A DNA stretch of 64,000 bases from Pyropia yezoensis (Eukaryota; Rhodophyta; Bangiophyceae; Bangiales; Bangiaceae). The notes under the pieces are model-generated. The model worked only from the letters and a program-made list of their open reading frames with translations, did not search any database and was not told where the DNA came from. Position 1 is the stretch's first letter. Each line of letters begins with the position of its first letter. This document shows, piece after piece, positions 1 to 64,000 of the stretch. The stretch covers positions 27,058,063 through 27,122,062 of the forward strand of contig CM020619.1 of the NCBI GenBank assembly GCA_009829735.1, given 5' to 3'. Made by a program: the position numbers and the translations under genes.

Positions 1-3000
1 CGGAGCACCCCTTGCTCGTGTTGAACTCGTCCTGGTCGACAAACCAGCACAGCCGTCGGAGGTGGCGGCGGATCCAGGCGTCCCCCCCGCGCACGCGCGC
101 GGTGCCTATGGCCGGGACGACCGCGCCGCCGCCACGGACCTGGCGAAGGAGGCCGCCGGTCAGGTCCCGCGCCACCGAGGCAGCAAAGCGGCCGCGTTGG
201 ATGGCCTTGCGCACACGCGCCGTCCGCAGGTGTCGCGTGGCTTGCGCGCCAAATCGCTGGCCGTACGCGGCCGTGTCGCGACGGGCGGCCCACTCGAGCG
301 TTGCCTGCAGGTGCGCGCCGTCGTCGCCAGTACGCATCGTGCCGTGTGCTGCTGCCAAGTCGACGGGTGGTAGGTTGCCAGCGACGCCGCCTCCGTCACC
401 CGCCGCCGCCGCCACCAGTCCCGCCACCGCCACCGCCACCGGTCCCGCCTCAGTACCGCTGCGTGCCCGCCACTGCTTCCACGCACGAGCCAAAAAGTTA
501 CCGCCGCTGGCCTCCCGAAAGTGGGCGGCACTCAGGCTGTAGCGAAGGCCGGGGACGGGTGCCAGTCGACGACACCCCTTGCGCCGGGGCAGCGCGTCCA
601 CCCGGTTCTGCAGCGGCGCGTCTAGGGTGGTGCCGCTGGCACTGTCGTCCGCCGCGGCAGTGGGGTCCACAAGCCACCGTGCCACCTTTTCCGCCTCGTG
701 ACGGGGCACAGTCCACCGGGACAGGCACGTGCGACGCAGCACACGCCGCACCGAGGTGGCAAGCTGGGTGCGGCGGGCCCGTCGGATGGACGCCTGCGGC
801 CCACGCCGCACGCGCCCGTGGCCACCGCCGGGGCTCGCTGTCTGGTAGGTCCTTGCTTCGGGGGGCGTCGTCCCACCCGCCGCCGCCGGAGCCACCGCCG
901 CCGCATCATCGTCGCTCCCCTCGGGTGACGACCGCCGCGCTTGTCGCTTGGAACGGCCCCCCCCTGTTCCCGCCCCTGCAGCCGGGGCGCCCGCCGCCGC
1001 CCGCTTCCTAGGCCCCCCCGATGGGTGTCCCTCGGGCGTGGTTGCGGCTGCCGCCACCCCGTCCTGGACGCCCGCCCCACGCAGGAGCGCCACGGCCGCC
1101 CGGTTGAGCGCGTCCAAGCCCATGTGACGGGACCCCGCGGCGCGCATCGCGGCTACAGCGGGGCGGGCTGGGAGGTCTGCCGTCGCCACGCGCTCACCCG
1201 GTGCTGCCGACAGCACGGCAGACCGTCCCGGGTCTCCACCGACCATCTGGAGCCACCGGACGCGCGCCAACGGCAGGCCAGCCCGCTCGAGCTGCGTCAT
1301 TACCCGGCCCGGGACGCAAAGCCGTTGCCGCCGCGGTCCCGCGCACGTCCACCGCCGTCCAGCTTCTTGGCCCAGGCCACCGCCCGCGCCTCGGCCTCTG
1401 CGGCCGTGTCGGGTCGAGACAGAAGAAAAGTTACCGACACGCCGTCGGTGGACAGCTGGGAGGCGGCCTGGTTGGCGCGGCCACCGACACAAGCCATGGC
1501 GGCCAGCACCGCTGCACCGCCCATTCGCAGCTCTGGCCATGCCCGAATACTGGGGTGGCCACGCACCCCCCCGCCAGTGGCGACTGAAACTGCCCGGAAC
1601 AGGGCGAGCATCTTTTCCGGCACCAGCGTGCCGTGCCCGTGGAGCACCGCTCGGGCGCCAGGGATGAGGGCGTACGGGCTCCCCACACCCACATTCAGGA
1701 AGTGGAAGAGAAACGGCACGTACGCCCACCAGCGGCGCTTCTTCACAGGCGTTGCTGGAAAGAGGCCCGCCACAGAGGTTGGCATGGCCGCCCGCATGAC
1801 GGCTACCCGTTGCGCCAGCGCCTGGACCAGGTGCTGGGGGACGCCGTCGAGGCCCCGTCGGCCCGGCGTTGCCTTGTCCGCGGTACCTGTGCGGAAGCGC
1901 GCGGCCGCCCACCGCGTCAGCCGCCGCTCCGTGTCCCAGGCAGAGCCGCCCGCTGGAGCAGCCGTGGCAGCGGGGGAGGTGGCCTGCGCGTCCTTGGCCG
2001 CCTTGGCGCCCAGCTTGCGACACGCCGCGTCCACACACCGCCCGGCGTGGGTGGCCACGATGGTGGCGACGGGCTCCCATCGTGCCGTGTTGTTGCTCGC
2101 CGGAAGATACCGGTCGCACGCAGCTGCCGTGACGGCCATCACCTGCGTCAGGGCGTAGGAGAGCGCCTCTGCCAGCAGCGGGTGGCTCGTCGTCACCACA
2201 GAGCGGGCGCGCGCCATCCGCGTGTTGGTCCGCCCCTTGCCACACCCCGCACACACATGGTGCCCGCCTGCAGGGGACTGCCATACACACCCTCGCAGCC
2301 GCAGGCGTAGGCCAACCACAGCCAGACGGGCGTCCAGATTGCGGGCACGGCCCCCGTCCAGTCGGCGTCGTCGGCGGCTGGGTCCGCGACGGTCGACACC
2401 AGGCGCCGCAATGCCACGTCGAGGACGCGGAGCATGAGGAAGCGGAGCTTGGTAGCCGCCCCAGAGAGGTCCTCCAGCTCTGCTTGCAGCGCCGTCTCCA
2501 CCGCCGCGCGCGTGTCGGCGTCGTCCTTGTCGTCCCCAAACACCGCCCTCGCGAGGACGCCTACCGGCACGGTACACGCCCGCGTCTGCCGTCCAGTGCT
2601 CTGAAGCGGGTCCTTGCAGTCGGGGTCGACGCCGCGGTCGTAGGCCGCTGACACGCCCCCACAGTGCCGCTGCACCGGGCAGGCGCCGTCCCCGCTGCTG
2701 TGGCCCCTTCCCAGGCAGTCGCGACACTTGGACGCGGCCGCCGCCGCCGCCGCCGGGACGGCGGCGGCAGCGGCAGCGGCGGCGGCAGCGGCTGCCGGCC
2801 CTGCACCAGCCGGGGCCTTGCAAGAGGTGACCTTGTGCCCGGGCTCGCCACATCCGCTACACTTTTGCGTCCGCCCCTTGCGGGCGGGCGGTGCGTCAGT
2901 GGCAGCCTCGCGCCGGGGCAAGCCCGCGGTGGCCACGCCAATCAGCCCAGCGGCCGTCTTGGCGCGTGCGGCGAGCTTCACCTCGGCCTCGCTTGGCGCC

Positions 3001-3370
3001 GCCCGACCTCCACAGTACACGATGACCGCCTGTGCCGCGTCTGTGCCGCGTCTGTGATGGCCGCGACGAGGTCCTCGCCGGCGCCGTCGAGGGGGCCCGC
3101 CGCCTCCTCATCCTTTGCTGCCTGCTGCAACCCCGCGACGGCGGCAGACCAGTCGGCCGACGAGGCCGCGTCGCCCCCTGGGGGTGCAGACACGCCTTGC
3201 AGGCGGCTCAGATTGGCGGCGAGCACCGCCCGCTTGAGCGTCACCACGTTGCGTTCGTCTTTAGCGTACGCCTGCTCTTGTGTCGGGTCCCACTCCGCGT
3301 CCGAGGTGGTGTCGCCGTCCAGCCCGTCGACGCCAACGTCTTGGTCGCCGCCGTCGTCTTCTTCGTTCAT
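1..3370 (-). pseudogene. Fanzor-like RNA-guided nuclease gene, frame-broken and cut by the window edge
   Basis: Likely a Fanzor protein, a eukaryotic relative of TnpB that in studied members is an omega-RNA-guided RuvC DNA nuclease. The best start is the ATG at 3370, giving an acidic N-terminus (MNEEDDGGDQ). Then come two CCHC-like clusters (CSGCGEPGHKVTSC and CRDCLGRGHSS, about 2700-2880), a CAGCGKG cluster near 2240, and a helical region. STDGVSVTFLL (about 1420-1456) matches the TDGVS motif found just before RuvC-I in Fanzor proteins. GGDPGRSAVLSA (about 1205-1240) is RuvC-I with its Asp-Pro-Gly. YSLSAAHFREASGGNF resembles the following conserved block, and DEFNTSKGCS (2-34) opens the zinc-ribbon/RuvC-III region, the rest lying outside. 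The frame shifts by +2 at about 3031-3052, 2251-2256 and 1303-1312; between breaks it is open, the last stretch for 433 codons to the edge. Family call is by motif recognition only. Function would need an intact allele or an assembly error. Confidence 0.78.
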
Positions 3371-5602
3371 CGTGAATCCGGGGCGGGGGGGGGGGGGGGG
3401 AGGGGGGGGGGGGGGGGTTGGAGGCGGATGAGCGGGTTGTGTGTGTGGGAATGACTGTGAGGAGGGTGGGTGGGTGGGATTGTCGACGGTGGCTGACGGG
3501 GTTAGCAAAGGTGGGGAACCTCGGGGCACCACATACCGCCCTATTTATCGTCTGGCAAGGCACCATCCGGGCCGGGGTCCTCACTCGATGCCGAACGCGT
3601 GCTGTAGACGCTGGCGATGGGCCGCACGGGCCGTCAGGAGGCCGGCGGACCGGGTCCTCACAACCCCCCGCCCCCCCCCCACCCCCCCGCCCCACCCGCC
3701 CGCCCCCCCGCCCCCCCCCCTCCCCCACCCGCCGCCCGCCCCCCGCCACCCCCCAACCGACGCTACCTCTCGGGCAGGGGGCAGAGCGGAGGATGCTCGC
3801 ACCGCCACGTGCCCCTGTGGGCTGTCGCGTGGCCTCAGCTCGCTGCCCCGAAAATGAAAGGTCCTTCTCATCTCCACGGCACCCGTGGCCGACGGTGGCT
3901 GCCGTGAGAGTGTCCTGTGGCGCGGCGGCGGTGGTGGTGGAGGGGCTCGCAATGGCGGTGGTGGGGCTGGCGGTGGTGGTGTGGCGGCGGCGGGGGTGGT
4001 GATGGCGTTGGCGGCCCAATTGCAGACCGCGCACAGACGCTGTGCTCATGGCAGCCGCCAGTAGCACGACGGTGGGTGCGGACGGAGTGCACCGCATGCA
4101 CTGTGGCATTTGAGCCGACTGACACGCCAGCATCCGTGCGGCTCGCCAAACCATGGCGAGCGAGCGCCCCCCCCCCCCCCCCTCCCCCCCCCGCTCCCCC
4201 CCCCCCCCCCCCTCCCCCCCCCCCTCCCGACGGCACGTATTGGGAGAGTGACCGCCACCGTGCTGTGGGGCAATAGCAACACTGCAATTGAACCCACCCT
4301 CGGCACTGCCTGCTCGCCACGGTGCATGTGGAGCGGCGTGCCGGGACGCGGGCACCCAGCCTTTTGGTGCTTCCGGTAGGCCCCGTCCGTTTGCAATGCA
4401 CTACGAGCACCGTTTGGGAAAAATGTCATCCTGGACGTCTTGGTGGGGGGGGAGGGGGGGCAGTCGTGTACCTCAAACCCACCGCCACAGACGGCATTGC
4501 CATGCTGCGAGCTCACCGCGCGGTGCATCCAAATGGCCTGTCACCAGCACACGACACCGCGCGGGCCGCGTGGACCTACGGCTCTCGTCAGACCCGGGGG
4601 GCGCAGAGGGAAGCGACTGACCTGACCTGCCTGTGGCTGAACGTGCGGCCGACGGATGAGAGCACCCATCCCCGGACACCCACATCACCGTCCAATTCAA
4701 CATCATCTCGCGCCGCCGCCCAAATCCCCTCCCCTCCCGTTTGATCGGCGTCGGTGTCAGCCGGTGATCGGGCTCCTCGGAAATCGAAGTTCAATTCGTT
4801 CCCCCTCCCACGCCCCTCGCCCTCTCTTTATGGTTTCCCCCCCACTCCCACCTGACTTTCTTCTGTGGGCGTGCTCGAGCGCATTCGAGCCTGCCCCCAG
4901 GGATGTCCTCCTGCCCACCAAAGGGTAGCTATGCAAGAAAATTATGTGAACCGTGCGAAATGCCCATACCCGGGCTAGAGCGCGTGGCGTTCATCACTAG
5001 AGGTGCGCGCGCCCATTGAGGGGTCGATTAGATGTCTAATGATCTGTGGAGCTTTTAATGAGCGAATGGTGGGTCCTGCGTGTGTCCGAGTCATTTTTGT
5101 GACACTGAGTGGTGGGTTTAATGACCCGAATTTTCATCGCAGACCAAGCCACCACCTGCTGAGCAGTGGCGCGTCACCGCCCTGGTGATGTGCGCCTTGT
5201 GGGCTGTTTGAGAGGCAGTGACGCACGAGTGCGTGTGTGAGTGTTTGAGGGGCAGTGAGGCGTGAGTGAGGCGTGAGAGCCAGTCCCTTGGCGGCAGGAG
5301 GGTGCGGGGGGGGGGGGGGGCCAAGTCCCTTGGCGGCAGCCCACACCATCGCCGACGAGGTCAAACGATCGAATCGACCAGACGACGAGGCCATCACATG
5401 TCTGGCAACGGCACCGCACCCGACTCGTATATGGTGAACAGGCAAGTTCAACTTCTCGCCCCCCACGACCCCCCTTTCCCTCATGAAAGTAGTCAATTTG
5501 CCGAAAAGAAATTAGCAAGTACCAAAGCATCAAAATCATGACGCAATCGGAAAACAGATATTCACGCGTCGACACATAGCAATCTCGACAAAGATCCGAA
5601 GA
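3371..5602. other. intergenic, G/C homopolymer-rich
   Basis: No supportable gene. The stretch holds long G runs (about 3375-3417), C-rich tracts (about 3664-3760 and 4167-4228), and a direct repeat of cagtcccttggcggcag-like sequence near 5280-5338. Open frames here are Pro/Gly/Arg homopolymers on both strands. From about 4700 to 5600 composition becomes more balanced, with no recognisable feature. The Fanzor-like gene's promoter would lie just right of 3370, but no defined element is visible. Confidence 0.6.
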
Positions 5603-5978
5603 GCGTTATGTACATAACGCCCTACGGTCCATCTGACAAGCCACGACTCCCAGATTCTCCATTGGCTCACCTGTCGCGTTATGTACATAACGCGACACGG
5701 TCAGCTCTGGCGAACTACCACGACAAACATCACAAGAGCGTTATGTACATAACGCGCCACGGTCTGTCTACCGTACCACACCTACCAGGTTCTCAAAAAG
5801 GCTCACCTCACGCGTTATGTACATAACGCCACACGGTCAGCCTCGGCAATCTGACGGGACGATGCCAAGTGCTCGCCAGACGCGTTATGTACATAACGCG
5901 ACTCGGTCTGCCTTGTCCCAGTCCCGGCCAACATCCGACCATGGAACCTACCCATCTGTTGCGTTATGCACACAATAT
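5603..5978. repeat. array of six 18-bp palindromes
   Basis: Five perfect copies of the dyad GCGTTATGTACATAACGC lie at 5603-5620, 5676-5693, 5738-5755, 5812-5829 and 5882-5899; a decayed sixth is at 5961-5978. Start-to-start spacing is 73, 62, 74, 70 and 79 bp, about 7-7.5 helical turns. A short CGGTC-type box follows most dyads three to four bases on, while the intervening sequence differs. The array overlaps the 3' tail of the antisense helicase frame, whose terminal TAA (5815-5817) lies inside the fourth dyad. As RNA each unit would form a 9-bp hairpin with no loop, so a protein-binding dyad in DNA is more likely than an RNA hairpin. Function unknown. Confidence 0.9.
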
Positions 5979-8900
5979 GGCATGAGTCAAGACTGATGGT
6001 GGTACCATGGGCCCTGTCGGGAGCCACAATGTTGATGTGCTCGCGGCCCGGTCGATCTGGACGGCTCCACCTATGGCGGACGTTGTCCCACCAACTCTTC
6101 CACACACCCCCAGAGCTTGAAAGGTAGTCCATGTCACCAATCACTTGGAGATGGCTCTGTGCCCGCGACATCATGACGTTCACGCGCCGCTCGTCGGACA
6201 AAAAGTCGGTGCTCCCGCCGGGTGGCGCCCCAGGCTCTGACCGCACGAGGGAGAGTATGACACAGTCCACAGAAGCGCCTTGGCAGCCATCCACGGTGGA
6301 CACCCTGACGTCGGCACATGGTCTGCGGGGCAGCCGCCTGCTGTCTCTCACCGACTGCACCGCTTCATTCAGCTTGTTTCGCTGCGCAGTGTACGGGGTG
6401 ATGAGCATCACCTTCAGCTTGGTAGCCCCGCTGGACGTCGCCCACGCCAGCAGTAGATCCGTAAGAGCCATCTCGACCAACCGAAGCTCTGCAACGTTGA
6501 TCAGGCTCTTGTTGTTGGAGGTGGTGGAACCCGACTTGTGCGCCCGATCGTTGGCCGGCAGGCGGGAAGTGTCTGTCACTTACAACCCTCCAAAGCGAAC
6601 ACGCCGACTCGGATGGTTTAGCCACGCGGGTGTTCCAAACCCCTCATGGCGGGCCTTGGGCCCGCGCCTGTCCGACCATACGCCAATGTGCCGGTAAAAG
6701 ACTTCTCGGAGGAGGGACCATAACAGCGGCCTCATGCGGTACTGCACGGAGAGGATGACGCAAGCGGACAGAAACCTGGTGAGCCGCTCAAAAACGCTTG
6801 ATGTCATCGGCCGTGCGTCGCCTCTGTACTCCATGCCGGCGCTCGGCCTCAGCTGGGCATTGTCGCCAACAAGGTCAACGCACTTGGTCCGCTCTGCCGG
6901 ATGACCGTCCTCTTTTTCGTCTGACGAGCGACCCGCACGCCCCGCCCGCTTAGCGCGAACAATGGCGGCGACAGACGCAGGGACGCTTGTTGCCGCACCC
7001 TCGTCAATGATAATGGCGTCAAAGCCTTGACCCCCCACGAGCGCCCCCGTCGACGTTGACGTTGTTGTGACAATGACGGACGCGCCGCCCACGATGCGCT
7101 TGCGGAGCTCCCGTTCCGCACGCTGCTGGCAACGCAAGGCAGCCTCCAGGGCTTGCTCCGCATCGGCACATTCCTCGAGGAGGATTTGTGACCCACCTGC
7201 GCCCGGCTCTGCACCCTGGGCGCGTGAACGATCCACACGACGGCCCACATCGGCCACCCGTGCCCTTGCCCGTTACACCGCGGCTGTCACGGACGGGTAG
7301 GCGACAGGAAGGAGCTCGTCCACCACGGCGTCAATTTGCGCTGTCTTGGGACGGTGGCCGTCCGGAGGGGGTTGACCCACACGGAGGAGCGTCACGGCAT
7401 CGGGTTTCGCGACGCCGTGTCGACTGGCAGCCCCCGACGGACAGAACAACTCGTGCACTGCGTCCAACAGCTCGTCGCACGCCGTGTTGGTGCGCGACGT
7501 CAGCAGGACCCGCCCGTCTGGCAGGGTCCCAAGTACCATGTCCACCATGGAGACAATGGCGCGTGTCTTGCCCGTCCCGGGGGGGCCCGTCACCAGCTGC
7601 ACGTCACACTCGTCCGACAACAGCCCCTGGCGCATGCAATCGACTGCGCGCCACTGGAACTCGTCCAGGTGGGCGTAGCGTGGAGGAGCACTCTGCAGGG
7701 GGGGAGGCCCCGGTGCCGGTACAGGTACCACCTGCTGTCCCCCGTGCGGAGGCGTTGCGTGGATGGCGAGTGCCCTCTGCATGACTGGCGGAAGAAGGTC
7801 CCAGTGGCCGAGGCCGCCAAACTCGCGGCTGTCCGACAGGACACTATGAGACAGGGTGACGACCACATTTGCCGTCCGGCGATGGAGCATACGCCGCACG
7901 TCTGAACGACGCACCGCAAACCACCACCGCCGGGGGGGACCGGATGCGCCACCGTGGCGCGCCCTGCCGGCGTCATCGGCCTGCTTGTCCAGCCTCGGGC
8001 CAGGCGTCTTGTCCACCCACCACTGGCCTGCCCCAGCGGGCGGTGGGCCACCAACCCCCCCGCCAGGTTGCCCCTCCTTGTCCTCGCAGCGGCCAATAAA
8101 CATGGCGTCCACGGGGGTGCTGCACACTGAGCCGACGGGTTCCGGTACTCAAAAGGCACACAAATCACCCGGGGTGGCGTCTGTGGGGTCCACTTGACAC
8201 TCTCTTCCGCGGTCCTAGTGGCGGCGGTGGTGGCGCCCAGCGGATCCCCCGGTAGGGCGGCCGCCTCCACCGGGGGGACCACCCCGGGGGGCGGGCATAC
8301 GCACGAGCACGTTGCACATGCGACACGCCCGCGGGTCGTCCAGGATGGAGCCACCCACCTGCGGCGACGACAGGGTGATGGGCGCGTCGATGCGAGCCAC
8401 GCCAAAGCGGGAGCACAATGACGATGTGGTCACGCGCCCACTGCGTCGGCCGCCGCCGCCATGGCCCTTGCTGCTGCCTTCGATAGACTGCGCCACCGCC
8501 TCTGTACCGCGGGCGGCGAGCTGGCACAAGGTGGCGACAACGATGGCCTGGCAGTGGCCCCCAGGTCCTCTTGCGTACAACGAGGACGGGCGCAGGTGGG
8601 TTGGGACATCCTTCCACCCCGACTCGGACGTACAGAGCGTCAACTGACCGAGCGCCACCCGGTCACCATCCGCGCCACCCAGCGTGGGAGGACTGGCCTC
8701 GGTGGCACCCCCCCCCGCCGCCGCCGCCGCCGCGGGCAGAGGTGCAGCAGTGGGAGACGCGTCCCCCCCACCAGCCGGGGAACCAATACAAGAGCCTTCT
8801 ACGCCGGCAGTCTCCCCTCCAACAACAGTCGCGCCCGCGCCTGCAAATGCAGGCAAAGCAGGAGAGGGCTCCTCCCCCCGAGCCACTGCCGTGTTCACAG

Positions 8901-11900
8901 CAGCCACCCCCGCGGTGTCGGTTGCTGCAGCAGTACCAAGTTCAGCAGGTGCACCTCCGCCAACACCCGCGTCGGCCACGGCCGCCGTGCCCGCAGGAGC
9001 CCCACCAACGCCTGGAGCACCCACAGCCACAGCATCCACCGCGCCTGTTGCTATACCCGCCGCCGATGGAGCATCGGGAGCAGCAGCGGTAACAGCAACC
9101 TCGGGCGTAGAGGGCCCGCCTGGGACGGCAGCCGTCGCGGAGGAGGTGGCAGCTACCGTCGCGACAGAGGTGGCAGCACTCTGAGCTACTGCCACATGGG
9201 CGGCCGCCCCAGTGGCGGAGGACGTCCGCCGCTGCCCGACCAGTTGGCCGGCCCGGACCACCCGGGCCACACTGACGACAGTCACGTCATCGTTCTCTGC
9301 GTCATTCCAGTCATCGTCGTCGTCAATGAACACAATGACGCTGCAGGGTTCCGCATTGTAGACAGGGGAAACTGCCTGCGCAGCCAACACATTGTCTGGG
9401 ACCGCCACTGCGGGTAGGTAGCACACAAACTCGACTTCGTTCCCCGCGTCGTCGCCAATGGAAAAGGCGTCTGGGTCACCTGGTGGGCTCGCCCTGTCCA
9501 CGCCGGGCGTTGCGGGTGGCGGTCCATCGTCCTCGGCTCCTGAGCCGGCACCCGCCCCAGCGGCAGCTGCTGCACCCGCCCCAGCGGCAGCCGCCGCAAC
9601 CGCACCAGCACCGGCGGCAGCTGCTGCTGCACTCACACCCGCCTCTGCGTCGTCTGGCGCAGCATACCCGCTCAGTACTTCGTCGATGCGCTGACGTAGT
9701 CGTACGACCAGGGGGCTGGCCCGCTTGCCAGGCCTGGCCGGCGGACAGAGCGCACCCTTCAGCGCGTGGAGGGCCCCCGAACAGGTCGTACCACCGATTT
9801 TTCCGACCCAGGGCCGCAGGCCCAACGGCGACGCCAACCAATCCGACGTTGAATGGGCCAACACACGCCGAGATGCCCACACGGCAACCGCAAGAGGCAT
9901 CCGCACCAGGTTATGGACAGCCGCGAAGTACAACCAGTTGTATAGTGACCGGTCCGCCTCCACGTGCCCGATAAGAACCTCCCAAATCCACGGGAGTGCC
10001 TCCATCCACTCCTTGACAACGGGAGCCAGGTTTGCCACGTCTATGATATCAAATTGCGTGCAGAACTGCTTGTGCTCGGAGAGTAGGATGAGGCACGAGA
10101 CCAAGGCCCTTTGGACGACACCCCGTGTGCGCTTCACGTCTCGGTGGATGTCCAGCCGCATGAGCAGGTGCAAGACACGGGCGAGCGCTCCGCTCGCCCA
10201 AAGCTCAACCGACTCGCGGGGTGAGTCCGCAGGCGGGCGCCCCGCGCCCACGTCCACCAACACTTGCCGGCTGCTCCGCACAAATGCCGTACATACGGCA
10301 AACTGCTGCAGGGGGACACCGTCCCAGGCACGATCTTCCCCGCGAGCGCGCACCGAGACGTCCAGCAAGTGCAGGGCGTTTTCGATGACGCGCAGGGCGT
10401 CAAAACGCCGTGGGGAGCCACCCGACGACACACCCGGGGCAGGAGCGCTGGTGGTCTCGCGGGCGGACACAGCGCGCCACGCGGGAGCGCTGGTGGTCTC
10501 GCGGGCGGACACTGCGCGCCACCCCTCATCGGACGGGACGGGTGCACACCCATCCAACAGGTCCGTGATGGACCACGAATCAGCCCAACCGCCCCCCCGC
10601 TCAGCCACACCGGACAGGCAGCGTATGACCTGCCGGGCGTTCCGTCGGAAGTGTGGACTGGGGGCTACCAGCCACCCGACGCCAGTGTTTGAAGCTGTCA
10701 CACTCGCAACACGTGAAAACAGGGCCGCAGCCGGCGCGACAGCAGTAGCAGCACCCGGAGAGCCAAGGACGGACGAAAACAGCAACGCCGTCATGTCGCA
10801 TATGACGGTTTTCCATGCGTCTACCTCTTTAAAGGCGACGAAGAAGTTTGTCGGCAACATTGCCAACGACCCGGGCATGGACATCAACAGGGCCACGTCG
10901 TCGGGGCTGCCTGCGCCTTCCGGGATAAGCTTGCCGTCGCCATGACCCCGCCCCAGGGCGGAAAGGCTGCGGCCAGACTCGACCAAATGCGACCACAGGC
11001 GGGTGTGTAGATTCAACGGCTGTGGCTGCGGCACCGCAGCACCTCCCTTGCCCGCCAGCACCGCTCGTAGGACGATGGTAGTGTCTGCGCTACACGTGCT
11101 CAGTAGGAACCTCTGGGCCTCGGGGGGCCAGACACCCAGGGACCAGGCGGTGCAAAAAAAGGTCACTTGGTGCGGCCAGGAGGGAGAATCGGCCAGCGAC
11201 CCGTGATCGTGCAACAGTTTTGAGCAGGCGGCGCCGACGGCAGCGACCATCTCGCGGCTGAAGTCGGCGAGCTCCGGACCACCCCCACTGCCAGCGTCTG
11301 CTGCACGCGCACCTTGCGCGGGAAGCGTCGCCGGCGGCGCGTCCGCCCCAGGTCGACGACCGGCCGCGCGGGGGGGGGTCAGCGCCAAAAACCGGGGAGA
11401 CGGCGCCGCAGCCGGACCCGCGGGGCCACCAGGACCACCGGGCGCGGTGAGACGCGCAGCCGGACCCGTGGGGCCACCAGGACCACCAGGCACGGTGAGA
11501 CGCAGCCGCTTTTGCCCCGACCCGCTGGTGATCATCATCCGGGTGGGCGCTGCCGCCATCGCCGCCGCCGCCCGAAAAGACAGGTCGTCGATTGCCTTTC
11601 GTGCCCGCCACACGCTCGGAACCATGATCGGGATGACAAACATGTCCACGAGTGCCTCGAGGTTGGCGCGCGGCAGGTTGGCCAAGCCCGGGCCGCGAAG
11701 GGCGTGCCTCACAGTGGTTGCCATCTCACGTACCACGACCGGGTCACTCGCGTGCGGCTGGTACAGACGGGACAGGTGGGCAACAGCGGCTTTGGAAACC
11801 CGTACACCCGGGTCGCAACGAAGAAGGGCCGACGTTGTCTGGATGAAACACAAGGCGTCGGCCTAGGACGTCGCCTGCGGGCCCATGCGAGCAAAGAGGG

Positions 11901-12600
11901 TGTCACAAGCATGCACCAGTCCGAGGGCACTCGTCGTGTCACCCCGCGTGGCCATGGCACCCCCCGCCGGGTCGGTACGAACGGCCGCCGCTCCCGTCAC
12001 CGCGGACCCCACCACCGGGTGAATGACGTCGAGCATGGTCTCCGCCGGCTCGTCTGCCTCTACAGGAGCAGACCCACCCGGTCGCACCGGCACAATCTCG
12101 TCGACGTCACAGTCCATCTCCTTCAGCCGCTCCACCGGATCGGCCGCCCGCACTGGTGACCCCGTCAGCTGGGCTACGCCCGACATTTGCACCTCCGCCT
12201 CGACCACCGGGTCAGTCTGTGACGCCTCATGCACCACACCGACCGACTCGGCGACCGGCATCGCAGCCGCCGACACGGCCGGCGGCTCCGCTGGCGCCAT
12301 GCCCCCCGACGCCGCCGTCCACATGCCCGCCGACACGGCCGACTCGACGGTCGCCGCCACACCCACCGAGGCTGCCGTGCACTCGCCCGCCGAAGGCGCC
12401 TCCAACGACTCTGCCGGTGGCGCTGCTGCAGCCGAGACCGTCGGCTCCGCCTGTGCCACACTAGCCGGCTCGGCCACCACGTCTGCCGCGGCCGACGCCG
12501 ACGCGGCGGGCACCGTACCCGCCGACGCGACTGACTCGACTGCCGACACCGCCAACGCCTTCGCGGCAGCCGCGTCAGCCACCTGTGGCGTGACCGCCAT
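5815..12600 (-). CDS. Sen1/senataxin-like SF1 RNA/DNA helicase (frame with internal stops)
   Basis: A large nuclear-type helicase resembling Sen1/senataxin, which unwinds RNA:DNA hybrids and aids transcription termination. The first ATG of the frame is at 12600. The N-terminal 1,400 or so codons are Ala/Val-rich, then helical (armadillo-like by composition, 11.8-9.6 kb), then low complexity. The helicase core is clear: Walker A GPPGTGKT (about 7568-7591), motif II IIIDEGAA (about 6990-7016; family DEAA/DEAQ, here DEGA), motif III LVGDNAQL, motif IV QYRM, motif V TVDGCQGASVDCVILS, motif VI DERRVNVMMSRA (about 6170-6205). One frame of about 2,260 codons runs through, but stops fall at 11863-11865 (TAG), 8215-8217 (TAG), 8149-8151 (TGA), 7273-7275 (TAA) and 6580-6582 (TAA). 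A 75-nt GT-AG segment of 3n length could remove the 7273 stop, and GTAAGT overlaps the 6580 stop, so short introns are plausible. Otherwise it is a pseudogene. A 45-bp unit near 10430-10525 is tandemly duplicated (ARETTSAPAWRAVS). Confidence 0.75.
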
Positions 12601-12681
12601 CCCCACCAGCGGACCCACCGGCCTCGTTGCCGCCCCAACACCCGCAGGCTGGGCCGCCAGACACAGGAACACCACCCAGCC

Positions 12682-14480
12682 CGCCGCCTTGGCCGCTACC
12701 ACCTGCTGGGGGGGGGGGGGGGGGGGTGGGGGGCGGGGGGAAAGAGGCGAAAAAGGTACGGCAGAGAATCAGCGGCCGTGGGGTGGGGGCGCGGCTTGGG
12801 GGCAGCACACCAGCAGCGGCGGCGGCGCGGTTTGAAAACCCGCGCCGCCGGTGCTGGCGCGACCTGCCCCCCTCCCCCAACAGAGCCGCCGCGCCCGTGC
12901 TCCCCCCCGGCCGGCCGCCGATCCGCCACCCCGCCCCTCCCACACTCTCCCCCCCTCCTCCTCACGCCCCCTCCTCTCGCCCCCCCCCCCCCCCACAACA
13001 AACGCACCGGTCCGGTCGCGGCAACCGCCACACAGCCCGCCGCCTTGGCTGCTACCACCTTCGGGGGGAGGGGGAGGGGGAGGGGTGGGGGGGAAGAGGG
13101 GAAAAGGGTACGGCGGAGAATCAGCGGCCGTGGGGTGGGGGCGCGGCTTGGGGGCAGCACGCCAGCAGCGGCGGCGGCGCGGTTTGAAAACCCGCGCCGC
13201 CGGTGCTGGCGCGACCTGCCCCCCTCTCGCAACAGAGCCGCCGCGCCCGTGCTCCCCCCCGGCCGGCCGCCGATCCGCCACCCCGCCCCTCCCACACTCT
13301 CCCCCCCTCCTCCTCACGCCCCGTCCTCTCGCCCCCCCCCCCCCCACAACAAACGCACCGGTCCGGCCGCTACAACCGCCACACAACCCGCCGCCTGGTC
13401 CGAATCTACCTGCGGGGGGAGGGGGAGGGGAAGGGGTGGGGGGGAGGAGGGGAAAGAGGGTCGGCAGAGAATCAGCGGCCGTGGGGTGGGGGCGCGGCTT
13501 GCGGGCAGCATGCCAGCAGCGGCGGCGGCGCGGTTTAAAGAAACCGCGCCGCCGGTGCTGGCGCGACCTGCCCCCCTCCCCCAACAGAGCCGCCGCGCCT
13601 GTGCCCCATCCCGGCCGGCCGCCGATCCGCCACCCCGCCCCTCCCACACTCTCCCCCCCTCCTCCTCACGCCCCCTCCTCTCGCCCCCCCCCCTCCCCAC
13701 AACAAACACACCGGTCCGGTCGCCGCCACCGCCGCACTACCCGCCGCCATGGCCGCTACCACCTGCGGGGGGAGGGGGAGTGGGAGGGAAGGGGGGGAAG
13801 GGGGGAAGAGGGTACGGCAGAGAATCAGCGGCCGTGGGGTGGGGGCGCGGCTTGGGGGCAGCACGCCAGCAGCGGCGGCGGCGCGGTTTGAAAACCCGCG
13901 CCGCCGGTGCTGGCGCGACCTGCCCCCCTCTCCCAACAGAGCCGCCGCGCCCGTGCTCCCCCCCGGCTGGCCTCCGATCCGCCACCCCGCCCCTCCCACA
14001 CTCTCCCCCCCCCCTCCTCACGCCCCGTCTTCTCGCCCCCCCCCCCCCCCCAACAAACGCACCGGTCCGGCCGCTACAACCGCCACACAGCCCGCCGCCT
14101 TGGCCGCTACCACCTGCGGGGGGAGGGGAAGGGTAAGGGGTGGGGGGGAAGAGGGGAAAAAGCTACGGCAGAGAATCAGCGGCCGTGGGGTGGGGGCGCG
14201 GCTTGGGGGCAGCACGCCAGCAGCGGCGGCGGCGCGGTTTGAATACCCGCGCCGCCGGTGCTGGCGCGACCTGCCCCCCTCTCCCGACAGAGCCGCCGCG
14301 CCCGTGCTCCCCCCCGGCCGGCCGCCGATCCGCCACCCCGCCCCTCCCACACTCTCCCCCCCTCCTCCTCACGCCCCGTCCTCCCTTCCCCCCCCCCCCC
14401 ACAACAAACGCACTGGTCCGGTCGCCGCCACCGCCACACAACCCGCCGCCTTGGCCGCCACCAGCAGCGGCGGGGGTGGG
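12682..14480. repeat. satellite of five ~352-bp units
   Basis: The landmark gagaatcagcggccgtgg recurs at 12764, 13116, 13467, 13820 and 14171, giving periods of 352, 351, 353 and 351 bp. Each unit contains a G-rich tract, a hairpin (GCGGCGCGG, 8-base loop around TTTGAAAA, CCCGCGCCGC), a C-rich tract with CCGGCCGGCC, and a segment starting gccgccttggccgctacc. The last segment is also the 5' end of the minus-strand helicase frame (12650-12702). Long ORFs on both strands here are products of the repeat and the homopolymers, not genes. Unit-to-unit differences are mostly homopolymer lengths. Confidence 0.92.
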
Positions 14481-15289
14481 GGGAGGGGTGGGGTAAGGGA
14501 GGGGCGCGGCACACCGTTGAGAGGGATGTCGGGAATGGGGGAGAGGGCGCGGCACGACCGGGAAAGGGAGAGGGGGGGGAAGGGAAGGGGCGCGGCACAC
14601 CGTGGAGCGGGCAATGGGGGGTGGGGGCCGCGCGTGCACGCATGCGCGCGTGCAAGCCTGTGGATGCACGCGCACGGTCCGCGCGCACGCATTAGCGAGG
14701 GCGCGGGAGGGCGTTCGCGCGCATGCGCGCATGCATTCGCGCGCGCACGCCCGCGTGACGTGCCCCCCGGGAAACGACAATTTTTGTCCCGACGATTTTT
14801 GTCCTGCGTATTACACACTGGCAGTTTGCGGAAATGCCACAAGACTTTTCAGCACATCCCTTAGCGATCGTCGCCCCCAAGATCAGAGTGAGGGGCGGAT
14901 CATTAGAAGGGGGCGGTTCATTCGGAGGGGCGATTCATTAGGAAGGGGCGGTTCCTTTAGGGGGGGGGGGGGGGGGGGGAAGGGTTCGTGGCACGGGTGT
15001 GAGCTGTGGGCCCACAATGGAGAATCGTTCGTAAGATCGACAGACGGCTAAATCGTAGAGCAAACTCCGTGTACGCGGACATCTGAAAAAGCGCGGAGTT
15101 TGTGTAACCCCTACTCCAATCGATCAATGGACTGGGAAACGCGGTGTATCCGGTATTATGCATATAGACCGCCGTCGGTTGTTACAGAAAGTGAGAATAA
15201 AACTACTCGCCGGAGAAGCTTGCAGAATCAAAACCTCATAGACTACCGGAATTTCGTCCTGGCATAGACCACCGGACACATGCCGGGAC
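14481..15289. other. intergenic, purine-rich then alternating purine-pyrimidine
   Basis: From 14490 to 14620 a G-rich stretch contains the phrase ggcgcggcac three times (about 14500-14610). From about 14630 to 14760 the sequence is dominated by gcgcgtgcacgcatgcgcgc-type alternation, prone to Z-DNA in principle. Near 14770-14805 the phrase gacratttttgtcc occurs twice in tandem. A G run lies at about 14957-14977. No gene is supported. Confidence 0.55.
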
Positions 15290-16048
15290 TCACCCGTGGC
15301 TATTTAGCATGGAACTAAAGGCAGCCAAAATATCGCTTTGTTCTGATTCGCATTTCCTGTGACGGCCCTGAGACGTCAAGCCCGTGCTCGCAAAGCCATT
15401 TCGAGCAGGCGGCGCCGACAGCAGCGTGTATGCACCGACCAGACCGTCCGACACGGAGCATTCCTGGCCCGGGGGCCTGTCGGTGGTGAGTGGACGATTT
15501 ATTCTTCCGTTGCGCTTGGGCGAATGCGACCCCCTGCACGTACATACAGCATTTGCCAGGTGGGCGGGAGCGGCCCCCGGGACGTTCTTGGCCGCGGCCA
15601 CCACGGGTGGCGGCGACAGCAGGGGCGCTTCAAGTTCAAGGGCCGGTAGCCGCCGCCGCCACGGGTGCGCGGCGACCGCAGGGGTGTCTGTAGGTGGGCA
15701 GGCGGGTAGTGACGGGCGCACTGCTGCTGCTGGCTCGTGTGCGACTGGCAAACGTTGCCTGGACGCGCCGTTTGCCGGTGTGTGGTCGTTGGCGGCGGCG
15801 GTGGCGGGCCCTGCCACGCAGACTTGCCTCGGCACCCTGCGCGCCGCGTCTCGGCCGCCAAGGCCCGGCTGGCCGTCGCGCGTGATGTGCACCCAGATGT
15901 ACTCCGCATTGTCTTTGACGTTGCCGATGAAGCTGTGGCGTCTTTTCGGCGCCTGGCACTCGAGGCCCATAGCGAGGCAGACGGCGGCAGTCGGGCGGGA
16001 CCGACAAGGACCAGACGTAAAGTCAAACTGAGGAACCCGGGACGGCAC
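15290..16048 (-). pseudogene. coding-like fragment with similarity to the helicase N-terminal region
   Basis: The minus-strand frame has codon statistics like real coding sequence around 15870-15980 (FIGNVKDNAEYIWVHITRDG, nearly all codons ending in G or C). Near 15385-15440 it reads AAVGAACSKWLCEHG, close to AAVGAACSKLLHDHG in the N-terminal part of the Sen1-like protein (about 11200-11250); DNA of the two places shares gagcaggcggcgccgac. No ATG opens the frame, the middle is low-complexity, and no helicase motif follows. It could be a decayed partial paralogue or an unrelated gene. Function not recognised. Confidence 0.35.
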
Positions 16049-16453
16049 GACCTGTCGACGGCCGTCGAGGAAGCCGTGCTAAATTTCATGCGGCGCGTGT
16101 CTGCGACGCGCGGGAAGCGGGCGTCATCCGATTGGGCCCGCGAGGGCGGCGCGGCAGGTAAGCGCGCCATCGACTTCGCGGCGGCCGCACCGGGCGGGGG
16201 AATGGGTGCGGCGGCGGCGCAGCCGCCCCCGCGCTATGATGCCGCCTTTTACGCCGACGAGGAGGAGGGGGCAGGTGGGGCGGGCCCCACACCCGACGAG
16301 CCATCCCTTACCAGCATTAAAGACGTGCTGACGCGCATCGGTTTCTTCGAACCGTACACTGGGGCCGGGGAGGCCGCCGAACAGGATGGCCAGGCGGGCA
16401 AAGTGACCAAGAAACAGCTCCTCCGTGTAGCAATATGGTTGTCCGTATTGTGA
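16016..16453 (+). CDS. unrecognised coding-like fragment
   Basis: The plus-strand frame ending at the TGA before 16454 reads HDLSTAVEEAVLNFMRRVS, an acidic Gly-rich linker (YADEEEGAGGAG) and a C-terminal helix-like segment (SIKDVLTRIGFFEPY, then KVTKKQLLRVAIWLSVL). Codons end mostly in G or C and second positions are AT-richer, which favours this strand from about 16015. The frame extends left to 15737, but there the minus strand looks more coding. No family is recognised. It abuts the left edge of the retroelement block and may be the truncated end of a host gene or part of the element. Confidence 0.3.
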   Translation, partial: RKVKLRNPGRHDLSTAVEEAVLNFMRRVSATRGKRASSDWAREGGAAGKRAIDFAAAAPGGGMGAAAAQPPPRYDAAFYADEEEGAGGAGPTPDEPSLTSIKDVLTRIGFFEPYTGAGEAAEQDGQAGKVTKKQLLRVAIWLSVL

Positions 16454-16780
16454 CCCTAATGTCAGGGGGGCTACTTCTAATCCTTAACTTCAATTTGAGA
16501 GTCCGAGCTGGTCACGGTATCTATAAGTTACGTGTGACCAGAGGGACTTGCATCCTGGGGTGGAGGGTAGTTCGTAGTGTCTCCGAGGGTTTATAACGAG
16601 GGGGCCGGTGGCGAATCCACCGCGGGCCAAGGTAGAACAGCAAACCCCTCCCATTTGGGCTCCCATCTTGGTCCCGTGGCTTGCGCTCCAAGGACAGCAA
16701 CCTGGGCCTCCCGGTGACGTTGGTGCCGATCCCCCCTGGTGAGTGTTCCCTGAGAGTGGACGCGCGACGGATCCCTATTG

Positions 16781-16938
16781 AAAACCCTCAAATCCAAGTT
16801 GGATTTACTACTAAGCTAACTATCCCAAACTTAGGGAATATGGACCCAAATGCAGGGGGAGGAACGGATCGGGCTAGTGGCCTGCCGCCCCTTGCATGGC
16901 ACGTGTTGCCCCCTACCTGGGGGTCAATACTGCCACAC
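16781..16938 (+). repeat. dispersed repeat, copy A
   Basis: Starts aaaaccctcaaatccaagtt and ends at ctgccacac. It is nearly identical to the reverse complement of 20524-20681 and close to 57244-57403. The shared frame reads PQIQVGFTTKLTIPNLGNMD. Only this core is shared by copy A; copies B and C extend further. It forms the left arm of the inverted pair around block 1. Confidence 0.9.
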
Positions 16939-17219
16939 CTGTGACAGGGGTCGTACCAAGTTGCTACCCCCGCCACCCTCAAAGAAAGTATCTTTGATCG
17001 GGAGCCAAGTTCGGCTATATCGACCAACATGAGGGACCGGTAGTAGCGGCCACCCTCAACGCGGGCGCGAGTAGCGACCCGAGGTCCGGAAAGGAGAAGC
17101 ACCAAGCCAAGTCGGCCGCCTCTCCTCGTCCCCATGTGAACATGGAGGGTGTTCCACCCAGGTTGAGGGTTCAAGTTGAACGCCTCTTGGACCAATATCA
17201 CAAGTTGTGAGATGGTCAA

Positions 17220-18131
17220 TTGGGACTCATGAGAGCCACCCAACACCGGATCGAGTTGAAACCCGGTGTACCCCCTATACGCCAACAACCGTATAGGGGA
17301 GGGCCCCGTTCAAGGGCCCTCGTCAAGGAGCGCTTCAACAAAACTATTGTAAGGCAGCTGCGCCACTATGTGAGTGAGCATGTGAAAACGTGGGACCAAT
17401 ACATTTCTATTCTTACCACTGCCTACAATTCGCAGGTTCACTCATCTACCGGGGAAGTACCCCTCGCTTTTGTGACCCCCCGTCGCGTGCGGTCTATTGC
17501 TGTGCGGCGGTCGCTCCCAACTAGGGAGGATGATCGCAGCACGCCTACTCCTACTGAGAGTAAGGCGGAGTTCGCTGCTATGCTTGAACACCTCATCCCT
17601 AAAGTCAGGGCTGAGATGGACAAAGCACAAAAGCGCTACAAGCGTACCTTTGACAAAAAGGTGCGCAATGCTAAGCATGTCCCCGAACAGGGTGACTGGG
17701 TGCTGGTTCACTCACACACCCCAACTGGGGGTAAGTTGGTATTCCAGACGAATGGGCCGTACCAGGTCCTTCGTACTGATGGGCGGCGTTTCACCATCGA
17801 AAGTGACGATGGGGTCCGCACAGTGAACGGACAGGACGTGGTCAAAGTTGCACCACCGCCTGCAGGCGACCCAGCTTGGGCGCGTGCTTTGGAAGTGTGG
17901 CGCCTCCCCTCACTGCCTGCGGCCAAACAGGGCCCGCAGGAGTACGTGTTCGATAATTTCATCGACCACGGATGGGATGAAGACACTGACCGCCTCATGT
18001 TGGGGGTGCGTTGGTTTGGCTACAAAGCCAAGGATGATACGTGGGAGTATGTGGAGGACCTTCCCGCTGAGAAGGTCCGGGCGTACTGTGCCCGGAATGA
18101 GGTAGACCCTAACAGCCCTCCCTCAACGTGA
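17220..18131 (+). pseudogene. internally deleted Ty3/gypsy pol (RT start fused to integrase end and chromodomain)
   Basis: The frame opens with TQHRIELKPGVPPIRQQPYR, the conserved entry to Ty3/gypsy reverse transcriptase, and passes within a few residues to RFNKTIVRQLRHYVSEHVKTWD...AYNSQVHSSTGEVPLAF, the end of an integrase core. The RT palm (YxDD), RNase H, HHCC finger and first two integrase acidic residues are therefore missing. The integrase C-terminal domain follows (GDWVLVHSHTP...GPYQVLR), then a chromodomain (EYVFDNFIDHGWDED...LGVRWFGYKAKDDTWEYVEDLP). The joint is in frame, leaving a 303-codon ORF. The protein cannot reverse-transcribe. It differs clearly in sequence from the young chromovirus at 25.9-40.6 kb, so it belongs to another lineage. 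Confidence 0.85.
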
Positions 18132-18242
18132 GGGAAGGCCGAGCAACAGTGCCACGAGAGTGCTTCAAGTCGAAGTGGTACGCAGAGTGGCTTTTAACTA
18201 CAGCCCTTACCCTCACACTCTCACAACAAAGGCAGCTGCCAA

Positions 18243-20186
18243 CTAGGCACGCATGCTAGACTCTCCCACTCCACGGCCCTCGCCCTCCCGTGGAGGCGAG
18301 CGGCGAGACCCACGCCGATAACGGTCTCCACTCGTTGGAGGGGGCGGCGGCTCCAAGTCGGAACCGTCGCGCCCCTCACGGTCGCGCAAGTGGCGCCGAC
18401 CGTGGCCACTCTTCTGCCTGGTCTTGCGCGCAAGTTTGCGACGCAGACGCTGGACAGACTCCGTCTCCGACGGGGTAGAGGACTCCGAGACGGAGTAAGA
18501 CAACTCGTCTTCCGACACGGAGGGAGAGCGCCGCGAGTGTCGGCGACGACGGCGAGGAGGCGAGTATGCCCGGCTCGCGCGACGTTTGCCACGCCCAAGT
18601 GGGGCTGGCTGGGGCATAATAGCCCCAATGCGAGCCAACTCGGCTGTCATAAACTCCACCACCGACTCGCAACTCGCGGTCGCCACTGCAGTACGAACGC
18701 GCTCCTCAAGTTGAGGAGTCTCGGAACTCTGTAGGGTTGCGATCGACGCGGCCAACCAGGAAATGGTGCGCACCAACGTGGTGATCATCATCTCTGAGGT
18801 TAGAGGCGTGGGCGGCAACACCAACTTGGGGTATACCGTCAGGAGGGTGGCCCCCAAGTTGGGGGACACCGGGGTGGAAGACTCCACGGCCACGCTGATC
18901 GGGATGTTCCCGTGAGGTTGGAAAGGAACAGGAGGAAGCGGAGGGGCCCGTCGAGGTGGCGGTACCCGGGTGTAACTGCGACCCCGACTTGGGGCCCCCG
19001 CAGTGGGTTGAGTCATATGGTCATCATAGGACGGCACGGCCATAACTATGGGCTTGTCCGGGGGTGGCGCAGTGTGGCGATCCACCCCCGGGGCATACGG
19101 GTAGTCCCCGATGCCCAACCCCTCTCGTAGGACCACACGGCCGTCGTGAAGTTCACGAGCGACCCACACGAACTGGCGAAGTGCGCCATCGTCCTTGGGC
19201 CCACGAGTGGGGCGGCGCAACTTGTGCTCAATGCTCTCCCACTCGATAAACTTATGGAGCCGGAGCATCTCCTCAAGTAGAGTGAGTTGTCCTGATGAGC
19301 ACCCCTCAGCAACTAGCTGAGGGGTGAGCTGTTCCAAACCTTGGAGGAGCCGGAGGGGGAGATGCCAGAGCATCCCCCGCCGCTGAACACAGGACACCCA
19401 GGTCGACATGACCTCGAGGAGCCACTGGGTGGCCAACATGGCCCACACCAGGTGATCAGGGGCAGCCGTCAACATGACGGAGCCGAAGTGGTCAAGCAAC
19501 CGTGGCAACAACGCCGGGATCCCGTAGGGGACCTCAACTTGAGGCCACCACTCGGGCTTCTTTGGATAGTACTGCTCCTTACTGGCAGCAGACTGTTGAG
19601 GAAACTCAAGTTGAGCCGAGGTCACCAAGTAGGGACCTCGCCGGAAGTCTCTCTCCATCCGCACATCAAAGTGATGAGTGTGCGGATCGGCCTCGTGGAG
19701 GTACGGTGGGCGAGTTGCCACAGCGTCCCACGTGAAGGTCGGCAAGTCGCCGGGACCCGGGATAGTTCCCCCGCGGTCCACCATTGCCTTGGCACGCTGA
19801 ACGTCCTCAACCTCCTCATCGTCCAGGAAGGCAAAATGGTCCGTCCTGAAGCCGGCAGGGAACCCGACCCTACGGGGATACTTCTCCCGTAGGCGGTCCC
19901 ATACCCGGCCCATCGCTGCGCCAAGTCGGCCACAGCGAAGAACAGTCAGCCCCTCCTCATAGAGAGGCCAAGCGGGGTAAAACCACCGCCCCAAGGCCTC
20001 ACGCGGGACAACTTGTCCCGCCTCCGGGGAAGATCCCGCCGTCAACCCAAAGCCGGGTGACGCGGGAGTCCCGTCCCCCGGAGCGATCGCGGAGCCCCCG
20101 CCGGAAGTCCCGGCGGGTGCTGCCCCGTAATAGGTGTCCTCCATGCGCTCGTCAAGAGAGTCCGTCTCCACTCCCGGAGTCGCCAT
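18243..20186 (-). CDS. 647-residue ORF of unknown function within the retroelement block
   Basis: Intact frame from ATG 20186 to the stop at 18243; it stays open upstream to 20357 without another ATG. The N-terminus is Gly/Pro-rich, and the middle has a well-mixed composition with many aromatic residues (RWFYPAWPLYEEGL, LVWAMLATQWLLEVMSTWVSC). A proline-rich linker and an Arg/Ser-rich C-terminus follow (RRRRRHSRRSPSVSEDELS), ending in basic sequence. Composition is protein-like, not a by-product of GC. It is antisense to and convergent with the pol remnant, and lies inside the inverted repeats. It could be a gag-like or accessory protein of a second element, or a captured host gene; no motif decides. 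No zinc knuckle or catalytic motif is seen. Confidence 0.55.
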   Translation of the reverse strand: MATPGVETDSLDERMEDTYYGAAPAGTSGGGSAIAPGDGTPASPGFGLTAGSSPEAGQVVPREALGRWFYPAWPLYEEGLTVLRCGRLGAAMGRVWDRLREKYPRRVGFPAGFRTDHFAFLDDEEVEDVQRAKAMVDRGGTIPGPGDLPTFTWDAVATRPPYLHEADPHTHHFDVRMERDFRRGPYLVTSAQLEFPQQSAASKEQYYPKKPEWWPQVEVPYGIPALLPRLLDHFGSVMLTAAPDHLVWAMLATQWLLEVMSTWVSCVQRRGMLWHLPLRLLQGLEQLTPQLVAEGCSSGQLTLLEEMLRLHKFIEWESIEHKLRRPTRGPKDDGALRQFVWVARELHDGRVVLREGLGIGDYPYAPGVDRHTAPPPDKPIVMAVPSYDDHMTQPTAGAPSRGRSYTRVPPPRRAPPLPPVPFQPHGNIPISVAVESSTPVSPNLGATLLTVYPKLVLPPTPLTSEMMITTLVRTISWLAASIATLQSSETPQLEERVRTAVATASCESVVEFMTAELARIGAIMPQPAPLGRGKRRASRAYSPPRRRRRHSRRSPSVSEDELSYSVSESSTPSETESVQRLRRKLARKTRQKSGHGRRHLRDREGRDGSDLEPPPPPTSGDRYRRGSRRSPPREGEGRGVGESSMRA

Positions 20187-20474
20187 GGCTCTCCCCAAGT
20201 TGGGGAGAGAGGCTCTGGCTATCGCAGCACGAGACCCGCCTCGAGTTGAGGGGGACTCGGATCGTGGGTATACGGGTGGCCTCCCCAGCGTGGGGCGGCC
20301 CAGTGGAAGGTGAAGGGGAGGTGGTGGTGATGGTGAAGTGTGAACTGAGGAGAGCAAGCTGCCGAGTGGGCAAGCTTGAGGAGAGGGGCGGTCAACGTGA
20401 CCGCCTCCACATCCGTGTTACGTACTCGATGGGGGACAGCAAGTCGCGCCCCCAACGCCGAGACGTGCGTTTAC

Positions 20475-20993
20475 GCACCCCCTCACAGGGCCGACCGGGT
20501 CGGTCGGAACTGAGAAGAGGGGAGTGTGGCAGTATTGACCCCCAGGTAGGGGGGCAACACGTGCCATGCAAGGGGCGGCAGGCCACTAGCCCGATCCGTT
20601 CCTCCCCCTGCATTTGGGTCCATATTCCCTAAGTTTGGGATAGTTAGCTTAGTAGTAAATCCAACTTGGATTTGAGGGTTTTCTGCATTTATCGTCTTGA
20701 ATTTTCGTGTGGCCCGGTGGGCAGGTGCTGGGGTGGGAGATTCTGAGTGGCGAGATTCTGAGTGGACCCTGGGGGGATAAGGGGAGGGACAGCGGGGCTT
20801 GGCCCTGCGTCCCCGTCCCGACCAAGAAACTGTTGGACCACACACCATCCTCTTGTTTGTCCGTGGGGGGTTTGCCCCACAACAGGGACAGAGTGTGTGC
20901 GACTTGCACTTCTTCCGGTTCCCCCGACACGGGAGGCAGCCCTAGCACACCGCCCCAACTTGGGTGCCGTGTGTGCTTGTGGTTTTTGCCACA
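20475..20993 (-). repeat. dispersed repeat, copy B
   Basis: Reverse complement begins tgtggcaaaaaccaca and runs about 520 bp to a gaccgacccggtcggccctg palindrome-like end. It matches copy C at 56934-57454 along its length, and copy A only in its core. In the same frame as copy C it reads KMVCGPTVSWSGRG-like sequence followed by PTPAPAHRATRKFKTINAENP. The TG start and lack of coding relatives make an LTR-like fragment possible. Confidence 0.85.
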
Positions 20994-21452
20994 CTTCACT
21001 TAGATGAGACTACCTTTCCTGTCCAGTATATCCACAAATGGAACCATTCTAACTCCTATAGACTGGGGCGAGAGCTGACTTAAACGGCATGCTTAGGGAA
21101 AGACTTGTGCCTAATACATGCATAGAATGATATAGTGTTTCACGAGCTGGTTGGACCTGTTTCCCGTGCACAGACAGTCCGTCTTGGGTCAGATCACATT
21201 CTGTGTGTTCCCGTAACTTTGTAGGCATGTGAGGCACAACTTGAATCTTGCCCGCAACAACCGTCGTGTGCACATCCCGACCCCGTCTTGCAGCCTGCTT
21301 ATCCCGGGGCTCGGAGGGCATGCACACCCCAAAACGTCGTGAACAAAAAAAAAAAAAATCAGAACCTGTATCGACCCTATTTTATGTCCCGGGAACATTG
21401 GTGGTGGTTGCTTAGCTCCCCGATGACTCCTTCATCCCTTTTTGCCGTCAAG

Positions 21453-22193
21453 ATGTCATGGGAGAACCTCATCCCGCTGCACGTGCTGGAGCACTGGGTG
21501 CGGGCGCACTTGGACAGCTCGGCGCCCCGCACGCTGGCCGTGCTCCACCCCCTGCGTGTGACGCTGACCAACTTTCGGGGGGACCGCGCCGACGGCGGCG
21601 CCGACGGTGTGGAGGTGCTGTCGGTGGCCAACCACCCCAAGATTGCGGCCATGGGCGCCCGGCCCGTGCCGCTCACCCGCGAGGTCTTTATTGACCGGGC
21701 CGACTTTCGTGACGCCGACGCGAAAAACTATTACGGGCTGGCGCCGGGCAAGACCGCCATGCTCCGCGGTGCCTACCCCCTCCGCGTCACCGCCGTCCGC
21801 CGCGACGCGGGCGGGGCGGTGGCGGGGCTGGACGCGGAGCTCGAGTATGGGCGGACGACCAAGCCCCGAGGGGTGCTGCACTGGGTATCGGCGGCGGCGG
21901 GGCACCACGCGGCCGCCGAGGTGCGCCTCCACGCCCCGCTCTTCCGGTCGGCGGACGCGTCCAAGCTGGGCTCGGACGACTGGCTCGCGGACACTGACCC
22001 CGCGACCGAGGCGGTGGTGGCGGGGGCGGTGGTGGAGCGGGGCGTCGCCGACGCGGTGCGGCCGGGGGACCGATTCCAGTTTGAGCGCGTCGGCTACTTC
22101 TGTGCCGACCCGGACAGCCGCCCGGGGCTGGTGGTCTTTAACCGCATCGTGTCGCTGCGCGAGTCGACCGGCCGCGCGGGCATTGGGGGCTGA
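21453..22193 (+). CDS. glutaminyl-tRNA synthetase C-terminal (anticodon-binding) domain, N-terminal catalytic part missing
   Basis: The 246-residue frame matches the end of cytosolic class I GlnRS: LHVLEHWVRAHLDSSAPRTL, AVLHPLRVTLTN, VANHPK, REVFIDRADF, KNYYGLAPGKTAMLRGAYPL, GVLHWVSA, then FQFERVGYF and VVFNRIVSLRES at the C-terminus. In the full enzyme this two-beta-barrel region reads the Gln anticodon and follows a Rossmann catalytic domain with HIGH and KMSKS-type motifs. Neither motif is present upstream, where mobile block 1 ends at about 21.0 kb. ATG 21453 sits directly after a pyrimidine-rich stretch and CAAG, so it may be the first codons of a 3' exon whose 5' exons were displaced. 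It is either a truncated gene or a stand-alone domain; alone it could not charge tRNA. Confidence 0.85.
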   Translation: MSWENLIPLHVLEHWVRAHLDSSAPRTLAVLHPLRVTLTNFRGDRADGGADGVEVLSVANHPKIAAMGARPVPLTREVFIDRADFRDADAKNYYGLAPGKTAMLRGAYPLRVTAVRRDAGGAVAGLDAELEYGRTTKPRGVLHWVSAAAGHHAAAEVRLHAPLFRSADASKLGSDDWLADTDPATEAVVAGAVVERGVADAVRPGDRFQFERVGYFCADPDSRPGLVVFNRIVSLRESTGRAGIGG

Positions 22194-23863
22194 GTGGGCG
22201 GAGCGGGGAGCGGGGGGGGGGCGGGGGGTGGGGGGGGGGGCGGGGGCGGGGGCTTGCTGCTGTACTTTGTATGACCATGGACTCATTGTGTGGCCGTTTC
22301 CGGTGTGGGCGCGCACGGGCAAGGAGGAGCACCGGCTGCTGCTGCGCGCGCCTGCCTGCCTGCCCCCTGTCAGTGGTGCGCGGGGTGCAACCGCCGGGAC
22401 TGGCGGGATGGCTGTGGGCCGACGGGTGCCTCGTAATGTAAACCTTTTGTCCTTTGCCGGTCGGTGCGCCTGGTGACCGGCGCCCCGGTGGGGGGCGCGG
22501 CGCTTGTACCCGCGCCCTCTCTCCTCGCGGGCGCGTGGCCACGCCAACCCTCTTTTATTTTTTTTTGGACGTGCCGTGCCACCACCGGCACAGCCAGACG
22601 CTCGTAAGTTCCAAGGACACAGCAGCTGCCACAGACACAGCAGCCAGTGGGCTGGAAGAGCAAGCTGGGCGCGGCAGCGACGGACACGGACGGTCGTGGC
22701 CTCGTGCAGCGTGGTGGACATCGAGCACTTCCCGGCGCCCCCCCCACCCCCCCCACCCCCCCAGGAATCCCCCCCCTTGCTCTGCGACCTTTTCCTTCCC
22801 TCCCTTCCACCCCCCCTTCCCCCCCCATCTTCCCCCCCCCACGGGCAACGACCTGCAACCAAATGTGGCCCTAGAAGATCAGCACGGAAGCGAGGAGGGG
22901 AGGGTGGGGGGTGGGGGGGGATGGTCACTCGGGCAACCACCGCCATCTCCCACAACCGCCCGTGTTCCCCCCGCCCCGCCTTGCCCGGCGCACAACCCCG
23001 TGGCGGCAGCCACACAACGGGCGGTACAAGCGCGGGGTAGGCGCCCCTCCCTCTTGCGCCCCCCCCCCCCCCCCCCCTTTCATTTTGTGCGCGGCCGCAC
23101 CATGACGCCGCGGGTGACATCCTCTCCCCCCCTCTCCCCCCCCCCGCCTCGTCGCGGCAGGGAACAGAAAAAAACTGACCATCATGAGGGCTCGAAGGTT
23201 GTTCTCACGCAGAGTCCGTGCAAGCCGAACAACATAATCTCTGCAGAGGGAGTTTCCGTTGACGTGGAGGGGCCCTGTGTTGCGCAGTTCGGCTAAGCTT
23301 GTTGTGTGAGGGGTCGAGACTTGGGTACCAGGTTGCCGTCCGCACATTTGGCTTAGTGTGTTGACGTGTGCGTGGACGTGCGCGTCCGCACGGCGACTCA
23401 CCACCACCACTTCCCCACCGACTTGTGCCTCTGGGGCTGCGCGGGGTACTGCAGCTGCGCGGTCGTTACCCGCCCCAAGAGCGTGCCATACAGCACACGC
23501 GGTACGTTCTTCAGGCGTGCGGAGGTGGCTTGGACACTCGCCAGCCCCCGGCACAACAGGGTCGCATATCTGTAGCCGCTCACAGGGGCTGCTCGCAGGT
23601 ATCGTCATGACAACCACCGCGGAAGTTGCGGACGATGGCAGTCGGTCGTGAGCTGTTGCTGACGGCAAGGTTGCGATATGTACTGGCTTCCAGGTGGCGG
23701 TATCATCTGGCTCTTTGTTCCTCCGTTGTACTCTTGCGTTCTCCCATATCGCCCGCGCATCCTGTGAACGTGTCGTATTTCCTGAACTCTTCACCCCGCC
23801 CCCACCCCGCCCGCATTCAGCTGCTCGTGAGCACCGACGACCGCCGAAGCTGTTGTCACCTGA
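22194..23863. other. intergenic, C/G homopolymer-rich
   Basis: G-rich sequence follows the GlnRS stop (22200-22255), and C-rich tracts lie at about 22738-22840 and 23059-23080. A T run is at 22555-22566. Open frames are Pro/Arg-rich and lack any recognisable domain. No RNA gene was recognised. Confidence 0.5.
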
Positions 23864-25705
23864 TTGCCTTCAAGCGACGTCATGCGGCGCGGTCGCCGTG
23901 ATCCCCGTCATCAAGACGATCCTGCCGTTTGGCGTCGGCCCGAAAGCGGTCGCGGCAGGGAAGACGGCGACGACACAGCATCAGAAGCCGCTCTCAACGG
24001 CGACGACAGCGGCACCCCATTTGAAAATCCAGCAAACGATGGAGCTACGCCTGCCTTCATGGGCTCGAAGTCCGGCCGCGGGCCCGCCAACGCTTCCACA
24101 GCGGCTCTTGGAGGAGACGGTCGCCCCTCCACTACGAACTCATTCAGTTCGAACACGGACGAGGAGCCCCCCCGGAGCTACCAACAGTTGCCTTCGGAGG
24201 TGATGCGCGGTATGGTGCCTGTTGGTCCGCCTTCGGCGTCCAGCACGAGCGATGACGAGGACCTCACACCTTACGTGCTACCTGAAGACGACTTAGGCAC
24301 TGTGTCTGACAATAAAGACACGGCCAGGCCTTCTTCCATGGCGAGCGTGTCGGGCTCTGCCAGTCCTGCAACCACCGGCAGTCTTCAATTTGTCCCGCAG
24401 TGCACTACCATTTTCCGCCGAGTTGAGGATCTGTACGGGCTTCTTCTACTCCGTGGCCCCCGCGGACTACGGGAGGATCAATACCACATGGTGAGGGAGG
24501 GATTCAACATATCCTCCTCTGTGGCTCTGCCTTCCTTGAGTTACGTCCGGGAAACGCTCACCACACGGGTATCTCCGTGATTGCTGCCCATGCAGTCGTT
24601 GTCTTTAGCCGCATCCGGGAGCGCAGAGGAGGTATCTGTCGACTGTATTCTACCCAGTGCTCACGTGCGACGCGACGTCTCCTTCTCGGTGTCGTTTGAG
24701 AACTTTCTTTCGGCCGAGCTCCGGTCGGACCGACAGTGCCGCTTAGAACCCGACTTCATCGAGTCCCCTCTGTTCAACAACCGTCCGTCTGTGCTGATGG
24801 CGGGAGAGTCCATCCAACGCTTTTCTCTCGACGGTGTCGACGTGTCCACCAACGACAAGCTCGTTCTAAAGCTCGTTCCCCCCCATCCTCTTCGTCGTGC
24901 GAAGGATCTAGACGCTTTTTTTTTGTCTCACGAATCCGGTCTCGCACCTGAGAGCTCTGAGCATGCGGGGGACTTCGTAGTCGTCTGCGACTGTACGACT
25001 GGCGTGTCTGGGTGCATCATCTCTCGGCACTGGAAAGCATCGGAGAAGCCAAGTTTGGTGTGGCAACCGGACGGCGACGCCGACGAGCCGATAGATGTTG
25101 TAGGCTTGCGGGTTCGAGACACTGGTGTTGGTGCTCGCAGGGGTGCGCCAGAGGCGTTGGCGAGCGAGCCCTTGGCTCATCGGCGCTGAGTCAGCACGGT
25201 GCAAGACGGCTTGCTGGTGTTGACGGTGTCGTTATGTATCAACTCTGACGACTTCGAGACGCGGCGCGGCAAGGAGTCACTGGGCGGTGTGTACATGAGC
25301 TACCCATCAGTGCTATTTGAGCACCGGCACAACAGCCACGGCAGCAGAACCATTTGCGCGACCCCCTCAGGCGTCAACTCCGATGATGTTCTTCGAGCCA
25401 GCACGCCCGACCTTGTCGAGGGCGCCACAAGCGGGTGGCTTTGTCATCGAAGTGACGGATCTCCTGTGCGCGTTATGGCGGACGTGTGCAATTTTCTGGG
25501 TGTCTACCTGCAGGTTGTCAAGACGAGCATGCTGATGGGCTACGGGGCGAAAGCACCTTGCCCGCTGTGTTCATACAGAGTGCCTGGCGTACCAGGGTGT
25601 CGCTTCGGCTTGCATGGGAGCAGCTCCGACGTGGAAATGGCACGGACTACGGCACGTACCCGCAGCGTCTGTCGAGCAGTGAAGCATGCACTGACGCAAG
25701 TGTAG
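23864..25705 (+). pseudogene. decayed transposase-like ORF with in-frame stops
   Basis: One reading frame of about 614 codons is interrupted only by TGA at 24578-24580 and TGA at 25187-25189, with no frameshift. The first part is Ser/Asp-rich and disordered-looking. The C-terminal part reads GLLVLTVSLCINSDDFE, GGVYMSYPS, VRVMADVCNFLGVYLQVVKT and ends in APCPLCSYRVPG. The order (hydrophobic strand, D-rich segment, ADxCNF, then CPLC) recalls the middle of tnp2/CACTA-type or Plavaka-like transposases, where a CPxC pair follows a similar hydrophobic segment, but the match is weak. The frame ends shortly after, so any downstream catalytic part is missing. It lies 216 bp left of the chromovirus insertion. 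Confidence 0.45.
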
Positions 25706-25916
25706 GGCTGGGAAAGGTGACAAAAAACGATGGCAGTCAGCGCATGAGCAATGAACGACGTCTCACACCCCACCATCCTCAGGCAGCAACGACGTCTCAC
25801 ACCCTACCGTCCTCTGCGGCCGCTCCCCCCCAGCCCCTGCCGTGCTACTGCCTCCGTCCATTGACGAGGCGGCGCAGCAGCTGGAAGTGCGTTGGTGACG
25901 GAGGCAGCCAAGACGG

Positions 25917-25921
25917 CCAGC
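25917..25921. other. 5-bp target-site duplication, left copy
   Basis: ccagc precedes the first LTR and is repeated directly at 40551-40555 after the third LTR. Five bases is typical of Ty3/gypsy integrase. No copy of ccagc flanks the middle LTR as a target duplication. Confidence 0.9.
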
Positions 25922-26913
25922 TGTAAGAACTAAATCCTTACATACAATTTCTCTGGCGATTCGCCGGCACGCGGCTGCAATCCGGCGGATTAAATTCGCC
26001 TCTGAACTTACAGTTGTCAAGATTGGCACGTGGCCGAGCGGAACGGGCGCCACGTTCGAATTCGAAAGATCCAAGGTTCGATTCCATGTGCTACCTGAAT
26101 GACAGTGAATCTTCCAGATGCTGACGCAGCAATGACACCTGCTGACCGTGAATCAACGAGGGCACGACAACGTGGCATGACGGTGTCAATACGCCGAGGC
26201 GGCTTGACACCGAACGTAGAAGCTTCCATCCGGACTGCCATCCGGAGCCCTTTCCGGGCCTCCATCCAAGGCGTCCATCCCGACCAACCAGAGGCCGACA
26301 TCAAGGACATCAATGCTTCCAGGGCGTTCCACGGCCACGCCCAGAGCCCACGCCAACGCCGCGCCCTGGGATGACCGTGGACTCCCTCCCTACGCACTCT
26401 GTGAGAGGGGGGCGACCGCCCATGGGCGATTCCGAGGCAACTAGTGCCTGACCTTCTGAGGGACTACGCGGAGGGCGTTCTGAGAGACCCCCTAGGGGTA
26501 CATATACGGAGAGACCGAGAGCCGAGGGAAAGAGACCGAGAGGGAAGGGAGGACCATCGACCGAGTACCATCGACCCAAGAGAACCATCGACTTTACCCT
26601 TGAACTCCTGTCACCGTCGTCGCGCTCACCCCACTGCACACCCCAGCACTCTTCCCCTTCCCCGGGCTTTCCACCAACCCACACTCTTCTTCTTCCCCGG
26701 GCCTGTCACCGGCCCGCGACCTTCTCCTTCCCTGGACCCCTCACCTGCTCACACCCTCCTCCTTCCCTAGACCCCCCTCCGCTCACAAGTACGCGACCGC
26801 CGTTCCGTGTGTGCGTGGAGTGGTGTGGGCGTAGGGCCGTGCGGCGTGCGTGCGTGCGTGTGCGTGCGCTGGTGGTGTGCGTGCGAGTGTGCGCGTGCGC
26901 CGCGGGCCTTACA
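25922..26913 (+). repeat. LTR 1
   Basis: TGTAAG...CTTACA ends. The start can form a hairpin (GTAAGGA/TCCTTAC in the other LTRs; here GTAAGAA because of an A at position 7). A second difference from LTR2 and LTR3 is A for G near 26525 (gggaaagag versus gggagagag). A TATA-like catatacgg lies at 26501-26509. The 3' third is GT/CG-rich. Confidence 0.97.
26024..26094 (+). promoter_or_regulatory. tRNA-like segment with Pol III A box and B box inside the LTR
   Basis: A box TGGCCGAGCGG (26031-26041) and exact-consensus B box GGTTCGATTCC (26075-26085) are 34 bp apart. The ends GGCACGT and ATGTGCT can form a 7-bp acceptor-like stem (two G-U pairs), and GCC/GGC a D-stem, as in Leu/Ser tRNAs. The anticodon arm is replaced by the palindrome TTCGAATTCGAA, so this is not a working tRNA. 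The same segment is in LTR2 (A box 32850-32860, B box 32894-32904) and LTR3 (39668-39678, 39712-39722). Confidence 0.7.
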
Positions 26914-26915
26914 TT

Positions 26916-26931
26916 TGGTAGCTTCAGATAG
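26916..26931 (+). promoter_or_regulatory. primer-binding site, unit 1
   Basis: TGGTAGCTTCAGATAG begins two bases after the LTR's terminal CA; TGG would pair with the CCA end of a tRNA primer. The donor tRNA was not identified. An identical site in unit 2 is at 33735-33750. Confidence 0.65.
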
Positions 26932-27494
26932 TTGCCTGCCCTGCGTGCGTGCGCCCCCGACACCGAGCGCTTTTGCGCGGTAAGGCAGCCTTTGGGCTCG
27001 CCGGCCTCTCCCCGGGTCTGTCGCGGGGCGCCACTGTGTTCGGGTTTGCCCTATACCTCCGGGCCACGGCGCCATTCGGGGTGGGGCCTTCCCTCTCGGG
27101 GCCCCCTTCGTCCCGTCACCCCAGTCTGCCTTGTGCAACTGGTGGGGGGGGTCGGTTCGGTAGCAACGGGGCGCACCGCCGCGCACGCGGGGCGGGCGGC
27201 GACTGAGCGACCTGGGCATTTGGTCGAGCTCCTCTGCGCGGCGACTCTGTGCAGGCTTGCCCGGTCCGGGAGCTTCGTGCTCCTTAAGTGGACCGGGTCA
27301 GTCCTCCACAGGGTCCCGAGTGGCTGGACTGTGGTTTTGACCCAGTCCCCCATTTTCGTGTTTACACGAGCGCACAGTGAGCTCGGTCAGCGCGTCTCAG
27401 TGCAGACTCCCACGCACCCAGTGGCCTCGTGCCTGGGGCGCTGGCAGTTCTCCACTGGGGCGCAAGGAGTAGGGGCGAGGGTCTGACATAGCCT

Positions 27495-28064
27495 TTGGAC
27501 TTTTGTGCACACCCCGTTCTTGCTCCTGCCCTCGTTTCACAGTGGCTCCCAACCAGACTACCTCGACGGCGGCCCAACCAGACTACCTCGACGGCGGCGT
27601 CTTCCTCGGAGTACCCGTCGCTGCCGTCTTCCTCGACAACCACAGGCGCGTCATCCTCGACTACCCCAAGCAAGACCGCGCCGGCGGCGCTTCCCCCTCG
27701 CGACCGTCACGGTCGGCGCCTTCTCCTCCCACCGGCGCCGCGCGTGCCGCCCCCTCCGCCTCGCCAAGTGGCGGGTATCCGTCCTCACACGGCGCAGACG
27801 GTCGAGCGCCGGGCGGTCCGCCAAGAGTACCGGAACGCGCACGGGCGGATTAACAAGAAGCGCTTCTTCTGCAAGTTGTGTGACCAGAAGTGTTACGGCG
27901 AGTCTACTTGGCGCGAGCACCGCTTGTCGCGCCGGCACCGCCGCAAGGTCAACCCGCCCAAGCTTCCCAAGTGCCTCGACTGCGACCGTGTCTTTGAGAC
28001 CACCGCGCACTACGAGCGCCACACCCGTAGTAAGGATCACCTGCGCGTTATTCGGAAGAAGTAG
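27495..28064 (+). CDS. accessory double zinc-finger ORF, unit 1
   Basis: A 189-codon open frame between the leader and gag. The N-terminal half is Ser/Thr/Pro-rich; the C-terminal half is basic and has two fingers of the form C-x2-C-x12-H-x5-H: C126, C129, H142, H148 and C160, C163, H176, H182. The five-residue H-H spacing is that of U1/JAZ/matrin-type fingers, which bind RNA or double-stranded RNA in known proteins. No ATG occurs in the frame (a stop at 27489-27491 precedes it), so translation would need a spliced leader or a non-AUG start. It ends 61 bp before the gag ATG, in another frame. Unit 2 carries the same ORF with one change (K to E before the last His). Such an ORF is not standard in Ty3/gypsy elements. 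Confidence 0.7.
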   Translation: MDFCAHPVLAPALVSQWLPTRLPRRRPNQTTSTAASSSEYPSLPSSSTTTGASSSTTPSKTAPAALPPRDRHGRRLLLPPAPRVPPPPPRQVAGIRPHTAQTVERRAVRQEYRNAHGRINKKRFFCKLCDQKCYGESTWREHRLSRRHRRKVNPPKLPKCLDCDRVFETTAHYERHTRSKDHLRVIRKK

Positions 28065-28125
28065 TCCGTTTTTTTTCTTTTGTTAGTAGTCTTCTTGAAA
28101 CAAAGCTTTTGCTTGGTTTTCAACA

Positions 28126-28941
28126 ATGGCTTCTGGCAGCACTGCTGGGGATGGCACCCCAGCTGCCATAAGTGCGGACACTTGGGCGGAGATGACCTCG
28201 TTCGTGAACCGGCTGGGCCAGGAAACGGAACAGCTCCGTCGCGAGTTGGCTGCAAGCCGCCCTCGCTCCGACAAGCCCAAGCTCAACAAGCCGGCCCCTT
28301 TCTCTGGCCGCACCGGTGCGATCGATGCCTGGGATTCCCATATGGACACCTACGTCGCGAAGGCCACCGCTGAAGAGGCACTGCTTGTGGCAACCTCGTA
28401 CCTGCAAGGTGAGGCGTTCACCTGGTGGCAGACGTTTACCGGGAAGTCTGAAGTGACGAGCTGGCCAACGCTTCGCGAAGCGCTGAAGCTGCGCTTCAAC
28501 CCTCTTAACAAAGTGCAGGCTGCACGCGACCTTCTGCACAAGTGGAAGCAGATGAAGGACGTCGCGAGCTACAACAAGTCTTTCCAGTCGATCATCCTGG
28601 ACATCCCCGAGATCACCATGGCTGAGCAGATCGACCGCTAAAGTCGCGGCCTCAAGAGCTACATCTGGGAAGCGTTGTGCCTTAAGCAGTATGACACGCT
28701 GGATGCAGTAATGCGAGATGCCCTGAAAGTGGAAGCGGCCAAGCGAGGTGCTCGTCGAGTCACCAACACGGAAGGTGCCGCAGCGGCTACCAATGGGCCT
28801 GTCCCGATGGAGATTTCCAACGTGCAGCTCGGGAAGCTTACGCCCGAAAAGCGTAAGCGCTGCATGCGCGAAGGGCTGTGCCTGCGCTGCCGCGCCAAGG
28901 GTCATATGGCCAAAGACTGCCCAAAAGGCCGAGGGAACTGA
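28126..28941 (+). pseudogene. gag: gag, unit 1 (nonsense-mutated)
   Basis: Same 271-codon gag as unit 2 but with TAA at 28639-28641 where unit 2 has TAC (Tyr). Capsid-like region first, then a CCHC zinc knuckle before the native stop. The interruption removes the C-terminal 100 residues including the knuckle and the overlap needed to enter pol. The only other difference I see is silent (gtg/gtt near 28514). Confidence 0.93.
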
Positions 28942-31900
28942 GGCCTAAAGAGCGATCTCCGCTGGTCGCAGTTCCCGACCCCGACATCTCGCCTGCTTTT
29001 CACAAACCCCACTTAGGCCTTCTAAGCTCTCATGGGATGGTCAATGGGGAACCTGCCAAGATTCTGTTTGATGATGGCGCTTTGACAAACTTTGTTTCTT
29101 CCTCATTCGTCAAGCGCCTGGGAATTGCTACGAACGTCTCCAGTGAAGCCGCCCTCATGCCTGACGGAAGCACGTACAACCTCACGTCAACAAAAGATCC
29201 CTTAGAAGTTTGCATCCAAGATTACCAAGACGACCTCTATTTTGCTGTATGCCCTGTTGCCTCCTATGACGTCATCCTCGGCAAGAAGTGGCACGAAGAC
29301 TACAACGTACGCAAGAAATACAGAACCAACGTGATCACCTTCCGTAAGGACGGTCGGGCCCAAAGAATCAACGCTGCTCTTGAGCTCTCCAAGACCATCT
29401 GGAGTAAGCACAAGTTAGCACAACACCTCAAGAGACGCAATGTCGCTTTTGCGATCCTCCTACGACCCCAAGCTCCTCAAGAACCCTTAGAACTGAATGC
29501 CATAGAAATGAACCAAGCCTCGAGCGACAAGGATATCCAAAATGTCCTGCTCGAGTACCAAGACGTTTTCCCCGATGATCTACCGAAAGGACTTCCCCCC
29601 GACCGCGGCCGACCGCGCTTCAAGATCGAGTTGGCCAAAGAAGCGGAACCCCACAAGAAAGGCATCTACCGCCTGTCTGAGTCAGAGAGCCAAGAGCTGC
29701 TCCGCCAAATTCGAGATCTGATCGAGAAAGGCTTCATTCAACCAAGCACGTCACCGTGGGGAGCTCCGGTACTATTCGCTGCCAAGAAGGATGGTGGCTT
29801 GCGCCTGTGCATCGACTACCGAGCCCTGAACAAACAAACGGTCAAAAACTGCTATCCTCTCCCGCGGATCGACGAGATATTCGACAACCTGCGCCAAGCG
29901 TCGATCTTTACTTCTTTGGATCTCCGCTCGGGATACCATCAGATCCGGCTCGACTCCGAGTCCATCCCTATGACGGCTTTCCGAACCAAGTACGGCCTAT
30001 TCGAGTTCTTGGTCCTTCCGTTCGGTCTCACGAACGCACCTGCGGCTTTTATGAACCTAGTCAACGATATCCTGCGACCTTTCATCGACAAGTTCGTGTC
30101 GGCCTACCTCGATGACATACTCATCTACAGCAAGACTAAGGCCGAGCACGTGCAACACGTAAGGCAAGTATTTGAGAAACTACGGGAGCACAAGCTGTAC
30201 GCCAAGACCTCCAAGTGCAAGTTTGGCCGCACCTCTGTTGATTTCCTCGGACACGTCGTCTCAACGAAGGGCTTTGAGATGGAGCGCGTCAAAGTCGAGG
30301 CTATCCAGAAGTGGCCAACTCCAAAGACCAAGCGTGATGTGCAGTCGTTATTGGGAATGGTGAACTTTTACCGCCGATTTATCAAGGATATGGCCACTGT
30401 GGCGAAACCTTTGACGGAGTTGACAGGTATTGTCGACTTCGACTGGACCTCGCGCCGCGAAGACGCTTTCCTTGCCCTCAAGAGAAAGGTCATGAGTGCT
30501 CCGGTACTTCGTGCTTTCGACCCTGAGCTTCCGGTGGTGCTGTCCACGGACGCCAGTGGTTGCGCATTGGGAGCTGTGTTGGAGCAGGATGACGGAATGG
30601 GACGTCGTCCTGTCGCCTATTTCTCCCAAACGCTGAACATCCACGAACAACGGTACACCATCCGAGAGCGAGAACTTCTGGCGATTGTACAAGCCATTCG
30701 ACACTGGCGATGCTATCTGCATGGACGAAGCTTCGTCGTCAACACCGACCACGAGTCGCTGCGCTACCTGAAAACCCAAGACAAGTTGAACGACCGACAA
30801 GTGCGTTGGTTGGAGGTGCTGGAGCAGTACGATTTTAAGATCGTGCCGGTACCAGGAACAAGGAATGCTGTGGCCGACGCGCTCTCGCGTAACACTGAAA
30901 CGGCTCAGCCACGCGTCGAAGCAAACGCTGAGCTGCTCTCTCGCGTGCTTAAACAAGCAATACCTGCAACCATGGAACCTGACGAACCTGAGACTACCCC
31001 TGAACAACCCAAGAAACCCAAGGAACCCGAGAAACCCAAGAACGTCAAGCAACCCAAGCAACCCAAGCGGAAAGCGGCCAAAAGGAATCGGTCTGCTGGA
31101 ATTACGGACAAAACCCAAGAACGATCTTGCCACACTGGCAATCTCGCAAACTCCCAAGATACCACCGAAGCCCCACGATCCATGAATGATTGTGCCACAC
31201 AGGCACTTTCGCAACCCCCCAAGATACCGCGGAAAACCCAAGACAACGTCGATGTACATCCTATCAGCAACGTGTCACACCTCGAGCTAAAAAAAGACGA
31301 TTAGGTAGGCCTTCTAGCGGCTTATGCTGAAGACCCCGAGTTTGCCGAGATCGTGCAGAACCCTAACACCCCTTTCCAACGGGATGGCTGCTTCATCATG
31401 AGACACAACCACATTTGCATCCCGAGAGGCCATTTTAGACAGGCCATCCTCCACGACTACCATGATACACCTAGCAAAGGTCACATGGGCGTGCGAGAGA
31501 CAACCAAAGACGTCGTCTCCCGGTTCTACTGGAAGACGATGCGACAAGACATCAAAGACTACGTGCAAAGCTGCGACGCCTGCCAACGTTTCAAGAGCTC
31601 CACCCAAGCTCCACTAGGGCTTCTACAACCCTTAGAGCCTCCGAGCCGGCCGTGGCAGAGTATCTCCATGGATTTCATCACACCCCTCCCGTTGACTGCC
31701 CGCGGCCACAACGGACTGCTGGTCGTCGTGGACCGGCTCTCCAAGATGATTAGACTGGCCCCCACGGAACCTGAGACGAGCGCGAAACATGTCGCGCAAT
31801 TATTCCACGACCACGTCTACCGTGCCTTTGGACTTCCTGCGGACATCGTCTGCGACCGAGACCGGATCTTTATGTCCCAGTTTTGGCGCGGACTACTGGA

Positions 31901-32729
31901 CAAGATCAATGTCAAGCTTCGGCCATCCTCGGCTTATCATCCCCAGACGGACGGCCAGACCGAGTTCATGAACAAGAAAATCGAAGAAATCCTCCGATGC
32001 TTTGTGAACCACAACCAAAGCAATTGGGACCTGTACCTCGCGAACGTCGAAGTCGCGTACAACCACTCGATCAACTCGGTGACAACTTACTCCCCGTTCT
32101 TCTTGACATACGGCTACGAGCCCAACGTCGTACCATTTGACACCCTGAGAAGCCCCAACGACAAGGTACCAGCGCTAGCAGAGTGGTTATCCACTCTCCG
32201 AACGGTACACAAGAACGCCGATGACGCCATCCGCAAGGCGAACGTTTATCGCGCTGAGTATGCCAACAAGTCAAGGAGGGACTGCCACATTTCCGTAGGC
32301 GACCTCGTCATGCTGAGCACCAAGAACCTCATGCCGGAATCTTACCAAGGGGCCCGGAAGCTGATGCCCAAGTACTCGGGCCCTTACAAGGTCATCGAAG
32401 CTGTTACACCCGTCACGTTCCGTCTGAATCTTCCCCAAGCGGTGCTTGGCCGCAAGGTTCACAACGCGTTCCACGCTAGCCTGCTGAAGCCGTTCCATAC
32501 CGACACACAATTTGGTCTATCTCCGTACCCGCCTCCTCCGATCACCCTGGACGACGGCTCCGAGGCGTACGAAGTAGAACGCGTGCTTCAGCATCGCACG
32601 CGTCGCGGACGCTCACAGTACTGGGTGAAGTGGAAAGGGTACCACGACACCGAGAACTCCTGGGTTTCCGAAAATGACATCGACGCCCCAAAGCTCCTGG
32701 CGGCCTTCCACTCCCCTGGACGGGTTTAA
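28920..32729 (+). pseudogene. pol: pol, unit 1 (nonsense-mutated)
   Basis: Protease to chromodomain as in unit 2. A TAG at 31302-31304 replaces CAG (Gln) just before the integrase zinc-binding domain. A truncated product would keep protease, RT and RNase H but lose integrase and chromodomain. Downstream of the stop the frame stays open to 32729. A silent change (gca/gcg) near 30968 also distinguishes it from unit 2. It cannot produce a full Gag-Pol alone but could use proteins from an intact copy. Confidence 0.93.
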
Positions 32730-32740
32730 GGGGGCGGAGG
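32728..32740 (+). promoter_or_regulatory. polypurine tract, unit 1
   Basis: aagggggcggagg lies directly before LTR2. In unit 2 (39547-39558) the same tract has one G fewer, which explains the 1-bp difference between the two unit lengths. This tract primes plus-strand synthesis in LTR elements. Confidence 0.8.
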
Positions 32741-33732
32741 TGTAAGGACTAAATCCTTACATACAATTTCTCTGGCGATTCGCCGGCACGCGGCTGCAAT
32801 CCGGCGGATTAAATTCGCCTCTGAACTTACAGTTGTCAAGATTGGCACGTGGCCGAGCGGAACGGGCGCCACGTTCGAATTCGAAAGATCCAAGGTTCGA
32901 TTCCATGTGCTACCTGAATGACAGTGAATCTTCCAGATGCTGACGCAGCAATGACACCTGCTGACCGTGAATCAACGAGGGCACGACAACGTGGCATGAC
33001 GGTGTCAATACGCCGAGGCGGCTTGACACCGAACGTAGAAGCTTCCATCCGGACTGCCATCCGGAGCCCTTTCCGGGCCTCCATCCAAGGCGTCCATCCC
33101 GACCAACCAGAGGCCGACATCAAGGACATCAATGCTTCCAGGGCGTTCCACGGCCACGCCCAGAGCCCACGCCAACGCCGCGCCCTGGGATGACCGTGGA
33201 CTCCCTCCCTACGCACTCTGTGAGAGGGGGGCGACCGCCCATGGGCGATTCCGAGGCAACTAGTGCCTGACCTTCTGAGGGACTACGCGGAGGGCGTTCT
33301 GAGAGACCCCCTAGGGGTACATATACGGAGAGACCGAGAGCCGAGGGAGAGAGACCGAGAGGGAAGGGAGGACCATCGACCGAGTACCATCGACCCAAGA
33401 GAACCATCGACTTTACCCTTGAACTCCTGTCACCGTCGTCGCGCTCACCCCACTGCACACCCCAGCACTCTTCCCCTTCCCCGGGCTTTCCACCAACCCA
33501 CACTCTTCTTCTTCCCCGGGCCTGTCACCGGCCCGCGACCTTCTCCTTCCCTGGACCCCTCACCTGCTCACACCCTCCTCCTTCCCTAGACCCCCCTCCG
33601 CTCACAAGTACGCGACCGCCGTTCCGTGTGTGCGTGGAGTGGTGTGGGCGTAGGGCCGTGCGGCGTGCGTGCGTGCGTGTGCGTGCGCTGGTGGTGTGCG
33701 TGCGAGTGTGCGCGTGCGCCGCGGGCCTTACA
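32741..33732 (+). repeat. LTR 2 (shared middle LTR)
   Basis: Serves as 3' LTR of unit 1 and 5' LTR of unit 2. I see no difference from LTR3 and two from LTR1. It contains the same tRNA-like A/B-box segment and TATA-like site. Primer-binding sequence follows at 33735. Confidence 0.97.
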
Positions 33733-34313
33733 TTTGGTAGCTTCAGATAGTTGCCTGCCCTGCGTGCGTGCGCCCCCGACACCGAGCGCTTTTGCGCGGT
33801 AAGGCAGCCTTTGGGCTCGCCGGCCTCTCCCCGGGTCTGTCGCGGGGCGCCACTGTGTTCGGGTTTGCCCTATACCTCCGGGCCACGGCGCCATTCGGGG
33901 TGGGGCCTTCCCTCTCGGGGCCCCCTTCGTCCCGTCACCCCAGTCTGCCTTGTGCAACTGGTGGGGGGGGTCGGTTCGGTAGCAACGGGGCGCACCGCCG
34001 CGCACGCGGGGCGGGCGGCGACTGAGCGACCTGGGCATTTGGTCGAGCTCCTCTGCGCGGCGACTCTGTGCAGGCTTGCCCGGTCCGGGAGCTTCGTGCT
34101 CCTTAAGTGGACCGGGTCAGTCCTCCACAGGGTCCCGAGTGGCTGGACTGTGGTTTTGACCCAGTCCCCCATTTTCGTGTTTACACGAGCGCACAGTGAG
34201 CTCGGTCAGCGCGTCTCAGTGCAGACTCCCACGCACCCAGTGGCCTCGTGCCTGGGGCGCTGGCAGTTCTCCACTGGGGCGCAAGGAGTAGGGGCGAGGG
34301 TCTGACATAGCCT

Positions 34314-34883
34314 TTGGACTTTTGTGCACACCCCGTTCTTGCTCCTGCCCTCGTTTCACAGTGGCTCCCAACCAGACTACCTCGACGGCGGCCCAACCAG
34401 ACTACCTCGACGGCGGCGTCTTCCTCGGAGTACCCGTCGCTGCCGTCTTCCTCGACAACCACAGGCGCGTCATCCTCGACTACCCCAAGCAAGACCGCGC
34501 CGGCGGCGCTTCCCCCTCGCGACCGTCACGGTCGGCGCCTTCTCCTCCCACCGGCGCCGCGCGTGCCGCCCCCTCCGCCTCGCCAAGTGGCGGGTATCCG
34601 TCCTCACACGGCGCAGACGGTCGAGCGCCGGGCGGTCCGCCAAGAGTACCGGAACGCGCACGGGCGGATTAACAAGAAGCGCTTCTTCTGCAAGTTGTGT
34701 GACCAGAAGTGTTACGGCGAGTCTACTTGGCGCGAGCACCGCTTGTCGCGCCGGCACCGCCGCAAGGTCAACCCGCCCAAGCTTCCCAAGTGCCTCGACT
34801 GCGACCGTGTCTTTGAGACCACCGCGCACTACGAGCGCCACACCCGTAGTGAGGATCACCTGCGCGTTATTCGGAAGAAGTAG
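34314..34883 (+). CDS. accessory double zinc-finger ORF, unit 2
   Basis: Identical to the unit 1 ORF except Glu for Lys two residues before the final zinc-binding His (gaggatcac versus aaggatcac). Two C-x2-C-x12-H-x5-H fingers are intact. As in unit 1 there is no in-frame ATG. Preservation in both copies says little about selection because the copies are so young; related elements elsewhere would be informative. Confidence 0.7.
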   Translation: MDFCAHPVLAPALVSQWLPTRLPRRRPNQTTSTAASSSEYPSLPSSSTTTGASSSTTPSKTAPAALPPRDRHGRRLLLPPAPRVPPPPPRQVAGIRPHTAQTVERRAVRQEYRNAHGRINKKRFFCKLCDQKCYGESTWREHRLSRRHRRKVNPPKLPKCLDCDRVFETTAHYERHTRSEDHLRVIRKK

Positions 34884-34944
34884 TCCGTTTTTTTTCTTTT
34901 GTTAGTAGTCTTCTTGAAACAAAGCTTTTGCTTGGTTTTCAACA

Positions 34945-35760
34945 ATGGCTTCTGGCAGCACTGCTGGGGATGGCACCCCAGCTGCCATAAGTGCGGACAC
35001 TTGGGCGGAGATGACCTCGTTCGTGAACCGGCTGGGCCAGGAAACGGAACAGCTCCGTCGCGAGTTGGCTGCAAGCCGCCCTCGCTCCGACAAGCCCAAG
35101 CTCAACAAGCCGGCCCCTTTCTCTGGCCGCACCGGTGCGATCGATGCCTGGGATTCCCATATGGACACCTACGTCGCGAAGGCCACCGCTGAAGAGGCAC
35201 TGCTTGTGGCAACCTCGTACCTGCAAGGTGAGGCGTTCACCTGGTGGCAGACGTTTACCGGGAAGTCTGAAGTGACGAGCTGGCCAACGCTTCGCGAAGC
35301 GCTGAAGCTGCGCTTCAACCCTCTTAACAAAGTTCAGGCTGCACGCGACCTTCTGCACAAGTGGAAGCAGATGAAGGACGTCGCGAGCTACAACAAGTCT
35401 TTCCAGTCGATCATCCTGGACATCCCCGAGATCACCATGGCTGAGCAGATCGACCGCTACAGTCGCGGCCTCAAGAGCTACATCTGGGAAGCGTTGTGCC
35501 TTAAGCAGTATGACACGCTGGATGCAGTAATGCGAGATGCCCTGAAAGTGGAAGCGGCCAAGCGAGGTGCTCGTCGAGTCACCAACACGGAAGGTGCCGC
35601 AGCGGCTACCAATGGGCCTGTCCCGATGGAGATTTCCAACGTGCAGCTCGGGAAGCTTACGCCCGAAAAGCGTAAGCGCTGCATGCGCGAAGGGCTGTGC
35701 CTGCGCTGCCGCGCCAAGGGTCATATGGCCAAAGACTGCCCAAAAGGCCGAGGGAACTGA
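34945..35760 (+). CDS. gag: gag polyprotein, unit 2 (intact)
   Basis: Structural protein that packages element RNA into cytoplasmic particles. The 271 codons start at ATG 34945. The capsid-like core contains PAPFSGRTGAIDAWDSHMDTY and GEAFTWWQTFTG, typical of retrotransposon Gag (DUF4939/retrotrans_gag type). Near the C-terminus is one zinc knuckle, C252-x2-C255-x4-H260-x4-C265 (CLRCRAKGHMAKDC). The stop is TGA at 35758-35760. Pol overlaps in the -1 frame, with a slippery heptamer just after the knuckle. This copy has no nonsense mutation. Confidence 0.97.
   Translation: MASGSTAGDGTPAAISADTWAEMTSFVNRLGQETEQLRRELAASRPRSDKPKLNKPAPFSGRTGAIDAWDSHMDTYVAKATAEEALLVATSYLQGEAFTWWQTFTGKSEVTSWPTLREALKLRFNPLNKVQAARDLLHKWKQMKDVASYNKSFQSIILDIPEITMAEQIDRYSRGLKSYIWEALCLKQYDTLDAVMRDALKVEAAKRGARRVTNTEGAAAATNGPVPMEISNVQLGKLTPEKRKRCMREGLCLRCRAKGHMAKDCPKGRGN
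35739..35745 (+). promoter_or_regulatory. -1 ribosomal frameshift heptamer C CCA AAA
   Basis: CCCAAAA sits in the gag frame as C CCA AAA (codons begin at 35740), fitting X XXY YYZ. Slippage by -1 yields CCC AAA AGG, continuing into pol, while the 0 frame ends 13-15 bases later at TGA. A short hairpin AGGCC...GGCCT follows directly with no spacer, which is shorter than usual. Unit 1 has the same heptamer at 28920-28926. Confidence 0.7.
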
Positions 35761-38700
35761 GGCCTAAAGAGCGATCTCCGCTGGTCGCAGTTCCCGACCC
35801 CGACATCTCGCCTGCTTTTCACAAACCCCACTTAGGCCTTCTAAGCTCTCATGGGATGGTCAATGGGGAACCTGCCAAGATTCTGTTTGATGATGGCGCT
35901 TTGACAAACTTTGTTTCTTCCTCATTCGTCAAGCGCCTGGGAATTGCTACGAACGTCTCCAGTGAAGCCGCCCTCATGCCTGACGGAAGCACGTACAACC
36001 TCACGTCAACAAAAGATCCCTTAGAAGTTTGCATCCAAGATTACCAAGACGACCTCTATTTTGCTGTATGCCCTGTTGCCTCCTATGACGTCATCCTCGG
36101 CAAGAAGTGGCACGAAGACTACAACGTACGCAAGAAATACAGAACCAACGTGATCACCTTCCGTAAGGACGGTCGGGCCCAAAGAATCAACGCTGCTCTT
36201 GAGCTCTCCAAGACCATCTGGAGTAAGCACAAGTTAGCACAACACCTCAAGAGACGCAATGTCGCTTTTGCGATCCTCCTACGACCCCAAGCTCCTCAAG
36301 AACCCTTAGAACTGAATGCCATAGAAATGAACCAAGCCTCGAGCGACAAGGATATCCAAAATGTCCTGCTCGAGTACCAAGACGTTTTCCCCGATGATCT
36401 ACCGAAAGGACTTCCCCCCGACCGCGGCCGACCGCGCTTCAAGATCGAGTTGGCCAAAGAAGCGGAACCCCACAAGAAAGGCATCTACCGCCTGTCTGAG
36501 TCAGAGAGCCAAGAGCTGCTCCGCCAAATTCGAGATCTGATCGAGAAAGGCTTCATTCAACCAAGCACGTCACCGTGGGGAGCTCCGGTACTATTCGCTG
36601 CCAAGAAGGATGGTGGCTTGCGCCTGTGCATCGACTACCGAGCCCTGAACAAACAAACGGTCAAAAACTGCTATCCTCTCCCGCGGATCGACGAGATATT
36701 CGACAACCTGCGCCAAGCGTCGATCTTTACTTCTTTGGATCTCCGCTCGGGATACCATCAGATCCGGCTCGACTCCGAGTCCATCCCTATGACGGCTTTC
36801 CGAACCAAGTACGGCCTATTCGAGTTCTTGGTCCTTCCGTTCGGTCTCACGAACGCACCTGCGGCTTTTATGAACCTAGTCAACGATATCCTGCGACCTT
36901 TCATCGACAAGTTCGTGTCGGCCTACCTCGATGACATACTCATCTACAGCAAGACTAAGGCCGAGCACGTGCAACACGTAAGGCAAGTATTTGAGAAACT
37001 ACGGGAGCACAAGCTGTACGCCAAGACCTCCAAGTGCAAGTTTGGCCGCACCTCTGTTGATTTCCTCGGACACGTCGTCTCAACGAAGGGCTTTGAGATG
37101 GAGCGCGTCAAAGTCGAGGCTATCCAGAAGTGGCCAACTCCAAAGACCAAGCGTGATGTGCAGTCGTTATTGGGAATGGTGAACTTTTACCGCCGATTTA
37201 TCAAGGATATGGCCACTGTGGCGAAACCTTTGACGGAGTTGACAGGTATTGTCGACTTCGACTGGACCTCGCGCCGCGAAGACGCTTTCCTTGCCCTCAA
37301 GAGAAAGGTCATGAGTGCTCCGGTACTTCGTGCTTTCGACCCTGAGCTTCCGGTGGTGCTGTCCACGGACGCCAGTGGTTGCGCATTGGGAGCTGTGTTG
37401 GAGCAGGATGACGGAATGGGACGTCGTCCTGTCGCCTATTTCTCCCAAACGCTGAACATCCACGAACAACGGTACACCATCCGAGAGCGAGAACTTCTGG
37501 CGATTGTACAAGCCATTCGACACTGGCGATGCTATCTGCATGGACGAAGCTTCGTCGTCAACACCGACCACGAGTCGCTGCGCTACCTGAAAACCCAAGA
37601 CAAGTTGAACGACCGACAAGTGCGTTGGTTGGAGGTGCTGGAGCAGTACGATTTTAAGATCGTGCCGGTACCAGGAACAAGGAATGCTGTGGCCGACGCG
37701 CTCTCGCGTAACACTGAAACGGCTCAGCCACGCGTCGAAGCAAACGCTGAGCTGCTCTCTCGCGTGCTTAAACAAGCAATACCTGCGACCATGGAACCTG
37801 ACGAACCTGAGACTACCCCTGAACAACCCAAGAAACCCAAGGAACCCGAGAAACCCAAGAACGTCAAGCAACCCAAGCAACCCAAGCGGAAAGCGGCCAA
37901 AAGGAATCGGTCTGCTGGAATTACGGACAAAACCCAAGAACGATCTTGCCACACTGGCAATCTCGCAAACTCCCAAGATACCACCGAAGCCCCACGATCC
38001 ATGAATGATTGTGCCACACAGGCACTTTCGCAACCCCCCAAGATACCGCGGAAAACCCAAGACAACGTCGATGTACATCCTATCAGCAACGTGTCACACC
38101 TCGAGCTAAAAAAAGACGATCAGGTAGGCCTTCTAGCGGCTTATGCTGAAGACCCCGAGTTTGCCGAGATCGTGCAGAACCCTAACACCCCTTTCCAACG
38201 GGATGGCTGCTTCATCATGAGACACAACCACATTTGCATCCCGAGAGGCCATTTTAGACAGGCCATCCTCCACGACTACCATGATACACCTAGCAAAGGT
38301 CACATGGGCGTGCGAGAGACAACCAAAGACGTCGTCTCCCGGTTCTACTGGAAGACGATGCGACAAGACATCAAAGACTACGTGCAAAGCTGCGACGCCT
38401 GCCAACGTTTCAAGAGCTCCACCCAAGCTCCACTAGGGCTTCTACAACCCTTAGAGCCTCCGAGCCGGCCGTGGCAGAGTATCTCCATGGATTTCATCAC
38501 ACCCCTCCCGTTGACTGCCCGCGGCCACAACGGACTGCTGGTCGTCGTGGACCGGCTCTCCAAGATGATTAGACTGGCCCCCACGGAACCTGAGACGAGC
38601 GCGAAACATGTCGCGCAATTATTCCACGACCACGTCTACCGTGCCTTTGGACTTCCTGCGGACATCGTCTGCGACCGAGACCGGATCTTTATGTCCCAGT

Positions 38701-39548
38701 TTTGGCGCGGACTACTGGACAAGATCAATGTCAAGCTTCGGCCATCCTCGGCTTATCATCCCCAGACGGACGGCCAGACCGAGTTCATGAACAAGAAAAT
38801 CGAAGAAATCCTCCGATGCTTTGTGAACCACAACCAAAGCAATTGGGACCTGTACCTCGCGAACGTCGAAGTCGCGTACAACCACTCGATCAACTCGGTG
38901 ACAACTTACTCCCCGTTCTTCTTGACATACGGCTACGAGCCCAACGTCGTACCATTTGACACCCTGAGAAGCCCCAACGACAAGGTACCAGCGCTAGCAG
39001 AGTGGTTATCCACTCTCCGAACGGTACACAAGAACGCCGATGACGCCATCCGCAAGGCGAACGTTTATCGCGCTGAGTATGCCAACAAGTCAAGGAGGGA
39101 CTGCCACATTTCCGTAGGCGACCTCGTCATGCTGAGCACCAAGAACCTCATGCCGGAATCTTACCAAGGGGCCCGGAAGCTGATGCCCAAGTACTCGGGC
39201 CCTTACAAGGTCATCGAAGCTGTTACACCCGTCACGTTCCGTCTGAATCTTCCCCAAGCGGTGCTTGGCCGCAAGGTTCACAACGCGTTCCACGCTAGCC
39301 TGCTGAAGCCGTTCCATACCGACACACAATTTGGTCTATCTCCGTACCCGCCTCCTCCGATCACCCTGGACGACGGCTCCGAGGCGTACGAAGTAGAACG
39401 CGTGCTTCAGCATCGCACGCGTCGCGGACGCTCACAGTACTGGGTGAAGTGGAAAGGGTACCACGACACCGAGAACTCCTGGGTTTCCGAAAATGACATC
39501 GACGCCCCAAAGCTCCTGGCGGCCTTCCACTCCCCTGGACGGGTTTAA
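35739..39548 (+). CDS. pol: pol polyprotein, unit 2 (intact; PR-RT-RNaseH-IN-chromodomain)
   Basis: Enzymatic polyprotein of a chromovirus, open from the gag overlap to TAA at 39548 (open frame from 35697). Order: aspartic protease (LFDDGALTNF, Asp in D-D-G-A); RT with LRLCIDYRALNKQT, LPFGLTNAPAAF and catalytic YLDD (36924-36935); RNase H (STDASGCALG, then NTDHESLRYL); a Pro/Lys-rich linker; integrase HHCC finger (HMGVRETTKDVVSRFYW...CDACQRF) and D-D-E core (Asp near 38488 and 38675, Glu near 38780 in TDGQTEFMN); GPY/F-type C-terminal domain; chromodomain (YEVERVLQHRTRRG...YWVKWKGYHDTENSWVSE). The chromodomain directs integration to marked chromatin in known relatives. No frame defect is visible, so the unit could be active. 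Confidence 0.97.
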   Translation, partial: PKRPRELRPKERSPLVAVPDPDISPAFHKPHLGLLSSHGMVNGEPAKILFDDGALTNFVSSSFVKRLGIATNVSSEAALMPDGSTYNLTSTKDPLEVCIQDYQDDLYFAVCPVASYDVILGKKWHEDYNVRKKYRTNVITFRKDGRAQRINAALELSKTIWSKHKLAQHLKRRNVAFAILLRPQAPQEPLELNAIEMNQASSDKDIQNVLLEYQDVFPDDLPKGLPPDRGRPRFKIELAKEAEPHKKGIYRLSESESQELLRQIRDLIEKGFIQPSTSPWGAPVLFAAKKDGGLRLCIDYRALNKQTVKNCYPLPRIDEIFDNLRQASIFTSLDLRSGYHQIRLDSESIPMTAFRTKYGLFEFLVLPFGLTNAPAAFMNLVNDILRPFIDKFVSAYLDDILIYSKTKAEHVQHVRQVFEKLREHKLYAKTSKCKFGRTSVDFLGHVVSTKGFEMERVKVEAIQKWPTPKTKRDVQSLLGMVNFYRRFIKDMATVAKPLTELTGIVDFDWTSRREDAFLALKRKVMSAPVLRAFDPELPVVLSTDASGCALGAVLEQDDGMGRRPVAYFSQTLNIHEQRYTIRERELLAIVQAIRHWRCYLHGRSFVVNTDHESLRYLKTQDKLNDRQVRWLEVLEQYDFKIVPVPGTRNAVADALSRNTETAQPRVEANAELLSRVLKQAIPATMEPDEPETTPEQPKKPKEPEKPKNVKQPKQPKRKAAKRNRSAGITDKTQERSCHTGNLANSQDTTEAPRSMNDCATQALSQPPKIPRKTQDNVDVHPISNVSHLELKKDDQVGLLAAYAEDPEFAEIVQNPNTPFQRDGCFIMRHNHICIPRGHFRQAILHDYHDTPSKGHMGVRETTKDVVSRFYWKTMRQDIKDYVQSCDACQRFKSSTQAPLGLLQPLEPPSRPWQSISMDFITPLPLTARGHNGLLVVVDRLSKMIRLAPTEPETSAKHVAQLFHDHVYRAFGLPADIVCDRDRIFMSQFWRGLLDKINVKLRPSSAYHPQTDGQTEFMNKKIEEILRCFVNHNQSNWDLYLANVEVAYNHSINSVTTYSPFFLTYGYEPNVVPFDTLRSPNDKVPALAEWLSTLRTVHKNADDAIRKANVYRAEYANKSRRDCHISVGDLVMLSTKNLMPESYQGARKLMPKYSGPYKVIEAVTPVTFRLNLPQAVLGRKVHNAFHASLLKPFHTDTQFGLSPYPPPPITLDDGSEAYEVERVLQHRTRRGRSQYWVKWKGYHDTENSWVSENDIDAPKLLAAFHSPGRV

Positions 39549-39558
39549 GGGGCGGAGG

Positions 39559-40550
39559 TGTAAGGACTAAATCCTTACATACAATTTCTCTGGCGATTCG
39601 CCGGCACGCGGCTGCAATCCGGCGGATTAAATTCGCCTCTGAACTTACAGTTGTCAAGATTGGCACGTGGCCGAGCGGAACGGGCGCCACGTTCGAATTC
39701 GAAAGATCCAAGGTTCGATTCCATGTGCTACCTGAATGACAGTGAATCTTCCAGATGCTGACGCAGCAATGACACCTGCTGACCGTGAATCAACGAGGGC
39801 ACGACAACGTGGCATGACGGTGTCAATACGCCGAGGCGGCTTGACACCGAACGTAGAAGCTTCCATCCGGACTGCCATCCGGAGCCCTTTCCGGGCCTCC
39901 ATCCAAGGCGTCCATCCCGACCAACCAGAGGCCGACATCAAGGACATCAATGCTTCCAGGGCGTTCCACGGCCACGCCCAGAGCCCACGCCAACGCCGCG
40001 CCCTGGGATGACCGTGGACTCCCTCCCTACGCACTCTGTGAGAGGGGGGCGACCGCCCATGGGCGATTCCGAGGCAACTAGTGCCTGACCTTCTGAGGGA
40101 CTACGCGGAGGGCGTTCTGAGAGACCCCCTAGGGGTACATATACGGAGAGACCGAGAGCCGAGGGAGAGAGACCGAGAGGGAAGGGAGGACCATCGACCG
40201 AGTACCATCGACCCAAGAGAACCATCGACTTTACCCTTGAACTCCTGTCACCGTCGTCGCGCTCACCCCACTGCACACCCCAGCACTCTTCCCCTTCCCC
40301 GGGCTTTCCACCAACCCACACTCTTCTTCTTCCCCGGGCCTGTCACCGGCCCGCGACCTTCTCCTTCCCTGGACCCCTCACCTGCTCACACCCTCCTCCT
40401 TCCCTAGACCCCCCTCCGCTCACAAGTACGCGACCGCCGTTCCGTGTGTGCGTGGAGTGGTGTGGGCGTAGGGCCGTGCGGCGTGCGTGCGTGCGTGTGC
40501 GTGCGCTGGTGGTGTGCGTGCGAGTGTGCGCGTGCGCCGCGGGCCTTACA
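39559..40550 (+). repeat. LTR 3
   Basis: Ends CTTACA at 40550 and is followed by the target duplication ccagc (40551-40555). No difference from LTR2 was seen. Carries the same A/B-box segment. Confidence 0.97.
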
Positions 40551-40685
40551 CCAGCTTGGCGGACGCGGCTGCCAGCCCGCACTCCTCGGGGAGGACCGTC
40601 GCGGCGGGGGGGGATCAGCCCGCCTCCGCCCACGGCAGTGTGGCCGCGGGGTGCTCGGAGGCTGCTTCACACAGCCGGTAGCTGG

Positions 40686-41144
40686 ATGGCGAGCGCGGCG
40701 TCGATCGCCGCTTCGGCGGAGGACTCACAGCCACTTGTCTCGGCAGCCGGGTCGGCCGACGTCGGGGCGTCGGGGGCCATCGCGACAGCAGCGGCTATGC
40801 GGGGAGCCAGCGGGGTGGCCCCCAAAGGAGTATTCGTCGCTTTCGCGGCCCTTCTGCTGCTTGCTTTTTTCAAGCTGTACGGCACATATGCGGTGACGTG
40901 TAGCAGTGCGGAGGCGGCGGGGGGTGGCATCACTATCTGGGATCCTTTTGCAGAGCTGCGCCGCTCGCGAGCTCGAAGACCGCCATGGAAGCTAATCACG
41001 GAAGAAAGGGACGGCCACGTCGTGAAGTTGTCTGGGGTACATGCCACCTTGACCGCCAAACCACATCACAAAGCCGGCACGCACAAAGCCGGCACGACAT
41101 GTGTCCCTGTTTCATGTCTACACAGACGCCTTCGTTGTATATAA
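40686..41144 (+). CDS. small single-pass membrane protein, unknown
   Basis: A 152-residue frame from ATG 40686. Ala/Ser-rich N-terminus of about 50 residues, then one hydrophobic segment (GVFVAFAALLLLAFFKLYG) and a C-terminal region with ITIWDPFAELRRSRARRPPWK. The layout suits a type II or tail-facing membrane protein. Near the C-terminus a short DNA repeat (aaagccggcacgca) gives HKAGTHKAGT. No family is recognised. It starts 131 bp right of the retrotransposon array, so its promoter region may have been separated by the insertion. Confidence 0.4.
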   Translation: MASAASIAASAEDSQPLVSAAGSADVGASGAIATAAAMRGASGVAPKGVFVAFAALLLLAFFKLYGTYAVTCSSAEAAGGGITIWDPFAELRRSRARRPPWKLITEERDGHVVKLSGVHATLTAKPHHKAGTHKAGTTCVPVSCLHRRLRCI

Positions 41145-41197
41145 AGCGCCTCTTCTTACCGCAGTTCACACGGCTAGGAACATGGCTGGCTACAGAT

Positions 41198-41749
41198 CTA
41201 GCGCAGGTAGTCTGGCAGGTCCTCAGGGTCGACGGCAGAGTCTCCGTCTTCCACACGCCCATTACCGCCCTCGGCACCCGCCGCACCCCCGGCAGGTCCC
41301 GAAAATTCTGTCTGGTCGGTGATTTCGGTCGCGCTTGCATTGCCCAGTCCGCAAACGTGGCACCTCACACCGCGGCTGCGGGTGCTGCGGCGGCCGCCGG
41401 CACACGCTGCGGCGGTGGGAATAGCCGCGCAGCAGGCAGTTTTGGTAGCCATAACTGGAAGGGGGGGGGACGCCGTTGCACGGGGGGGGGCTACTGTTGC
41501 AGCAAGAGTGACGGAGGGTGCAAGCCGCCGCGCCGGCTCCGGCTCCGGGGGGGGTGAGGCGCCGCCGCCGCGCCCGACGCCGCCACCACCGCCGCCGTTG
41601 ACGCCGACGGGAGCGGGATCGGGAGGGGGGCAGGGGGGCGAGCGCCGCCCCACAGCTGTTGCATCTGTCGTGCGCCGCTGTCGCTGCGGCGCCGCGGTGC
41701 GACACGGCGCTGGAGCAGGACCGGGCGGGCGGCGGGGGCCCACCGCCAC
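41198..41749 (-). CDS. possible coding fragment with acidic C-terminus
   Basis: The minus frame ends VRCHVCGLGNASATEITDQ... followed by a Gly-rich and acidic tail (SAVDPEDLPDYLR). That segment is not homopolymeric and contains one CxxC, so it could be the 3' exon of a gene. Everything upstream is Pro/Ala/Gly/Arg low complexity, and other strands are equally open. No family recognised; weak support. Confidence 0.2.
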   Translation of the reverse strand: MAVGPRRPPGPAPAPCRTAAPQRQRRTTDATAVGRRSPPCPPPDPAPVGVNGGGGGGVGRGGGASPPPEPEPARRLAPSVTLAATVAPPRATASPPLPVMATKTACCAAIPTAAACAGGRRSTRSRGVRCHVCGLGNASATEITDQTEFSGPAGGAAGAEGGNGRVEDGDSAVDPEDLPDYLR

Positions 41750-44700
41750 TCGCCTTCCGCTCTCCCCACCCTCCTCTGCGAGCCCGCCAGCCTCACTCCC
41801 CCCTCATTCCGCCCCTCCGCGACCATGCCGACAAGTGGGCGCGGGGAGAGAGGCGGCGGGAGGCGTGGGCGGCCAACATCCCCGCGCCCTCCGCAGGCGA
41901 CGCGGGCGGGGGGGGAGCGGAGTGTCTGGGGGACGGCCGCCATGTCGGCACGGTCGCGGTGATGGAGGCCGCCCCCGCCGCCGGGGGGGTACCTCATGCC
42001 CGTCCACGAGGCGCGGGGGGGATTGGGGGCAGGCCACATCGCCGCCGAGCACGCCGGCGGGGAGGGCGCATGCCCCGCCGCGAAGCGCGTCCTCCTGCAG
42101 AGACTGGCCGCAGCTGCAGCCGTCGCCGCGGACCGTCGGTGGTGACGTTGCGGTCGGGTAGATCCTATTCTTCCCCCCTCCCCATCCTATTCCCTGAACG
42201 TGCTTGACTGCCGCCAGTCTGCCCCCGCACCTTGACTCTCTGCTTCTCCTGTTGGTCGTGGGTAGCTGTTTCTTTTTTTGGCGCCCACGACGAGGAGGGA
42301 GGGGCAATCGGCGCGCCCCAATGCGTCTGGCGTGGTAGCGCAGCACAACCACCGGCCGCGGTGCCCGCCCCGGCGACGGCAACAAGGGCGGATACGGCGG
42401 CGGCCCCGGCCGCACGACGGCGACCGACCACCGTTGCGGCGGTAACACGTGCGCGGCGCCGGTGGCCGCGGCAGCTTGATGACAGCGGCCGGCCGGCACC
42501 GTCACAGCAACCGCGGCGGCGACGCGCCGCGTCGGGCTGCGCCGGATGCAGGGGGGGAGGGCGCGGCCCGCAGCGGGCCGGCGGGAGGCGGCGGCGCCTC
42601 GGTGTCGGTGTCGTGGTCGGTGTCGGCGTCGGCGTGGGCCTCGGCCTCGGTCGCTGCCTCCGCGTCGGCGTCATTGTCGGCTGTGGGGGGGGGGGCGGCG
42701 TCGATGGCAGCCGCCGCCGCCGCTGGATCTTCGACCGGCGGCGCCAGCGGCGGCGGCGGCGGCGGCGTCGGCGGCGGCGGCGGCGTCGGCGACGGCGGCG
42801 GCGTCGGCGACGGCCGCCACGACGCCGGGGGCGCCAATATTGACTCACATTGGCAGCGGACACCCGCGCGCGGTGGCGGCGGCGGGGCTCCCTCGATCGT
42901 GGGTGCGGGGGAATCGGGCGTGCGCCGCGGACGGCCCGTCGCACAGCAACGCCGCCACGGCGGCCGCCGCCGCGGCGGCCCCGAGAAGGGGTACGGTCGT
43001 GGTAAGCAGTAGGTGCGGGGGGAGCTGAGGAGGGGCTGCCCTAGGGGAAGGGGGATGGGGTGGGGGTTGTGCCCACAGTTGTGGGCACCGCCGCGTCCGC
43101 CGCCGCCGCTACGGCCGCCAGCGGGGCGCCGACGGCTGGGCGTGGCAGCCACCGCGGAAGGGCGTGCAGCGTTGGTGGCTCAGCGGCGCCGGCCGCCGCC
43201 GCAGCCGTCCCCCTGGCGGCGTCAGCGGGCTCGTTCGGAGCTGCGACTCGCCGCTAGTCACGATCGGGGAGGCGACGAAGGGGGGCGCCGCCGCGCCAGC
43301 CGCCTGAAGGGGGCGAGAGGTGAGGGGGGAGACGTGGGGTGACATCAGGTGAGGCTTCGCAGCCGGGTGGCGGCAGGGAGAGTGGTGCTGCCAGTCATAG
43401 AGTGACTGGGTGCAGGACGGACAGGAACAAAAAAGCGTCGGGTCGTGGACAACTGGGCGGGGGAGGAGGGCGGCGGCAGGCGGCGCTGGCGGCCGACCGC
43501 CGCGGAGACGGCACGATGGCGCCTGCAGAGACGGCTGTTGGAGGCGCGGCCTGGGCGACGGCCGGCGACGGGCACGTCTGTGCGGGGCCGAGTGTCGGCT
43601 GGGGGAATCGTGAGGGGCGTGTGTCGTGGGCGGTCGGGGCGTGGCGCTTGGCGGCGGGGGGGGGGTTTCGTCTCTTCAGCCCCCCTACGCTCACTGGCGA
43701 TGGCGTGCGCCCTCTGACGCCCCCCCGATGGCGACGCGAGGTGTCGGCACGGCGGGAGGGGCGGCGTGGGCGGCTCGCAGCGCGGCGGCGGCGGCGACCG
43801 GCGGTGCGCCAGCCACGTTGGACGGCCTGGCGGCGAAGGCCGGCGGGCATGGTGGCGGGGACGGTGCTGGCGGCTGGAGCGTGGGGCTCGACCTCGGGGA
43901 AAGTCACCTCTCGCCTGTCCCCCCGCGATCACCGGCAGCGCTGCCCCAACCACCCTCCCACGGAGCCACCGAGGCGGCTGGTGTCGAAGCTGCGACGGAG
44001 GCTACAGCGGTGGCCGCGACCGGTCGATTCGGGCGGCGGGGCGACAGTGGACGCCGCGCCGCGGCGTGTAGCCAGCGACGCGGGGGAGGCGGCGACGGGC
44101 GGCGGCAGGAACACGGCGGGGAGAACACGCGGAGACGGCGGAGAACGCGCGTGTGCTTTCTGGTGGCGTGGCGGCGGAGGGTGGCGAAGGTGAAGGGGGA
44201 ATGACGGCGGGCGGTTGGAGAAAGGCCCCCCCCTCCGTCCCCCTGCCCTGCAACGTGGCGCCGCCGCCGCCGTCCACGCCAACGGGGCGGGGACGTCCGT
44301 GGCCGTCGCCCTCGGCCACACGGCGGCGTCGGGTGGCAGCGCGGCCGAGGTGACGGTCGTGGTGGCGCTGGCGGGCGACGCGGCGATTGGCGGCAGTCGC
44401 TGGGGGGAGGGCGGGCTGTGTGGCGGGGGGGACCGAGACCCCCACTCCCGCGCCCTCTCCACGGCGGGCGCCACCGTCGCCTCGTTTGTCGGTGGTGCCC
44501 TTGCACCGAGGGGCGCTGGCTGGACGGCGGCGAAGACCGCCGTAGGACGCTCGACGACGAGACGGTGCTTGCGCGGATGGCGTCGAAGGAGACGCATTAG
44601 CGGCCGCAGCCGCGCTTCTAGCAGCCGCCTTCCTCGCTGGTGGCGCTCCAGAATGCGTAGCGGGCGTCGGGGGGGCGCCGCTGTAGCCGTTGCGGGTCAC

Positions 44701-46080
44701 GCCTGCAACCAGACAGTAGAAATGTGTATACAGGGGGGGGAATAGTAGACGGAGACGGAGGTCTGGAGCGACGGGAGAAGGGGGGAGGGCGGGGAAAAGC
44801 GGCAGTAGACTACGCTTTCGGAAGATGAAGGGCGGGGAGGACACGATTAATGTGGGGTGGAGACGGCGAGCGGAGGAAGGTGCGCGCGGGCGGCGCCGCA
44901 AGCTCAGCAACACGAAAGAAAAAATAGCGCCATCGCAGCTACCCGTCCTCCGACGGTCATACAGACGGGGCTGCGCAGCTCGGCGCCGCCTGGGGTAGTG
45001 CGAGACGGCGCCAGGGAGTAGGGGCAGCCTGGCGACCCATCGAGTGGGCGAGCGGGAGAGGCATCCGACGACCGCCGCCGCCGCCAGTGTCGCCATCCCC
45101 ACCGCCACCACCGCCACCACCGCCACCACCGCCGCCGCAGGTGCTGCGCGAGCAGCTCGCCGCGGGGGTCCCACCGGCGGCGGCCGCCAATGCCGGCGGC
45201 TGCGGCGGCGGCCAAGCGGCGGTTGTGGCCGCGTCTGCCGCGTCGCCGTGGCACGCGCAGCTGCGCCCGCAGCCAGCGCCCGCCCCAGTACCAGCGGTCG
45301 ACGCGGAGCGGGCGAGCGGCGGCGGCGGCTCCCCCCCCCCGCCTGCGCCCGGCGGCGGCACCCCCGCCGCGGCGGAAAGCAGCGTCAGCACCGCCCCCAC
45401 CGCCTGGGGTGGCTCCAGCACGTGCGCCGCCGCGGCGGCCGACAGCACCGCTGTCAGGGCGGGGAGCGGCGGGTGCTGCCGGGTGGGGGGGGGGAGCGCC
45501 GCCGCCGCCTCCGCCGCCACCGGGATCGCCGCCGCGGGCTGCCGCCGCCACTGCGGGGGGGGAGGGAGCGAGAGCAGGCGCGCAAAGCCCGCAACGATGG
45601 TGGCGACGGTCGGCGTGGCGGGCGGCTGCGCCCCCGTGGCGGGGTGTGGGGGTGGTTGCAAGCCCTGGAGGCTGTCCGGATGAAGATATCCGCATCCATC
45701 TGACCCCCCCTCAGCGACCTTTCCCGGGGTACCTTTCCCGGGAGAAAGGAACCAGGTTTCTCCTGAGGCAGGAGCACACACGCCCGGAACCGGCAACTCA
45801 GTTCCTCTCCCAGGGGAAAGGTTGGAGAACCTTTCCCGGGAGGAGCCGGATAGGCCTTGCGGCGCCGTACTTGGCGACACCCGCCTCCTGGGCTTGATGC
45901 GGTGGGAAGATTAGGCGTCCTCGATCCCCTAATAAGCTGCCCCTAATCCCCTAATGCGGTACCTTTCCCCTCAGGAAGAACTCACTGGTGCTTAAAAACC
46001 GTCGTTCAGAAAAAGCCCGTTCTGACCACTATCCTGTCGTCGGTTGTGGTGTGGATGAAGGTCTTGCTCACGCCGAGCAC
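41750..46080. other. extremely GC-rich low-complexity DNA, no supported gene
   Basis: Dominated by CGG/GGC trinucleotide arrays (for example 42740-42830), G runs and C runs. All six frames stay open for long distances with Ala/Arg/Gly/Pro content, so ORF length is uninformative. Near 45719-45845 and 45960 the phrase acctttcccggg recurs in both orientations (short palindromic CCCGGG core). No RNA gene seen. Confidence 0.5.
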
Positions 46081-46275
46081 GTCCACTTCTCGCCACTTCT
46101 CGGCACCTCTCGGCACCTCTCAGCACTTCTCGTCGCTTCTCGTCACTTCTCGGCACTTCTCGGCACCTCTCAGCTTCTCGCCACTTCTCGGCACTCCTCA
46201 CAGCTTCTCGCCGCTTCTCGCCACTTCTCGGCACCTCTCGACACTTCTCGTCGCTTCTCGACACTCTCGCTTCTC
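46081..46275. repeat. minisatellite of ~10-bp units (cacttctcgg)
   Basis: About 19 imperfect copies of cacttctcgg/cacctctcgg/cgcttctcgt follow one another. On the minus strand it reads as charged EKRREV/RSDEK-type repeats in an open frame, but no gene context supports translation. Ten bases is close to one helical turn. Confidence 0.9.
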
Positions 46276-47915
46276 AACCCTTGTACCTGCCTGCCTACAT
46301 CCTCTACTTCCAGTCGCTCGTGCCGTGGGCGCTCCTCTGCCTTTTGGTCCATAGGGTGTGCTTCGTCCCTGCTTGTCCGCAGGCGTCGCCCCCCAGCCTG
46401 GCCCCAGGAGATCTTACGAGGTGTTCGGGGCTGCGCGGCAGGTGGCTCGGCGGCGGTGGCAGCGGCGCCGGCGACTGGCGGCCGCGCCCGGCCGTCCCCA
46501 TCGTGGCCGCTCCGTGGCGCAGCGGGGGTGGGGGTGGCGGCGTTGACGCCGGCGGGGAGAGGGGGCCCGCGTCTGGCTGTGGGCACGCGGCTACAGCCGT
46601 ACCTACAGCCGTTGCCGGTAGGGTAGAGGTAGGGGGGGGAAGTACCCCAGCGACGCTCTGCCACCCGTCGGCGGCGGTGCACGTGGCCACCGGGGTGGGC
46701 GGCGGGGGGGGGGCGGCTGCGTGGCGCCGCTGCCGCCGCCGCCGCCGCCGCCGCCGCCGCTGCCCCCGCCGCCTGCGGTGTGGTCGGCCGCGGCGGGGCC
46801 AGTGGCGGCGGGGGGGGGGGGGGGGCGGGGGGGGGCGCCCGTGGCGGTGGCCACTGGGCGACCCGGCCGTTGCGGGGCGGCCGTGGCGGTGGCCGCCGGG
46901 CGACCCGGCCGTCGCGGGCTGGCCGGCGCGCGTCTTTGCGGCGCTTGCCGGGGGGGGGGGCGGGCGTGACCGCCCCTGCCGCTGCTGCCGCCGCCACCCC
47001 TCGGCGGACTGGCAGGCGACGGCGGCGGCGGTGGCGGCGGCGGCGGGGCGGCGGGCGCCACCGCGCCGCCGCCGCCGTCGCCCATTGGGGGCGCCCGCCC
47101 CGCGGCCGCGGGCGTGCCGGTCGGCGGCGCCGCGTCTTGACGCGGCGGCGGTGGGTCGCGTGGCCGCGGTCCACCCGGCCGGTGCCGTCCCACCGGCTGG
47201 CCGAGGTGTCCCCGGCGGCCTCCACCGCCGCCCTGATGGGGGACGACGGCGGGCCGGGCGGGGGGCAGCCGCGGGCGTGGCCGCCGCCGCGTCTGCCTGG
47301 GACAGCCGCCGCCGCTGGCGGGCCCGCCGCGGTGCTGCTCCTCGACACGCGGGGGGAGGGGTGGACGGGGACAGCGCGGCCGTCGCGCGGCGATGCTGGT
47401 CGCGGCGGGGGAGGCAGCGGCGGGGGAGGCAGCGGCGGCGGCGGCAGCGGCAGCGGCGGCCGCTAGCGTCGCGGCCGCGGCCGGCTCGCCCCCGCGGGCC
47501 GACGCCCCCCCCCCCCCCCGCGCCCGTCCTCTGGGGCTGGGACGACGCCGCCCGCTACGCCGGGTGGGTGGGCCGCCGCCTCGCGGCGGCGGACCACCCC
47601 CCCCCCGCCCCCCCCCCGCCCCCCCCCCCCCCCTCCCCCTTCCCCCCACCGGCTCGGGGGTGTTCGTGCACGCGCCCGCCGACGCGCCGCGGCGGCTTCC
47701 CCCCCGCGACGGCGCGGGCGCCCCTCGTCTCGCCCGCCGCCGCCGCAGGCGGCATTGCAGCGTTTGCGCGTGGGGGCGGCGGCGGTGCCGCCGCGGCGCC
47801 CGGCGGCGGCGGCGGGGCCCCTCGGGTGGCCGTCAGTGGCCCCCCCGCCGCTCCTGACGCTCCCGGTGGGGGGTGTGGGCGGGGCCTGGCCGCCACCCCC
47901 CCCCCCCCCCCCCCA
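46276..47915. other. GC-rich stretch upstream of the thioredoxin domain
   Basis: Plus frames are open for hundreds of codons but low-complexity. Short protein-like phrases (PAAVLLLDTRGEGW near 47320-47370; VLWGWDDAARYAGWVGRR near 47525-47585; GVFVHAPADAP near 47655-47690) occur in different frames. They could belong to the N-terminal part of the thioredoxin-fold gene with further homopolymer frame breaks. No start can be assigned. Confidence 0.35.
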
Positions 47916-48206
47916 CTGTCAGTGGTGCTCGTACACGCGCCGTGGTGCGGACCCTCCCAGGCCGCCATGGCGACCGCCCGCGCGTTTGGGGGCACCTGGC
48001 CCGCGGGGGCGGTGGCTGACGTTGGACGGGTCGACGGCGGCGGGGGTGCCGGGGGGGGGGCGGCGGGGGTGGGGGTGGGGGGAGGGACGCCTCGTCATTG
48101 ACGGCTTCCCGACGGTGCTCCTCGTGGGGGGGGGGCGGACCGTCGCCGAGTATAGGGGGGGCGCCTCACAGTCGCGGACCTGCGGGCGGCGGTGGGGGCG
48201 GCGTGA
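47916..48206 (+). CDS. thioredoxin-fold domain, monothiol WCGPS, frame-broken
   Basis: Redox-type domain: strand plus active site LSVVLVHAPWCGPSQAAMATARAF (WCGPS about 47940-47954), then GAVADVGRVD. After a G-rich stretch, in another frame, comes RLVIDGFPTVLLV with the cis-Pro motif, GGRTVAEYRGG, and, one more frame change later, LTVADLRAAVGAA with TGA at 48204-48206. The order is that of thioredoxin or a PDI-type domain, but the second active-site Cys is Ser, so it would act by a monothiol mechanism or only as a binding fold. Both frame changes lie in G runs (about 48046-48089 and 48154-48160); one extra G in the second run restores the frame. Homopolymer assembly error is therefore likely. 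The N-terminal part is not resolved. Confidence 0.65.
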
Positions 48207-48994
48207 GGTGGGGGGGGAGGTGCCTGAAGTGGGGGGGGAGGGGGGAGGGTCGGGAGTGGTGGGGGGGGGGGGGGGGGGGCGGGTGAATGGGGAAGGCATG
48301 CGCGCCGCGCCGCCGCGGCCGCCGCGGCGCACCACCGCTGCGCCGCCGGTCAGGCGACAGCGCCGGGCGGGGGCGGGGCGCGCCCGCCACGCGCGCCGCG
48401 TTGTCGACCGACTGCACCGCGGCGGGCGGTGCGCCGCCCGCCGCGGCTGTCCCCTCCCGCCCACGTCCCCGCCCGTCTGCGCCGGCCGCCGCCGCCGCCG
48501 CCGACGTGGCGCGCGCCCCGCCCCCCCCCCCCCCCTCCCACCCCCCGGTCTGCTGCCGCTGCCGCGCCGACCGCGGTGGCTGACAAGTCGGCGCCATGGT
48601 GCCCCGCGTGTCGGGCGGGCGGGCCTGGCCGGCCGCACCGCCCCCCCGGCTGGCCGCGTGGCCTGGCCCCGTGCCGCGCTGGCCTGCCGGCCGCGTGGCC
48701 AGCGTGGCCAGCGCGGCCGCCGTCACGGCGGTCGGGAGCCCGCCAGCGGGCGGCGGCCCCCCCCCCCCGCGCGCCCTCTTACATAGAATAGGAGCGCCCC
48801 CCCGCAGGCGCGGCGATGTCGGCACCCGCCCACCCGGTGCCCACCCCACGCGCTGTCCCCCGCCTCGGTGGAGCTAGTAGGTAGCGACTGCCGCGGCTGG
48901 TGTGCGTCCCTTCCCCCCCCCCCCGCCCCCCCCCCCTCGCCCCCCCCACCCCCGCCCCCGCCACGCCGCGTCCCGTCGGCGCGGCCGCGGTGCC

Positions 48995-49994
48995 ATGCCC
49001 CCCCCCCCCCCCCCCCCGGTGGACCCCGCCGTCCGGGCCGTCCTGGACAATGACGACCTCCTCGCGCTCATCCTCGGCCACGCATGCCTCAGCGGCTGCG
49101 CGCGGCCGGCGGCTGCGCCGCTGCCCGCCGCCGCCGGCGACCACCCGCCGGGGGCGGCGGCGCCCGCCGCGCGGCCTGCCCGCCGCCGCCGCGCCCCCCC
49201 CCCCGCGCTGCACACGCGCCTCGCGGGCGTGGCGGCGCCGGCGGCGGCGCCCGCCGACGCGGCGCTGGCCCCGCCCGCCCACTTTTCCGCCGCCGACGCG
49301 GCCGCCGTCGGCGCCGCCGTCCGCCGCACGTGGCGGCGGGCGGCCGCGGCGGGCGGGGACGACCCGCTGGTGTACATTGACGACGGCTCCCCGCTGGTGC
49401 CCATCGCCGACGGGGGGGAGGTGGGCGTGCTGGCCAGCCTGCCGCCCCCGGCGGCCGCCGCCGCCGCCCCGCAGGCGACGCTCCTCCCAGACCTGTGGGC
49501 CCCCGACGCGGACGTGCGCGGCCGCCTGGGCGGCGCCGCCGCCGCCGCGGGGGCGGGGGCGCCGCCGCCGGGGGCGCCGCCGCCGCCGCGCCGCCGCCTC
49601 CGCGCCTTTCACCGCGCTTGCGTGCCCGCCGCCGTGACGGGCACGTGCCGCCGTTGGGCGGCGGTCGCCGCCGCCTTTGCCGCCGCCGCCGACCGGCGAG
49701 GCCTCCTCTGGCGGCGGCTCGTCGTGTGGGCGCGCGTCCGCCGGCGGGAGGCGGCGCGGGCGGCAGCGACGCCCGCGGAGCGGCGGCTCCTCGACGCCGC
49801 CCTTCACGTGCACCTCCTCCACCTGCCCGACGCGGGGCGGCCCGCCCTGCTGGGCGTCCTCGTGCCCCTCCTCGACGCGGGCGCTTCCCGGACGGTGGGG
49901 GGGGACGTGCGCCAGTGGTACAATGACGGGCCCAACTGCGCGGCGGCGTGGGCGTGGGCGACTCGCCCGTACGCGGCGGCGGCGGCGGCTGGCA

Positions 49995-50054
<60 letters not shown>

Positions 50055-50428
50055 GCGCCGCCGCCGCCACGGCCGACGACGACGACGACGCCGACCGCCT
50101 GGCGCTGCTCTGCGAGCTCGCCGCCGCCGCCGGCCCGGGCGCCGTGTGGCCGACCTGCTGGACGGGCTGGGGCGGCGTCGGCGCGCCGTCGCTGGAGCGC
50201 GGGGCGGTGTGGGCGCTGGGCGGCGACTGGGCGCTGCGGCCATTTGACGCCGACCGCCGGGACCCGCCGGTGACGCTCGCGCGGCGGCGAGGGTTTGGGC
50301 TCTTCCGCACCCTCCTGCTGCGGCGGCTGTATGGCGCTGCCGCCGCCGCCGCCGCCGCCGCCGCCGCGCCGCCCGCCGCCGGCCTGCCCGCCGCCGCCGT
50401 CCCGCCCGTCGTGGCGCGACGCGCCGCC

Positions 50429-50465
<37 letters not shown>

Positions 50466-51510
50466 GTGCGACTGCGGCGTCGGGGGGCGACGGCGCCCCC
50501 CCCGCGCGGGCCCCCTACCACGACGGCGTCCTCTTCCCCCCCTCCCCCGGCACGCCCTTCCGCATGCACGGTGCCCACCCGACGGCGCTGGATGTTGGCG
50601 ACGACCTCACCTTCGCGCCGGCGCGGACGGCCGGCCAGCGGGCGCTGGCCGACGACGTGCTGGCGCTCCTCGTCGCAACGGGCTTTGGCGACGCCCGCGA
50701 CCAGGTGGGGTGCTGCCTCCGCCTGTACGCCGGCACGGCCGGGGAGTGGGGGTGGGGGAACCGCGTGTGGCGGTGGCTCCTTGGCACCCCGTACGTCCTG
50801 TCCGCCGCCATCCGGCTCGGCTGCTTTGGCGCCCCGCCGCCGCCCGCCGCCGTGGTCGGCGAGGCGGCGGCGGCCGCGGCGGGCGGGGGGCGGCGGCGGC
50901 GGCCGCCCCCCCCCCCCCCCCCCCCACCACCCCCGCCGGCCGTCAGGCGGCCACCGCCGCGACGGCGGCGGCGGCGCCGCCGCCGCCCCGCCGCGGCGAT
51001 GCGCCCACCGTCGACTCGTTGCCCGCCGTCTGGGCCGCCGCCGTGGCCGCGCTGCCCGCCGCGCTTGGCAGCGGCGCGGGCGTGCGGCGGCTCGTCGCCG
51101 CCGCCGCCGCCCACCCGGGGTGGGTGGCGGCGGCGCTGGCCGCCGCGCCGGCCGCCCTTGCCGTCCTCTGCCGCATGCGCCGGCGGCGGGTGGTGGCGGC
51201 GCTCGCGGCGGCGGCGCCCGCCTGGGTCGGCCCCCGCGCGGCGGGCCTCGCCGCCTACGTTGCGAGCGGCCACGTGGGCGGGTGCAAGGCGCGGCTGGAG
51301 GCGGACCTGCGCCGCCTCGCCGCCGCGTACGCCGCCCGGGGGGGGATGGGGGGGGGGAGGGGGGGGGGGGGGTCGGCGGCCGGCGGCCGGCCGGCCGGCG
51401 CGGGCGTCGCGGCGGCGCGGCGGCACAGGTCCGCGGCGCGGGTGCGTCGTCACCAGCTGACGTTTGACGCCCAAGGGCGGGCGCTTGGGCGCACTCGATC
51501 CGTAGCATGA
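48995..51510 (+). CDS. large Ala-rich protein with F-box-like segments, frame-broken in a C run
   Basis: From ATG 48995 the frame begins with a proline run and VDPAVRAVLDNDDLLALILGHACL, an F-box-like helix. After an Ala-rich insert comes VPAAVTGTCRRWAAVAAAFAA...LWRRLVVWARV, resembling the second half of an F-box. Then mixed-composition sequence (VRQWYNDGPNC, WPTCWTGWGGVG, NRVWRWLLGTPYVLSAAIRLGCFG), a Gly run encoded by (GGC)n at 49998-50048 and Ala runs. After the C run at about 50907-50925 the protein-like frame changes (-1) and continues TVDSLPAVWAAAVAALPAALG to TGA at 51508-51510. F-box proteins couple substrates to SCF ubiquitin ligases, but this assignment is only suggestive. The break looks like a homopolymer length problem. 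Confidence 0.5.
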
Positions 51511-52030
51511 GGGGCGCGGGGTGGAGCGGCTGTTGCCATGCGGCTACGACGGGGTCCACGGGTACATACCTGCCGGCCAGCGCCGACGCGACGGGGGGGC
51601 GGGGGTGGCGGCGGTGGGCGGGGTGGGGGCGACCGCCGGGGGGGGGGGGGGGGGGGGGGCACGGGGACGGCCAGGGAGGTTGGCAGGGTGGGTGGGTGGG
51701 GCAGAGGGGCGGGCGGGGGCGCTGGCCCGCCGCGCCCCGCGTGGCCGCGGGAGGAGTGGGGCGGGGCGGGCGGGTGGCGTTTCCCCACTCGCTGTCTGTT
51801 CCACTCGTGCGCCGCGTTCCAAACGGGGGGGGGGCACTCGGCGGCCGCGGCCGCGGCCCCGCGGCCCAATGGAGCGGCCGGCCGCGCCAGCGTGACCGTG
51901 TCCCTGCCGGACGGGCGGCCGCGGCGGCCGCCGCCGCCGCCCCGCCCAGCGCCGCCGCCCCGGTGGGGGGCGGCCGGCGGCCGGCCGTGTCCCGCCGCGG
52001 GCGTTGCCGCGGGTGCGCTTCCGCCCCCAG
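51511..52030. other. intergenic, G-rich
   Basis: G runs at about 51640-51660 and GC-rich sequence to 52020. No gene or RNA recognised. Confidence 0.4.
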
Positions 52031-52969
52031 CGCAGCGGATCTAAAACCGTGTATCTTATTTTCCGTGCATCGGGCCCGAACAGGCGTGCACGGGATTGCA
52101 GGGGGGCGCCCAGGTGCCCCGTAAAGCCCGATTTCCGCGTACAAGAGCGCGCACGGCCGCGTTATGACCGTGCTTCCTACTCGTTTTTTTTTCTCTCCTC
52201 GACGACCGTCATCAGGACGACAAGGCCTACCTTCTCATGTAAAGAACGGTCATATTTGTTCTGCAGCGGCCGAGATCGCCTCTTTTTTGCAGACTGTTGC
52301 AGGCCCCTTTTCACGAGAAATGCGCCTGTTTGCAGGGTCGCGCATTTCGGCCTGCAGCGCATGACCAGCCCGCTGTCCCGTTCGTTTCAGGCACTGCTAT
52401 CCGATACTCGTTCCTGTCCAAATTTCGCGCAACGGGTGCTCTCCACTTGTGCTTGCACGTGCAACGGAGCGCTATTTTTGCATTTCTTGAACACGTGCTG
52501 TGCAGGGTTTGTGCAACTCTGCCGTGCTGCGCGATCGTTTTCGTCGCACAGGCGCATATTCCGACGTGCCCTCCCCCCTCAGAGTGCGTCCAGCGCACTT
52601 CCAAGGACTCACCGCCTAGTTGCGCGCGTCAGCTGATCCGTAGCACAGCGATATGAGAATTGGGGCTGCTATGCTGCAGCACGTTTCTTGCACGAACGAG
52701 TTATGGTGTGCACGGCGCAGGTAATTCATCCACGTGTTGTGCGGAGGCAGCTGCAGGCCCCATATTCTGCGAAGTTCGGGCCTCACCTCGAAATGTGCAT
52801 GCCCTGCAGCGTTTTACATGATGCCAAGGCGTGCTCCGCAGGCAATATGAAATTTTACGGCTTGCAGAAGCGGCAACGCCCGGGCCGGAGGGGCCTGCAA
52901 ACACGCATTTGACAGTGCGCGCACGTGCCGGCACGGAAAATAATATACACGGTTTAAGACCCGCTGCGC
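52031..52969. repeat. inverted-repeat element, ~39-bp arms
   Basis: 52031-52068 and the reverse complement of 52931-52969 agree at about 36 of 39 bases (gcgcagcgg-tct-aaaccgtgtat-ttattttccgtgc pattern). About 860 bp of less GC-rich, non-coding sequence lies between. It resembles a non-autonomous element. No target duplication was identified. Confidence 0.6.
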
Positions 52970-53454
52970 AGGCGAAGGGCCCCCCGCGGCAAGCAGCACC
53001 CCCGCGTCGGCACGCACGATGGCGGCGCCGAACAGCGGGGCAAGAGTTTCCCGGATCACCCCCCTGGCTGCCAACACCCTCGGACTGGAATAGCAGCCCG
53101 GAGCGTGAGACTGCCGCGCTGACAACCTGCACATCCACGCCGCCCCCTCCGTCGGCACTGCAGTGCGAACTCGTTGTCGTGCTTGTCGTGCTCCGTGCCC
53201 CCTCCGTCCGCACGGCATTGCCAACTCCACGTCGTGCTGCGTCTTCTCGGGTTACAAGTGCGCTCGGTGCATAGCTCGTGCGGGACGTCGGAAGCGAACA
53301 TGCGAGCGCGGCTCACGTGAAAAGCAGGCAGCGAACATGGAAAAAATGGGCCGAAATCCCGATGCAGTGGATACTTATTTCTCACGCAACCTTGTGCGAT
53401 CGTCCAAAGATGGGGTGCAAACCAGGGCTGTTCAAGGGTATCTGGCCAAGGGTA

Positions 53455-53683
53455 CAGTGCGACCCCTCACTTGCCCTGGGGTAGACCAAGGAGGTGGCCC
53501 CCCTTCCAGTGTCCGACAGTTGTCCTGAGATGTTCAGATTTCAGCGATCTGGACGGTATGAGCCAATCAGCGCCCGTCAATCGCCCGAATATGAGCCGCC
53601 CGGCCGGGCCACTTCACGCGTACCCCCCCCTCAGTTGTGCCGATCGGCACAACTGCGGGGCGGCCAAGTGAGGGGTCGCACTG
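53455..53683. mobile_element. 229-bp MITE with 19-bp inverted ends and TA duplication
   Basis: Both ends are CAGTGCGACCCCTCACTTG (53455-53473 and, inverted, 53665-53683), perfect over 19 bp. TA flanks each end (53453-53454, 53684-53685). CAGT-type ends with a TA duplication fit the Tc1/mariner-pogo-Fot superfamily. Inside, 53632-53655 is a perfect 24-bp palindrome centred on CGATCG. No coding capacity. Confidence 0.85.
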
Positions 53684-54319
53684 TACTACGCATGTATCAA
53701 ATCAAGGGTATACACGATACACATGGCGGAATTCCGTACAGAGGGCATATGCTCTCTTTGGTGGGAAGTGGGTATCCAAGAGTATCTGTGATACACTTTC
53801 CTAGATTCCCAAGGGTATTAAGAAAGTACACAATGAAATACCAATGTGCCCACTGACCACATTAACTTGCGTAGTTACCCCAACATTGTACTGTTATGAC
53901 CCAGACGAGTACAAAGAACGCCGTTGTCTCTCATGATGCAAGACTTCTGATTGGCTGTAGGCATCAGATTGCGCACTGCTCATCGGAAATGGCTGGCTCG
54001 ATGCGTTCCACTGTGGTTTTTTCACGATACTCCCGTCTTCTTTGATGAAGTCAGTCGTCCTTAAGGGTATCAGTACACTCGGATGGTCCGTGCTTAGTCA
54101 TACGTACGCCTAATCTGGAGCAAGGGTATATACCCTTGGGCAATACGCTGTTGTTTCCCTCCCCGCTTCGTACACTTGGCTCAGCCACGGTCCACTGTCA
54201 GCTTCATACACTCCGTGACGTGAGACCCTCCGATACGATACACATGGCGAAATCTGATACCCTTGAACAGCCCTGGTGCAAACCAGCCTCCCGGTCAACC
54301 TACTTGCAGCCCGTGCAGG

Positions 54320-54774
54320 TATTGCAGTTATCCGAATTTTGTCCCATGTGGACAAGAGCAAGATCAAGTGTACAAGAGCAAGGGCCAATCGCATGCTCGC
54401 AGCGGAGGGCTGTCCAATGGCGTGCTGCAACACGTCTGTCGGAAGAACCTGATGATTGGCGATGGCCACAACTGCTCTCGCAACGAACGCTGGTTGGTCA
54501 AAACACTCTTGTTTCTTCATCGGATCTCGCCGGTTGGCCCTTTATCTCAGGTCATCTCTGTCAAGAACAGTCCGAAGCGCTCAGCCGGTGCTTGTTCTGC
54601 CCTCGAAGTGGTCAGAAATCCCGAGAGAACCCCCGATCACACTGTTCGTACAACAACGGACCCTCATGCAGAGCAGTCATTGGCCAGAGAGGCAGCATCT
54701 GAGTCATACCATTGGTCAAACACAGTTTGCTCTTGCTCTTGTCCACGTAGGACAAAATTGGGAGAACTGCAATA
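54320..54774. mobile_element. ~455-bp MITE-like inverted-repeat element
   Basis: 54320-54360 (tattgcagttatccgaat...) and the reverse complement of 54730-54774 (tattgcagttctcccaat...) match over about 40 bases, both including attttgtcc and gtggacaagagcaag. No coding capacity; the inside holds ordinary mixed sequence. The element class is uncertain. Confidence 0.7.
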
Positions 54775-55344
54775 GGTGTGTACAAGCAGCGTTTGTCCTG
54801 TGTGTACAGTACTACTCGCGCGCTCCCAAGGCTCGTGCACTCCCTGTTCTGACCCAGCTGCCCCGCCTGCCCCGCAGTGCGCCCGGTGCGCTCGGTACAG
54901 GGTCGTTGCGGTGGCCGCATCCCCCCCCCATTGCCGACCACTACTCAAGGTCGGTCTGCCCGCCGTCCCGGCCGCGGTGGTCATCCCCCCCCCCCCCAAG
55001 CCGACGATGTTACGGCGCCCCTGATTGTCACCCCGCGTCGCTCCGTGCCAGGCTGGGGCGGTGGGACCCGCGGGTGGCTCGCCGGCCGCACCCCGACTGG
55101 ATGTATGGTACGCCGGGGGCACATCCTTCCGCGCCTGGCGTTGTTCTCCTAGCGGGGCATTCTTTCGGGATTTGCGGAACGCTTCTCTTTGCGCCTCGCT
55201 CTTTTATCATGCTGTCGTTTTCCCCGTTGCGCTGGCCGTGTGGATGCTGACCCAGCCAGTTTTGCCTTGCGTCGTCTCGGGTGCACGCTAGCGACCGCTT
55301 ACTCTCCTCAACCTGTTTCTCTTCCCCATGGTTGTGCGGGACAG
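54775..55344. other. upstream region of the adaptor mu gene
   Basis: Contains a C run near 54987-54997 and a pyrimidine-rich tract (about 55300-55330) ending in gggacag, a plausible 3' splice site at 55344. The first coding exon of the mu gene, perhaps only its first codon or two, should lie here, but cannot be fixed. Confidence 0.4.
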
Positions 55345-57534
55345 GCGTCGTCCATTCTCATTGCCGACGCCCGCGGCGGCATCTTGATCCACCGGACGTA
55401 CAAACCGCACGTACCCCCCACGGCGGTGGATGAGTTTCTCGCGCTCCTCACGACCCCGGACTATTGTGGAGGCGAGGCGGATGCCCCTCCGCCCCCACCA
55501 CCCGCCTTGGACGCGTCTTCGGCACTCCCCCCCGTTGTGTACCTGCCCCAGTCTCGCTGCACGGCAGTTTTTATCCGCCATAACCAGATGGTCTGGGCCG
55601 CATTCGCGCGCTCCAACGTCAACGCCGCGGTGCTCATTGCCTTCCTCTACTCTCTGTTGGACGTTCTCGCCGCGTATGTCCCTGCGCATTCGCCGTCGCC
55701 GCTGGTGGCGGGCGTCACGTCGGCGACGAAGAAGAAGAGGGGCAGTAGCCCGAGCGACACATCAGTGGTAACCCCCGCGCTGGTGCGCTCTCAGTTCGTG
55801 CTTGTGTACGCGCTGCTGGACGAAATGATGGATGGAGGGGTGGTGCAGGTGACCACCCCTTCCACCCTCACCGCGTTTGTGTCATTGCGCGGCTCCAAGA
55901 CGCTTCGGTCCACGGGAAGTGCCACCAATGCGGCGGCGGCTGCGGCGGCGGTGGCTTCGGTCACATCAACCGTACCGTGGCGGCCAGCGGGCATTGTGCA
56001 CGCGCGCAATGAGGTATTTCTGGACGTTGTGGAAACCCTGCACGTTGAGGTGACGGCCGACGGGACCGTGACGGCTGCTCACATTTATGGCGCGGTGCGT
56101 GTCAAACCCTACCTCAGCGGAGTCCCCGACCTCAAGCTGGGGCTTGCCGAGAACGTTGTGTTTGCGACGCTCGCCGCCTCTTCGGTCGACCACCCCGATG
56201 CTGCTGTCACCAACAGTGGCGTATCGGGAAATCGTTCTGACCGGGTGCTGTTGGAGGACGTGAACTTCCATCAGTGCGTGCGGCTTGCCCGCTTCGCCTC
56301 TGAAGGCATTATCACGTTTGTTCCGCCCGACAGCGAGTTCAACCTCCTCACATATCGCATCCCCGCCGTCTCGCGCACGGTGGTACCCGTGTCCGTGTCT
56401 GCATTGGTGGACGACACGTCCTCGGTTACGTTCGTGTCGTATCACGCACGGGTGACCGCGGCCTCCCCCGGCGGTGCGCTGCCCGAGGGCATGCACGTTG
56501 CTGCGTTGACCCTGAGCCTGCCCGCCCCTGCTGACGCTGACACTCCCCGCTTCAAAGCGTCGGCAGGCAAGGCGCGTTACGTGCCTACTGAGGACGCGGT
56601 GGCGTGGAAGGTCACCAAGCTACGACCGGGGGGGGAGGTGACCCTCCGCGGCCGCGTTGGCCTGCCCAGCGTGACCGTTCGGTCTAATGGAGACGCGTCT
56701 GGCGGCGGCGGGGGTGGTGCTGGTGGCGGCGGCGGTGGTCGCTCGTGGCGGCCCCGGAGCCGGAGCCGCTCCAGCGAGCGCCGAGTGGCTGTTGCGGCAC
56801 CGGCGGCTGGGGAAGGGTTGGCCCCAGGAGGTAGCGTTGATCGAGGGGTGGGCGTGACTGCACGGCGGTCTGTGGGCGTGGGCTTTGATGTAGCGGGGCT
56901 GGCGCTGTCGGGTCTGAAGGTGCGCTTCCTCACTGTGGCAAAAACCATTCGCACACGCGACACCCAAGTTGGGGCGGTGCACAAGGGCTGCCTCCCGTGT
57001 CGGGGGAACCGGAAGAAGTGCAAGTCGCACACACTCTGTCCCTGGTGTGGGGCAATCCCCCCACTAACAAACAAGAAGATGGTGTGTGGGCCAACAGTTT
57101 CTTGGTCGGGACGGGGAAGCGATGCCAAGCCCCGCTGTCCCTCCCCTTATCCCCCCAGGGTCCCCTCAGAATCTCGCCACTCAGAATCTCCCACCCCAGC
57201 ACCTGCCCACCGGGCCACACGAAAATTCAAGACGATAAATGCAGAAAACCCTCAAATTCAAGTTGGATTTACTACTAAGCTAACTATCCCAAACTTAGGA
57301 AATATGGACCCAAATGCAGAGGGAGGAACGGGTCAGGCTAGTGGCCTGCCGCCCCTTGCATGGCACGTGATGCCCCCCTACCTGGGGGTCACTACTGCCA
57401 CACTCCCCTCTCCTCAGTTCCGACCGACCCGGTCGGCCCTGCGAGGGGGCGTAGAAATGCACATCGCTCTTGAAGCAGGCATGGTGCACACGGCCGTGAG
57501 TTGTGTGTCGGACTCATCGAACGCGTATGTGTAG
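55345..57534 (+). CDS. AP-1-type clathrin adaptor mu subunit with a repeat-derived C-terminus
   Basis: Medium chain of a clathrin adaptor (closest by eye to AP-1), which sorts cargo at trans-Golgi/endosome membranes. The exon starting after ACAG opens with ASSILIADARGGILIHRTYK, the longin-like N-domain; VFIRHNQMVWAAFARSN and FVLVYALLDEMMDGG follow. The mu-homology domain has VPWRPAGIVHARNEVFLDVVE, YLSGVPDLKLGL, EDVNFHQCVRLARFASEG and FVPPDSEFNLLTYRI. An unusual Gly-rich/RS insert (about 56690-56880) precedes GLALSGLKVRFLTV. There, at about 56934, similarity stops where the family continues to a conserved GYxxxPWVRY end. From that base the ORF reads through dispersed repeat copy C to TAG 57534. 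Either the last residues are lost or a GT at 56935 begins an intron and the true last exon is elsewhere. Confidence 0.88.
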   Translation, partial: ASSILIADARGGILIHRTYKPHVPPTAVDEFLALLTTPDYCGGEADAPPPPPPALDASSALPPVVYLPQSRCTAVFIRHNQMVWAAFARSNVNAAVLIAFLYSLLDVLAAYVPAHSPSPLVAGVTSATKKKRGSSPSDTSVVTPALVRSQFVLVYALLDEMMDGGVVQVTTPSTLTAFVSLRGSKTLRSTGSATNAAAAAAAVASVTSTVPWRPAGIVHARNEVFLDVVETLHVEVTADGTVTAAHIYGAVRVKPYLSGVPDLKLGLAENVVFATLAASSVDHPDAAVTNSGVSGNRSDRVLLEDVNFHQCVRLARFASEGIITFVPPDSEFNLLTYRIPAVSRTVVPVSVSALVDDTSSVTFVSYHARVTAASPGGALPEGMHVAALTLSLPAPADADTPRFKASAGKARYVPTEDAVAWKVTKLRPGGEVTLRGRVGLPSVTVRSNGDASGGGGGGAGGGGGGRSWRPRSRSRSSERRVAVAAPAAGEGLAPGGSVDRGVGVTARRSVGVGFDVAGLALSGLKVRFLTVAKTIRTRDTQVGAVHKGCLPCRGNRKKCKSHTLCPWCGAIPPLTNKKMVCGPTVSWSGRGSDAKPRCPSPYPPRVPSESRHSESPTPAPAHRATRKFKTINAENPQIQVGFTTKLTIPNLGNMDPNAEGGTGQASGLPPLAWHVMPPYLGVTTATLPSPQFRPTRSALRGGVEMHIALEAGMVHTAVSCVSDSSNAYV
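56934..57454 (+). repeat. dispersed repeat, copy C
   Basis: About 520 bp matching the reverse complement of 20475-20993, starting tgtggcaaaaacca and ending near the gaccgacccggtcgg segment. Its core 57244-57403 also matches 16781-16938. Its frame is open and joined to the adaptor gene. It reads CLPCRGNRKKCKSHTLCPWC, a paired-cysteine pattern also present in copy B. Confidence 0.9.
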
Positions 57535-59179
57535 TCTTTCAAACGTTTGTTTGGCCGCTGTGAGCTCGTGCGCGAAATGCATTAACTAGATGCACTTGTG
57601 ACTTTCGACAGTACACTGATTAGAGCGGCTTGTTTCTAACTGTGTTCAATTGCACGATCGCGCCTGTCACATGCCATTCTGCGTGCTGACATGGACTTCT
57701 TCGTCCAATGAGCGCATGTATCTGCTTGGCTCTTATTGTGACAGTCGCCACCCGTGACTTCTGTCGGGATATTGCGGGAGGGAGGGTCGAGTCCGAGATA
57801 TACCGCTCTGAGGCTCATGAGGGGCACCCCCCCTCCCAGACGCTCGCAATGGGGGTCGGCGGCGGTTGAACCCGCCGCGCGAGCGCGCGCGGGCCCCCCC
57901 CGGCCGCGAGCGCGCGCGAAGCGCGCCCCCCCCCCCCCCCCCCCCCCCCCCTTTGTTTTCGCAGTTCATATTCGCGAGTTCACTGTGAAAACACCGATGC
58001 GCAATTCCTAACTCCCTCCTTTCTTCCCCGGCGCTCGCCTCATTGCTACTATCCCCGTTGCACAAATCTCCCACATCCACCGACACCCCCCCACCCCCCC
58101 AACCTTCCCAATCCGTTCGCCCCCCTCCCCCTCACCCCAATTTATTGACATTGCCACACGCGTCTTCTCCCCAGAGATCCTCTCCACGGCCGGCCGACGG
58201 CGCACGTGCCGACGCATGGTCGGTGGTGTCCGCCCCCTCCGCCAGTTCCGTGCCCGTTCGGATGAGAGTGGAGCGGCCGGCCGCCGACGTTGCAGTGCGC
58301 GGTAGATGGGCGCCGGTAGCCCGCCGCATGATAGTCGCGAGCGAGGAGGGCTGTTGTCGCTGCGGCGGGGTCGACGGAGGGGGGGAGGCCCCTCACCGTC
58401 CTTAACGAGCACTCTTGTGCAGGGGGGGGGCGGGGGGGTCGTGGAGTGGATCGTCGCCCAAGAGGGTCGCGTGATGGCCACGGCTAGACAAACGGAAGAA
58501 AATCAGGGCGAGGAGGGGACTCTGTGGTTGGGGCGGTGGGGGGGGGGGTTGGCTAGGGGAGGTATGGGAGATGGTCAGGTGGGAACTGCCGCCGCCACGC
58601 CACTGCTACCCGTGGGGACCTGGAAGCAGAGAGACGGGAGCGGGCGGTTCATGTGTGGGGGGGGCGGGGGAGGGGAGCCGCTGACGACGGTGACGCAGCC
58701 AGCTGGCCGGCCGCCTGTGAAGATACGCGCCGGCCACCCGTCGTGCCGCCAGGAAGGATGGCCACGGTCCTGCGGCGGGGGGGGGGGGGCGAACCCGCTC
58801 CAAGCCGCAGCCGGCGCGCCGGCAGAGGGCGGGGCTCGCCCGAGGCGGCGTCTGGGGCCGCAAGGGGGGCGGTGGCCGAGCCAAGCCCGCGGCGGTCAAT
58901 CCCTTGGCACCCCACCCTGCCTGAGATGAGCGGACCTCGCTGCGAGGAGGGGAGATAAGAGCGGCGGGCGACAGCCGTTCCTCCCTTTCTCCCCATCCAG
59001 GCATTGAGACCACTGTGGTTGCTCTTAAGGCAGATGCTCTCTGTTACCCCTTCCCCCAGCATCCCTTCATCCTCCTCCACTACATCGTTCTCAGCCACAC
59101 TCTGTTTGTTCTCCGGGGTCGGAGGGCACCCCGACGTACGAGCAAGTCCCCGTCGGCTCGCCCCAGGAGCACCCTCGTC
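57535..59179. other. intergenic with 26-base C run
   Basis: Mixed sequence to 57830, then CG-rich DNA and an uninterrupted C26 run (57926-57951). From 58400 to 58900 several G runs. Open frames are low-complexity. The leader of the secreted-protein gene lies at its right end. Confidence 0.5.
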
Positions 59180-61478
59180 ATGGGGTATGCAGGCCGTAGG
59201 GTCGCCGCTGTCGCGGCTGCCGCTGCCGCCGTCACCATCGTTGCCGGCGGGGCCCTCCGCGGGGCATTTGCGCAGGGGGTGGTGGCATTTCCGGAATGCC
59301 CCACCGGCGCATCGATTTCCTTGACGTCTGCGACGACCGCCTATACGTCCGCCGCCATGGGCTGGGGCCGCAAGGAAGACCTCATTAATGAGCAGGGGGA
59401 ATCATTTGTGTACCGTGGGTGGGAGCCCGGCTTCCCCGGCGAGGTCAGCGTCGCCGTTTCGTGGGGCACCCCTGTCCCGGCGAGCCACATCCTCGTTGCA
59501 CGGGACCCGTCCAGACCCACCGGCGGTACCGTGACTCTAGAGGCGGCCGGCGTGACGTACGCGGTGGCGATGGCGGGGCAGGGCGGGTGGGTTGTGACGG
59601 CGCTGCCGGCGGGGACCGCCCTCCAGTCGTTTACGATTGGGCGGTCGGACGAGACGTCCAACGTCATGGAGGTGGCGGTCTGTGTGGGAGACGGGGCTGT
59701 TGGAGGCACAGGCGAGGACGGCGGCGGAACGCCGACGCCGACGCCCCCCGCCCCGCCCGTCACCGGCGAGGACGGTAGCGGCAGCCCCAGCTCCCCAGCG
59801 TGCTCTCCCACACTCGTAGACTCTTTTGGCGACGCCCCCCCACCGGCCGACACGGACCGGAGCCTCGCCGCGTGGCAGGCCGTCGACGCCTACTATACCT
59901 CTCCGGCCGGGCCGGTCAATGTGGGGGACCTGTGCCCCCAGGCGGTGCACGACACATACTGGGTACGTGGGGAGGACGGGCGGGTGTACCCGACGTGGCA
60001 CCCGCCGGGGGCCACGTCGGGCGGGCAGCCCTGCGCGTTTGGCCACGAGCACGGGGAGGACCCACGGGGGGCGGACCTGTACTGCCTTTCCCGGGGGCTC
60101 CCCTTCGGCCTCACCCACACCGCCAATGGGATTTCACGGGCCGAGGACCACGTGGGCCATAAGGTCACCGCGCGCAACCAGTTTGAGATGGTCGTCGGGA
60201 ACACCTTTTCTTCCAACTCCGCGCCGCTGTCGCTCACCGGCATCACCTGCTCGTGGCTGTCCAAGCTGCACCAGGGCACCCACAGCAACGATGCTTTGGG
60301 CGAGAATGCCCACGAGTACTTTCTCAGGTACGTACATACGGTTCCGGGCGAAAGGGGGGGCAAGCAGCGAGCGAGAGGGGGAGCGGGGGGCAGGTGCACC
60401 GATGGGTGCCCTTGGAATGTATGTGGGGGGGGGGCGGGGGGGTGGGGGGTCGGCTCGCTCTGCGTCCAAACTCGTCGGTGGGCGGCTCACTGACGGCCCC
60501 GGTCCCTTCGTCCTCTAACCCCATGCTTTGTTTTTCTTTTTTGTTTTTGTTCTTTTTGTGCTCCCGTTACTGCTGACCCCCCCTTGGACCCGTCGACACA
60601 GCATTGACTGCGATGACGGCACGGTGCTGGTGCTCAAGCAGCTGGCCGTCTTTGGCGCGCCCAGCACGGTCACCACCACCTGCGGCGGAGAGCGGGATGA
60701 GGCGACGGGGGTAGCGGCGGCGTCTGGGGTGGTGCTCTCCGAGTATGGGGACGGCAAGCGGGAGTTCCGCTGCGCCGCGACGGCGCTCTTCTCCGGCGCC
60801 CAAGATCCCATTTACGAGCTGTGGAAGACGATGGACGTGCCGCAGCCGGTCCTCGGGGGCGGCGGATACTCCTACTCCCCCTACTACATGGTCCTCAACC
60901 CGGCGCGATACTACATTGACAGCTGGCAGTCCACGACGGGCCTGTCGGGCCCCGCCGTCCACACCGTCGACCTCTGCTACCCTGACACGGCGGCCTACCA
61001 GGCGGTTACGGCGCCGGCGGGGGGGGGCGATTTTCCGGAAGTGTGCACCACCCTGCCCGCCGCCCTCGGCGCGGTGGCCCCGGCCGACCGGTGGCGGTCG
61101 CCGCTCAGTCCCTTTGTCGGCGACCGCCGCGGGGTGCACCCCAAAAAGGTGCAGCTGTTCAACGCCGACGGCCCGGCCGAAGAGCTGGGGGGCAGCCCCA
61201 ATGGCAACCTCGGGACGATCTTTTGTACAGACGCCCTTGGCCGCAGCCCGACGGCAGTGCCGGCCGGCGGCGGGTGTGGGGCGGTGGGCAAGTATACCCA
61301 GATGGTGGGGGCGGTCCGCAACGGGTGGACTGAGCAGGGCCCGGCGGAGACGGGCGAAATTGGAGGGTCGGCGGTGGGGGCGGGGTCGGACGGGGCGGGG
61401 GGGCTCACTGCCCCGGGGCCTGGCCTCGAGTGGGCCGTCTACCCGGAGCCGGGGTCGGGGGTGGTAGTGCCAAACTGA
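59180..61478 (+). CDS. secreted two-domain protein, two exons, function unknown
   Basis: Exon 1 is 59180-60327 and exon 2 60602-61478, joined in phase (CTCAG|C gives Leu-Ser) to 674 residues. The intron has GTACGT at 60328 and a pyrimidine-rich end to CGACACAG at 60601. ATG 59180 opens a signal peptide (basic start, Ala/Val core, cleavage likely near GAFAQG). Domain 1 is beta-rich by pattern, to about residue 175 (VVAFPECPTGASISL...EVAVCVGDG). A Thr/Pro/Gly linker follows. Domain 2 has conserved-looking Cys and the cluster YPTWHPPG, CAFGHEHGEDPRG, then YSYSPYYMVLNPARYYIDSW and further Cys. His and Glu spacing in HEHGEDP suggests metal or substrate binding, but the family was not recognised. 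Likely extracellular or cell-wall located. The stop is at 61476-61478. Confidence 0.82.
60328..60601 (+). other. spliceosomal intron of the secreted-protein gene
   Basis: 274 bases, GTACGTACAT at the 5' end, a T-rich tract (tttttcttttttgtttttg, about 60531-60550) and ACAG at the 3' end. Splicing joins the two coding halves in frame. It is the clearest intron in the window. Confidence 0.85.
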
Positions 61479-62231
61479 GAGGAAGGTGGTTGGGGGGGCG
61501 GGAGGGAGGGAGGAGGGGGGGGGGGGGCTTGGGGACAGAAGGGACAGAGCGAGTTAGCGGCCCCCCTTGGAGCGACAGGGAGCGCGAGGGTCCCCCTGGA
61601 CCTTGCGAGCGAGCGTCCGTCCATCACTCTTTTCATCCCCACGCCCGCGCACGGTCAGCCGCTGTCGGCGCCGTCTGTGCGAGGCGCGGCCTCCCTCACC
61701 CGTACGGGGCGACGCCTCCCGGCATCGTAGGGGAACAACAGACAAGCGACACAGCCCCCTCCTCCCCCCCCGCCGCCTCTCACGACCGCCCCCCCCTCGC
61801 GGAAAGGTCGGCCGGCCAACTGCGGATCCGACGCACGGTGAACCCGTGCACGCGCCGTGCTAGTGTGGGAGCGAGCGGCAGGGGACGCGCCGGGGCCGCT
61901 GCCGGCGTGGCCGGTCACGCTGGACACGCTCGTCGGGGCCGGGCGCGCGCCACCCCCGTTCTACGGGACGCTAGCGAGCGGCCCGATGACGGCTGCCTGT
62001 CGGCATCTGATATAGTGCGTCCCGTAAAAAGTGGACGTGCACATGTCGTGATCACGTCAAATATGGGCCACGGGACCAATCAAACCCACACTGCACGACC
62101 CGTGTACGTCCCAAACCCACACTGCACGACCTGTGCACGTCCACTTTTTTCGGAACGCACATTACCTCCACCGCCACCGCCACCACCATCACACCGCAGT
62201 AGCGGTGACCGCCCACCACACCGCAGGCCGT

Positions 62232-62267
<36 letters not shown>

Positions 62268-63326
62268 CGCCCAGCCGGCCACCCGCGCAGCGGAGGTAGC
62301 CGCCGCGGCGTGTGAGCGAAAGGAAAGGGCAAAGAAAATCGCGCTTACGCGCAATAGAGGCACTTGCAAGAATCACATCCTGTCACGAAAAATCGCATTT
62401 CTCTTCGCAGCCTGCCCCCCCCCATCGAGCCTGGTGGACACCACTGGTAGCGGCTCGGTGCATCCCCGCGTGACGTACGGCACACCATCGTCCTCAACCG
62501 AGTGTGCGCTTTGCGTCTATGTGTGTTTTTAATGCAAACATTGAAAGCTCGCAACGTAGCGGTGTCACCTGGGCATCATCCAAGCTACCCACGTGGTTGT
62601 CGCTTGCTGCATGATCTTACCATCATCAGCACCTACGAACAGAAGTACGCATCCCGCCCCCCTCACAGCCTGGACAAGAACAGGGAGCAGGCACTTGCTC
62701 AGCCAAAACTATAGCTTTGTGTCCCTGTGAGGCTCGGAGGGCACGAAAGTCCCGCTACCGACATCACAACATGGATCCAGGGCCAGGATGTTGCTCAGTG
62801 TCGGACCAGTCCCCCCGAGTATGTAGCTACAAAAAGAGGTGTACAATCGAAGCGATGAGCACTTCTCTCTCTTCCAGTGCCTTCCAGAAGATCCCAGTGT
62901 TGACTCTGGCGAGAAAAAAACCGGAGATCGGAGCACGCCTAGGGCTTCGGGTCGAGAGGGCAGGACGGTGAGCTATCGACTACCACTTGCCACGCATAGC
63001 GGAGCCGGTTACGTCGCCGTTTCGAGTCGGAGACCCGATTTTTTCTTCGTTTCGCATGGAGGGAGGTCCACTGGCCCTTCTAGGACTGTGTTGCGCAAAG
63101 GGAAGGATAGATCATCCACCAACGACTAGCGGTTCATTGACGCCTTATAGCATGATTGAAGTCGATTGTGCACGTCGCTGCGGAGCCTGAAGTACATGCT
63201 GTACACTACGAAGAGTCGAAGCACAGCAAAAGAATGACAAATCGTCCAACTCTGGCACAGTCATGACGCACAACAACGCAAACGATCCGCACTCGTACTC
63301 AACAGACATGCTCATGAGAGCATGTC
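61479..63326. other. intergenic with a small inverted-repeat element
   Basis: G runs near 61490-61530. From 62026 to 62149 a ~125-bp element has arms AAAAAGTGGACGTGCAC and its inverse, with cccacactgcacgacc repeated twice inside. A GGC trinucleotide run lies at about 62230-62262. From 62300 to 63320 composition is balanced and no gene is recognised. Confidence 0.55.
62026..62149. repeat. small inverted-repeat element
   Basis: 17-bp perfect arms (62026-62042 and 62133-62149) extend imperfectly to about 24 bp. Between them cccacactgcacgacc occurs as two direct copies about 31 bp apart. Possibly a foldback remnant. Confidence 0.7.
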
Positions 63327-64000
63327 ATGCCAGGCTCTCACGCAGAGACCGTCGCCGCCCCTGCCGTCGCTGTCCCCCCCCCTGCGGAGGCCGCATCGGC
63401 CTCGCCGCCCGCCACCCATCGCACGGCGGCCACCCCCCCCGCCCCGCCGCCGGCCACAGGCGCAGCGCCGCGGCCACCGCCGGCTACATCCGCCGCCGGG
63501 TCGCCGCCATCCCGCTCCGGCGCTGTTGCGGCCGCCGCCCCGTCGCCCGCCTCGGCGGGGGAGCCGCCCGTCGTCGCCGCCAGCGTGGCGCCGCCAGTTG
63601 GCGCTGCCACCTCCGTGGCGCCACTGCCGCCGACGCTCGTCTCCCAGGCGGCGGCGCTAGAGCGGGCGCCGGCGGCGCGAAGAAACGAGGCCCGCGGGGG
63701 GACGACGGGGAGGCAGCCCCCCCCGCCGCCAAGCATTATCCCTCCGGCGTCCCCACCACCGCCACCACGTCCGCCACCCACCACTTACGAATTGTCGGCA
63801 ACGGTTCGCGCGTCGCCCGCCGTCGCTACGGATGCGGCTCCGCTCGTCAACACTGCTCCAACCCCCACGATGCCGCCCCACGCCTCCAGGGCGACAGTGG
63901 TGGGGGCAGCGGCGGCGCCGCCGGAGAGCGTGGGGGGGGCGGCGGGTGGGAAAGAAGATCCCGCGCAGCCAAGCATCTCCCCCCCAGCGCACAGGACACC
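63327..64000 (+). CDS. Pro/Ala-rich protein, N-terminal part, runs off the right edge
   Basis: From ATG 63327 (MPGSHAETVAAPAVAV) the frame has no stop for 224 codons to the window edge. Content is Ala/Pro/Val/Ser with scattered Thr and few charged residues (LVSQAAALERAPAARRNEARG; TTYELSATVRASPAVATDAAP). Glu, Thr, Ser and Tyr in this frame make it more protein-like than the overlapping Pro/Arg frames. Could be a disordered N-terminus or wall-type protein. Function unknown. Confidence 0.4.
   Translation, partial: MPGSHAETVAAPAVAVPPPAEAASASPPATHRTAATPPAPPPATGAAPRPPPATSAAGSPPSRSGAVAAAAPSPASAGEPPVVAASVAPPVGAATSVAPLPPTLVSQAAALERAPAARRNEARGGTTGRQPPPPPSIIPPASPPPPPRPPPTTYELSATVRASPAVATDAAPLVNTAPTPTMPPHASRATVVGAAAAPPESVGGAAGGKEDPAQPSISPPAHRT

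Follow-up and report, generated by a model that had tools for sequence, protein, structure and literature searches.

Fanzor proteins are eukaryotic cousins of the CRISPR-type cutters. The window analysed here, a stretch of 64,000 nucleotides from Pyropia yezoensis, carries at its left edge most of a Fanzor-like gene, accompanied on the same strand by a helicase gene and by further parts of a large repeated element. The features discussed below are as follows:

1..3370, minus strand: Fanzor-like gene, N-terminal ~80%, with three frame breaks; it continues for ~839 bp past the left edge (L001 9162-10000)
26..28, minus strand: alternative RuvC-II glutamate (Ealt) within DEFNTSKGCS, corresponding to E1110 of the intact copy and preceding the first CxxC by six residues
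about 1226..1234, minus strand: DPG of RuvC-I, within GGDPGRSAVLSA; D709 in the intact copy C2:13.2 Mb
2660..2872 (approximate limits), minus strand: two N-terminal Cys/His clusters, CCHC zinc knuckle-like, reaching PF15288 only at E 0.8
3371..5000, minus strand: 5' non-coding stretch of the Fanzor-like gene, rich in G/C tracts, common to other copies yet variable
5604..5898, no strand: five perfect palindromes CGTTATGTACATAACG, lying between the genes for the helicase and the Fanzor and overlapping with the helicase frame at its end
5815..8148, minus strand: UPF1/SEN1-like superfamily-1 helicase encoded by the element, its gene split over three frame segments
8215..12768, minus strand: a pair of long open frames without family match, situated upstream of the helicase motifs and either part of the same gene or separate
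12629..14543, no strand: tandem repeats of ~352 bp within the element
14500..16426, minus strand: leftmost stretch of the element retained in the window copy, common to many other copies
16426..20993, no strand: high-copy LTR-type retroelement sequence, starting at 16426

A first-pass annotation had proposed a Fanzor-like gene from four peptides and their order. Translation of the window places all four on the minus strand, in that order and within one gene: STDGVSVTFLL in frame 1300-2856, and GGDPGRSAVLSA, YSLSAAHFREASGGNF and DEFNTSKGCS in frame 2-2560. The N-terminal Cys/His clusters that it had also noticed, CSGCGEPGHKVTSCK and CRDCLGRGHSSGDGACPVQRHC, are both found in frame 2193-3107. Alignment to an intact genomic copy gives a single gene running from an ATG at window position 3370 to ~839 bp beyond the left edge, and confirms the four frame segments proposed, the frame changing first near 3044, then between 2292 and 2232 and lastly at 1303. 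The window copy of the gene is decayed. Its first CxxC straddles the edge, the first Cys codon being at 5-7 and the second lying beyond. The first-pass annotation had expected three things just left of the window, and all three were found there: the remainder of the zinc ribbon, the motif RDxxAAxN with the last RuvC Asp in its RD and then, as the conserved 3' segment, ~180 nt of non-coding DNA.

Dozens of copies of the element are present in the P. yezoensis genome, in which two parts of the Fanzor-like gene gave 88 and 110 rows of matches. An uninterrupted frame of 1387-1417 aa is kept in 15 of the 34 copies fetched. Among these intact copies, D and P of the RuvC-I DPG are invariant and G is present in 14 (the other reads DPE); all 15 carry the Glu six residues before the first CxxC (E1110; C1117xxC1120) and both CxxC. 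In RDxxAAxN, only the first A varies (14/15), with R, D, the second A and N present in 15/15. The Fanzor fingerprint DPG plus Ealt, as given in the available part of PMC10711439, is thus present in the intact copies. The residues of the Fanzor/TnpB motif of Bao and Jurka, D-X(125,275)-[TS]-[TS]-X-X-[C4]-X(5,50)-RD in the available text of PMC3627910, also occur in order in an intact copy (D709, T1113-S1114, C1117/C1120/C1233/C1236 and R1257-D1258). The 20 residues from the last Cys to RD lie inside the 5-50 range and the 403 from D to [TS][TS] outside 125-275. Other spacings outside the published patterns are those from DPG to Glu (399 residues) and from CxxC to CxxC (112); an insertion of ~100 aa in RuvC is reported for PpFz1 in the sections available of PMC11423790. 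The full pattern DPG...ExxxxxxCxxC...CxxC...RDxxAAxN is found in the intact protein and in none of 20,000 shuffles of it, and DPG plus ExxxxxxCxxC alone in 38 of 20,000. Between intact copies dN is 0.024 against a dS of 0.049, which argues that the coding sequence is under constraint.

The same residues recur in database relatives. DPG is read in 11 of 17 and DTG in two (P0012 and P0013), with no match in four; the Ealt place, readable in eight, holds Glu in seven and Lys in P0007. P0002 lacks the second CxxC and P0003 the last motif. The distant relatives P0016 and P0017, at ~40% identity over the C-terminal part, keep the fingerprint residues and read ADPG, ERNTSAACDGC and NRDVTAAAN. Viral contigs scanned with the family profile gave 16 pattern matches and no relatives.

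The right end of the element forms a sharp edge in 29 of the 34 fetched copies, followed by unrelated flanks. The non-coding 3' segment differs by 0.9% between intact copies against 4.9% at synonymous sites, and the gene mean (2.8% over 71 windows) is about three times higher; three single 60-nt gene windows equal the segment in conservation and the best 180-nt gene stretch nearly does (1.04%). Divergence is ~9-14% in the 5' non-coding stretch and 62-68% immediately past the right-end boundary. The last 120 nt fold with z scores of -3.17 and -3.36 (0 and 1 of 200 shuffles as stable), and in a diverged copy with -2.21 (5/200); for the whole 185-nt segment the fold is slightly above shuffles (z -1.67, 14/200). 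Double changes affect 2 of 49 pairs, with a covariation term of +0.7, and Rfam gave no match in L001. A conserved segment with a folded end and a sharp edge is what would be expected of a putative guide-RNA scaffold. As to terminal inverted repeats, the inverted right-end 16-mer is absent from the window, and genome matches of the right-end sequence, judged by eye, include no obvious inverted partner.

From sequence evidence, we consider it probable that the gene in the window is a decayed copy of a divergent and oversized Fanzor gene, coding for a eukaryotic RuvC nuclease of the TnpB family, and that its place is at the right end of a giant transposable element present in many copies in P. 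yezoensis. We favour a divergent Fanzor because of the fingerprint in the 15 intact copies, the relatives, the C-terminal matches to PF07282 described below, the constraint and the conserved 3' segment. The proposal that the locus is or was a Fanzor-like system is supported; this copy is broken, and we infer RNA guidance, together with RNA expression, guide use, cutting and a role in the upkeep or spread of the element. In the mechanism that we hold likeliest, transcription of the right end would yield a non-coding RNA, folded over its last ~120 nt into a scaffold that stops at the element boundary. The transcript would continue into the flank, which would serve as guide; the Fanzor would bind this RNA and cut the matching site where the element is missing, on the sister or the homologous chromosome, and repair from the occupied copy would restore the element.

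The protein might instead descend from TnpB/Fanzor without being an RNA-guided nuclease any longer, having taken on a structural or DNA-binding role in the element, for instance as an accessory to transposition that binds the conserved right end in its DNA form; the 3' segment would then be a transposase or Fanzor binding site and not an RNA scaffold. The segment indeed stops precisely where the element does, which is where one would look for a recombinase site, covariation in it is nearly absent, and the fingerprint residues vary in places, as seen in the single DPE among 15 intact copies, the Lys of P0007 in place of the RuvC-II Glu, and the DTG of P0012 and P0013. Yet the D, E and D positions themselves are kept in all 15 intact copies, ~180 nt of conserved sequence seems to us long for a binding site at a terminus, and the last 120 nt of it give a better fold than shuffles do, so that we hold this explanation to be unlikely.

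The Fanzor-like gene is the last gene of an element that measures at least 33 kb; this position, at one end of a very large element with several genes, had escaped the first-pass annotation. Besides the Fanzor, the element encodes a UPF1-like helicase, with PF13086/PF13087 matches and UPF1 as best solved relatives, a RING protein, and a DNA methyltransferase that also matches SET weakly; this methyltransferase comes from one copy, the single one read there. The five palindromes are also found at the corresponding place in another copy (L066). Beyond 16426, nothing of the giant element's left part, as far as it was fetched, is seen in the window. The leftward extension was made in the C2:7.5 Mb copy. 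An apparent left end at position 315 of L075 was rejected as an insertion in that copy, because the 80 bases left of it are common to 19 of 20 other fetched copies; the twentieth shares about the last 27 of them. A Helitron (Rep/HUH plus PIF1-type helicase) found no support in the UPF1/SEN1-like type of the helicase. No Rep domain was found among the frames scanned in the part of the element read so far, and no recombinase in the part read. ParB-like and 2OG-oxygenase-like stretches in the left part had no Pfam match, and neither is claimed.

Could the Fanzor gene be a small separate transposon, lying beside the helicase repeat by chance? Some right ends would fit this: 22 of 85 right-end 17-mers lack any match to the Fanzor query in the 40 kb upstream of them, and some copies (L097, L096) share just the last 59 or 143 nt, so that the right end can occur with little else. 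Moreover, in the C3:20.27 Mb copy the stretch preceding the ATG is found twice, the second time further up. Against this, 49 of 57 near helicase copies have a same-strand Fanzor no more than 30 kb downstream (the distance being 4.7-6.7 kb for 41 of them), whereas 1000 random placements gave 0.72 such pairs on average and 5 at most. No common left boundary was seen between the two genes either, homology extending, with local gaps, for 1.3 to 2.4 kb ahead of the ATG in the 8 other copies examined. A chance neighbourhood therefore appears quite improbable, and we retain the Fanzor as a resident gene of the giant element.

The profile search for Fanzor/TnpB suggested at the outset had a mixed outcome. 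Pfam, NCBIfam and PADLOC profiles run on whole window frames and whole relatives returned no Fanzor model. By contrast, PF07282, the TnpB/Cas12f zinc ribbon, is the only Pfam match for 5 of 7 C-terminal pieces (E 0.002-0.16), located on the Ealt-CxxC residues and, at 12.6-18.7 bits, below the cut-off of 26.3. It was matched neither by the P0003 piece nor by the 101-aa end of the window, and was not found in a six-frame genome search. Sequence searches of the PDB with single proteins and with 3-, 9- and 4-sequence profiles recovered no solved Fanzor, TnpB or Cas12; one of these searches gave just matches of low complexity to ribosomal P2, none with E under 0.3. That an unrelated zinc-binding transposon protein of the GC-rich Bangiales matched the motifs by chance and is not a Fanzor would suit the missing above-threshold match to Fanzor, TnpB or Cas12 models, but is very improbable given the ordered motif set that shuffling never produced, PF07282 as sole Pfam family of most C-terminal pieces and the residues kept in P0016 and P0017 up to NRDVTAAAN.

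Compared with published Fanzor elements, as described in the available parts of the cited reports, the Pyropia one combines familiar and unusual features. With Fanzor1 (SpuFz1, GtFz1, PpFz1; PMC10432273, PMC11423790, PMC3627910) the protein shares DPG in RuvC-I, Ealt six residues before the ribbon, and the C-terminal ribbon and RD, and its gene likewise resides in a multi-copy transposable element. The Spu-1 element bears a conserved RNA scaffold at its right end, where the Pyropia element has its conserved 3' segment. Unlike Fanzor1, the protein has N-terminal Cys/His clusters and long insertions both in the ribbon and from RuvC-I to RuvC-II, it has no profile match, its carrier reaches at least 33 kb, and its length is ~1400 aa, most Fz1 being 600-700 aa (PMC11423790). 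CMe-1A, a Fanzor1 element of Cyanidioschyzon merolae (PMC3627910), is also red algal and present in many copies, and in neither element was a terminal inverted repeat found (in Pyropia, as judged from the right end); by its description, CMe-1A measures ~3 kb against at least 33 kb. MCi-2 of Mucor circinelloides (PMC3627910) resembles the Pyropia element in its well-conserved 3' part with the Fanzor and in the variable 5' reach of its copies. Its 3' part is ~6 kb and one subfamily has a partial Crypton transposase, whereas no recombinase was found in the part read in Pyropia. Finally, Mariner-2_PGv and Mariner-1_OLpv, from two viruses (PMC3627910), associate Fanzor and DNA methyltransferase in one element, as does Pyropia; these are mariner elements with endonuclease genes, while the Pyropia element has a UPF1-like helicase and a weak SET match, its methyltransferase coming from one copy. 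A multi-gene and possibly self-marking RNA-guided element does not figure among the published Fanzor elements compared, within the portions of those reports at hand.

The family would extend Fanzors both in size, to about twice the usual length, and in carrier, to a multi-gene element of at least 33 kb. It also suggests that profile-based surveys miss such families, which lie below standard cut-offs. The benefit of a Fanzor to its transposon is still treated as open in the literature, as far as the available excerpts go. If active, the 15 uninterrupted copies in a cultivated red seaweed (nori) would provide a natural setting to ask what a Fanzor does for its transposon. Tentatively, and with more doubt than confidence, we propose that this giant element uses its oversized Fanzor and a right-end guide RNA for its own upkeep and spread, and that the helicase, the RING protein and the methyltransferase, SET-like part included, may be parts of one RNA-guided chromatin-modifying mobile system and not passengers. 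Concerning insertion sites, the base following the right end is A in 18 of 29 copies (p 2e-5) and the second a pyrimidine in 24 of 29 (p 6e-4), a preference which may reflect a duplication, a target rule or a TAM effect.

The Fanzor-like gene at the left edge of the window (C2:27058063-27122062) is a broken copy of a multi-copy family in the genome of the red seaweed Pyropia yezoensis (nori, Bangiales; 107.5 Mb in 11 contigs). The four peptides that the first-pass annotation had picked out are all encoded on the minus strand, in the order claimed. Alignment to an intact copy divides the window gene into four segments, the reading frame shifting near 3044, somewhere from 2292 to 2232 and again at 1303, and the copy is therefore broken. 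The first 4 kb of the window are about 73% GC.

Features in and beside the window
3370 to about 839 bp beyond the left edge, minus strand: Fanzor-like gene, window copy (from alignment to an intact copy)
about 1.0 kb beyond the left edge: right-end boundary of this copy
16426-20993: high-copy LTR-type retroelement sequence, including a frame of 724 aa that belongs to no known family

When two portions of the gene were searched against the genome, they matched 88 and 110 rows. From the 110 we kept 72 at at least 56% identity and 20 distant ones at 36-48%, 18 being dropped as short or as second pieces of the same copy. Among the 34 copies assembled from fetched loci, some of them incomplete, 15 have one uninterrupted frame of 1387-1417 aa and are referred to as intact. 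One family member carries the source annotation hypothetical protein I4F81_002529 (Pyropia yezoensis), and relatives by sequence with a named source are from Pyropia (about 8000 candidates scored per search).

Yoon and others define the Fanzor fingerprint as a RuvC-I DPG together with a glutamate placed six positions ahead of the zinc ribbon (PMC10711439). The intact copies keep D and P in 15/15 and G in 14/15, and the glutamate as well as both CxxC pairs in every copy. In RDxxAAxN, which we take to be the RuvC-III motif, R, D, the second A and N are invariant and the first A is found in 14/15. Out of 20000 shuffles none reproduced the full ordered set, 2 gave a weaker set lacking the second CxxC and the arginine, and 38 gave DPG with the glutamate alone. 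Seventeen database relatives are more variable: 11 have DPG, two (P0012, P0013) DTG and four are unmatched; the glutamate position is readable in 8 and holds Glu in 7, with Lys in P0007; the last motif is present in 4. Two of them, P0016 and P0017, with a C-terminal identity of about 40%, have the sequences ADPG, ERNTSAACDGC and NRDVTAAAN. The residues of the Fanzor/TnpB motif of Bao and Jurka are likewise found, but the first spacing is 403 residues, outside the 125-275 that the motif allows (PMC3627910). As for the profile search proposed earlier, PF07282, the TnpB/Cas12f zinc ribbon, is the sole Pfam family touched by five of seven C-terminal pieces, although only below its cut-off (E 0.002 to 0.16); the P0003 piece and the 101-aa window end had no match to it, whole proteins matched no relevant family, and sequence searches against solved structures returned none of the Fanzor kind. 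We conclude, on sequence grounds, that the family represents a strongly diverged Fanzor, presumably with a RuvC fold.

Fanzors in transposons are already known, among them CMe-1A of the red alga Cyanidioschyzon, an element of about 3 kb in about 150 copies (PMC3627910). Most Fz1 proteins measure 600-700 aa (PMC11423790), whereas the Pyropia yezoensis family is double that length. Apparently new are this doubled size, the Cys/His clusters near the N terminus, the absence of profile matches and a carrier with several genes. In the open-access literature, with subscription papers mostly outside its coverage, we found nothing on Fanzor in Pyropia, and the titles listed for Fanzor and red algae concern other subjects.

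The conserved non-coding 3′ segment predicted to lie left of the window does exist: about 180 nt follow the stop codon and end at a sharp boundary, ...GGGGTTTAACCGATAGTT, seen in 29 of the 34 fetched copies and absent from the fetched stretch in the other five. This segment is conserved and foldable, and the flanks past it are variable. Among the 15 intact copies it diverges by 0.9%, against dS 4.9% and dN 2.4% in the gene, which is itself under selection. The mean over 71 gene windows, each of 60 nt, is 2.8%. Divergence rises to 9-14% in the 420 nt upstream of the ATG, a figure that G tracts may inflate, and to 62-68% immediately past the boundary. Three single 60-nt gene windows are equally well conserved, and the gene's best-kept 180 nt diverge by 1.04%. 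The last 120 nt fold with a stem closing at the boundary (three copies with z -3.17, -3.36 and -2.21, matched in stability by 0, 1 and 5 out of 200 shuffles), and the whole 185-nt segment gives z -1.67 (14/200). Covariation in six sequences did not support the fold, with double-sided change in 2/49 pairs and a term of +0.7. Past the boundary, the first base is A in 18/29 copies and the second a pyrimidine in 24/29.

With up to two mismatches, the 17-mer of the right end occurs 85 times in the genome, against 3 for a reversed control pattern. Compared with 79 of the 110 rows of the Fanzor search, 50 occurrences follow a match at no more than 1.5 kb, 13 at up to 40 kb and 22 have none; since one of the latter (locus L098) retains the last codons of the gene, an unmatched 17-mer does not imply that a Fanzor remnant is missing. 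Six variant ends were fetched: the segment is complete in three, reduced to its last 143 nt in one and to its last 59 nt in another, and the sixth is unrelated beyond the 17-mer. The two short ones, at C2:31600075 (L097) and C2:27205311 (L096), have no more than these 59 or 143 nt in common with the family; they are truncated on the 5′ side but keep the 3′ end exactly.

For SpuFz1, an RNA with a 75-nt scaffold is described that extends 14-15 nt past the right end (PMC10432273). The protein fingerprint of Fanzor is present in the Pyropia family and, by analogy with TnpB and SpuFz1, its right-end segment would most likely be transcribed into an RNA scaffold followed by a guide from the flank, which would differ for each insertion. 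The Fanzor would then cleave the allele that lacks the insertion, and the element would be copied into it during repair.

The gene occupies the right end of a far larger element. Homology between copies continues upstream over part or most of window 5000-14000 (the window copy and 15 others scored) and runs on to 16426; other copies extend still further left, and nothing of the fetched left part was found beyond window 16426. In the copy at C2:21.3 Mb the searched pieces are collinear and equally oriented over 33 kb, between 21343455 and the right end at 21376550, with the left end of the element further out. About 8 kb between these pieces was read in a single copy (C2:7.5 Mb, L073 and L071); the copies at C2:7.5, C2:12.2, C2:21.3 and C3:25.7 Mb all show a gap of 7.9 to 8.0 kb here, and this near-equal length suggests the same content in all four.

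Order of the giant element, from the left
L075 (fetched locus) 1703-2548: RING-H2 protein, left part (PF13639, E 2e-9)
L071 (fetched locus) 981-3230: DNA methyltransferase, one copy (PF01555, E 1e-9; SET match just below cut-off)
opposite-strand open frame of no clear family
tandem repeats, 352 bp
long frames without family
UPF1/SEN1-like helicase (PF13086, E 6e-11; PF13087, E 7e-28; UPF1 in PDB, E 7e-9)
Fanzor

The tandem repeats of the window match inside the element. Five perfect palindromes CGTTATGTACATAACG stand at window 5604-5898, with 0 expected from shuffles; the matching place of locus L066 also has five, and L069 and L070 one each. At C3:20271848-20279150 (L068 and its copy) a stretch of about 640 bp before the Fanzor ATG recurs about 1.8 kb further up.

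From 124 helicase rows, 57 near and 21 distant helicases were kept, and 46 second pieces or weaker matches dropped. A same-strand Fanzor follows within 30 kb in 49 of the 57 near ones, against a mean of 0.72 and a maximum of 5 pairs in 1000 random placements; helicase and Fanzor thus travel together in the near family. The link was not seen among distant members: within 60 kb, no same-strand Fanzor stands downstream of any of the 21 distant helicases, and the 20 distant Fanzors are without any of the 78 helicases. A second multi-copy UPF1-like family comprises 21 loci that are 45-48% identical to the helicase; several lie in long open frames, and none is linked to a found Fanzor.

Elsewhere in the window, class I (Glu/Gln) tRNA synthetase C-terminal anticodon-binding domains (21225-22193; PF03950, E 3e-17; PF20974, E 6e-13) adjoin the retroelement and the giant element. 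Near-identical polyprotein regions at 28857-32729 and 35676-39548, Ty3-like by eye, are apparently two neighbouring retrotransposon copies, and the 6 kb at 46001-52000 are 79-84% GC.
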